This document shows, piece by piece, positions 1-36,978 of a stretch of 36,978 bases of DNA (its first letter is position 1; every line of letters starts with the position of its first letter). Source of the stretch: an uncultured bacterium (lineage in GTDB: Bacteria > Bacillota > Clostridia > Lachnospirales > Lachnospiraceae). Below the pieces are notes generated by a model. That model had not been told where the DNA came from. It saw only the letters and a list, made by a program, of their open reading frames with translations, and did no database searches. Where the stretch lies: contig CANRWP010000031.1 of assembly GCA_947643595.1 (NCBI GenBank), forward strand, positions 1-36,978, given 5' to 3'. A program made the translations under genes and the position numbers.

Positions 1-23
1 TTGATTCGACAAAAAGTCCACGT

Positions 24-350
24 TTAACTTGTACTTTTTCTTGACATAGTACCACCGTCTAAGTAGTAGGCTTTATGCGTGTAGTTAACCGGTTCGGCCT
101 TCCAGACATAATCTACTAAAGCCTTTGCCGCCTTTCCGGATTTTTCGTCCTGCATGCCGCCAACCGCAGGACCTGAGCCTGCACAGTAAATGTCTACGTA
201 AACTTCTTCCCCTTCCTCCGACGTCGCTAAAATACAGTACAAAAAAAGATTCTCTACATTTTCTGTCTCATAAATCGGCTGACCAAACAACGCTCTGATT
301 TTACCGCATATAAGAGAAAAACGATTTCCATAATCTGCAAAGCCTTCTAT
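24..350 (-). pseudogene. Remnant of an unrecognised protein, frameshifted
   Basis: An open frame begins just after an in-frame stop at 351-353 and runs to a stop at 24-26. It has no convincing start: the first candidate is a TTG at 288-290 with no ribosome site. The readable product (ALFGQPIYETENVENLF, then YVDIYCAGSGPAVGG) looks like the middle of a folded protein whose family I cannot name. The preceding frame (301-567) appears to flow into this one by a single-base frameshift near 345-355, since GKNAL in that frame continues sensibly as IEGFADYGNRF in this one. At the far left another frame stays open to the window edge (reading WYYVKKKYKLNV), hinting at a second frameshift near 45-55. No function is assigned. 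Confidence 0.5.
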
Positions 351-567
351 TTAGTGCATTTTTCCCAAACACTCTGTCCAATATTCCCTGCACATCGATT
401 CCCGGATATATATCCCCTGCATGCAGGATCAGTTCACACTCTCTCATTTTCTCTGTCACCTCCGGACGCAGCAGCCAGTGCGTGTCCGAGATAACCGCTA
501 TCCTCCACTCCGTTTCAGACAGCTTAACACTAATAAAGTTCCTTTCAATCCGGCCTCTGCCCGTCAT
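301..567 (-). pseudogene. Truncated YfcE-type metallophosphoesterase fused to foreign sequence
   Basis: The first ~50 residues match the N-terminus of small calcineurin-like phosphoesterases of the YfcE/MJ0936 kind: RIAVISDTHW carries the metal-binding D-x-H motif and LILHAGDI the second metal motif. Intact members run to about 155-180 residues and go on to a GNxD motif and later histidines. Here similarity stops just after HAGD and the frame ends after 88 codons. The tail (YPGIDVQGILDRVFGKNAL) looks like part of a different protein, the one continued in frame-shifted form at 24-350. I infer a deletion that joined two genes, followed by a frameshift. The ATG at 565-567 overlaps the end of the DUF1349 gene by 23 nt and has GGAAA upstream, so the ancestral genes were probably co-transcribed. 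Confidence 0.6.
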
Positions 568-1144
568 GCGCTTTCCACTGACATTCCATCATCTCCATAC
601 CGGAAAATACCGCCTTAAAAGAAGAATCCTCCGGCGAACAGGCGTACACGCCAAACCGTATCTTCCCCCTGCCCTTCTCCATATGACAGATGCGCATCTG
701 GGAAAAATTCACTCCGTCCGAAGAACACTCCACGCAGTAATCATCTTCTCTCCGGCTGAAGCGATACCACATGGACTTCACCGAGGCGTCGATCACCGTT
801 GTCGCCCAGTCCGAATAGCCGTTGTTTGTCACCACACTGCCCAGGTGCTGATATTCCTCATTTTCATACTCAACGGAAGCTTTCAGCCAGTTTTCGCTGT
901 CCAGATACATCACGACGCCGCATTGGTCGAACCTGTGATGGCTCTCCTGAAAATCGGTTTTCACCACAAAACTGAAATACTTCTCCTCCGTCTCCATCTG
1001 CAGCACAGGGGCATTGTCATTTCGAAAATGATAGTAAGTCCTCTGCCACAGATCCGTGCGGGGACTTGTGACGATCTCGATCGTATCCTGCCCTATCCGA
1101 TAATCCGCAGGCCTCCTCGTCCATTGAAATACAGTCAAATCCAT
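545..1144 (-). CDS. DUF1349 domain protein (concanavalin-like fold)
   Basis: This 199-residue protein has the sequence character of the DUF1349 family: a single jelly-roll domain that fills the chain, with no signal peptide or membrane segment, so it should be cytoplasmic. Typical motifs include ETEEKYFSFVVKTDF, QCGVVMYLDSENWLKASVEY and the late KIRFGVYACSPED. Length fits the family (about 190-200). Members are often called enolase-regulation proteins after a yeast homologue, but bacterial function is unproven; a carbohydrate-binding role is a guess from the fold. The ATG follows a clear GGAGG site (AACGGAGGAAACGGGT). A sigma-A-like promoter lies at 1174-1208. The gene faces away from grcA. 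The truncated phosphoesterase remnant overlaps its 3' end. Confidence 0.8.
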   Translation of the reverse strand: MDLTVFQWTRRPADYRIGQDTIEIVTSPRTDLWQRTYYHFRNDNAPVLQMETEEKYFSFVVKTDFQESHHRFDQCGVVMYLDSENWLKASVEYENEEYQHLGSVVTNNGYSDWATTVIDASVKSMWYRFSRREDDYCVECSSDGVNFSQMRICHMEKGRGKIRFGVYACSPEDSSFKAVFSGMEMMECQWKAHDGQRPD

Positions 1145-1173
1145 ACCCGTTTCCTCCGTTCATCGTTTTTATC

Positions 1174-1208
1174 ATCATAGCATAGCTGCCTCTCCGTGAA
1201 AAGTTCAA
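1174..1208 (-). promoter_or_regulatory. Promoter of the DUF1349 gene
   Basis: On the minus strand TTGAAC (1203-1208) is followed after 18 nt by TATGCT (1179-1184). An overlapping extended -10, TGCTATGAT, ends at 1174. A 7-bp inverted repeat, AAAAGTT-CAA-AACTTTT (1199-1215), covers the -35 and could be an operator. Confidence 0.5.
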
Positions 1209-1251
1209 AACTTTTGTACAAAAAAAAATACATAAATTTCCTAAATAACTA

Positions 1252-1280
1252 TAGACAAAAATGAGAATAACTACTATTAT
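1252..1280 (+). promoter_or_regulatory. Promoter of grcA
   Basis: TAGACA (1252-1257) and TATTAT (1275-1280) are separated by 17 nt in a very AT-rich stretch upstream of the glycyl-radical gene. Just after the expected start site lies the palindrome AGTAAT-C-ATTACT (1295-1307), a possible operator or 5' structure. I see no clear FNR or Rex consensus. Confidence 0.5.
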
Positions 1281-1345
1281 TATATTAATAAAACAGTAAT
1301 CATTACTATTATCAAATTATAATTCATTTTAAGGAGGAACACACT

Positions 1346-1588
1346 ATGGCAACAACAAATGCACAGGTAGACAATCTTGTAAACTTACTCGACGGCTATT
1401 CCACAAAGGGTGGACATCACCTGAATGTCAATGTATTGAACAGAGATATGCTGTTGGATGCTCAGAAACATCCCGAGAATTATCCTCAGCTTACGATCCG
1501 TGTTTCCGGTTACGCGGTAAACTTCATTAAACTTACCCCGGAACAGCAGGCGGATGTTATCAGCCGTACATTCCATGAATCAATCTAA
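1346..1588 (+). CDS. grcA: Autonomous glycyl radical cofactor (GrcA/YfiD-like)
   Basis: The 80-residue protein is almost entirely the C-terminal glycyl-radical segment of pyruvate formate-lyase. It contains [38 protein letters not shown] and the terminal [13 protein letters not shown]. The radical-bearing glycine is Gly55 in RVSGYA. In Escherichia coli the related GrcA (127 residues) replaces the oxygen-cleaved end of pyruvate formate-lyase and restores activity after activation by the PFL-activating enzyme. This version is shorter and keeps little beyond the radical domain. The start has a strong AAGGAGG site. No pfl or activase gene is in the window, so it must act with partners encoded elsewhere. 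It is monocistronic, with its own promoter and a terminator right behind. Confidence 0.88.
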
Positions 1589-1595
1589 CTTCAAA

Positions 1596-1618
1596 AGAGG
1601 CGGGCTTTGGCCCGCCTT
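1596..1618. terminator. Bidirectional terminator between grcA and the YheO-like regulator
   Basis: A perfect 7-bp GC-rich hairpin, GGCGGGC-TTTG-GCCCGCC (1599-1616), lies between two converging genes. T-rich sequence follows it on the plus strand and TCTTTTG on the minus strand, so it can end both transcripts. Confidence 0.85.
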
Positions 1619-1621
1619 ATA

Positions 1622-2281
1622 CTATTTCTTTCTTTTGCTGATATATCGATAAATGGTAGATTCCGATATCCTTAATTGTTTCGCTATCTCAAAAACAGCC
1701 CCTTTCATCTGAGTCACCCCCTGATCATCCAGTTCCCAGACAATCTTCATTTTTTCATCCCGCGACATTCGTTCGGGAGCTATATCATAATCCATAACCG
1801 TTGTCTCAATAATAGATTTTGCCAATGAAACAATGGGAACATCCAGTGATTCCTCAATTTTATCCTTCTCTTTTTCACCACTGATCATAAATCCCAAATT
1901 TAAATCCTGAAACAACTTCCTCACTGAATCCACAAGTTGATTCGCCGAATGTGTATTGGAATTCAGGCACAACATTCCGATAAGTTCTCCGTTGTTTTTG
2001 ATATAATAGGATGATGACAAATACTCTTTCTCTTTAGATACTGCCCGATAATTAGCTTTAAAATCAGCTGACAAATAAAGCTTCTCATTTTTCACTTCTC
2101 TTGCAAAGTCTGTCATGGGATCACCTATTTTTCTGCCGGAATGATAACCATGGGCTATCGCTATAATAGAGTGCTCCGGATCAGAAAAATCATGCAGCAC
2201 AATCTCAACATTCTCCCCCAGCGCACTGCCCAAAAAATCTACAAACGGACGAAAAATACTTAAAATTTCCTGATTTGTCAT
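1622..2281 (-). CDS. YheO/DauR-like transcriptional regulator (PAS + HTH)
   Basis: A 219-residue regulator with the two-domain plan of the YheO family. The N-terminal YheO-type PAS domain covers about residues 5-115 (NVEIVLHDFSDPEHSIIAI, then YYIKNNGELIGMLCLN). The C-terminal helix-turn-helix covers about 160-219 (GAVFEIAKQLRISESTIYRYI). Known members such as DauR control D-amino-acid catabolism; others sit beside amino-acid or sulfur genes. The ATG at 2279-2281 is chosen because AAGAGG precedes it and the predicted promoter (2316-2344) would start transcription near 2309. Upstream ATGs extend the chain by up to 21 residues but lack ribosome sites. The gene lies downstream of the ABC/C-S lyase operon on the same strand with its own promoter, so it is a good candidate to regulate that operon. 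Confidence 0.85.
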   Translation of the reverse strand: MTNQEILSIFRPFVDFLGSALGENVEIVLHDFSDPEHSIIAIAHGYHSGRKIGDPMTDFAREVKNEKLYLSADFKANYRAVSKEKEYLSSSYYIKNNGELIGMLCLNSNTHSANQLVDSVRKLFQDLNLGFMISGEKEKDKIEESLDVPIVSLAKSIIETTVMDYDIAPERMSRDEKMKIVWELDDQGVTQMKGAVFEIAKQLRISESTIYRYISKRKK

Positions 2282-2315
2282 AACTGTAAAACCTCTTTTC
2301 ATTTTTAATACTTTT

Positions 2316-2344
2316 ATCATAAACATATTTCTGATAATCCGCAA
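2316..2344 (-). promoter_or_regulatory. Promoter of the YheO-like regulator
   Basis: TTGCGG (2339-2344) and TATGAT (2316-2321) on the minus strand are separated by 17 nt, about 35 nt before the chosen start codon. Further upstream an AT-only palindromic stretch (about 2371-2390) could be an operator. Confidence 0.5.
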
Positions 2345-2457
2345 GGAAACATTACAAGATTATTTTTATAAATATAATTTATATATTATATTTTCATCAG
2401 TCCATACTCCCGGGGATGCGAAGGAGATTCTGATATCTTTCACCGAAAAGTAACGAT

Positions 2458-2493
2458 AAAAAATCTCCTCAGAATGCGCTGAAGAGATTTTTT
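2458..2493 (-). terminator. Terminator of the ABC importer operon
   Basis: On the minus strand AAAAAATCTC pairs with GAGATTTTTT around an inner CAG/CTG stem, ending in a run of six T. It lies 30 nt beyond the stop of the MalG-like permease. The A-run on the other side makes it potentially bidirectional. Confidence 0.85.
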
Positions 2494-2522
2494 GAAGTCC
2501 TTTCCAAATTCTTTACATTTTA

Positions 2523-3365
2523 TTAACCTTTTACTGCGCCTGCCGTCATCCCCTCCACAACATATCTTTGTACAAACATGAACATGATCGCCGTAGGCAG
2601 CAGAGCCAAAACTCCGCCTGCCATAAGAGCTCCCCACTGCACACTGTATTTTCCAATCAAAGATTTCAATCCAACCGGTATCGTCCACATATCCGGCGTA
2701 TTGAGGAATATTGTACCTGCAATCAACTCATTCCATGCCCCGATAAAAGCAAACACAAACACTGCGACAATACCGGAAAACATCACAGGAAGCACTACTC
2801 TCCAGAGAGTTTCCAATCTGCCGCACCCATCCACATAAGCGGCTTCCTCCAATTCATATGGTATACGTTCAAAAAAGCTTCTCATCGTCACCACACAGAA
2901 CGGACAGTTAGTGATTACATAATAGATAAACAGCGCCATTCTTGTATTGATCAGCCCCATTTTAGAAAATACTATATAGAGCGGTATAATCACAAGGATA
3001 CAGGGAATCATCTGCGTCAGCATGAAAAAAATCAACACTCCTCCCTTTCCCCTGAATTTGAATCGCGCGAGCCCGTAGCCGCCAAGAATCGATAAAAATA
3101 CAATGACGACAGCAGTCACTAATGTTACAATGATACTGTTTTTCAAATAGGTACTGTACGACAGCATGCGGAACAAAGACTGATAATTCTCCAGTGTAAC
3201 AGTTTCCGGAAAATAAGTGATATGCTGCGTATTGACAATTTCCGGGTTCGTCTTAAAAGAAGTTATCACCATCCAGTAAACAGGTAATACTACAAGCAGT
3301 CCATAAAATGTAAGGACAACTACTCGTACCACTGTCTCAATTCTTTTTGATGCTGTTCTTGTCAT
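2523..3365 (-). CDS. ABC sugar-type permease, MalG/UgpE family
   Basis: A 280-residue inner-membrane permease of a CUT1-type importer. Six hydrophobic segments are visible, the first at about residues 12-32 (VVVLTFYGLLVVLPVYWMV). The conserved cytoplasmic EAA loop is present as EEAAYVDGCGRLETLWRVVLP (about 182-202), the contact site for the ATPase. The ATG follows the stop codon of the MalF-like gene with no gap (TAAATG), so translation of the two subunits is coupled. It is the last gene of the operon and is followed by a strong terminator. No ATPase gene is nearby; many Firmicutes CUT1 importers share one MsmK/UgpC-type ATPase encoded elsewhere. Confidence 0.92.
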   Translation of the reverse strand: MTRTASKRIETVVRVVVLTFYGLLVVLPVYWMVITSFKTNPEIVNTQHITYFPETVTLENYQSLFRMLSYSTYLKNSIIVTLVTAVVIVFLSILGGYGLARFKFRGKGGVLIFFMLTQMIPCILVIIPLYIVFSKMGLINTRMALFIYYVITNCPFCVVTMRSFFERIPYELEEAAYVDGCGRLETLWRVVLPVMFSGIVAVFVFAFIGAWNELIAGTIFLNTPDMWTIPVGLKSLIGKYSVQWGALMAGGVLALLPTAIMFMFVQRYVVEGMTAGAVKG

Positions 3366-4289
3366 TTAAAAATCACCTGCCTCCTCATACCTGCTTATTT
3401 TCAGAAAAAGCACTGCATACATGCCCAAAATTATCATGAGCATCAGTCCGAAAGCCCCAGCGAGTCCAAAATCATAGGCGGAAAACGCTTTTGTATAAAT
3501 GTAGGACGGCAATGTCTGAGAATAGTTTGCCGGTCCCCCTTCTGTCATAATGACAATTAAGTCAAACGAATTAAAAATCCAAATTGTCCGCAAAAGAATT
3601 GTAATGATGATTGTCGGTTTAATATACGGAACTGTAATGGAAAAAAATTTACGAAAAATTCCACAGCCATCAATATCCGCAGCCTCAAAAACATCATTCG
3701 GAATAGACTGAAGGGCTGCCAGTATCATAATGCCAAAAAACGGAATCCCTGTCCATATCATCGCAATCGTAACAACCAGAAGGGATAATCCCGGCGTTCC
3801 AAGCCACGCCGGGCCTTTCTCCACAATATTAAGTTTTAACAGCAAATCGTTTACTACACCGTACTCTCCATTGAAGGACCACCGAAACAACAGCCCTACT
3901 ACAAATGCCGAAAACGCCCATGGAAGAAATACAATGGATTGATAAAGTCCTCTCCCCGGAAATTTTTTTCTAAGCGCCAATGCCAGACCCAACCCCAGTA
4001 AAAATTGTCCGGCGACAGAACCTGTCACATAAACCAGAGAATTTTTTAAGATCAGCGGAAAATCCCTGTCCTCAAATAATTTCCTGAAATTTTCAAAATC
4101 ATTAAAATATATATTGGAATTCCCCAGTTTATAATTTTGAAATGCAATAATGCAGCTTTTAATCAACGGATATCCAAATAACAGTACAAGCGGAAGTAAT
4201 ACCGGAAGCAGAAAATAATATGGCATGTTCTTACGTCTCCGGGCGAGCGCTCCCATTGTTTTTTTATCGTCGCTTTCTTTTTTGCGCAT
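3366..4289 (-). CDS. ABC sugar-type permease, MalF/UgpA family
   Basis: A 307-residue membrane permease with a basic cytoplasmic N-terminus (MRKKESDDKK, ARRRKN), a first membrane segment near residues 24-45 and about five more. The EAA loop reads VFEAADIDGCGIFRKFFSI, as in MalF/UgpA subunits. It should form the heterodimeric channel with the MalG-like protein and receive substrate from the lipoprotein encoded just upstream. The start codon has AAAGGTG upstream and lies 69 nt after the binding-protein gene. Substrate cannot be read from the permease; the family mostly carries oligosaccharides, glycerol-phosphates and related polyols. Confidence 0.92.
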   Translation of the reverse strand: MRKKESDDKKTMGALARRRKNMPYYFLLPVLLPLVLLFGYPLIKSCIIAFQNYKLGNSNIYFNDFENFRKLFEDRDFPLILKNSLVYVTGSVAGQFLLGLGLALALRKKFPGRGLYQSIVFLPWAFSAFVVGLLFRWSFNGEYGVVNDLLLKLNIVEKGPAWLGTPGLSLLVVTIAMIWTGIPFFGIMILAALQSIPNDVFEAADIDGCGIFRKFFSITVPYIKPTIIITILLRTIWIFNSFDLIVIMTEGGPANYSQTLPSYIYTKAFSAYDFGLAGAFGLMLMIILGMYAVLFLKISRYEEAGDF

Positions 4290-4358
4290 ACAGCAGTCAC
4301 ACCTTTCTATAAGTTATAGATTCCAAACTGCCCATAGTACCTGTGCCAACATATGCTT

Positions 4359-5777
4359 TTACTGCATCACAAGTGCATTTTCTACACTCGTATCCGGATG
4401 TTCTTTAATATAGTCTTTCATTCTGCTTTCCAGTTCATCCGCTATGGTATTCAACGCCGTATCAGCATCTATATCACCCAATAAATATTTCTGTATTTCT
4501 TCATGCATCATACCCTGGTGCATGTCCGTATAATCAAAGGCCCCTATTGTTGCAGGCACAACCAGATCCGGATCGTTTAACTGCATTGTAAAAGTATAAT
4601 ACGGTCCTCCTTCTCCATACAGTTCATCCTCAGCCGCGTCCTTTTTAATCGGAATCAGACCGGAAAGACGGCAGTAATTGCTGCTGTTATCTGTTCTTGT
4701 AAGGAATTCGATCAACTGCCATGCCGCATCAGGATTCTTCGAATCCGATGATATGGAAAGGGAATAGGAACCATTGATCAAATTATAGAGTTTTCCGTCC
4801 TTTTCGCTTTTGGGCACAGGCATTACCATCCACTGACCATCTTCCATATTTTCCATACAGGTCGGCGCAACCTCAGAATCATTCATCAAAGTACCGGTAA
4901 GGCCGCCCACAAAGTTATCCACCATCTCGGTAAATCCCCAGTTGATAGAATCTTCCGGCGCATAACCATTCAGATAAAGACCGGTCCACTTCTGAAACGC
5001 CTCTCTGCACTCATCCGATTTTATAAGGATATTTCCTTCACTGTCATATGTATTTCCACCCGTATAATTTTGCAGATATGTCATTAACGGATCAAATGCG
5101 CCCCTGGCTCCTCGATAGGAAACACCGTAATGTTTCTTTTCAACATCCGTTAATTTTTCTACCACCTCAAAATATTCATCGTATGTCCAGCCCTTCGCAG
5201 GATCTAATTCAATGCCAAGTTCCTCACACCAGTCCTTACGAACAAAAATACCTTTCACCATCATACCGTCGGGAATTGTATAAATGTCGCCGAACCGGTC
5301 TTTCTCACTCTGCCAAAATAATTTATTCACTGCCACAGTGTAGTCTTCCGTGCTCTCTCCCAGATAATCCGTAAGTGGTATAATCCATTCCGAATTAGTC
5401 AGCTGCCCAAGCCATCCGGAATGTGTCGTCAGTACATCCGGCAGTTGATCGGACGCACCGAGTACGGTAATTTTATTCGCCGCATCATCCCAGGGAACAC
5501 TTTCATACACAACGCTGATTCCTGTTTCTTCTTCAAATTTCACAAAAATTTCTTCGTAGTATTTCTGGCGTGTTTCACTTGGCGATACATCCAGGAAGCG
5601 CAGCGTCACTTCCGCCTCCCCGGACTGTTCCACATCGGAATCAGCTGTCTCCGGACCAGATTGCGCCGCATTACTGCCGCCTTCGCCCGCTGCGTTATTA
5701 TTTTCACTTCCGCAGCCAACAGCCGCCAATGCCAATACCGCAGTAAGCATCAATGCCGTTACTCTCTTTTTCCTCAT
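4359..5777 (-). CDS. ABC extracellular solute-binding lipoprotein, family 1
   Basis: A 472-residue family 1 solute-binding protein. It has a signal peptide and lipobox (ALAAVGC, Cys22), then an acidic low-complexity linker to about residue 60 and two binding lobes. Characteristic motifs are LRFLDVSPSETRQKYYEEIF at the start of the domain and DAAWQLIEFLT in the C-terminal lobe. I chose the ATG at 5775-5777, since AAAGGAGG stands in front of it and the signal peptide begins there; the frame upstream only covers the spacer. The stop of the C-S lyase gene is 34 nt upstream, so both are in one operon. The substrate is unknown, but the neighbouring enzyme suggests something carrying a C-S bond or an amino acid moiety. 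Confidence 0.92.
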   Translation of the reverse strand: MRKKRVTALMLTAVLALAAVGCGSENNNAAGEGGSNAAQSGPETADSDVEQSGEAEVTLRFLDVSPSETRQKYYEEIFVKFEEETGISVVYESVPWDDAANKITVLGASDQLPDVLTTHSGWLGQLTNSEWIIPLTDYLGESTEDYTVAVNKLFWQSEKDRFGDIYTIPDGMMVKGIFVRKDWCEELGIELDPAKGWTYDEYFEVVEKLTDVEKKHYGVSYRGARGAFDPLMTYLQNYTGGNTYDSEGNILIKSDECREAFQKWTGLYLNGYAPEDSINWGFTEMVDNFVGGLTGTLMNDSEVAPTCMENMEDGQWMVMPVPKSEKDGKLYNLINGSYSLSISSDSKNPDAAWQLIEFLTRTDNSSNYCRLSGLIPIKKDAAEDELYGEGGPYYTFTMQLNDPDLVVPATIGAFDYTDMHQGMMHEEIQKYLLGDIDADTALNTIADELESRMKDYIKEHPDTSVENALVMQ

Positions 5778-5811
5778 AAAATGTTCCTCCTTTGTTTTTA
5801 TAGCTTCCGGA

Positions 5812-6996
5812 TCACATTCCGGCAAAAGCTCTCTCCAAATCCTCAATCAGATTCTCACTTCCCTCCAGGCCACAGTACAGACGTATCAGCCCTCTGTTTA
5901 CCTGCAGGAAATCCAGTTCCTTTTGCTCCGCTTTATACAGAGGCATAATTGCGAGACTTTCAAATCCTCCCCAGGAACAGCCCTTCCCGAACAAATGCAG
6001 TCGATTAATAAACTTCACTGCCTCCTCCGGTGCCGCATCCAATTCTATGCTCATTAGACTGGTATGCCCTTTCTGTTGTCGCCTGATCAAGTCGGCCTGC
6101 GGATGAGAAGCAAGTCCTGTATAATATACCTTTTTCACTTTTTCATTCTTTTCCAGCCACCCGGCAACAGCCATACCGACGCGCTGATGCTCCTCCACGC
6201 GTACAGCGAGCGTCCGAAGGCCGCGAATTGCAAGCCATGCTTCCATAGGCCCCATCACACTGGCATACCATTCCCGAACAGTCTTTATCATTTCACACAT
6301 CAATTCTTTATCTTTTGATACCAGTACGCCGCCCAGAATATCGCTGTGTCCCCCTATGTATTTCGACATGGTGTGCATACAGATATCAATTCCCAAATCC
6401 AAAGGTTTTTGGAACAAAGGAGTCATACAGGTATTATCAATGTAGGTCTTTACTTCATATTGATGTGCCAATTTCGCGATAGCTTCCAAATCCACCACGC
6501 GAAACACAAAAGTAGCCGGACTCTCCAGAATCATCAAAGCTGTATCCGGCTTTTTCATAGCCGATTCAATTTCGTCCAGATCATTTCCCGACACATATGT
6601 TACCGTCATACCAAACTTGGGAACACAGAAATAATCCAAAAAACGTTTCACTGGTTGATATACATCCCTCATACAGACAACATGACTTCCGGCATTGCAA
6701 GTTGTCATAATGGCAGCCGCCGCTGCCCCCATGCCGGAGGCAAACACTATTGCTTTCGCGCCATGTTCCAGCTCTGCGATCTTTCTCTCCAGAATATGAA
6801 CGGTCGGGTTTTGATCGCGTCCATAAACAAACTTTTCTTCCTGGCAGGGATCTGAAGCTGCTTCCAGGTATTCCTCAAAACTGTCATATAAATGCAGTGA
6901 ATTTAAAAATACCGGGGGAACAACCGCATTTAAATATTTATTATATTCATCTGCAGTATGTGTGATGGCCAGTAGCTCTTCTCTTATTCCATCCAT
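5812..6996 (-). CDS. PLP-dependent C-S lyase, Cys/Met metabolism family
   Basis: A 394-residue fold-type I PLP enzyme of the cystathionine gamma-synthase/beta-lyase/methionine gamma-lyase family. Visible features are YGR at 58-60 (cofactor phosphate), SGMGA at 88-91, Tyr113 (ring stacking), Asp187 in YIDNT (pyridine nitrogen), Lys212 in HTMSKYIGGHSD (Schiff base), SWGGFESL near 341-348 and Arg372 in RLYCGLE (substrate carboxylate). The SWGGFESL stretch resembles MetC-type beta-lyases, so beta- or gamma-elimination of a cysteine or homocysteine thioether is likely. The start has an AAAGGAG site. It is the first gene of an operon with a binding protein and two permeases. That is unusual for a methionine-biosynthesis enzyme and suggests catabolism of an imported compound. 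The leader is too short (about 60 nt) for an S-box or T-box. Confidence 0.88.
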   Translation of the reverse strand: MDGIREELLAITHTADEYNKYLNAVVPPVFLNSLHLYDSFEEYLEAASDPCQEEKFVYGRDQNPTVHILERKIAELEHGAKAIVFASGMGAAAAAIMTTCNAGSHVVCMRDVYQPVKRFLDYFCVPKFGMTVTYVSGNDLDEIESAMKKPDTALMILESPATFVFRVVDLEAIAKLAHQYEVKTYIDNTCMTPLFQKPLDLGIDICMHTMSKYIGGHSDILGGVLVSKDKELMCEMIKTVREWYASVMGPMEAWLAIRGLRTLAVRVEEHQRVGMAVAGWLEKNEKVKKVYYTGLASHPQADLIRRQQKGHTSLMSIELDAAPEEAVKFINRLHLFGKGCSWGGFESLAIMPLYKAEQKELDFLQVNRGLIRLYCGLEGSENLIEDLERAFAGM

Positions 6997-7062
6997 TTTT
7001 TCTTCTCTCCTTTCCTCTTTAATTTTGATGATAATTTTTTTTTATGTTGATAAATTATTTTC

Positions 7063-7091
7063 ATTATATCATCATATCTTACGACTGTCAA
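7063..7091 (-). promoter_or_regulatory. Perfect sigma-A promoter of the lyase/ABC operon
   Basis: On the minus strand TTGACA (7086-7091), a 17-nt spacer and TATAAT (7063-7068) match the consensus at every position. Transcription should begin near 7056, giving a leader of about 60 nt. Such a strong promoter usually needs repression, fitting control by a regulator such as the YheO-like protein. Confidence 0.85.
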
Positions 7092-7133
7092 CGAAATAAA
7101 TCCACCATTTTTGTAATTTTTTACCAAATTGGA

Positions 7134-7161
7134 TAAAAAAAAGAGATGCCAAAGCATCTCT
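7134..7161 (-). terminator. Second terminator downstream of the phosphoribosyltransferase-like gene
   Basis: On the minus strand AGAGATGC-TTTG-GCATCTCT is followed by eight T (7135-7142): a textbook intrinsic terminator. It lies 70 nt beyond the first terminator and about 45 nt before the lyase promoter, shielding that promoter from read-through. Confidence 0.9.
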
Positions 7162-7231
7162 CAATCAAGACATCTGTATAATTTTATCCGCCGGTATATC
7201 GTCATCATAACTGAACAGAAAAATAATTTTT

Positions 7232-7261
7232 AAAAAACCTGATGCCGTTAAGCACCAGGTT
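7232..7261 (-). terminator. First terminator of the phosphoribosyltransferase-like gene
   Basis: On the minus strand AACCTG pairs with CAGGTT and TGC with GCA, with one mismatch between them, followed by six T (7232-7237). It begins within 10 nt of the stop codon. Confidence 0.85.
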
Positions 7262-7269
7262 TTCCGCTT

Positions 7270-7914
7270 CTATTCCTGAATGAGAGAATATCCGAACGCG
7301 TTCGCAAAGGCATCGATCGGTTTCTTTGCCTTACACATGCTGCAGTTCTCCGGCTCGTACTTTCTGTAATCCGGAAGATCTGCCGTCGTGAAGAGAGAAT
7401 TGATCGTCATACCCGCTATGCTGCTCGCCGCAGTGAAGATCGCGCTGATCGCGCTGATCTCAGCGCCGTAATAATTCAGCGCCCGCAACGCTCTCACGAT
7501 CGTCTGGCCGGTTGTCACGGAGGCTAAGAGAAGCAGAACATTTTTTCCTCTCACCATCGGTTTTAAATTTTCCCGGAACAGCATATGCCCCGACGGTCCG
7601 AACTCCGGCGTGATAATATACATCGTCTTGTGGGCGTTCATGGAATAGATTCCGGCTTTCGTGAGTTCCTCCGCCAGGAAAGATCCCACGATCTCGCAGC
7701 CATCCATGCACACGATCGTATCCACCACCGTCGTCGCCGATATCTGTTTGCTGAGTTCCACCGCCACCGCGGAAGCCTCACTCTGTCTGGCTTTCAGAGC
7801 CGTCATGTCCAGATAATAGTTTACGTGGGAGTTGGGCGTCGCGAAGTGTCCGGGTATCACTCTAAGAATCACATTCGGGTGCACCTTCGATTCAATTTTG
7901 ATTACGTCCTGCAT
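7270..7914 (-). CDS. Phosphoribosyltransferase-fold protein, orotate PRTase-like, altered PRPP motif
   Basis: The 214-residue protein resembles orotate phosphoribosyltransferase-like proteins of Clostridia. Its central part reads as a PRTase domain: VDTIVCMDGCEIVGSFLAEEL (65-85) then VLLLLASVTTGQTIV (126-140). The latter is the place of the PRPP loop, which in active enzymes reads hydrophobic-DD-x-x-TTG. Here the two acidic residues are Leu-Ala (130-131), while TTG-x-T is kept. Catalysis as a normal PRTase is therefore doubtful, although PRPP or nucleotide binding may remain. A CSMC pair (191-194) near the C-terminus could bind metal. The start follows GGAGGAGG. It is a single gene between a promoter (7956-7984) and two terminators, and no other pyrimidine genes are near. 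I avoid the symbol pyrE because of the lost motif. Confidence 0.65.
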   Translation of the reverse strand: MQDVIKIESKVHPNVILRVIPGHFATPNSHVNYYLDMTALKARQSEASAVAVELSKQISATTVVDTIVCMDGCEIVGSFLAEELTKAGIYSMNAHKTMYIITPEFGPSGHMLFRENLKPMVRGKNVLLLLASVTTGQTIVRALRALNYYGAEISAISAIFTAASSIAGMTINSLFTTADLPDYRKYEPENCSMCKAKKPIDAFANAFGYSLIQE

Positions 7915-7955
7915 AACATACCTCCTCCAAAGTTGTTTGACAATACTTTATATTC

Positions 7956-7984
7956 ATTTTAAATTATTGTGCAATTTTAGTCAA
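7956..7984 (-). promoter_or_regulatory. Promoter of the phosphoribosyltransferase-like gene
   Basis: TTGACT (7979-7984), 17 nt, TAAAAT (7956-7961) on the minus strand, about 42 nt before the start codon. Confidence 0.65.
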
Positions 7985-8030
7985 GATTTTCTTAAAACTA
8001 CATAAAATTCATGCAAATTATGGACAAACG

Positions 8031-8039
8031 TGCTATACT
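8031..8039 (+). promoter_or_regulatory. Extended -10 promoter of the degV-like gene
   Basis: TGCTATACT is an extended -10 element without a good -35. It would start transcription near 8046, which rules out translation starting at the earlier ATG (8011) and supports the start at 8071. Confidence 0.5.
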
Positions 8040-8070
8040 GTTCCTAGACATGAGAAAGGAATTTTGCAGT

Positions 8071-8892
8071 ATGAAAGATTTCATTATATTTACAGACGGA
8101 GATGTGGATGTCCCCAAGCCATATGACGCAGATGTCATTATACTGCCGCAGTACTACTACTTTGAATCCGACACCATATACGGCGACGAACAAGTCCTGC
8201 CCAGGGAAATGTTTTTTGACAGGCTCAGCAGCCAGAGAGCCTACACCGCCGGGGTTAATCCCGATCTGGTCTATCGGCGTTTTGAGGAGATTTTAAAGAC
8301 CGGCAGCGATATTCTGTGCATCACGGTATCCTCCGGGATCAGCGGCTCCCATAATACTATCTGTGCCGCCGCCAGGGAACTTAAGACGCGCTACCCCCAC
8401 TCCTTTGTCAAAGTCATCGATTCTCTGAGCGCAACGCTGGGAGCCGGTTTCCTCTGTGTCGATGCGGTCGAGATGAAAAGACAGGGAAAGTCCCTGGACG
8501 AGACTGCCGCCGAGATCGAGAAACGAGTAAAACTTTTGGACATTTTCTTTATCGTAGATGATTTCAAATATCTGATACAGGGCGGCCGTGTATCGCCCGC
8601 CATAGGAAAAATAGGCGACATCCTGGATATCAAGCCTATTCTGACGATCCGGGACGGGCATATCGAGCTGTACAAAAAGGCCAGGGGATTAAACACTGCC
8701 CTGCGCAATATCCAGACCATCGCAGAGAGCAGAAAGGCAGCCAGACTTGGCAATATCTATGTGGGAAACCAGGAAATGTTCGAGAAATGCTGTTCCCATG
8801 TGCCCGGAGACTATGATGTGCGTCTGAATCTCATCGTATCCTCCCATGTGGGACCCAATACCACCGGCGTTGCCATCGAATGGGAGGTATAG
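8071..8892 (+). CDS. DegV family fatty-acid-binding protein
   Basis: A 273-residue DegV-fold protein. Family marks are an N-terminal strand with IIFTDGDVDVP, the SSQRAYTAGVNPD stretch, ITVSSGISGSHNT (glycine/serine loop that binds the fatty acyl carboxylate), VIDSLSATLGAGF and YLIQGGRVS. DegV/FakB proteins bind one fatty acid and present it to the kinase FakA for phosphorylation and use in phospholipid synthesis; no FakA is in this window. The start at 8071 is preferred over 8011: AAAGGA precedes it, the extended -10 lies between the two, and homologues begin with this first strand. It is divergent from the phosphoribosyltransferase-like gene and followed by a terminator shared with pnp. Confidence 0.9.
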   Translation: MKDFIIFTDGDVDVPKPYDADVIILPQYYYFESDTIYGDEQVLPREMFFDRLSSQRAYTAGVNPDLVYRRFEEILKTGSDILCITVSSGISGSHNTICAAARELKTRYPHSFVKVIDSLSATLGAGFLCVDAVEMKRQGKSLDETAAEIEKRVKLLDIFFIVDDFKYLIQGGRVSPAIGKIGDILDIKPILTIRDGHIELYKKARGLNTALRNIQTIAESRKAARLGNIYVGNQEMFEKCCSHVPGDYDVRLNLIVSSHVGPNTTGVAIEWEV

Positions 8893-8901
8893 TATACAAA
8901 A

Positions 8902-8945
8902 CAGGCGGCTATCCATCGTCGGATAACCGCCTGACTTTTTATTTT
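8902..8945. terminator. Bidirectional terminator between degV-like gene and pnp
   Basis: CAGGCGG-C-TATCC pairs with GGATA-A-CCGCCTG (8902-8933) with one mismatch and a 6-nt loop, followed on the plus strand by ACTTTTTTATTTTT. On the minus strand TTTTG follows. The converging pnp gene ends inside its T-tract. Confidence 0.9.
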
Positions 8946-11029
8946 TGTGCCACATCCTTCATGGAGAAGCTGATTCTGCCCATTTTATCCTTGCCCAGGC
9001 AGACAACCGTCACCACATCGCCCAGCGTCAGCACATCTTCCACACGGTTGATTCTCTCCTTCGCGATCTTGGAGATATGAACCATGCCTTCCTTGCCGGG
9101 CGCAAACTCGATGAATGCGCCAAATTCCTTGATGCTCACCACCTTACCCTGGAACACCTGTCCTGCCTCAAAGTCCGTCACAATGGTCTTGATCATCTCC
9201 ACAGCCTTGTCCATCATCTCCGCATCCGTACCGCACACGGATACCTGACCATCATCTGTGATATCGATCTTCACGCCGGTGCGGGCAATGATCTCGTTGA
9301 TCGTCTTGCCGCGCTGTCCGACCACATCGCCGATCTTCTCCGGATCGATCTGCAGGGAGATGATCTTCGGTGCGTAAGGACCAACCTCCGATCTCGGAGC
9401 GGAGATCGCGGGCTTCATACAGGTGTCCATAATAAACATCCTCGCCTCGCGACAGTGCGCGATAGCGCCCTCCACGATCGGTCTCGTCAGGCCGTGGATC
9501 TTGATATCCATCTGGATCGCCGTGATGCCTTCCGTTGTACCCGTCACCTTAAAGTCCATATCGCCGAAGAAATCTTCCAGACCCTGAATATCGGTCAGCA
9601 GTACAAAATCATCATCCGTATCGCCGGTCACCAGACCGCAGGAGATACCCGCCACCATCTTCTTTATCGGCACGCCCGCCGCCATCAGAGACATGCAGGA
9701 CGCACAGGTGGAAGCCATGGAGGTGGAACCGTTGGACTCAAATGTCTCCGATACAGTGCGGATCGTGTAAGGGAACTCGTCCACAGACGGCAGTACCGGC
9801 AGAAGCGCTCTTTCAGCCAGCGCGCCGTGTCCGATCTCTCTTCTTCCCGGTCCTCTGCTTACCTTCGTCTCGCCCACGGAGTAGGACGGGAAATTGTAAT
9901 GATGCATATATCTCTTCTCTGTAATGTTTACATCCAGCCCGTCCACTTTCTGTGCCTCGGATAAAGGCGCCAGAGTGGTCACGTTGCAGATCTGTGTCTG
10001 TCCGCGGGTAAACATCGCGGAGCCGTGCACTCTCGGGATAATATCCACCTCCGCCGCCAGCGGACGGATCTGATTTAACTCACGGCCGTCCGGACGCTTG
10101 TGATCTTTCAATATCATCTTGCGGACGGTCTTTTTCTGATACTGATAAACCGCCTCACCGAGGACAGCAAGCCACTCTTCATTTTCGGCGAAAGCCTCCT
10201 CCAGCCTTGCCGTGATATTCCTGATATTCTCCTCTCGCACCTGCTTCTCATCCGTGAAGACAGCCGTCTCCATCTCTTCAGGAGGCACGATCTTTTTGAT
10301 CTCCTCAAACATCTCCTCGGGGATCGCACAGCTCACGTACTCGTGTTTCGGTTTACCGCACTCTGCCACGATCTGATTGATAAAGGCAATGATTGTCTGG
10401 TTGATCTCGTGCGCTTTATAGATCGCGGAGAGCATGGTTTCTTCCGGAACCTCATTGGCGCCGGCCTCGATCATGATCACCTTCTGCGCCGTGGATGCAA
10501 CGGTCAACCTCATATCGCCCTTGTCCCACTGCTCCTGACCGGGATTGACGATCAGTTCCCCATCCGCCATGCCGATCTGCGTCATCGCGCAGGGACCCGC
10601 AAACGGAATATCGGAGATACAGGTCGCGATGGATGTCCCCAACATCGCCACCAGCTCCGGACGACACGTGGGATCCACGGACATCACCATATTGTTTAAT
10701 GTCACATCATTTCTGTAGTCCTTCGGGAACAGAGGGCGCATCGGTCTGTCGATCACACGACTCGTCAGGATCGCGTTCTCGGAAGGCTTGCCCTCCCTCT
10801 TGTTGAATCCGCCGGGAATCTTTCCCACGGAATAGAATTTCTCCTCATATTCCACACTGCACGGGAAAAAGTCAATGCCGTCCCTGGGTTTCTCGGAAGC
10901 CGTGGCCGTGGAGAGTACGGTCGTCTCCCCATACTGCATAAACGCGCAGCCGTTCGCCTGTTTGCCGACTCTGCCGATGTCTACCTTCAGGGTACGTCCG
11001 GCAAGTTCCATTGTGTAAGTTTTGTACAT
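8939..11029 (-). CDS. pnp: Polyribonucleotide nucleotidyltransferase (PNPase)
   Basis: The 696-residue protein has the full PNPase architecture: two RNase PH-type domains joined by a helical domain, then KH and S1 RNA-binding domains. Recognisable stretches are TYTMELAGRTLKVDIGRVG at the start, GIDFFPCSVEYEEKFYSVGK and the RVIDRPMRPLFP motif. The second PH domain has FTRGQTQ and GRREIGHGALAERAL, the KH domain IGDVVGQRGKTINEI, and the S1 domain EFGAFIEFAPGKEGMVHIS. It degrades RNA 3' to 5' by phosphorolysis and trims tails within the RNA-degrading machinery. I chose the ATG at 11027-11029 (AAAGGAG upstream, homologues begin here); the frame upstream is leader. It lies downstream of rpsO, the usual arrangement, with a large hairpin between. 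Confidence 0.98.
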   Translation of the reverse strand: MYKTYTMELAGRTLKVDIGRVGKQANGCAFMQYGETTVLSTATASEKPRDGIDFFPCSVEYEEKFYSVGKIPGGFNKREGKPSENAILTSRVIDRPMRPLFPKDYRNDVTLNNMVMSVDPTCRPELVAMLGTSIATCISDIPFAGPCAMTQIGMADGELIVNPGQEQWDKGDMRLTVASTAQKVIMIEAGANEVPEETMLSAIYKAHEINQTIIAFINQIVAECGKPKHEYVSCAIPEEMFEEIKKIVPPEEMETAVFTDEKQVREENIRNITARLEEAFAENEEWLAVLGEAVYQYQKKTVRKMILKDHKRPDGRELNQIRPLAAEVDIIPRVHGSAMFTRGQTQICNVTTLAPLSEAQKVDGLDVNITEKRYMHHYNFPSYSVGETKVSRGPGRREIGHGALAERALLPVLPSVDEFPYTIRTVSETFESNGSTSMASTCASCMSLMAAGVPIKKMVAGISCGLVTGDTDDDFVLLTDIQGLEDFFGDMDFKVTGTTEGITAIQMDIKIHGLTRPIVEGAIAHCREARMFIMDTCMKPAISAPRSEVGPYAPKIISLQIDPEKIGDVVGQRGKTINEIIARTGVKIDITDDGQVSVCGTDAEMMDKAVEMIKTIVTDFEAGQVFQGKVVSIKEFGAFIEFAPGKEGMVHISKIAKERINRVEDVLTLGDVVTVVCLGKDKMGRISFSMKDVAQK

Positions 11030-11077
11030 GTCTTTCTCTTCTCCTTTTCTCTTCCTGAAAAATTTAAAATATTGCAT

Positions 11078-11160
11078 CAGGCAGAAGAGACCGAAACTAC
11101 AGAAAATGCCACTTTCCGCAAATACCATTTTCTGTGGTCTCGGAACTGACCTTCCGCCTG
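11078..11160 (-). ncRNA. Long hairpin in the rpsO-pnp intergenic leader
   Basis: The 83-nt segment folds on itself. CAGGCGGAAG pairs with CTTCTGCCTG (outer 10 bp, one G-U in the minus transcript), GAGACC with GGTCTC, and ACAGAAAATG with CATTTTCTGT (perfect 10 bp), with bulges and an apical loop of about 19 nt. It lies 49 nt upstream of the pnp start. In Escherichia coli a similar hairpin is cut by RNase III and then lets PNPase repress its own mRNA; the same role is inferred here. A weaker GGCGT-ACC/GGT-ACGCC pairing (about 11171-11199) precedes it. Confidence 0.7.
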
Positions 11161-11222
11161 AACAGGAAAAGGCGTCACCAAAAAAACATCCCCGGTCACG
11201 CCCCCTCCATTACATTCTCGCT

Positions 11223-11489
11223 TTACTTTCTGATACCAAGTCTCTCAATCAGAGAACGATATCTCTCAATATCCTTTTCCTTTAAATAGTCCAAAAGACC
11301 ACGTCTCTGACCGATCATCATATACATACCGCGACGGGAATGATGATCTTTCTGGTTCTCTTTCAGATGCTCTGTCAGCTCCTGAATTCTCGCCGTCAGG
11401 ATGGCAACCTGCACTTCCGGTGAACCAGTATCGCCCGGTGTTCTCTCATACTCTTTGATAATCGCTGCTTTCTTTTCCTTAGAAATCAT
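11223..11489 (-). CDS. rpsO: 30S ribosomal protein S15
   Basis: An 88-residue S15, the normal length. It carries the family signatures [20 protein letters not shown] and [20 protein letters not shown], which contact the central domain of 16S rRNA, and ends [13 protein letters not shown]15 binds 16S rRNA early in 30S assembly. The start at 11489 has GAAGGAGG in front; the 27 codons upstream in the same frame are leader, with a promoter at 11579-11607. The leader can fold (11515-11561), consistent with the S15 autoregulation known in several bacteria. pnp follows. Confidence 0.98.
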
Positions 11490-11514
11490 TTTGTTTCCTC
11501 CTTCTTTTCTGACC

Positions 11515-11561
11515 GCCGGATACCAAGGGCAGGTCGGAGTTTCCTCACCCTGAGTATCGGC
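11515..11561 (-). promoter_or_regulatory. Structured rpsO leader, possible S15 autoregulatory site
   Basis: In the transcript GCCG-ATAC-AGGG near the 5' end pairs with CCCT-GTAT-CGGC some 20 nt later, enclosing a smaller GAGG/CTCC-type helix, all before the ribosome site. S15 leaders in other phyla use such hairpins or three-way junctions to bind S15. The assignment rests on position and folding only. Confidence 0.5.
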
Positions 11562-11578
11562 TGAACTCATACCGTCTT

Positions 11579-11607
11579 ACTATAACACAAAGTGTGATGG
11601 TTGTAAA
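11579..11607 (-). promoter_or_regulatory. Promoter of rpsO-pnp
   Basis: TTTACA (11602-11607), 17 nt, TATAGT (11579-11584) on the minus strand, about 85 nt before rpsO. Confidence 0.75.
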
Positions 11608-11617
11608 CAAAAATTTC

Positions 11618-11626
11618 TGCTATACT
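11618..11626 (+). promoter_or_regulatory. Extended -10 promoter of the lipoprotein gene
   Basis: TGCTATACT on the plus strand, about 35 nt before the start codon and back-to-back with the rpsO promoter. No good -35 is visible. Confidence 0.45.
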
Positions 11627-11660
11627 TTTCTAAACGGATGAAACGGAAAGGCGTATACAC

Positions 11661-12479
11661 ATGAAAAAGACAATATGTATCTGTATGATCGTCGCGGCCC
11701 TGTCTCTCACCGGCTGTGCGGATCATGCGGCGAATAACAGGAATGAGGAAACACTGCCGGCTCAGCTCCCGGAACAGGAGAGCGAAGACAGCAGTCAGGA
11801 AGAACAGGCCGTGCCGGTGTCACAGATGGATTACGATTCCTTCCGAAACAGAATGACGGCTGAAGAATGGGAAGGCTTTGAACAGTACTTCCCTGTCTTA
11901 AAGGAGAACGTCCCTTTTGAGCTGGCGGACTTCGGATATTATACCATGCTCGACAGAGATGGCAAAGTCACCGAGGATGATGGCAATGCCGTATTTTACC
12001 GATACGATCCCAGGAAAGTGACAGACCTTTGTCGTTATGTGACAGCTTATGCGGAGAATGATATTGAGGAAATGATGATACGGGAAATACGGATATTTGA
12101 TCTGGACGGGGACGGTATACAGGAATTGATTCTGGAATGGACGCCTGTGGGGGATTATCTGATACTGCACTGCGAAAATGAAAAATTTTACGGATGGGAG
12201 ATCATGTACAGAGGTTTTGAGATACTCCAGACAAGCGGTATCTACCTGTCTTCCGGCGGTGCGGCCTGCAATCATTGGCAGCATATCCGATTCGATCAGG
12301 GAAGCTGGCTTGAAGAGGAACTGGCCGCAGAAGATTGGGGAGAATATTTCATAGGCGGAAAACCCGTGGAAGAAGCGGCATATCTTCAGCAGACTGCCGC
12401 TTATCAGACGGGGGATGTAACCGGCTATAAACCAAAGCTCTGCTCCATACCGGACGATGATCCGATACTGCTCAGGTAA
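11661..12479 (+). CDS. Secreted lipoprotein with a calcium-loop-like repeat, function unknown
   Basis: A 272-residue putative lipoprotein with signal peptide and lipobox LSLTGC (Cys19). A Gln/Glu/Ser-rich linker runs to about residue 55 and is followed by a globular domain. IFDLDGDGIQELIL (145-158) has the D-x-D-x-D-G pattern of calcium-binding loops seen in VCBS/FG-GAP-type or EF-hand-like repeats of surface proteins. I do not recognise the family. The start has GGAAAGG upstream. It is the only plus-strand gene between degV and the window end, transcribed divergently from rpsO and converging on the NlpC/P60 gene with a 28-nt gap. It probably sits on the outer face of the membrane; any role in the cell wall is inferred only from that neighbour. 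Confidence 0.75.
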   Translation: MKKTICICMIVAALSLTGCADHAANNRNEETLPAQLPEQESEDSSQEEQAVPVSQMDYDSFRNRMTAEEWEGFEQYFPVLKENVPFELADFGYYTMLDRDGKVTEDDGNAVFYRYDPRKVTDLCRYVTAYAENDIEEMMIREIRIFDLDGDGIQELILEWTPVGDYLILHCENEKFYGWEIMYRGFEILQTSGIYLSSGGAACNHWQHIRFDQGSWLEEELAAEDWGEYFIGGKPVEEAAYLQQTAAYQTGDVTGYKPKLCSIPDDDPILLR

Positions 12480-12507
12480 CACCTCTTGGCATCCGGTTTT
12501 ACCTGCC

Positions 12508-13557
12508 CTAAGAATTGATGATCCGCACCACCTTCACCGGCGTCCGGTAATTGCAGTTGCTGATCCGGATCCCGGTCTTCGGAGAGCTGGCGTGTATCAC
12601 CTGGCCGCCGCCGATGTAGAGCGCCACATGGTTGATGTAGCCTCCTCTCCCGCCGTAGAAGAACAGATCCCCGGGCTTCGCCTCCGAAGCGCTTATCTTT
12701 GTCCCCATATTCGCCTGGGAGCGCGAAGAGTGCGGCAGAGATATCCCGAACTTCTGGTAGACGCGCATCGTGAACCCGGAACAATCGGTGCCCTTCGTCA
12801 GGGAACTGCCGCCGTACACATAACGGTTCCCGAGAAACTGCTTCGCATACTCACAGATACTGACACGAACGTCCGATACGCCGGCGCCGTACAGTAATTC
12901 CGTCATTGTCACCGCCGTCTCCAGCTTGTCCTCCAGTTCCACATACTCCCCGGAGACATAGACCGTCTCGTCGTCCAGCATGATCTCCACCCAGCCGTTT
13001 TCCAACGTCTGCACATATTCCAGCATCTCTCCCTGGGCAACCTGCGTGTATATGGAAGCCTCCGTGTTGGGCTCCTGCCGCACCCTGAGCGCGTCGGCAT
13101 GCACTACCGCGTAGGTGGAAATCAGATCCATCGCCTTTATTCTGGCATCGGAACCCGTGAAGAGAAATTCGGTCTTCACATAGCCCTCCACCTTGCCGGA
13201 GGTGATCTTCGTCCAGTCGCCCTCCCGCCCTGTGGTCTCACAGGCGGAACCTTTCGGCATCTTTCCCACAAGGGACGCCTCCTCGCTGGCACCTGCCCGG
13301 ATGTTCAGGTTGTTCTCCACATTGGCAATACCCAGATTCTTGTAGCCGAACAGTTCGATATTCTCTGCCTCCGCCAGAATCTCCTCATCACTCTTATTCA
13401 CATCCATCAGACTGTCGATCCCCACGGACGGGAGCATCACTTCGCTTCTCTTTACCTTTTCCGTCGCCTCCGCGGAAATACCCGCCTGTAAAAACATTCC
13501 TGCGGCAAGCATCGCTCCGCAGGAACTCAAAATGATCTTATTGTGTACTTTTTTCAT
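12508..13557 (-). CDS. NlpC/P60 peptidoglycan endopeptidase with two SH3 domains
   Basis: A 349-residue secreted cell-wall hydrolase. A signal peptide covers about residues 1-31. It is followed by a first SH3b domain (about 74-134, NNLNIRAGASEEASLVGKM), a second (about 150-208, DALRVRQEPNTEASIYTQV) and a C-terminal NlpC/P60 domain (about 232-349). The catalytic triad is visible: Cys259 in TDCSGF, His310 in YINHVALYIGGG and His322 in QVIHASS. Such enzymes cut the gamma-D-Glu-diamino acid link in stem peptides, with the SH3 domains binding the wall. It begins 3 nt after the stop of the Na/Pi transporter gene, so the two are co-transcribed; its ribosome site (GGAAG) lies inside that gene. Confidence 0.93.
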   Translation of the reverse strand: MKKVHNKIILSSCGAMLAAGMFLQAGISAEATEKVKRSEVMLPSVGIDSLMDVNKSDEEILAEAENIELFGYKNLGIANVENNLNIRAGASEEASLVGKMPKGSACETTGREGDWTKITSGKVEGYVKTEFLFTGSDARIKAMDLISTYAVVHADALRVRQEPNTEASIYTQVAQGEMLEYVQTLENGWVEIMLDDETVYVSGEYVELEDKLETAVTMTELLYGAGVSDVRVSICEYAKQFLGNRYVYGGSSLTKGTDCSGFTMRVYQKFGISLPHSSRSQANMGTKISASEAKPGDLFFYGGRGGYINHVALYIGGGQVIHASSPKTGIRISNCNYRTPVKVVRIINS

Positions 13558-13560
13558 ATT

Positions 13561-15207
13561 CTAATCTTCCGTATCTTCATTGTCGCTGCCGTAGATTGAG
13601 AACGCAATGTTGGTCGCATGATCCGAAACCCTCTCCAGCCCGGATACGATATCCGAGAACAGCATACCCGCCGCCGGCGTGCACTCGCTTCTTGTCAGCC
13701 GGTCCACATGGTGCTGCTGCAGTTCTCTCTCCTTCTCATCCACAGCTTCTTCCAGCTGTACGATATCCTGCAGATGCTCCAATGTCCCCTTCGCGAACAT
13801 ATCCACGGAGTAACGGATGATCGTGTTGACCATATCCAGCATCTCTCCCAGTTCGTGCTGCGCGTCCTTGCTGATCGAAATATCGCTGTCCCTTCTCTTC
13901 ACCGCATTGTCCGCGACGTTCTCCGCGTGATCGCCGATCCTCTCGATATCGTTCACCACGTGGAACAGACCGCCGATCATCCTGGCGTCCTCAATGGGCA
14001 ACGTGGTCTGATTGATCTTTACCAGATAGCCCGTGATCGCATGGTTCAGGAAGTTGATATTTTCCTCTACCGAATACACCTCCTCGATGTCCTCCTCATC
14101 CAGCGTGATCAGCGCGTTCATGGCCCTGTTTAAGTTCTCGCTGGCCAGGGATGCCATGCGGTCAATCTCCTTGATGACTTCCACCACCGCGGTGGCAGGA
14201 TTCAGAACGACCTTATCACCGATATACTTGAGCTGGAAGCTGTCGCGGTAGCCGACTTTCTTGTCGCTGCCCGGTATGATGACATAAGTCAGCTTCACGA
14301 TCGCGCCGATGAACGGCGTCAGGACTATCACGAGGAATATCTTGAAGAACATATGCGCATAAGCCACGATACGGCCCGGGTTATCTCCCGCCATGGTGAC
14401 GAAGAGTCCAAGCACCTGATTCATGGCCAGCTGCAGGATCACATACATGATGACCGTGCCAAAAACATTGAACAGCAGATGGATCATAGCCGCCCGCTTC
14501 GCATCCTTCTTGCCGGTCAGGGAGGCCAAAACAGCTGTCGTACAGGCGCCGATGTTACAGCCCAGCGTGATATACATACACAGATCCAGACCCAGCAGCC
14601 CCTGGTTCGCCATCAGGACCATGATACTGACCGTGACGGAGGAACTCTGAATGATGGCCGTCAGCACAAAACCCAGCAATATGGCGACCAGCGGATTTTT
14701 CAGAGAGGCAAACATATTCATGATAAAAGGGGATTCCCTGAGTCCCGCCATGGCGCCGGACATCGTGGAAAGTCCCATAAACAGTATGCCGAAACCCACG
14801 ATCACTTCCCCGATCTTCTTCATCGCCTGCTTCCTGCTGAACATGATCAGGAGCACACCTGTCAGCAGAATGATCGGTGCGAATTTTTCCAGTTTAAACG
14901 ATACTAAAAGTGCGGTTACAGTTGTTCCGATATTGGAACCGAAGATGACTCCTGCCGCCTGGTACAGTGTCATCAGCCCCGCGTTTACGAAGCTGACTAC
15001 CATCGCCGTACAGGCCGAGGAAGACTGAATCAGTGCCGTAAAGATAAAACCTACCAGAATACCGGTAAAACGGTTCGTGGTGAACATTTCCAGAATCTTT
15101 CTGAGTTTGGCGCCCGCGACTTTCTCAATACCGTCGCTCATGACCCTCATACCGTACAGAAAGAGTCCCAGTCCCCCCGCCATCGATAGTATAATGCCAG
15201 CTTCCAT
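13561..15207 (-). CDS. Na+/phosphate cotransporter with PhoU-like tail
   Basis: A 548-residue member of the NptA/PNaS family. The membrane part (about 1-310) contains the paired family repeats, each with QSSSA/QSSSV (ALIQSSSACTAMVVSF and AIIQSSSVTVSIMVLM) and GSNIGTTVTA/GCNIGACTTA partners. The C-terminal part (about 340-540) is a PhoU-like helical domain with VNDIERIGDHAENVADNAV and SGLERVSDHATNIAFSIYG, whose acidic-histidine motifs bind metal in PhoU. It should import phosphate with sodium, perhaps gated by the PhoU-like domain. The start has a GGTGGGGGG site directly after a structured leader. A promoter lies at 15332-15360. The NlpC/P60 gene follows in the same transcript. Confidence 0.93.
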   Translation of the reverse strand: MEAGIILSMAGGLGLFLYGMRVMSDGIEKVAGAKLRKILEMFTTNRFTGILVGFIFTALIQSSSACTAMVVSFVNAGLMTLYQAAGVIFGSNIGTTVTALLVSFKLEKFAPIILLTGVLLIMFSRKQAMKKIGEVIVGFGILFMGLSTMSGAMAGLRESPFIMNMFASLKNPLVAILLGFVLTAIIQSSSVTVSIMVLMANQGLLGLDLCMYITLGCNIGACTTAVLASLTGKKDAKRAAMIHLLFNVFGTVIMYVILQLAMNQVLGLFVTMAGDNPGRIVAYAHMFFKIFLVIVLTPFIGAIVKLTYVIIPGSDKKVGYRDSFQLKYIGDKVVLNPATAVVEVIKEIDRMASLASENLNRAMNALITLDEEDIEEVYSVEENINFLNHAITGYLVKINQTTLPIEDARMIGGLFHVVNDIERIGDHAENVADNAVKRRDSDISISKDAQHELGEMLDMVNTIIRYSVDMFAKGTLEHLQDIVQLEEAVDEKERELQQHHVDRLTRSECTPAAGMLFSDIVSGLERVSDHATNIAFSIYGSDNEDTED

Positions 15208-15331
15208 AATTTATCCCCCCACCGGCCTCTCGATCCGGTCTGTGCGTATGTACTTATTCTGCCCACCAGATGCCCGGCCTCTCGAGAGGGGAATCCCTCT
15301 CTTCTCCGGACACCTGACAAGCCTGGCTTTC
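15208..15331 (-). promoter_or_regulatory. Structured leader of the Na/Pi transporter gene
   Basis: The roughly 120-nt leader holds a strong hairpin: CAGGTGTCCGG pairs with CCGGGCATCTG (11 bp with G-U pairs), enclosing GAGAGGG-ATTC-CCCTCTC (7 bp). A second hairpin, ACCGG...CCGGT, abuts the ribosome site. The 12-mer TCGAGAGGCCGG occurs twice (15274-15285 and 15222-15233), once in each hairpin, which would let the two compete. It matches no riboswitch class I can name. Confidence 0.55.
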
Positions 15332-15360
15332 ATTATAACCGTTTTTTCGACATCTTTCAA
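15332..15360 (-). promoter_or_regulatory. Promoter of the Na/Pi transporter operon
   Basis: TTGAAA (15355-15360), 17 nt, TATAAT (15332-15337) on the minus strand, 20 nt beyond the ribF stop codon. No clear terminator separates ribF from it, so read-through from the upstream operon is possible. Confidence 0.8.
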
Positions 15361-15380
15361 CAAAAACCGTAATTTTCCCT

Positions 15381-16319
15381 TCACTTTGCCGACTGTTCAC
15401 GGCCGTGGTCGTAGTATCTTCCCCTGGCGATATCCGCGGCCATCTGCCGTTTCAGCTCCTCCACGGAGCCGAATTTCCTCTCCGGCCTGAGGAAGGAGAA
15501 CAGCCTGACAGTGATCTCGCTCCCATAGATATCCTGCGCGAAGTCGTACAGATAGGTCTCCACCCCCGCCTGCCTTTCATCGCCCACGGTGGGTTTGCAG
15601 CCGATGTTGGTGATCCCCTTATAGACTTTCTCCCCGACGGAGACCTCCGAGAAATAGACACCGTAGGGCGGAAGAAGCTTCTCTCTCTCCGGCAGCAGAT
15701 TCACGGTGGGCATCCCCAGCCTTCTGCCCAGTTTTTTCCCGTGGGCCACGACTCCCTGCACGCTGTAGGCTTCTCCGATGAGCAGCTCCGCCTTCTCCAT
15801 GTTACCGGCCTTCACCACATCCCGCACATAGCTGGAACTGATCTCCACGCCGTCCAGACAGACTTTCTCGATAATATCCGTCCGGTAGCCGTACTGCCCG
15901 GCCATTTTTAAAAGCAGCGCCGTATCACCTTTTCCCTCTTTTCCGAAAGACAGATCCGTGCCTGCGGCAAGATAGGCGATCCGCATCTGACCCGCCAGCA
16001 CCTTCGCGACAAACTCCTCCGCCGGCATCGCCGCAGTGGTAAAATTCAACGGATATTCGATCAGCACATCGACTCCGAGCTTCTCAAAAAGATACCGCTT
16101 CTCCCGCTTTGTCGTCAGCTCCGGCAGGCTTACCCCGGAAAAGAGTACCGCCGGAGATGGATCAAACGTAAAGACCACCGCCTGCAGCCCCTTATCCTTC
16201 TGCTCCAGAACATGGCGCAGAAGGCTCTGATGCCCTCTGTGTATGCCGTCAAACTTTCCGATGGCGGCCGCCGAAGGTTTATTTAATTGAAATGCAGTTT
16301 CCTTCTCGATGATCTGCAT
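15381..16319 (-). CDS. ribF: Bifunctional riboflavin kinase/FAD synthetase
   Basis: A 312-residue RibF. The N-terminal FMN adenylyltransferase domain has the nucleotidyltransferase motif GKFDGIHRGHQSLL (21-34) and later ISSSYVRDVV (the S/T-x-x-R adenylate site). The C-terminal riboflavin kinase domain has GRRLGMPTVNLLP, where PTxN binds metal and ATP, and ends with KFGSVEELKRQM-type helices. It converts riboflavin to FMN and FMN to FAD. The ATG at 16319 is preceded by ACAGGAGAGG; the 25 codons upstream in frame overlap the end of truB and are not used. It is the last gene of the rimP-infB operon here. In Bacillus rpsO follows directly; here other genes intervene. Confidence 0.97.
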   Translation of the reverse strand: MQIIEKETAFQLNKPSAAAIGKFDGIHRGHQSLLRHVLEQKDKGLQAVVFTFDPSPAVLFSGVSLPELTTKREKRYLFEKLGVDVLIEYPLNFTTAAMPAEEFVAKVLAGQMRIAYLAAGTDLSFGKEGKGDTALLLKMAGQYGYRTDIIEKVCLDGVEISSSYVRDVVKAGNMEKAELLIGEAYSVQGVVAHGKKLGRRLGMPTVNLLPEREKLLPPYGVYFSEVSVGEKVYKGITNIGCKPTVGDERQAGVETYLYDFAQDIYGSEITVRLFSFLRPERKFGSVEELKRQMAADIARGRYYDHGREQSAK

Positions 16320-16345
16320 TCTGAATCCTCTCCTGTATTTTGCCT

Positions 16346-17317
16346 TTACGGCAGAAACATTTTCCAGGGTCTGAGCGTCTTTCCATCCTGCCACACCCGG
16401 TAGACACCGTAGAAAACCCCTTCTCCGTCATAGATTCTCACAGGGGTCTCCACGGGCATGTCCGCGGGAAAGACCTCCCCGTCCCTGCCTCTCACCATGG
16501 AGCACTTCAGTTCATTCCCGTTTTTCAGAAAGCGCTGTCCGCCCTCCAACACCTCAAACGCCGGACATCCTTCAAAGCAGGCGTCCACAGGGATCAGCAC
16601 GCTCGTAAGCCTCTCTGCGTCCCGGATCTGCTCGATCTCAGATAAAGTGTGCGCATTCTCCAGCAAGAAGCCGCCCACTCTTGTCCGCACAAGAGCGCTC
16701 ATTGCGGCACCACATCCGAGTTTTTCCCCGATATCCTGACAGATCGTGCGGATATAAGTGCCCTTGGAGCAGGCCACCCGGATGCGCAGTTCCGGCAGGT
16801 CCGAAAAATAAGCCGCCCGGCGCTCCGTCCCCTCGAGACAGCCTTCCGGCGGCAGTAGCTCTATCTCTTCTATCTCTATCTCTCTCGGCGCTCTCTCGAT
16901 CTCCACGCCAGCGCGGGCCAGCTCGTAGAGCCGTTTTCCGTTCACCTTCAGGGCTGAATACATGGGCGGGATCTGCTGCTGCCTCCCCCGGAAGGAAGCT
17001 ACCACTTCCTCTATCTTTTCCTCCGGGATCTTCCGCCATCTCCCGCCGCTGTCCGACAGAACCTGTCCCCAGATATCCTGGGTGTCAGTGGTGATCCCCA
17101 GCGTCAGCCGGGCGATATACTCCTTGCTGCGGTCCGTCAGCATGCCACAAAGTTTCGTGGCATTTCCCAGGCAAACCGGCAGCACCCCCGTCGCGTTGGG
17201 GTCCAGGGTTCCGGTATGCCCGATCTTCTTCTGGCGGCATATCCCGCGCAGTTTCGCCACCACATCGTTCGAGGTGTAGCCCTGTTCCTTCCTGACGATC
17301 AGTATTCCGTTAAGCAC
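16346..17317 (-). CDS. truB: tRNA pseudouridine(55) synthase TruB
   Basis: A 323-residue TruB. The catalytic aspartate is Asp39 in HTGTLDPNATGVLPVCLG, and the KEYIARLTLGITTDTQD and MYSALKVNGKRLYELARAG motifs are typical. It makes pseudouridine 55 in the T-loop of most tRNAs. Translation starts at GTG (17315-17317), inside the last codons of nrnA with an 8-nt overlap and GGAGGG five bases upstream, so it is translationally coupled. The C-terminal part (about 250-323) is the PUA-like end of the family. Confidence 0.97.
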   Translation of the reverse strand: MLNGILIVRKEQGYTSNDVVAKLRGICRQKKIGHTGTLDPNATGVLPVCLGNATKLCGMLTDRSKEYIARLTLGITTDTQDIWGQVLSDSGGRWRKIPEEKIEEVVASFRGRQQQIPPMYSALKVNGKRLYELARAGVEIERAPREIEIEEIELLPPEGCLEGTERRAAYFSDLPELRIRVACSKGTYIRTICQDIGEKLGCGAAMSALVRTRVGGFLLENAHTLSEIEQIRDAERLTSVLIPVDACFEGCPAFEVLEGGQRFLKNGNELKCSMVRGRDGEVFPADMPVETPVRIYDGEGVFYGVYRVWQDGKTLRPWKMFLP

Positions 17318-18278
17318 TTGTTCCCTCCAGCTGCTCCTCTATATGTAATGATAAATTGTTGATCACATCGTGGAAGGTTCCGTTCATCGTGCAGCCTGCC
17401 GCCCTCACATGGCCGCCGCCGCCAAACATCTCCGCCACCTTCGCCACATCCACTTTCTCCGTAGAGCGGAGACTCACCTTGTATTCCAGTGTACCGATCT
17501 CGTACAGGAATACCGCGCACTCCGTCCCCTTCGTCAGTTTGATCTGGCTGACAATTCCCTCCAGATCCTTGCTTGTCACCTGATAAAAGTCCATCGTTTT
17601 CTTATCGATGCAGCTGACAATGGTCTTGCCGTCCATGATCAGAATACTCTCCAGGAGCGCCCGCCCCATGATCTGATTCTGCACGTAAGTCTTCTCATAA
17701 AATGTCTCCTCGATCAACCGCGGAAAATCGATATCAAAGCCGATCAGCTTCGCCGCCGTCCCCAGGGTCTTCGGAGATGTGCAGGAATAGCGGAATACGC
17801 CAGTATCATGTACGATACCCGTGTAGAGAGCTGTCGCGATATCCTTATCCAGCATTTCCTCCTCCACCAGGTCGCACACCAGCTCACTGGTAGAGCTGGC
17901 ATCCGGTTCCACATAATTATGGTCTCCGCAGCCACCCGCATTGCTGATATGATGATCGATATTCACCTTTATCTTGGCACTCCCGAACAGCTCCTCCGCC
18001 CTGCCCAATCTGTCTTTCCTGCCGTCCAGAGCAAAATACACATCAAAAGGAGCCTCCTCTGGCATATTGTCTTCCAGTATATTTATCTCGTCATACCCTT
18101 TGATGCAGGAAAAAATATCCGCCGGTTTTTCCAGAAAAACTTTTATCTCTTTTTTCGGAAACAGCTTTTGTAAATACAGATAAAGCCCCAGACAGGAGCC
18201 AACGCAGTCGCCGTCCGGTCTGACATGTCCGCTGATCCCGATCCTCTTCGCTTCCTTACATATTTCTCTGATATTCAT
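17310..18278 (-). CDS. nrnA: Bifunctional oligoribonuclease/PAP phosphatase NrnA (DHH family)
   Basis: A 322-residue DHH-DHHA1 phosphoesterase. Visible motifs are GHVRPDGDCVGSCLG (metal-binding Asp22 and Asp24), FALDGRKDRLG, the DHH signature in NIDHHISNAGG, TGIVHDTGVFRYS and the DHHA1 glycine motif MFGGGGHVRAAGC. NrnA hydrolyses 2-5 nt RNA fragments and 3'-phosphoadenosine 5'-phosphate, completing mRNA turnover. The ATG at 18278 has AAGGAGG upstream; the seven codons before it contain that ribosome site and are not coding. It lies between rbfA and truB, as in many Clostridia. Confidence 0.95.
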   Translation of the reverse strand: MNIREICKEAKRIGISGHVRPDGDCVGSCLGLYLYLQKLFPKKEIKVFLEKPADIFSCIKGYDEINILEDNMPEEAPFDVYFALDGRKDRLGRAEELFGSAKIKVNIDHHISNAGGCGDHNYVEPDASSTSELVCDLVEEEMLDKDIATALYTGIVHDTGVFRYSCTSPKTLGTAAKLIGFDIDFPRLIEETFYEKTYVQNQIMGRALLESILIMDGKTIVSCIDKKTMDFYQVTSKDLEGIVSQIKLTKGTECAVFLYEIGTLEYKVSLRSTEKVDVAKVAEMFGGGGHVRAAGCTMNGTFHDVINNLSLHIEEQLEGTSA

Positions 18279-18325
18279 GATACTTTCCTCCTTCCGCACA
18301 TATTATCTCCCATGCCGGTGCCGGT

Positions 18326-18706
18326 TTACTCCTCTTCCTCCTCCCGGGCCGGCATGGTGCTCATCACCTCATCGATCTTCTTTGACATATTGACTCCGTA
18401 GGCGATCGACTGATCCATCACGAACGTGATCTCCGGCGTGTTGCGCAGATTGATCTGCCTCGCCAGTTCTTTTCGGATATAGCCGCCGGCACTTTTAAGC
18501 CCTGCCAGTGTATCCTCCATCGCCTTCTCATCTCCCAGCACGCTGATATACGCCTTGCAGGTCTTCAAATCAGGCGCCACGGTCACTGTCACCACGGACG
18601 TCATGGGATGTATCCTGGGATCCTTGATATCGCTGCGGATGATCTCCGCCAGCACCCTCTGTACCTCCCCGTTTATCCGGGTGTTCTTTAAACTGTTCTT
18701 TCTCAT
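18326..18706 (-). CDS. rbfA: Ribosome-binding factor A
   Basis: A 126-residue RbfA with the single KH-like domain: VQRVLAEIIRSDIKDPRI, TSVVTVTVAPDLKTCKAYIS and IRKELARQINLRNTPEITFV. The acidic tail (REEEEE) is a local addition. RbfA binds 16S rRNA near helix 1 during late 30S maturation and is needed at low temperature. It starts 38 nt after infB. Confidence 0.96.
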   Translation of the reverse strand: MRKNSLKNTRINGEVQRVLAEIIRSDIKDPRIHPMTSVVTVTVAPDLKTCKAYISVLGDEKAMEDTLAGLKSAGGYIRKELARQINLRNTPEITFVMDQSIAYGVNMSKKIDEVMSTMPAREEEEE

Positions 18707-18744
18707 TATCTATTCTCCATCTCAGCTTCACATACTTATGTGCT

Positions 18745-21672
18745 TCACTCGCGGGGAACCTCCACCATGATATACGCTTCCACGATATCCAGCTCCTGCA
18801 TCTGGTCAAAGCCCTCAAACACGAGACCGCACTCAAAGCCTGCCCTGACCTCTTTCACATCATCCTTAAACCGCTTCAAAGATGCAAGTTTTCCTTCATA
18901 AATCTGTTCACCCTCACGGGTAATGCGTATCAGACTGTCACGTTTGAACTCGCCGTCCAGCACATAGGAACCGGCGATATTACCCACTGCGGACGCCTTG
19001 AAGATCTGGCGCACTTCCGCATGGCCAATCACCTTCTCCTCGTAGATCGGTGCTAACATCCCCTTCATCGCGCGCTCCACATCTTCGATCGCCTTGTAGA
19101 TGACATCGTACAGTCTCACATCCACTTTCTCCCGCTCCGCCGTAGCCTTCGCCTGGACATCCGGTTTTACGTTAAATCCGATAATGATCGCGTTAGAAGC
19201 GGAAGCCAGCGTCACATCGGACTCGTTGATCGCGCCCACGCCTCCGTGGATGCACTTCACCACGACCTCCTCGTTGCTGAGTTTTAACAGGCTCTGTTTC
19301 ACCGCTTCCACGGAACCCTGCACATCGGCCTTCACCACAAGGTTCAGTTCCTTCAGATCGCCCTCCTTGATCTGGGAGAACAGATCGTCCAGAGACATCC
19401 GCACCCTGGTATCCGCCAGCATCTGTTCCTTGTGCTGGGACAGATAAGTCTCCGCATAGCTCTTCGCCGTCTTATCATTCTCGTGGGCCAGGAACACTTC
19501 GCCGGCCACAGGCACATCAGAAAGTCCGAGGATCTCCACCGGCATAGAGGGTCCCGCCTCTTTCACGCGTTTGCCCTTGTCGTCTATCATCGCTCTCACT
19601 TTGCCGTAGCTCGCACCTGCCGACACAAAGTCGCCGATCTTCAAGGTACCCTTCTGCACCAGGATCGTCGCCACAGGTCCTCTTCCCTTATCCAACTCCG
19701 CCTCGATCACAAGGCCTCTCGCTCTTCTCTTTTTGTTCGCTTTCAGCTCCAGAATCTCCGCTGTCAGCAGGATCGTCTCCAGAAGGTCCTCGATGCCTTC
19801 CCCGCTCTTCGCCGACACCAGCACAAACTCTGTGCTTCCGCCCCAGTCTGTGGGAACCAGCTCATACTCCATCAGCTCCTGTTTTACCTTATCCACGTTG
19901 GCTGTGGGCTTATCGATCTTGTTTACCGCGACGATAATTTCCACACCTGCCGCTTTCGCGTGGTTGATCGCCTCCACGGTCTGCGGCATCACACCGTCGT
20001 CCGCCGCGATCACAAGGATAGCAATATCCGTCGCGTTGGCTCCGCGCATACGCATAGCCGTAAACGCCTCGTGTCCCGGCGTGTCCAGAAACGTAATTTT
20101 GGAATTGTTAACATTTACAGTATACGCACCGATAGCCTGTGTAATACCACCGGCTTCCTTATCCGTCACATTTGTCTTCCGGATCGCATCCAGAAGTGAC
20201 GTTTTACCATGATCGACATGCCCCATGACGCAGACCACAGGCGGACGTTTCACCATCTTGGTCACATCCTCCTCATCCTCCTTCAGCAGTTCCTCGATCA
20301 CATCCACCTTCACTTCCTGCTCGCACATGATCTCGTACTCGATCGCAATATTCTCCGCCTCCTCGTAGGAAACTTCCGTATTTAATGTCACGATCTGCCC
20401 GGCAAGAAACAGCTTTTTGATGATCACGGAAGGCTGCATCTTCATCTTGTCTGCGAGCTCCTTGATCGTCAGCTTCTCCGGCAGGGTGATCACTTTGATC
20501 TGCTCCTCCGCCACCATATCTTTCTTCTCCGGCTTGATAAAGCGGCCCGCTTTGTTTTTCAGCGTATTCTTCTCTTCCTCTTCGTAGATCATATCCTTTC
20601 TGGACCGTCTGTCTCTGTCCTGATTTACACGGCGTTTTTCATCCTGCGGTCTCTTTTCTGCAGGAGCTGACGGTGCATCCACCGCAAAGCCTTTGCCCTG
20701 CCCGCCTCGTTTTCCGGGAGCCTGGTTTCTGCTATCCGGTCTAGCACCGCGCCCGCTATTATTAAAAGGTCTATTCCCAGTACCACTGCCAGTCTGACCC
20801 TTCTGACCGTTCGAATACCCCGGACGACCCTGGCCTTCCGTTCTCCGGCCTTCGTTCCTTCCGCCCGCAGGCTGTCTGTTATTCTGCCTGTCCCTGCTGC
20901 CCCGGTTTTGGAAATCTCTTCTCTCCCCGCTTTTCTGCTCACCACGTCTCTCCCCGCCGTTTGTGCGAACTGCCTCGTTCGGGCGGTTCTCTCTGTTTAC
21001 GGGAGCGGTATTCTCCACCGCCGCCGTCTTCACCGTCTCCTCTACCGCCGGAACAACGGGCGCTTTCGCCGCCGGTTTGTTGTGGATCTGCGCTTTATTG
21101 CGGTTGCCAAAATCATTGGTCACCGGCTGGGGCTTCACGCTGGGCTTGATCAACGGTCTGTAGGGATTCGCGGCGGACACAGGTCTTCCGCCGTTCCCCT
21201 GGGAACGCCCCTGTCCCTGGCCCTGAGGTCTGCGGTCCCGTCCGCCCCTCTCGCCGTTCCTATCCGAATTTCTGTCACCGCCTCTGTTCCCGGCCATCTT
21301 ACTGTTGCCGGAATTGTTGATGATGATAATCTTCTTTTTCTTTTTCGGAGGCTCCTGCATTTTCCCGCCCTCCCCGGCAGGTTTCCTCTCCACAGCAGGT
21401 TTCTCCGCTTTCATCTTTTCGGGAGATGTTTCTTTTTCCACGGCAGGATCCTCCTTTATCTCCTTTTTCACTTCCAAAGTCTCAGCGGGCACTTTCTTCG
21501 CCGGTTTCTCCGCAAATGTCTTAAACCGGCCTCTGACCAGCGTGATGGCCTCGTCCTCGATAGAGCTCTGTGCCGCTTTCACTTCCATACCCTTCTCTTT
21601 CAGGTATGTAATGATATCCTTACTCTGTATCTCCAGCTCTTTAGCCAGTTCATGTACTTTCATTTTCGCCAT
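18745..21672 (-). CDS. infB: Translation initiation factor IF-2
   Basis: A 975-residue IF-2. The N-terminal IF2_N helix domain is at about residues 1-50. A long low-complexity linker rich in Arg, Gly, Asn, Gln and Pro runs from about 110 to 360, and a second IF2_N-type domain covers about 395-450. The GTPase domain has GHVDHGKTS (484-492), DTPGHEAF from 530 and NKIDKP, followed by domains II, III and the initiator-tRNA-binding C-terminal domain (ending [13 protein letters not shown]). It positions fMet-tRNA on the 30S subunit. The start follows a GAAGGGAG site. The linker is longer than in E. coli but of a kind common in Lachnospiraceae. Confidence 0.98.
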
Positions 21673-21703
21673 ATATCATTCTCCCTTCTATTCCAGTTCC
21701 GCA

Positions 21704-22018
21704 TCAGTTCCGCATAGCCTCTTTTATCCGCTCTCTAATCGAATCTGCAAATCCCTGATCTGTGACAGCAAGATTCGCCCGCATCTGTTTTCCAATCGCA
21801 TGTCCCAATTCTTCCTTGTTTCCATAAATACAAAGAGGAACATTTCGATAAGCACACATGTCCGAAAAATGTTTCCTGGTATTTGCGGAAGCATCCGATG
21901 CCAGAACAACCAGACAGGCTTTTTTGCTTTTCACTGCTTTTTCCGTAGAAAATTCACCACTTACCACTTTGCCTGCTCTCTCCGCAAGGCCTATCATGGA
22001 ATATACTTTATTTGCCAT
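21704..22018 (-). CDS. ylxQ: L7Ae/L30e/Gadd45 family RNA-binding protein (YlxQ)
   Basis: A 104-residue protein of the L7Ae/L30e family, found between ylxR and infB in Firmicutes. It shows the kink-turn-binding pattern: IGLAERAGKVVSGEFSTEKAV at the start, ACLVVLASDASANTRKHF and VPLCIYGNKEELGHAIGKQM. Homologues bind kink-turn RNA; the cellular role of YlxQ is not settled. The ATG overlaps the end of the YlxR gene by 11 nt, so it is translationally coupled. Confidence 0.92.
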   Translation of the reverse strand: MANKVYSMIGLAERAGKVVSGEFSTEKAVKSKKACLVVLASDASANTRKHFSDMCAYRNVPLCIYGNKEELGHAIGKQMRANLAVTDQGFADSIRERIKEAMRN

Positions 22019-22280
22019 TTATTTCCTCAAACTCCCTCTCCAGCCTTCCGTATACCTCCGGCGGGATCTTCATCTGAAAAGAACGCTCCAGCCCCTTTGT
22101 TTTGATCGCCCTTGACAGGCACTCTTTTGAGCAACAAAGATACGCGCCTCTGCCGTTCTTTCTTCCGGTGACATCCAGCGAGATATCCCCCTCCGCCGTT
22201 CTCAGAATCCTCAGCAGCTCTTTTTTGCTCTTCATTTCTCCGCAGCCAATGCACTGCCTCATGGGAATTTTCTTTGCCAT
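22008..22280 (-). CDS. rnpM: YlxR/RnpM family RNA-binding protein
   Basis: A 90-residue YlxR (DUF448) protein. The family signature is clear: PMRQCIGCGEMKSKKELLRI with its CxxC, LDVTGRKNGRGAYLC and CSKECLSRAIKTKGLERSF. In Bacillus subtilis this protein has been described as RnpM, a modulator of RNase P that binds its RNA. It lies between nusA (24 nt away) and ylxQ, the standard order. Confidence 0.93.
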   Translation of the reverse strand: MAKKIPMRQCIGCGEMKSKKELLRILRTAEGDISLDVTGRKNGRGAYLCCSKECLSRAIKTKGLERSFQMKIPPEVYGRLEREFEEINGK

Positions 22281-22304
22281 CTCAACCTCTTTCTTTTTTT
22301 CCGC

Positions 22305-23540
22305 CTACTCTTCCCCGAAAATTTCCTGCATCTCTTCGGTTTCCATATCCTCCGGGACTTCCTCCTCTACAGGATCCCCATAATCTTCCTCGTATGCATC
22401 CTCCGCATACTCGCCGTCCTCATAGAGGTCCTCCTCGTATTCGTCATCACCGTACTCATCGTCGTCCAGATAGTCCTCATAGCGGAAACCCGGCGCGTCT
22501 TTCGCCTGGGTCTCTGACTTGATATCGATCTTATATCCTGTCAGCTTTGCCGCCAGCCTCGCATTCTGTCCCGCCTTGCCGATCGCGAGGGAGAGCTGGT
22601 AATCCGGCACCACCACCTTCGCCGTCTTTTCTTCCGGATCGGCGAATACCGCCACGATCTTTGCCGGCGAAAGCGCGTTCTGGATAAAGTTGCCCGGATT
22701 CTCATCCCACTCCACGATATCTATCTTCTCATTTCGCAGTTCGGCCACCACCGCGTCGACACGGGCGCCGCCCTGTCCCACGCATGCGCCCACCGGATCC
22801 ACATCAAGCTCCCTGGAACGCACCGCCATCTTCGTCCTGCTGCCGGGCTCTCTGGCTATGCTCACGATCTCCACTATGCCGTCCCTGATCTCCGTCACCT
22901 CTTCCTCAAACAACTTTCTGACCAGGTTGGCATGGGTCCTGCTGACCAGGATCCGGAACCCCTTTTTCGTCTCATGGACTCCCAGCACATACACCTTTAC
23001 CCTCTCGGTAAGGCGCAGATTTTCTCCCGGTACGATCTCCTTCTCCGCCAGCTGCGCGTCCGCTTTGCCCAGATTGATATTGATCGTATTGCCCACATAG
23101 CGCTGTACGATACCGGTAACGACCTGCCCCTCTTTATCTTTATACAGATTGTAGACAGAGCTTTTCTCCTCCTCACGGATCTTCTGTAAAATGACGTTCT
23201 TCGCCTTTCCCGCAGCGATTCTCCCAAACTCCGCGGAATCCACCTCGATCCGCATCACATCGCCCACCACGATGGCAGGCGTGATCGCCTGTGCCTCCTC
23301 CAGAGATATCTGCAGGCTGCTGTCCTCGATATCCTCCTCTTCCTCCACCACTTCTTTTTCGTAGTAGCAATGGAAATCCCCCGTCTCTCTGTCCATCTCC
23401 ACTATAATATTCTCATTCTTGCCCAGATGTTCCCTGCAGGCCGCCTTCAGGGAATCCTCGATTGCGGTAAACAGGATATCTTTGCTGATCTCCTTCTCCT
23501 TTTCCAGCATATCCAGTGCCTTTAATAATTCGCTGTTCAT
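22305..23540 (-). CDS. nusA: Transcription termination/antitermination factor NusA
   Basis: A 411-residue NusA. The N-terminal RNA polymerase-binding domain (MNSELLKALDMLEKEKEISK) is followed by an S1 domain (about 133-200, QVVTGIVQRYVGNTININL) and two KH domains (AVRSRELDVDPVGACVGQGG and VVPDYQLSLAIGKAGQNARL). The C-terminal tail from about residue 355 is strongly acidic (repeats such as YEEDLYEDGEYAEDAYEED), with no E. coli-type AR repeats. NusA modulates pausing, termination and antitermination. It lies 17 nt after rimP. Confidence 0.97.
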   Translation of the reverse strand: MNSELLKALDMLEKEKEISKDILFTAIEDSLKAACREHLGKNENIIVEMDRETGDFHCYYEKEVVEEEEDIEDSSLQISLEEAQAITPAIVVGDVMRIEVDSAEFGRIAAGKAKNVILQKIREEEKSSVYNLYKDKEGQVVTGIVQRYVGNTININLGKADAQLAEKEIVPGENLRLTERVKVYVLGVHETKKGFRILVSRTHANLVRKLFEEEVTEIRDGIVEIVSIAREPGSRTKMAVRSRELDVDPVGACVGQGGARVDAVVAELRNEKIDIVEWDENPGNFIQNALSPAKIVAVFADPEEKTAKVVVPDYQLSLAIGKAGQNARLAAKLTGYKIDIKSETQAKDAPGFRYEDYLDDDEYGDDEYEEDLYEDGEYAEDAYEEDYGDPVEEEVPEDMETEEMQEIFGEE

Positions 23541-23557
23541 TGATCTTTCCTCCTGAT

Positions 23558-24025
23558 TTAAAAATCTAACGCCAATCTGATAAGCGCCACATCGCTTCTG
23601 GCAAATTTTATGTTTGTTCCCTCTTCCGGCTCTATCGTGATGCTCTCCGCATCAAAGTCTCTCAGTATACCGGAAAACTCTTTTTGTTTCTCAATCGGCT
23701 TATATGTTCTGATCTCCACTTCTTCCCCCATGCTGCGCGCGAGGTGCTTATCCTTCTTCAACGCCCGGCCAAGCCCCGGTGAACTGACTTCCAGAATATA
23801 GGCATCCGGAATAAAATCCTCTCTATCCACAGCTTCCGAGACCGCCCGGCTCACTTTCTCACAGTCTTCGATCGTGACGCCGCCCTTCTTATCGATATAG
23901 GCACGCAGATACCAGTCGCTCCCCTCCTTCACATACTCCACGTCGTAGATCTCCACTCCGGCATCCTCCGTGATAGGAAGCAGAATCTTCTCAAACCTCT
24001 CCTCATAATTCTCCCGTTTTGACAT
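23558..24025 (-). CDS. rimP: Ribosome maturation factor RimP
   Basis: A 155-residue RimP with the two-domain fold. The N-terminal part has AGVEIYDVEYVKEGSDWYLR and VTIEDCEKVSRAVSEAVD. YILEVSSPGLGRALKKDKH is the family signature, and an SH3-like C-terminal domain follows. It helps mature the 30S subunit. It heads the nusA-infB operon, with a promoter at 24105-24132 and a hairpin in between. The start is the ATG at 24023-24025 with GGGAGAGG upstream. Confidence 0.95.
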   Translation of the reverse strand: MSKRENYEERFEKILLPITEDAGVEIYDVEYVKEGSDWYLRAYIDKKGGVTIEDCEKVSRAVSEAVDREDFIPDAYILEVSSPGLGRALKKDKHLARSMGEEVEIRTYKPIEKQKEFSGILRDFDAESITIEPEEGTNIKFARSDVALIRLALDF

Positions 24026-24050
24026 AACCTCTCCCTGCCTTCACACATGA

Positions 24051-24078
24051 AAAGAGTGGACTTGCAAGCCCACTCTTT
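24051..24078 (-). terminator. Hairpin in the rimP operon leader / behind the hybrid kinase
   Basis: AAAGAGTGG and CCACTCTTT (9 bp) flank a self-complementary CTTGCAAG, giving a near-perfect 28-nt stem. On the minus strand the 3' side ends in TTTTC. It lies after the hybrid-kinase gene but also downstream of the rimP promoter. It may therefore end kinase transcripts, attenuate the nusA operon (NusA could act on it), or both. Confidence 0.6.
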
Positions 24079-24104
24079 ATCCTGTTATCCTTATTAACAT
24101 AACC

Positions 24105-24132
24105 AGTATAGCACTTTTTTTGAAAAATGCAA
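24105..24132 (-). promoter_or_regulatory. Promoter of the rimP-nusA-infB operon
   Basis: TTGCAT (24127-24132), 16 nt, TATACT (24105-24110) with an extended TGC, all on the minus strand and 73 nt upstream of the rimP start. Confidence 0.65.
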
Positions 24133-24147
24133 GGGTTTTGGCGGAAT

Positions 24148-27108
24148 TTATTTCTGTTTTTCATGCAAAAACTGCCGCAGCACATTCATCAGCAGCTCGA
24201 TATCCAACGGCTTCGCGATATGGGCGTTCATGCCGCTCTTTAACGCCGCTTCCCGGTCCTCCTCCATGGCGTTCGCCGTCATGGCGATAATGGGAAGATT
24301 CTTCACATCCCGACGGCGCATCGCCCGGATCTCCTTCGTCGCCTCATAGCCGTTCATAACCGGCATCTGCACATCCATCAGCACCGCGTCGTAATAGCCT
24401 TCCTCCGATCTCTCTATCATAGCTACCGCATCCGTTCCGTCGGGCGCCGATTCCACCACAAATCCTACTTCCTCGAGAATGACTCCGGCGATCTCCCGGT
24501 TCAACTCGTTATCTTCCACCAGAAGAACCCTTCTGCCGTTAAAATCAGCTTTCGTCCACGCCGCTCTCCCGTCCTGCGGATCCGCTTCGCCGATACGGTT
24601 CGCCGCCAGAAGCGCCGCCTTTAAGTCGGACATGAAAAGCGGTTTCGCGCAGAATGCCGTGATGCCCGCCGCCTTCGCCTCCTCCTCTATATCGGCCCAG
24701 TCGTAGGCAGTCAGGATAATGATGGGCGCGTCCTCCCCCACCACGCTGCGGATCCTTCTAGCAGTCTCGATCCCACTGGTCTCCGGCATCTGCCAGTCGA
24801 TAATATAGGTGTGGTAGGGATCCCCCTCCTCGTAGGCGGATTTGGCACGGTACGCCGCCTCCCTGCCGGACGTGGTCCACTCCGCGCGCAGACCGATACT
24901 CTTCAACATCTTGCTGACGCTGTCGCAGACATTGAAGTCGTCGTCCACCACCAGGGAGCGTAGTCCGCTCAGTTCCTTAATCTGTTCGGCATTCTTTTCC
25001 ACATCCTGAAGCTGCAGAGAAAGTTTCACCGTGAAAGTGCTCCCTTTCCCCACTTCGCTCTCCACCGTGATCTCCCCGCCCATCATATCGACGATATTCT
25101 TCGTGATGGCCATGCCGAGCCCAGCTCCCTGTATGCCGCTTCTCGTGGTCGTCGTCTCCCGCTCAAAGGGCTCAAAGATATGTTTCACAAACTCTTTGGA
25201 CATACCGATGCCATTGTCCCTGACAACGAAAATATAGTCCCCCCACCCGTGTCTGTAGGTGGTATCCTGCGTGATGCGGAAGCTCACCGTCCCGCCTGCC
25301 GGCGTGTATTTGACAGCATTCCCCATCAGATTGATAAATATCTGGTTCAGCTTCAAGGGGTCCGCGATCACGTCCTCATTGACCACCCCGAAGGTATCGA
25401 TAAACATCTCCAGCTGCTTGGATTTTACCTGCGGCTGGATAATATTTACCAGATTGTGCATCAGCTCGGGGACATTACACTCCTGATTATGGATCTGCAG
25501 CTTTCCGCTCTCAATGCGGCTCATATCCAGAATATCGTTGATCAGCCCCAGCAGATGATTGCTGGACGAAAGAATCTTCTGCAGACAGTCCCTAACCTGA
25601 TCCGTTCGGTCCATATGACTTGCCGCGATCGTCGCAAAGCCGATGATGGCATTCATGGGCGTGCGGATATCGTGGCTCATGTTGGACAGGAAAGTGGTCT
25701 TTGCCTGATTGGCGTGCTGCGCCTGCATCAGGGCATCCTGCAGCGTCTGTGTCTGCTCCTGCTGCTTTTTGATCTGGTCCGTGACATTCTGGCGGACGTA
25801 CAGCACCCTGGCGGGAACTTTGTCCTTCCGCTCCAGACATACCACGATCAGATTTTCCCAGTCTTCCTTCTCCTGGCGGGAGACATGACATACATGGACG
25901 AGAAAATCCTCCGTCTTCAAATTTTCCCTGAGGGTATCGATCCGGCTGAAATGGCGGAACGCCTTTTTTTCTTCCTCGCCCAAAATATCCGCCTCATGGA
26001 ACTTTATCATCTCGCTGTAGACGCCTTCCATCGGAATATTGGCATTCAGCGGTCTCACCCCCGCCAGATAGGAATAGCGGTCGTTCTCCAGATCCACCAC
26101 CAGATAGCGGGAGGAGAAGAGGATGTTCACCCCCCGGAGCACGTCGCTGATAAACTTATTCTCCGCCTCCAGCTCCTTGCGCCGCCTCCCCGCGCGCACC
26201 ACCAGAAAAGCGATATATATCCCAAACAGAATAAGCAGGCAGATCTCCAGCATGACGCCCGCCATGTTCGCCCTTTTCACCATCCCCTGCGTAATATTCT
26301 TCGGAAACGCCTGGACGAGGACATACTCGTGGCCCGGCAGATCCACCACACAGATGTTGTCTGTCTTACATCCTTCCTCACACAGAAGAGCCACCTCACC
26401 GCCCTCCCGGAACACGGTCCGCGCCGTCCCGGCAGTCTCCTCGTCGATGACCCCCTCCTGCGTCAGGGAATCCAACAGGTCGCCCTCATAGACTTTGTCG
26501 CTCGAACTGGCGATCACACTGCCCTCCTGGGTGCAGAGAAATACATCGGCCTTCTCGCCGAAATAACTGGCGGTGAGCATGTCCCGCAGATATTCCTCCG
26601 CAAAATATAATCCCAGAAATACTCCCGCCGTTTCTCCGTCCCTGTATACGGGGGCGTAAAACACCATCATGGGTTTCCCGGTGATCCTGGATTTCTCCAC
26701 GGTGACCAGCCCGCTCTCCCCCCGCATACCGTTTACAAAATACTCTCTGTCGGAACTGTCGTTGGTCTCCCCGCCGGAGGCCAGATTGATGCCCTCCGCA
26801 TTGGTGAAGCGTATGGCGTCAAAGCTCGTATTCTCCTCCATCTCCTTCAGGATCTGTGTGTCGATCTCCATATCCTCCGCCCCTATGACAACCAGGTAGG
26901 CGCTGTTTTGGATGCGCTGCAGCGCATTGTTAAATTCGCTCTCGATACGCTCGGCCGTCTGCAGGGCGCAGTCCTCCGCATAGACCCTGTTCTGTTCCTG
27001 AATGCGGGCTCTGTTCTGCGTTGTGTAGATAAAAAATAACACAGGTATCGCCATCAGAAAAAATAATGCGTATATGATCGGCTGAAATGTTCTGTTTTCC
27101 TGTTTCAT
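24148..27108 (-). CDS. Hybrid sensor histidine kinase with two receiver domains
   Basis: A 986-residue membrane kinase. TM1 is at about 9-29, an extracellular dCache-like sensor at about 40-275 and TM2 at 283-305. A PAS-like region (about 320-445) is followed by a HisKA domain with His479 in NMSHDIRTPMNAIIGF and an ATPase domain (Asn597 in NAVKYTPAGG, DNGIG, GAGLGMAI). Two receivers follow: the first with Asp771 in YIIDWQMPETSG, the second with Asp912 in LMDVQMPVMNGYEA. No HPt or DNA-binding output domain is present, so phosphate must pass to a separate protein. Its own weak promoter (27170-27199) follows the pseudo-ATPase gene. The start has no strong ribosome site and sits next to a GGCGC/GCGCC hairpin (27116-27134), so translation may be low or controlled. 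Confidence 0.93.
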   Translation of the reverse strand: MKQENRTFQPIIYALFFLMAIPVLFFIYTTQNRARIQEQNRVYAEDCALQTAERIESEFNNALQRIQNSAYLVVIGAEDMEIDTQILKEMEENTSFDAIRFTNAEGINLASGGETNDSSDREYFVNGMRGESGLVTVEKSRITGKPMMVFYAPVYRDGETAGVFLGLYFAEEYLRDMLTASYFGEKADVFLCTQEGSVIASSSDKVYEGDLLDSLTQEGVIDEETAGTARTVFREGGEVALLCEEGCKTDNICVVDLPGHEYVLVQAFPKNITQGMVKRANMAGVMLEICLLILFGIYIAFLVVRAGRRRKELEAENKFISDVLRGVNILFSSRYLVVDLENDRYSYLAGVRPLNANIPMEGVYSEMIKFHEADILGEEEKKAFRHFSRIDTLRENLKTEDFLVHVCHVSRQEKEDWENLIVVCLERKDKVPARVLYVRQNVTDQIKKQQEQTQTLQDALMQAQHANQAKTTFLSNMSHDIRTPMNAIIGFATIAASHMDRTDQVRDCLQKILSSSNHLLGLINDILDMSRIESGKLQIHNQECNVPELMHNLVNIIQPQVKSKQLEMFIDTFGVVNEDVIADPLKLNQIFINLMGNAVKYTPAGGTVSFRITQDTTYRHGWGDYIFVVRDNGIGMSKEFVKHIFEPFERETTTTRSGIQGAGLGMAITKNIVDMMGGEITVESEVGKGSTFTVKLSLQLQDVEKNAEQIKELSGLRSLVVDDDFNVCDSVSKMLKSIGLRAEWTTSGREAAYRAKSAYEEGDPYHTYIIDWQMPETSGIETARRIRSVVGEDAPIIILTAYDWADIEEEAKAAGITAFCAKPLFMSDLKAALLAANRIGEADPQDGRAAWTKADFNGRRVLLVEDNELNREIAGVILEEVGFVVESAPDGTDAVAMIERSEEGYYDAVLMDVQMPVMNGYEATKEIRAMRRRDVKNLPIIAMTANAMEEDREAALKSGMNAHIAKPLDIELLMNVLRQFLHEKQK

Positions 27109-27169
27109 ATGACCCGGCGCGAAATACCTGCGCCATCCCCCTCTTTGTCAGATTAATTGTTAAATAATT

Positions 27170-27199
27170 ATTATACAACAAAACTATCCCTGATAGCAA
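27170..27199 (-). promoter_or_regulatory. Probable promoter of the hybrid kinase
   Basis: TTGCTA (27194-27199), 18 nt, TATAAT (27170-27175) on the minus strand, in the 116-nt gap after the pseudo-ATPase gene. Confidence 0.5.
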
Positions 27200-27224
27200 G
27201 ATTTTCACCCGGATCAAATTCATT

Positions 27225-28679
27225 TCACACCATTTTTTTCATAAACGAGTACGACATTTTATGCTCCTCAAACTCCCCCTCTTCCTCCGCGATCCCCTGC
27301 GCGCTCAGTCTCAGGGTCCGCTCTGCCACCAGCCAGGTATCCAGGGGGTTCACCGACAGCAGCACCAGCGCGATCTCCCTGTCCAGGAGTTGTTCCAGCA
27401 TCTCCCAGATAAACCGTCTGTGCGGCATGTCCGCCCCCATAAAGGGCTGGATCAGAAACACCACCCTTGGTTTCTGCAGCATGATCCTCATGTAGACGAG
27501 CTGATATTTTCGCCGCTCGGACAATGTTTCCACCGGGCTCTCAAACACCTCGTCCCCCAGGATCGGTGCGTATTCCCGTCGGATGCTGGCCCGGATCTTC
27601 CTGCCGCTCCAGATATCCGGCATCCGTCTTGCCAGTCCCATACACAGGTTGTCCATATAACTCATCTCCGGAAAGATCATCGTGGAGGTGGGCTGCGCCG
27701 AGACCACCGCAATTTCCCTGTCCATGGATATCTTTCTCCTTCTGCCGTCCATCGTGATCCGGCTCTCCTCCCCCGTCAGAAACAGGACGCAGGACCGCAG
27801 GATCTGGTCATCCTGAGCCCGCAGCGTCAGACACTCCCCCTCATTTACGGAAAAGGCAAACCGTATTTCCCTCCTGTCAGCAAACACAGCCTCCATCCGG
27901 ATCTCTCTCCCGGCCCTCGGCAGATGCCCGTTCTCCGGGTAACCCCAGACGCTCCGGTCATATCCCTCCAGACACTCCTGAAGGTACTTCCGATTCATAT
28001 CCGCCTCCTGCACGATCTTCTGCAGCCGCCCGTTGCACAGAAAACCCGCCCTGTCGCACAGAGGCACTATCTCCTCAAAATGGGAGCTGATATAGAGAAA
28101 AGAGAAACCACGGTCCGTGTAATGGCGCAGAATCTCCGAGAGCTTCCGCATCTCCTTTCCACTGACAAAAATGCTGATCTCATCCAGCACGATCAGGTGG
28201 TATCCCATGACCACCGCCTTCAACAGTTCCACCACCACCCGCTCAAAGGCCGAGAGGTTCTCCACCCGGACATCCGCCGAAATATCCATGCCGATCTCGT
28301 CCATGAAAGGCTGAAGCTGTTTCTTTAAAACGGATGTCTGTAAGATGTGCTGACGGAAGTTCTGTCGAAGCACAAAGATATTGTCCGCCACCGTCATCCC
28401 GTTCACCAGACGGCTCTGGGCCTGTATCACGCTCACCCGATTGCTCTTCTTTAACGCCGACCGCCAGGAGTTGACAAGTTCTTCGCCATAATAAATATAC
28501 CCGTCGTAGAGGGGGAGGTTATTCTGCAGGAGTTTCAGAATCGCCTGCTTCCCGTGGACGTTGACCGGTATCAGCCCCATGATCTCACCCGCGTAGATCT
28601 GCATATTGAAATTTTCCAGTTTTTTTATACCCTGTTCCGCGTAGGTCACGCGCTCCATGCGGAAGATCTCCTGTCTCAT
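27225..28679 (-). CDS. Degenerate RbsA-like double ABC protein (pseudo-ATPase)
   Basis: The 484-residue protein aligns along its whole length with the two-domain ATPases of CUT2 sugar importers (such as the intact one at 34339-35874), but the nucleotide sites are damaged. First half: the P-loop reads PVNVHGKQA (38-46) instead of GENGAGKST, the signature LSAFE (142-146); Walker B LIVLDE (162-167) and His200 are kept. Second half: no P-loop at 281-296, signature LSERR (386-390) for LSGGN, and Walker B VVFLIQP for VVIFDEP, losing both acidic residues. It has no membrane segments. ATP hydrolysis is unlikely, though weak binding in half one is possible. Its ATG overlaps the stop of the YesM-like kinase gene by 4 nt, so the two are made together. 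I infer a regulatory or scaffolding role for that kinase. Confidence 0.8.
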   Translation of the reverse strand: MRQEIFRMERVTYAEQGIKKLENFNMQIYAGEIMGLIPVNVHGKQAILKLLQNNLPLYDGYIYYGEELVNSWRSALKKSNRVSVIQAQSRLVNGMTVADNIFVLRQNFRQHILQTSVLKKQLQPFMDEIGMDISADVRVENLSAFERVVVELLKAVVMGYHLIVLDEISIFVSGKEMRKLSEILRHYTDRGFSFLYISSHFEEIVPLCDRAGFLCNGRLQKIVQEADMNRKYLQECLEGYDRSVWGYPENGHLPRAGREIRMEAVFADRREIRFAFSVNEGECLTLRAQDDQILRSCVLFLTGEESRITMDGRRRKISMDREIAVVSAQPTSTMIFPEMSYMDNLCMGLARRMPDIWSGRKIRASIRREYAPILGDEVFESPVETLSERRKYQLVYMRIMLQKPRVVFLIQPFMGADMPHRRFIWEMLEQLLDREIALVLLSVNPLDTWLVAERTLRLSAQGIAEEEGEFEEHKMSYSFMKKMV

Positions 28680-29716
28680 ACCTTCTCCATCTCCCTGTCC
28701 TGCGTCGTCACAATGGGCAGCGTCACTTCTACATCTGTCCCCTTGCCGCGGATGGAGTAGACGTGCATACCGTACTGCTCCCCGAACAGCAGATGGATCC
28801 GGTTGTTCACATTGACTAACGCGATGCCGCCCTTCTTCTCCTCGTTTTCGGTCAGAGCCTTCCCTCCTCTGCCCAGCTGTCTGTTCAGCTTCGCCAGAGT
28901 CTGCTCATCCATCCCCACGCCATCGTCCGAGATCCTGATGATCAGCCGCCTTTCCGTCTGCTCAAACCGGATCGTCAGATTTCCCGTCCCGATCTTTAAC
29001 TCCGTGCCGTGGATAATGCTGTTCTCGAGGATCGGCTGCAGGGTCAGCTTGGGAATCCTGCAGTTCATAATGCTCTCCCTGTTTTCCTCATCGCAGAGGA
29101 CATGGAGCCGCAGCCGGTTTCCGAAGCGGTATTTCTGGATCAGGAAATAGGTTCCGCAGTTGTCCAACTCCTCCTCCACCGACACCAGATTTTCCACCTT
29201 CGTGATCGTATAGCGGAAGAACTTTGCCAGCGCCTCGGTCATATCCGCGATATTATCCATCCCTGCGATCAGCGCCTCCCCCCGGATACTCTCCAACGTA
29301 TTGTAGAGGAAATGAGGGTTGATCTGGTTCTGCAGCGCCAGATACTGCGCCTGCCGTTTGTTCAGATCCATCATCTCCGGGGATTTCAGTACCTGTTCCA
29401 TCCGCTCGATCTCCTCCTCCATGGTGGGCGTCAGCAGTGCCTGGTCAAAGAGGCTTTTGTCCGGCAGAATGTAACCGTCCAGTATACGCCGTATCATCAT
29501 CTGTATGCGCCGGTAAGGGCGCAGAACAAACACCAAAAAGGATACCACGAAGCCAGCCGTAAACACCAAAAACAGCATCACCTGCCAAAAGGGCGCTTCC
29601 TCTCTGAAAAACAGGATGCACTGTATCAGTATCTGCAGCGCCAGAAAGCCAAACAGAACCGACGCCAGAAGAAACATCCTGTTTGATATGTATTTCCAGC
29701 GGTTATTTTCTCTCAT
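28676..29716 (-). CDS. Short YesM/LytS-type sensor histidine kinase
   Basis: A 346-residue kinase of the YesM (His_kinase, PF06580) type. Two membrane segments (about 14-36 and 44-65) are separated by only about 7 residues, so there is practically no extracellular sensor. A short linker with PYRRIQMMIRRILDGY follows. The kinase core has the family phosphorylation motif QNQINPHFLYNTLESIRGEA (His135), Asn232 in LQPILENSIIHG and DDGVGMD (264-270). Most YesM proteins carry a large extracellular domain, so the signal here probably comes from a partner protein. The next gene overlaps by 4 nt and the response regulator lies 9 nt upstream, making a tight RR-HK-pseudo-ATPase unit. Confidence 0.92.
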   Translation of the reverse strand: MRENNRWKYISNRMFLLASVLFGFLALQILIQCILFFREEAPFWQVMLFLVFTAGFVVSFLVFVLRPYRRIQMMIRRILDGYILPDKSLFDQALLTPTMEEEIERMEQVLKSPEMMDLNKRQAQYLALQNQINPHFLYNTLESIRGEALIAGMDNIADMTEALAKFFRYTITKVENLVSVEEELDNCGTYFLIQKYRFGNRLRLHVLCDEENRESIMNCRIPKLTLQPILENSIIHGTELKIGTGNLTIRFEQTERRLIIRISDDGVGMDEQTLAKLNRQLGRGGKALTENEEKKGGIALVNVNNRIHLLFGEQYGMHVYSIRGKGTDVEVTLPIVTTQDREMEKV

Positions 29717-29725
29717 ATGTACTCC

Positions 29726-31321
29726 CTACCCGTAAAGTTTCCGGTACGCTGCCGGCTTCAGTCCCGTCGCTTTCTCAAAATTGTGGATAAAATGCTTCAG
29801 ATCGTTGTAACCCACCCTGCGGCAGACCTCCGAGACGGAAAAGTTGCTCTCCCGAAGCAGTATCTTTGCCTGTTCCATGCGCACGCCGGTCAGATACTTC
29901 GCAAACCCTTCCCCCTCCTCCTTCTTGAACAGGGCGCTGAAATAGGTGCTGGAAAGCCCCACCGCACTGCTGACTTCCTCCTGGGTGATCGGCTCGCTAA
30001 AATGATTCTGGATATACTGTTTCGCCTGACGGACGGGACGCACCATATTCCCCTCATGCTGCTGCACCAACTCTTCGATATACTTTTTCTGCAGTTCCTC
30101 CAGCACCTGAAACAGAGCTTCCCGGGATCCGCACTGCCTGCAACTTTCCGAAAAGTGCTGCAGCTTCTCCCGGCGTTCCCTCGACTCCACCTGGCTCAAA
30201 AACAGAGCGCCGCAGGAATTTACCAGTTCCAGTATCTCATATCCCCGCACATCCCTCACCTGCGCCGCTTCCGCACGAATCTCGTCGAGTGCTTTCCGCG
30301 CCTCCTCCTCGCTCATGATCTCGATGGCGTGGGTGATACCCCTCAGGTACTTCTCCAGAAGACTCTTCTCGTGGAGGGAGGAGGTTCCCTCCGGCATATA
30401 ATCCAACAGGCGCCCCGTCCCCTTGACCAGGCGCTCCTCGATGATCAGGGCCGCCTCCCGCAGGGACCTCCCGATCTCGGAAGGCTCCGTCACGATACGG
30501 CCCACCGCCATGGAAAAAAATATCTCCCCGTAGAGATTTTTCCCGCTCTCCAGCTGGTTCAGGCAGTCTTTCAGGATGCGCCGGATCTCTTCCTGCCGGT
30601 CCTTCCCGTAGTTTAAAATGCCGATGTAGCCTCCCCAGTCCTGCCCTTTGCAGAACATATCAAAACATTTTCCGGCGAGACAACTCTCGATGAGCCTTCC
30701 TGAGCGTTCTATTATAATGTGTTTCCCTTCCTCACCGGGTTCCTCCCCCGGACAGTCTATTTTCAGCCAGATCGCCTGAAAACAACCGGGCTGCACATCC
30801 AGATAGTATTCCTCCCTCAGACGCTCCAATGAAAGAGGTTCTTCCTTCTGTTCCCGGAGACGCTCCAGCAGAAGATCCCTGAGTCTTCGCACATCGTTCT
30901 TGCTCTTCCTCTCCAGCTGCTGCTTATCCTCCCGTTCCCTGATGCGACAATCGATCTTTGCTCGCAGACGTTCTAACGTCATCGTCAGTTCCGCCTTATT
31001 GATGGGCTTTAAGAGATACTCTCCCACGCCGAATTTTATCGCGCTTTTCGCGTAATCAAAATGGGCGTAGCCGCTGATTATGATGATCTCCAGCTCCGGC
31101 CGCTCTTTTTTTACTCTCTCAATCAGTTCCAGACCGCTGCATCCCGGCATCCGGATATCCGTGATCAGTATATCCGGGCACAACTGTCCCACAAGCTCTG
31201 CGGCTTCCAGGCCGTTATGGGCGATGGCAGCCACCTCCATATCAAGAGCTCTCCAGTCCACCAATGCCTCGATCAGACGGCAGATCCTCTCCTCATCATC
31301 CGCAATTATCACTTTTTGCAT
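29726..31321 (-). CDS. YesN-type response regulator with AraC DNA-binding domain
   Basis: A 531-residue regulator. The receiver domain (1-120) has Asp8/Asp9, phospho-acceptor Asp55 in ILITDIRMPGCSG, Ser83 in IISGYAHFDYAKSA and Lys105 in EYLLKPINK. The FDYAKSAIKFGVGEYLLKP stretch is typical of YesN regulators. A coiled/helical middle part (about 120-420) is followed by an AraC-type double helix-turn-helix (about 430-531, EEVSSAVGLSSTYFSALFKK and VSEVCRRVGYNDLKHFIHNF). It is phosphorylated by the partner kinase encoded 9 nt downstream and should activate nearby transport genes. The start has GGGGAAGGGAAG upstream. It has its own promoter (31399-31427). Confidence 0.95.
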   Translation of the reverse strand: MQKVIIADDEERICRLIEALVDWRALDMEVAAIAHNGLEAAELVGQLCPDILITDIRMPGCSGLELIERVKKERPELEIIIISGYAHFDYAKSAIKFGVGEYLLKPINKAELTMTLERLRAKIDCRIREREDKQQLERKSKNDVRRLRDLLLERLREQKEEPLSLERLREEYYLDVQPGCFQAIWLKIDCPGEEPGEEGKHIIIERSGRLIESCLAGKCFDMFCKGQDWGGYIGILNYGKDRQEEIRRILKDCLNQLESGKNLYGEIFFSMAVGRIVTEPSEIGRSLREAALIIEERLVKGTGRLLDYMPEGTSSLHEKSLLEKYLRGITHAIEIMSEEEARKALDEIRAEAAQVRDVRGYEILELVNSCGALFLSQVESRERREKLQHFSESCRQCGSREALFQVLEELQKKYIEELVQQHEGNMVRPVRQAKQYIQNHFSEPITQEEVSSAVGLSSTYFSALFKKEEGEGFAKYLTGVRMEQAKILLRESNFSVSEVCRRVGYNDLKHFIHNFEKATGLKPAAYRKLYG

Positions 31322-31364
31322 ATCTTCCCTTCCCCGCAGTATACTCCAGAATACAATGAAGAAA

Positions 31365-31392
31365 TAGCCGCACGCTCTTCCGCCTGCGGCTA
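31365..31392 (-). promoter_or_regulatory. Hairpin at the 5' end of the yesN-type transcript
   Basis: TAGCCGCA and TGCGGCTA (8 bp) enclose a 12-nt loop; GAAG/CTTC just outside may extend the stem. The predicted start of transcription falls at the hairpin's first bases (about 31392), so it may be a 5' stabiliser. It could also weakly terminate transcripts coming from the binding-protein gene, but no strong T-run follows. Confidence 0.55.
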
Positions 31393-31398
31393 CTTCTC

Positions 31399-31427
31399 AT
31401 TATATATTATCAGAGACTCTATGTCAC
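31399..31427 (-). promoter_or_regulatory. Promoter of the response-regulator operon
   Basis: GTGACA (31422-31427), 17 nt, TATAAT (31399-31404) on the minus strand, between the binding-protein stop and the regulator start. Confidence 0.65.
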
Positions 31428-31440
31428 TAAATGAACCATG

Positions 31441-33273
31441 TTACTTTGTCAGCACGGAAACTCCCGTATCTGTCACCGCACCTCCGAGGGACTCCCCTTC
31501 GAGTGCCTTCACACAGGCTTCCACACCCATGGAACCCATCACATCGGGATTCTGCGCCATCGTGCAGAGCAGATGTCCGTCGCCGATCAGGTTCATGATC
31601 GCATCGGATTTATCAAAGCCAACACCCACGATATCGGAGTTGCCGGATGCCTTGATGGCATTGCCTGTTCCTGTTGTGCTTCCCTCGTTACAGCCGAAGA
31701 TACCTACTACGTTCTGAGTGATATAGTTCTCAGCGATGGTCTGGGACTTCGCCGCGTCACCTTCGCCGTACTGTGTCTCAAGGAGATTGAAGTCTGTTCC
31801 CTCAAACGCTTTCCGAAACCCTTCCTCACGGTCCACTGTGGACTGTGTCGCAGCGTTTACATTTACGATACCGATATCGCCGCTTGTCACGCCTGCCGCC
31901 TCAAGAGCCTTGATCATCTCTTCGCCAGCCGTGGTACCTGCCGCCACGTTATCGGTGGAGAAAGTCGCTTCCGCGTCCACGTTTGCGGGGGAGTCCACAT
32001 ACACAACCCTGATGCCTGCCGCAATCGCTTCCTGCAGTGCGGAAGAAATCGCGTCGGGGCCGTTTGCTGCCACGATGATCGCTTCATAACCGCCCGCCAC
32101 CGCGTTATTCACACATTCGATCTGCTGTGCGTCATCCTTTGTGTTGGGGGACATAAATGTCACTTCCACACCCAGTTCGCCCGCCTTCGCCTGAGCGCCT
32201 TCATTTAAAGTTACCCAGTGCTGGTCGATGGAGTCCATCGTAATCAGAGCGATCTTCCATGCTTTGCTCGCCTTTACCGCATCGCCGGATGCCTCAGATG
32301 CCGCGCCGCCCAGTGCTGCCACGTCGATCACGGAAACGCCTGTATCCGTCACTTTTCCGCCCAGGTCTTCGCCGCCGATAGCCGCAACTGCCGCTTTCAC
32401 GCCTTCGTAACCCATCACGTCCGGATTCTGTGCCATCGTGCAGAGCAGATAGCCGTCTGTGATCAGCCCCTGGATCGCATCGGACTTATCGAAACCTACG
32501 CCCACGATATCGGAGCTGCCGGATGCCTTGATCGCGTTGCCTGTTCCTGTTGTGGAACCCTCGTTACATCCGAAGATACCTACTACCTTCTGTGTGATGT
32601 AGTTCTCGGCGATGGTCTGGGATTTCGCCGCGTCGCCTTCGCCGTACTGTGTCTCAAGCAGGTTGAAGTCTGTTCCTTCAAACGCTTTTCTGAAACCATT
32701 TTCTCTGTCTACCGTAGACTGTGTCGCAGCGTTTACGTTGACAATACCGATGTCGCCGCTTGTGATGCCTTTTGCATCGAGGGCTTTGATCATCTCTTCA
32801 CCCGCTGTGGTTCCTGCCGCCACGTTATCGGTGGAGAAAGTCGCTTCCGCATCTACGTTTGCGGGAGAGTCCACATACACAACCTTGATGCCTGCCGCAA
32901 TCGCTTCCTTCAATGCGGAAGAGATCGCGTCAGGACCGTTTGCCGCTACGATGATAGCCGCATAGCCGCCTGCCACCGCGTTGTTCACACATTCGATCTG
33001 CTGTGCGTCGTCCTTTGTGTTAGGTGACATAAATGTCACTTCCACGCCCAGCTCGCCTGCCGCCTTCTGTGCGCCTTCGTTCAGGCTGATCCAGTGCTGG
33101 TCGATGGAGTCCATCGTGATCAGTGCGATCTTTGCTCCATCCGCAGAAGCAGCTGCCTCTGTTGACTCGCCTTCCGCTGCCGCCGGTGCATCCGCACTCT
33201 GACTGCCGCAGCCCGTAAGCGCCGCTGCCAGCATAGTCGCGCCGCAGAGTAAACTTAACAGTTTCTTTTTCAT
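31441..33273 (-). CDS. Sugar-binding lipoprotein with two tandem periplasmic-binding domains
   Basis: A 610-residue substrate-binding protein of the RbsB/type 1 periplasmic-binding family, about twice the usual length (about 300-350). It has a signal peptide with lipobox AALTGC (Cys22), an Ala/Glu/Ser-rich linker, domain 1 (48-315), a 24-residue linker (316-339) and domain 2 (340-607). Both domains start KIALITMDSIDQHW and end GGxVTDTGVSV; they differ at 26 of 268 positions by my alignment. Core binding motifs (NGPDAISSAL, YVDSPANVDAEATFSTDN, GCNEGSTTGTGNAIKASG, VGVGFDKSDAI) are kept in both, so both may bind ligand. It delivers substrate to the RbsC-like permease encoded 56 nt upstream. The start has AGGAGG. 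The sugar is unknown. Confidence 0.93.
   Translation of the reverse strand: MKKKLLSLLCGATMLAAALTGCGSQSADAPAAAEGESTEAAASADGAKIALITMDSIDQHWISLNEGAQKAAGELGVEVTFMSPNTKDDAQQIECVNNAVAGGYAAIIVAANGPDAISSALKEAIAAGIKVVYVDSPANVDAEATFSTDNVAAGTTAGEEMIKALDAKGITSGDIGIVNVNAATQSTVDRENGFRKAFEGTDFNLLETQYGEGDAAKSQTIAENYITQKVVGIFGCNEGSTTGTGNAIKASGSSDIVGVGFDKSDAIQGLITDGYLLCTMAQNPDVMGYEGVKAAVAAIGGEDLGGKVTDTGVSVIDVAALGGAASEASGDAVKASKAWKIALITMDSIDQHWVTLNEGAQAKAGELGVEVTFMSPNTKDDAQQIECVNNAVAGGYEAIIVAANGPDAISSALQEAIAAGIRVVYVDSPANVDAEATFSTDNVAAGTTAGEEMIKALEAAGVTSGDIGIVNVNAATQSTVDREEGFRKAFEGTDFNLLETQYGEGDAAKSQTIAENYITQNVVGIFGCNEGSTTGTGNAIKASGNSDIVGVGFDKSDAIMNLIGDGHLLCTMAQNPDVMGSMGVEACVKALEGESLGGAVTDTGVSVLTK
31453..32256 (-). 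repeat. Second copy of the tandem duplication in the binding-protein gene
   Basis: This 804-nt stretch codes for domain 2 and is shifted by exactly 876 nt from the first copy (32329-33132). Long runs are identical, with scattered silent changes and more differences towards the 3' end. The register is in frame. Confidence 0.9.
32329..33132 (-). repeat. First copy of the tandem duplication in the binding-protein gene
   Basis: Codes for domain 1 (residues 48-315). Amino-acid changes relative to copy 2 cluster in the last 50 residues (13 of 26), while residues 131-165 and 193-228 of this domain are identical in both copies. The pattern suggests gene conversion or selection on the domain body. 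Confidence 0.9.
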
Positions 33274-33329
33274 GTTCTTATTCCTCCTGTTTTTTATATC
33301 CTAAACGCACAGGCTTTTCGCCCCTGCGG

Positions 33330-34346
33330 TTAGTTTCCTTTTTTCTTCTTGAACTGTCCGCCCCTTACGACGACGTCCAGAAGTACCGCCGCCACCACGA
33401 TCACGCCGATGACTACCCGCTGGATGCCGACCTGGGCGCCGATCATGTTCAGCCCGTTCTCCAGTGTCTGCCATACCGCCGCACCCGCGAAGGTTCCGAG
33501 CAGAAGCCCTGTACCGCCGAGGGGGGATACGCCGCCGATTACGCCCGCCGCAACGCCGTACATCTCGTACATATTGCCGGCTTCCATGTTGCCCATGCCC
33601 GCCTGTGCGCAGAGGATCAGTCCCACCACACAGGAACAGACCGCGCTGACCAGATAAGCCTTTGTCGTAGTTGCCACCACGTTCACACCGGAGAGCTTCG
33701 CCGCTTCGATGTTGGAGCCGATGGCGTATATATGTCTTCCCGTTCTTGTCTTGGAGAGCAGGAAGAAGAAAATGATGAAGAAGATCAGTGCGATCCAGAA
33801 TGTGTTGTAGACGCCCAGTGTCGTCCCATAGTAGAAAATATTCTGGAAGCTGTCCCCCGCCTCCTTGCCGATACCGGTGGCGATGGCGTCCGTGTTGCGG
33901 TTGCTGTTTACCATGTACGCCACGCCCCTTGTGATAAACATGGTGCCCAGGGTCGCGATGAAGGGAGGCAGTTTGAATTTGCCCACCAGAAATCCGTTGA
34001 CCACGCCGCATACCAGACAGCAGGCGAGGGCTACCACAATCGCCAGGATCGGATTCACGCCCCTGCTCATCAGAGTCGCCGCCACCATGGCGCTCATGCC
34101 TACCATGGAGCCGATGGACAGATCGATGTTGCCGGTGATCAGTATGTAACTCTGCGCGATACCGATCAAAAGATATTTTGACATGGAGCGCAGCAGGTTC
34201 ATGATATTCTGTCCGGAGAAGACCGCCGGATTGATCAGCCCGAACGCCACATAGATCACGATCAGTCCGATAAACGCCGTGATCGCGGCGCCCATGCCCC
34301 GGATCGCCATAATTTTTCTAAGAGAACTTTGCTTTTCATTACTCAT
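33330..34346 (-). CDS. CUT2-type sugar ABC permease (RbsC/MglC family)
   Basis: A 338-residue permease with about eight to ten hydrophobic segments and the CUT2 permease signatures: ITGNIDLSIGSMVGMSAMVAA, VNGFLVGKFKLPPFIATLGT, AIGSNIEAAKLSGVNV and GGVSPLGGTGLLLGTFAGA. Unlike CUT1 systems a homodimer forms the channel. I chose the ATG at 34344-34346 (GGGAGG 11 nt upstream), overlapping the ATPase gene end by 8 nt; a GTG seven codons earlier is less likely. The binding-protein gene follows 56 nt later. The gene order ATPase-permease-binding protein is common for these importers. Confidence 0.94.
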   Translation of the reverse strand: MSNEKQSSLRKIMAIRGMGAAITAFIGLIVIYVAFGLINPAVFSGQNIMNLLRSMSKYLLIGIAQSYILITGNIDLSIGSMVGMSAMVAATLMSRGVNPILAIVVALACCLVCGVVNGFLVGKFKLPPFIATLGTMFITRGVAYMVNSNRNTDAIATGIGKEAGDSFQNIFYYGTTLGVYNTFWIALIFFIIFFFLLSKTRTGRHIYAIGSNIEAAKLSGVNVVATTTKAYLVSAVCSCVVGLILCAQAGMGNMEAGNMYEMYGVAAGVIGGVSPLGGTGLLLGTFAGAAVWQTLENGLNMIGAQVGIQRVVIGVIVVAAVLLDVVVRGGQFKKKKGN

Positions 34347-35874
34347 GCTCTTCGTTTCCTCCCTCACTCTTTCCTATCTTTTTATCTTCAAAGGTGGTAG
34401 CTAACGTCAGAATCTCATTCTGCGTCGTCTCTCTCGCCATCACTTCGCCTGTGATGCGTCCGTCGCACATGACGATGATGCGGTCCGCGATACCCATCAC
34501 CTCGGGCATTTCCGAGGAGACAAAGACAACCGCGATGCCCTGCTTTTTCAGATCGTTCATCAGGTGGTAGATCTCCACCTTCGCCCCCACATCGATGCCC
34601 CTTGTGGGCTCATCGAAGATCACCACTCTCGAATCCCTTGCCAGCCATTTCCCGACCACGACCTTCTGCTGATTGCCGCCGGAGAGATTGCCCGAATCGA
34701 TCTCCACATTGGGCGTCTTGATCCTCAAGTCCTCCACAGCCTTTTCGCAGAGCTTCTCCTCCGTTTTGCTGCTCACCACGCCCAGCTTGTTGCAGACGAT
34801 ATCCAGATTCGGCAGCGCCAGATTGTGGCGGATGGAAAGCTTTGTGCAGAGCCCGTCCTTCTTCCGGTCCTCCGGCGCCAGCACCACGCCGCTCTTTATG
34901 GCGTCCATGGGGCAGGTGATCTTCACTTCCCTGCCGTCCACATAGATCTCGCCGCTCTCCTTCGGATCCACGCCGAAGATCGCCCTTGTGGTCTCCGTGC
35001 GCCCCGCGCCCATCAGCCCGGCAAAGCCCACGATCTCACCCTCGTAGGCGGAGAAATTGATATCTCTCACCATCCGCCCGGCATTTAAATTTCTCACCTC
35101 AAAGATCTTCTTTCCCTTTTCGCACTCCACTCTGGGGAACTTCTCCTTGATCTCACGCCCCACCATGTGGGCGATGATCTGATCCATCGTGGTATCCTTA
35201 AAGTTCATCGTCGTGATATACTGACCGTCCCGCATGATTGTCACACGATCCACGATATGCTGCAGTTCCTCTAAACGATGGGATATGTAAACGATGCCTT
35301 TTCCCTCACTCTTAAGCTTCCTGATGATGCGGAACAGATCCTCGATCTCCCGCGCCGTCAGGGAGGAGGTCGGTTCGTCCATGATCAGGATCTTCGCATG
35401 GATGGAAAGGGCTTTCGCGATCTCTACCATCTGCTGTTTGGAGACCGGCAGCTCGCCCACGATCTGATTCGGACTGATATCGATCTTCAAATCATCCAGT
35501 ATTTCCTTCGCTTCCTTTTCCATGGAGCTGTTGTCGAGTGCTACTTTCCCGCGCTTTTCTCTGCCGAGGAACATGTTCTCCGTGACAGTCAGGTGTTTAC
35601 ACATGTTCAGCTCCTGATGGATGATCGCAACGCCCGCTTCCTGCGCCTGCTTCGGCGTCAGATCGCCGTACTCTTTTCCGAAGATCTCAAGGGAACCTTC
35701 ATCTCTCGTGTAGACGCCGCTCAGCACCTTCATGAGCGTTGACTTGCCCGCGCCGTTCTCCCCGAGGAGCGCAAGGACTTCGCCGGAGCGCAGTTCAAAA
35801 TCCACGCCGTCGAGCGCCTTCACGCCGGGGAAAGACTTGCAGATATTCTTCATTGAGACAATTATCTCACCCAT
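34339..35874 (-). CDS. CUT2-type sugar ABC transporter ATPase (RbsA/MglA family)
   Basis: A 511-residue double ATPase. The first half is canonical: Walker A GENGAGKST (38-46), Q-loop HQELN, signature LPVSKQQMVEIAKAL, Walker B ILIMDEPTSSL and switch YISHRLEEL. The second half has the divergent P-loop GLMGAGRTE usual in RbsA, signature LSGGNQQKVVVGKWL and VVIFDEPTRGID. All catalytic motifs of this family are present, in contrast to the pseudo-ATPase at 27225-28679. It powers uptake by the RbsC-like permease. It is the first gene of the transporter operon; the ATG has AAGGAAGG upstream and a promoter lies at 35912-35939. Confidence 0.95.
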   Translation of the reverse strand: MGEIIVSMKNICKSFPGVKALDGVDFELRSGEVLALLGENGAGKSTLMKVLSGVYTRDEGSLEIFGKEYGDLTPKQAQEAGVAIIHQELNMCKHLTVTENMFLGREKRGKVALDNSSMEKEAKEILDDLKIDISPNQIVGELPVSKQQMVEIAKALSIHAKILIMDEPTSSLTAREIEDLFRIIRKLKSEGKGIVYISHRLEELQHIVDRVTIMRDGQYITTMNFKDTTMDQIIAHMVGREIKEKFPRVECEKGKKIFEVRNLNAGRMVRDINFSAYEGEIVGFAGLMGAGRTETTRAIFGVDPKESGEIYVDGREVKITCPMDAIKSGVVLAPEDRKKDGLCTKLSIRHNLALPNLDIVCNKLGVVSSKTEEKLCEKAVEDLRIKTPNVEIDSGNLSGGNQQKVVVGKWLARDSRVVIFDEPTRGIDVGAKVEIYHLMNDLKKQGIAVVFVSSEMPEVMGIADRIIVMCDGRITGEVMARETTQNEILTLATTFEDKKIGKSEGGNEEHE

Positions 35875-35911
35875 TCCTTCATCCTTCCTTTTGTATATTT
35901 TGCTTTATATT

Positions 35912-35939
35912 TACATAATGGCAAAGTCTTTTTTGTCAA
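35912..35939 (-). promoter_or_regulatory. Promoter of the CUT2 transporter operon
   Basis: A perfect TTGACA (35934-35939), 16 nt, then TATGTA (35912-35917) on the minus strand; an alternative TATAAA lies further downstream. The imperfect -10 fits a promoter needing activation, for instance by the YesN-type regulator. Confidence 0.55.
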
Positions 35940-35986
35940 AAAAGGGTGGAAGTTTTTGGATTTGATGGGGTTTTTTATGCAGTTTG

Positions 35987-36000
35987 TGAAAACGATCAAC
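35987..36000 (-). promoter_or_regulatory. Possible cre (CcpA) site upstream of the transporter promoter
   Basis: TGAAAACGATCAAC matches the CcpA consensus TGWAANCGNTNWCA at all but the last two positions. It lies about 48 nt upstream of the -35, where CcpA may activate rather than repress. The rest of 35875-36125 shows no gene. Confidence 0.3.
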
Positions 36001-36076
36001 AGAAGTGTGGTCTCTGTGAAATGGAGATGAAAGAATCTTAGTCTATGACTGGAATAGAGAAATAGATGTTATCCTG

Positions 36077-36109
36077 CAGGGCAACGAGAACTCCAGCCTC
36101 GTTGCCCTG
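36077..36109. repeat. Perfect 12-bp hairpin flanked by TGTTATCC repeats
   Basis: CAGGGCAACGAG and CTCGTTGCCCTG surround a 9-nt loop, and TGTTATCC occurs just outside on both sides (about 36067 and 36112). No T-run follows on either strand. It lies 17 nt past the stop of the truncated hydrolase; it may be its old terminator or a small palindromic repeat. Confidence 0.6.
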
Positions 36110-36125
36110 TATGTTATCCCGTTTT

Positions 36126-36914
36126 TCAATCGTCAAACGCAATGCTGTCGATCATGTCCTGGAACAGACGAACCACCGACTCTTCCACGTACTCCTCATA
36201 GATAATAAAATTGAAGACCACGCACTCCTCGCCGCGTTCAACCGACAGGTAGCGCTGATAGTAGAAATCACCATCGTCGGTCTGCACCATGGAAGCTCCG
36301 TCCACCGCCGGATTGCCCTGGATCGATATCTCCTCCACGACATAGCCCTGCTCTTCCATGTTTCCTTTCAGCCTCTGCTGGGTATCGCCCCCCTCGGCAT
36401 CGTAGAGCGTGATATAGAGCGCCGCCATATCCCACGCGTTTGCCCCGTCATAGCCGGAATATACCTCCAGACTGCTGCCGTCCTCGCTGAGAGCGATATT
36501 CCACACATACGGGCAGGAGAATGTCATGCCCAGCTCCTCCACATAGCGCTCCGTCATCACCGGCACCGGGATGGCCGGATCCTGTTTCATCGCCGCGTCC
36601 AATTCTTCCTGCGTGATAACGATAGACGCCTCGTCACCCGTGTCCGCCAGGATCTTTTCCGCCACGACTCTTGTGGCAGGCGCCAGCACCGAAAAATGGT
36701 CGGCGTCCTCCACCACATAGCAGTGCAGATTCTCGTTCTCAGAGACCTCCTCCATCCGCTCCAGATTCTCCGAATTGCCATCCCTTCCCTCGATCAAAAA
36801 TGTGGGACTTTTGATATCATCCAGCCAGTAGATCGGGGAACGCATGATGTACTCATCCTGATTACTCTTATCAAAAGTAAACTGACTGTTGTTATGATGC
36901 CCAATAATGTTGAG
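36126..36914 (-). pseudogene. Alpha/beta hydrolase, 5'-truncated
   Basis: The open frame codes for the C-terminal part of a prolyl-oligopeptidase-like alpha/beta hydrolase. MRSPIYWLDDIKSPTFLIEG is the late strand with the acid region and VEDADHFSVLAP carries the catalytic histidine. A second domain of about 150 residues (from IVITQEELDAAMKQ) follows and is not one I recognise. The nucleophile elbow (G-x-S-x-G) and the rest of the N-terminal half are missing. An ATG at 36843-36845 could start a 239-residue product, but the frame stays open upstream (reading SNQDEYI and NNSQFTF) to a stop at 36915-36917 inside an inverted repeat. There is no ribosome site at that ATG. I infer the gene was cut by an insertion or deletion at the repeat. 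Confidence 0.65.
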
Positions 36915-36930
36915 CTAAACATTATTGGGC
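36899..36930. repeat. 13-bp perfect inverted repeat at the hydrolase breakpoint
   Basis: GCCCAATAATGTT and AACATTATTGGGC flank the 6-nt spacer GAGCTA. It lies exactly where the hydrolase frame ends, as expected at the end of a mobile element or at a recombination scar. Confidence 0.7.
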
Positions 36931-36958
36931 TAATGTAAAGTGAAAAATAATGTAAAGT
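36931..36958. mobile_element. Tandem 11-bp direct repeats, probable terminus of an insertion sequence
   Basis: TAATGTAAAGT occurs at 36931-36941 and 36948-36958 (17-nt period), directly after the inverted repeat. Repeated short boxes near an end recall the multiple transposase-binding sites of IS21-family elements. No transposase is visible; the element would continue beyond the window. The remaining 20 nt show nothing recognisable. Confidence 0.4.
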
Positions 36959-36978
36959 CACCTCTTTCAAATGCCAGA

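Follow-up and report, generated by a model that had tools for sequence, protein, structure and literature searches.

A conserved regulator, kinase and pseudo-ATPase module beside CUT2 sugar importers of Clostridia, and the possibility that the importer serves as receptor

Gene content of the locus

The window analyzed here is a stretch of 36,978 nucleotides from an uncultured bacterium of the family Lachnospiraceae (contig CANRWP010000031.1), in which six genes, all on the minus strand, occupy positions 27225-35874. A preliminary description of this DNA had rightly placed these genes on one strand, while the length it gave, seven kilobases, falls short of the 8.65 kb found.

Three of the genes encode a CUT2 sugar importer. 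The catalytic RbsA-type tandem ATPase (34339-35874) has intact motifs, the RbsC-like permease (33330-34346) carries a BPD_transp_2 domain and was given an ATG near the ATPase stop, picked by eye, as its start codon, and the sugar-binding protein (31441-33273) consists of a pair of Peripla_BP_4 domains that share 86% identity, behind a start that looked lipoprotein-like by eye. The same ATPase, permease and binding protein are found in the CUT2 importers RbsABC and MglBAC; to our knowledge, those classical operons contain neither a pseudo-ATPase nor a kinase. A YesN-type response regulator (29726-31321) with a receiver domain (Response_reg) and an AraC-type DNA-binding domain (HTH_18) follows, and next to it a short YesM-type histidine kinase of 346 aa (28676-29716) with His_kinase (PF06580) and HATPase_c domains, which assigns the pair to the YesM/YesN (LytS-type) two-component systems. 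The domains and ATPase motifs thus confirm the intact CUT2 importer with an AraC-type regulator alongside that had been described. The kinase gene overlaps by 4 bases the gene of a protein (27225-28679), here called the pseudo-ATPase, that resembles RbsA in its tandem nucleotide-binding domains and has a degenerate ATP site in each half. On the same strand, 66 bases ahead of the ATPase gene, lies a direct repeat (35940-35979; AAAA..CCCC twice, with a spacing of about 20 bp), a candidate operator for the response regulator.

The doubled binding protein had been listed among the parts of the system. Its tandem domains are real, but they occur in only 13 of the 52 loci having a recognised binding protein (in some of the rest, L220 among them, a contig end cuts the locus), and the tandem form is a side feature, not a general part of the mechanism. 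An assembly artefact was rejected as its source, since the named strain 1XD8-76 (L068) has it too, as do 11 more loci besides the window.

The short kinase and the pseudo-ATPase

The kinase of the window has two membrane helices predicted by hydropathy with a short loop between them, and lacks the large extracellular sensor domain that is a trait of YesM-type kinases. Its own genome matches the kinase family at 15 places; of these frames, 12 measure 508-673 aa, one is truncated where its contig ends, and only the two adjoining a pseudo-ATPase are complete yet short (349 and 361 aa). The description of a kinase almost without an extracellular sensor therefore holds. Full-length sensor domains on close kinases of the same neighbourhood, which had been named as evidence against a shared sensing system, were not found among the 69 pseudo-ATPase loci with a kinase, the longest frame being 409 aa. 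Two helices were predicted in 86 of 111 kinase rows, and the helix region is poorly conserved relative to the cytosolic part in the family consensus; a structure model of the kinase (pLDDT 52) was left out of interpretation. Kinases without predicted membrane helices occur at L082, L275, L276, L289, L292, L297, L298, L299 and L301. Where a permease adjoins the module, 7 of 10 loci have a kinase with no or one helix, against 14 of 101 elsewhere, and 5 of the 11 rows without a helix (a number that includes L122, whose frame is interrupted, and L285 at a contig end) have such a permease. The predicted pairing of helix-less kinases with a dedicated permease was thus borne out only partly; L275 and L276 have helix-less kinases although importer genes including the ATPase are present.

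The pseudo-ATPase of the window gives a single ABC_tran match of 58 bits, compared with 171 bits for the real ATPase, and the catalytic residues of RbsA-type proteins (Walker A, signature, Walker B, switch) are not preserved in it. Across 44 modules no pseudo-ATPase keeps its ATP sites: 16 retain the first-half Walker A lysine, 7 have the aspartate of Walker B and a single one has the switch histidine, whereas each of these residues is present in all 44 partner ATPases. Judged by its motifs, the protein is dead, as the preliminary description had stated. The Asn after the Q loop is found in 44 of 44 proteins, in both halves, of the pseudo-ATPase and the catalytic family alike, while in a more diverged set of pseudo-ATPases the first is kept in only 31 of 39 and the second in 38 of 39. 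Pseudo-ATPases of L279, L280 and L284 retain a Walker-A-like GLSG[AS]GKT, so ATP binding is possible there.

A structure model of the pseudo-ATPase (pLDDT 72), from an alignment in which 3 of 11 rows are catalytic ATPases, contains two consecutive nucleotide-binding-domain folds as in RbsA, and its best structural matches include tandem ABC-domain proteins. For the window's real ATPase, no solved relative was found at E 1e-40. In two quick trees with long branches (35 pseudo-ATPase against 44 catalytic rows; 42 against 21 plus two intermediates), a well supported branch separates the pseudo-ATPases from the catalytic ATPases; a recent local duplication of the ATPase was rejected as their origin on this ground.

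Distribution, variants and the upstream repeat

A pseudo-ATPase profile was positive in 33 of 397 genomes of the family, an undercount, because diverged pseudo-ATPases overlap catalytic ATPases in score; such proteins below the strict cut were recovered through a kinase profile, which matched 106 places in 63 of the 397 genomes with at most five candidates scored per genome, a few of these being ordinary kinases. Matches above the score gap (at least 440 bits) were found in 7 of 295 genomes of an order sample, 13 of 391 of a class sample and 7 of 398 of a phylum sample, each including the window's own genome and some sharing other genomes; the remaining order and class rows score like catalytic ATPases and were left out of these counts.

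Among 71 pseudo-ATPase loci, not all independent, as several come from one genus, the short kinase adjoins the pseudo-ATPase in 69 and the regulator in 68, the misses being two contig ends (L117, L146) and one true orphan (L214). A catalytic CUT2 ATPase lies nearby in 60 of the 71, and a permease lies within the fetched stretch in 60. The ATPase is downstream of the pseudo-ATPase in 36 loci, upstream in 19 and on the other strand in 5, so that the linkage outlives rearrangement, and recurrence in many genomes shows that the arrangement is not due to chance. Regulator, kinase and pseudo-ATPase are a real conserved module.

The reverse approach, starting from the kinase, led to the same proteins. 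Thirty-eight of the 106 places were known pseudo-ATPase loci, and 47 of the other 68, picked by score, missing N-terminus or long frame, were fetched. All 40 loci from L265 to L304 have a pseudo-ATPase-type ORF in the cluster, only a fragment in L265. The 39 pseudo-ATPases of this search (two of them partial frames) keep 0-5 of 11 catalytic residues, and the 28 full-length RbsA-type ATPases of the same loci keep 11 of 11 each. Kinases of L308, L309 and L310 are ordinary full-length proteins (601, 624 and 601 aa) with no pseudo-ATPase in the stretch, and L209 has no CUT2 genes nearby.

Several variants bear on function. At L306, in a genome of two contigs, a 616-aa kinase ends in a dead ATPase domain that matches the pseudo-ATPase profile with 105 bits (E 1.5e-29; hhalign probability 99.5) and the catalytic ATPase profile with 35 bits. 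In nine loci (L082, L139, L287, L289, L292, L297, L299, L301, L303) the fetched stretch contains a permease and lacks a catalytic CUT2 ATPase, and in L082, L273, L277 and L282 the permease gene overlaps the pseudo-ATPase gene by 4-22 bases. In L311 the RbsA paralogue beside a short kinase is almost intact, with 10 of 11 residues, and in L305 a half-dead one (5 of 11) adjoins a more distant kinase that has a complete sensor domain; judging by these exceptions, neither ATPase death nor sensor loss is a strict requirement.

The direct repeat is conserved among five genomes of the genus, and its profile also matches in other families. For 9 of 13 held-out loci, the profile learned from 30 loci had its best site within the whole locus just ahead of the importer; 12 of the 13 scored above all 70 control CUT2 upstream regions, although 15 of 57 module importers did not exceed the best control. 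With a less strict score, the best of several gene starts, 20 of 40 kinase-search loci were above the control maximum and 5 of 40 above 10. The importer of L306 carries the repeat (score 20.5), and the paralogue type from the window's own genome (L080, L081, L128, L130, L131) lacks it by the same profile.

The importer as a possible receptor

The histories of the two gene sets, whose independence would have counted against a joint system, are correlated: tree correlations of the pseudo-ATPase were 0.89 with the kinase and 0.78 with the permease, and that of kinase and permease was 0.61. For pairs with a permease distance below 1.2, pseudo-ATPase, kinase and regulator correlate with the permease at 0.69, 0.71 and 0.72, and for farther pairs at 0.30, 0.39 and 0.28; the extra correlation of pseudo-ATPase and permease appears only on pooling near and far pairs.

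We consider it probable that the pseudo-ATPase couples the permease to the kinase, and that a non-transporting form of the importer is the receptor that induces the importer. Retaining the importer-ATPase fold and some permease-facing positions without the residues for ATP hydrolysis, the pseudo-ATPase would sit on the permease dimer, replacing or exchanging with the real ATPase, and give a form unable to transport. Docking of the loaded binding protein outside would change the permease, and the change would pass through the pseudo-ATPase to the sensor-less kinase; the kinase would phosphorylate the regulator, which may bind the repeat ahead of the importer genes, inducing their expression. 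The idea that the importer itself is the sensor, already put forward in the preliminary description, gains independent support from the three-gene module and the kinase fusion, from loci with permease and pseudo-ATPase but no catalytic CUT2 ATPase in the fetched stretch, and from helix-less kinases, correlated trees and the shared repeat; docking of the pseudo-ATPase on permease or kinase, and the direction of the signal, are what we infer.

Another reading, which we regard as unlikely, makes the pseudo-ATPase a cytosolic adaptor that binds the kinase and not the permease, either held by the catalytic ATPase or sensing an intracellular metabolite or nucleotide, with transport flux or intracellular sugar as the signal. 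MalK, which holds MalT, is a parallel; the fusion of a kinase to a single dead domain speaks for a kinase link only, and the first ATP site, which some pseudo-ATPases keep in part (the Walker A lysine in 16 of 44), may still bind a ligand. Against this reading speak permeases that accompany a pseudo-ATPase where no catalytic CUT2 ATPase lies in the stretch, the overlaps of permease and pseudo-ATPase genes, and the post-Q-loop Asn invariant in both halves in the 44 modules.

Still less probable is direct sensing of the ligand or binding protein by the kinase through its two membrane helices, the pseudo-ATPase being a stabiliser or negative regulator. Other intramembrane-sensing kinases are thought to sense via membrane helices, and most kinase rows keep the two predicted helices; yet helix-less kinases of the same family still accompany a pseudo-ATPase, and the helix region is the poorly conserved one. 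BceS is a known kinase without an extracellular domain (PMC7828314). We find it hardly credible that the pseudo-ATPase arose by duplication of the importer ATPase and is now decaying as a hitch-hiker in the operon: it does evolve several times faster (end branch 0.17 in the window, against 0.033 for its ATPase), but pseudo-ATPases are one family apart from the catalytic ATPases in both trees, have retained a frame of some 440-560 aa in different families and classes of the phylum, have conserved positions of their own in the 44 modules, and in one case are fused to a kinase.

Under the importer-as-receptor reading, the trio of importer, kinase and pseudo-ATPase conserved in many Clostridia probably lets an importer report the presence of its sugar. 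On balance, and with somewhat less confidence, we favour a broader proposal taken as a whole: a receptor class derived from ABC sugar importers, in which a dead ATPase replaces the motor and permease and binding protein are wired to a kinase, which includes dedicated copies (binding protein, permease, pseudo-ATPase and soluble kinase, with no catalytic ATPase seen) as pure receptors and the one locus with a dead domain fused to the kinase. If true, this would be an undescribed bacterial route for nutrient sensing. It would mean that loss of its motor can turn an ABC importer into a receptor, and it would give a clostridial family of YesM-type kinases that lack a sensor a route for sensing; a short kinase beside a dead RbsA paralogue would then be a genome mark predicting self-sensing importers. 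The natural series from a live paralogue (L311) through a half-dead one with a sensor kinase (L305) and dead ones to the fused form (L306) offers material on whether the sensor or the ATPase was lost first.

Among the matches listed in a search of open-licence literature by title and start of abstract, no paper on a dead CUT2 ATPase beside a kinase was found, which is weak evidence of absence. The Pst importer with PhoU and PhoR resembles the proposal in having an importer as sensor and a cytosolic adaptor to a kinase, while PhoU is not known to be related to ATPases, and the ATPase of the Pst importer is live. Hallmarks of Bce-type modules are a BceB-type exporter permease with a large loop, a HisKA-type kinase and an OmpR-type regulator; the window has a BPD_transp_2 permease, a PF06580 kinase and an AraC-type regulator. 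In the Bce-type modules of Firmicutes (BceAB-BceRS; PMC7828314) the ABC transporter is an exporter with a pair of ATP-binding proteins and a permease whose large outside loop serves for antimicrobial peptides; it is needed for sensing by a kinase without an extracellular domain, and the output is the transporter promoter. The likeness lies in an ABC transporter beside such a kinase, and the differences in the CUT2 sugar importer, the YesM/YesN-type proteins and the dead ATPase paralogue.

In XylFII-LytS, a three-component system, a binding protein assists kinase and regulator. CuaD-CuaSR, of the same kind, induces a sugar ABC importer through a kinase and regulator helped by a binding protein (PMC10384115). 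In both, a second binding protein touches an outside domain of the kinase, whereas the window has a single binding-protein gene in the cluster, a kinase without an outside domain and, as the extra part, an intracellular dead ATPase. The layout of those two systems does appear at L223, where a 586-aa kinase and a further binding protein stand beside a CUT2 cluster with no pseudo-ATPase in the stretch.

Arrangement and distribution of the module

The minus strand of the window carries genes for a CUT2 importer ATPase, its permease, a tandem binding protein, a YesN-type regulator, a short kinase of the YesM type and an RbsA-like protein whose ATP sites are degenerate (27225–28679, hereafter pATP), with the kinase and pATP genes overlapping by 4 bases. 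The 119-base gap between the binding-protein and regulator genes contains, as judged by eye, a hairpin (31365–31392) followed by T-rich DNA, a possible attenuator that would raise importer over regulator expression. The module adjoins a gene for a hybrid kinase (24148–27108) that has a dCache sensor and receiver domains, and searches of Pfam and NCBIfam at E 0.001 gave no match for a 239-aa frame upstream of the importer (36126–36845). The pATP of strain Bacterium 1XD8-76, whose genome is a near twin, is 99% identical to that of the window. A second regulator-kinase-pATP module, 23–39% identical to the first, was found in the window's genome on contig C44 (L080, 11286–15418, minus strand), adjoining a CUT2 permease truncated by the contig end.

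A pATP profile search gave, in its first round, a clean score gap (pATPs at least 536 bits, others at most 237). Within the family, 33 of 397 genomes had a match; in the wider samples, hits above the gap came from 7/295 genomes (order), 13/391 (class) and 7/398 (phylum), these three counts each including the window's own genome. Among 71 annotated pATP loci, which are partly non-independent (eight come from the window's genus and some genomes contribute several), a kinase was present in 69, a regulator in 68, a catalytic CUT2 ATPase and a permease in 60 each, and a recognised binding protein in 52. The arrangement of the preliminary description is real and wider than first seen, with a kinase at 69/71 and a catalytic CUT2 ATPase at 60/71 pATP loci: the module recurrently connects CUT2 importers with a sensorless kinase via a dead ATPase relative. 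Absent parts mostly reflect contig ends; the true exceptions are L209, without CUT2 genes, L082 and L139, where the sequence fetched has a permease and lacks a catalytic CUT2 ATPase, and L214. The last carries an orphan pATP (9015–10469) between peptidase-like genes and an isoleucyl-tRNA-synthetase-like gene (functions by eye), and its stretch lacks kinase, regulator and importer alike.

The association was also approached from the kinase. A kinase profile was run on the same 397 genomes, scoring up to five candidates in each; it matched 106 places in 63 genomes, a few of them full-length kinases that scored close to the threshold. Of these places, 38 coincided with pATP loci already found; from the remaining 68, 47 were retrieved, selected by score, missing N-terminus or long frame. 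All 40 loci of one set (L265–L304) had a pATP-type ORF in the cluster, that of L265 being a fragment only. The other 39 pATPs kept 0–5 of 11 catalytic residues, and the full-length RbsA-type ATPases encoded at the 40 loci, 28 in number, all had 11 of 11. L307 gave a further pATP (4 of 11), and L308–L310 encode ordinary full-length kinases with no pATP in the stretch. In L122 the kinase frame is interrupted (around 8179–9000) by sequencing error or decay, with regulator and pATP intact.

The degenerate ATPase and its link to the kinase

An alignment of 44 pATPs with the catalytic ATPases from their own modules showed that most of the Walker A, signature, Walker B and switch residues are gone from both pATP halves. 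In the first half the Walker A lysine is retained in 16/44, the Walker B aspartate in 7/44 and the switch histidine in 1/44, and no pATP has a complete catalytic set. These three residues are kept in all 44 partner ATPases, which vary only in the first-half signature and one second-half glycine (43/44). Other positions, such as Glu4, Tyr63, Phe336, Tyr396 and Pro404, are conserved specifically in pATP, and the predicted structure (mean pLDDT 72) matches ABC domains. The Asn after each Q loop is present in 44/44 of both proteins; in the 39 more diverged pATPs the first is kept in 31 and the second in 38, and three (L279, L280, L284) retain a Walker-A-like first-half motif. The post-Q-loop region of ABC importer ATPases faces the permease coupling helices. 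The post-Q-loop stretches of pATP retain 0.79 and 0.86 of ATPase conservation (region means) and the two Walker A motifs 0.52 and 0.50; the remaining helical subdomains retain as much as the former (0.87 and 0.84), so the means would fit permease-facing conservation only in part.

Two loci carry possible evolutionary intermediates: L311 (5252–9523) pairs a short kinase with a nearly intact RbsA paralogue (10 of 11 catalytic residues), and L305 (4116–9139) a full-length sensor kinase with a half-degraded one (5 of 11). Both paralogues are placed between catalytic ATPases and pATPs in the tree, as expected of intermediates.

Gene fusion is a usual sign of two proteins working together, and one case, L306, points this way for kinase and pATP. 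In this genome of two contigs, a single 616-aa frame joins a short kinase to one degenerate ABC domain from residue 400, which scored 105 bits with the pATP profile versus 35 with the catalytic profile (scan of 2236 ORFs) and gave hhalign probabilities of 99.5 against pATPs and 0.5 against kinases; a Pfam search of the frame did not report the domain. A CUT2 cluster is also present at this locus, and the shared repeat described below occurs in its promoter (score 20.5, best of the locus).

Co-history with the importer and receptor-like variants

Patristic distances from 53 complete loci, with shared species descent retained in the values, correlated at 0.89 for both pATP-kinase and pATP-regulator, 0.79 for pATP-ATPase, 0.78 for pATP-permease and 0.61 for kinase-permease; in the four pairs permuted (all but pATP-regulator), 0/2000 permutations reached the observed value. 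The pATP-permease correlation remained at 0.52–0.62 given kinase and regulator, and that of kinase and permease fell to -0.09 to -0.30 given pATP. A go-between is expected to leave this pattern, but no pATP excess appeared within distance classes: correlations with the permease were 0.69, 0.71 and 0.72 for pATP, kinase and regulator at permease distances below 1.2, and 0.30, 0.39 and 0.28 above.

Some loci resemble receptors. Five (L287, L289, L292, L297, L303) combine regulator, kinase and pATP with a binding protein and a permease, and no catalytic CUT2 ATPase lies in the stretch retrieved, which meets a contig end 1.6 kb off in L289 and stops about 2 kb past pATP in L292 and L297. L082, L299 and L301 likewise have permease and pATP without that ATPase, as does L139, plus a binding protein. 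In L273, L277 (no recognised binding protein) and L282, a second permease gene overlaps pATP, with importer genes including a catalytic ATPase alongside. Several receptor-like loci have a kinase without predicted membrane helices; a kinase that lacks such helices cannot sense the outside on its own. With helices called by hydropathy alone, many loci selected for a missing kinase N-terminus and locus kinship ignored, 0–1 kinase helices were found in 7/10 loci where a permease adjoins the module versus 14/101 others (Fisher p 0.0003); a permease adjoins the module in 5/11 rows with zero helices.

The preliminary description had proposed that the importer itself is the sensor, acting through the dead paralogue and the sensorless kinase. 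At the level of sequence, this mechanism is supported as far as the kinase-pATP link, and support for the pATP-permease link is indirect. As proposed, the module would resemble in its working the transport-coupled sensing known from Bce modules (PMC7828314) and would fill the role of binding-protein systems such as CuaDSR (PMC10384115); it belongs to neither group.

The repeat before the importer and neighbouring genes

Five genomes of the genus share a conserved stretch of about 100 bases 5' of the importer ATPase gene; DNA farther upstream is not conserved. A profile of the 40-base direct repeat lying there (35940–35979, minus strand), the proposed operator of the regulator, was trained on 30 loci of the family and tested on 13 held-out loci, 12 from other families. 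In 9/13 the top-scoring site of the entire locus, both strands considered, lay 7–116 bases before the importer ATPase and on its strand, and 12/13 scored above every one of 70 control regions, taken upstream of CUT2 ATPases that lie outside modules. Shuffles reached the observed score in 0/200 for 7/13 loci, and in 1, 2, 5, 9, 9 and 53 of 200 for the others. Across all 57 module importers, training loci included, 42 were above the best control and 15 were not. The repeat precedes the importer regardless of whether the regulator is upstream or downstream. Its 21-base core, at up to 3 mismatches, occurs once in the window's genome, at the importer promoter; a reversed control also gave one match. 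The profile scan found no repeat in the own-genome paralogue on C44 or its relatives.

In or next to module operons, L077 and L123 encode D-lyxose isomerase, L122 type I phosphomannose isomerase together with a ROK kinase, L134 a member of the N-acylglucosamine 2-epimerase family and L146 a ROK kinase. These neighbours suggest, as a guess, a mannose, lyxose or fructose-like sugar as substrate of this branch. An esterase-like protein (L075) and a xylose-isomerase-like barrel protein (L137) do not bear on the substrate. The tandem binding-protein domains are 84–95% identical within one protein (31441–33273 in the window; L072, L077, L115, L116, L120, L126, L208, L210, L219), and like domains between genera are often less alike (54–87% among the pairs listed), which suggests repeated duplication or homogenisation.

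Further repeat copies were seen in two loci. In L118 (13235–15047, minus strand) a second copy (score 22.6) precedes a gene that, by eye, looks like a chemoreceptor, so the regulon of this locus may include chemotaxis; in L077 a second high-scoring copy (23.8) lies downstream of the module (11819–11858, plus strand).
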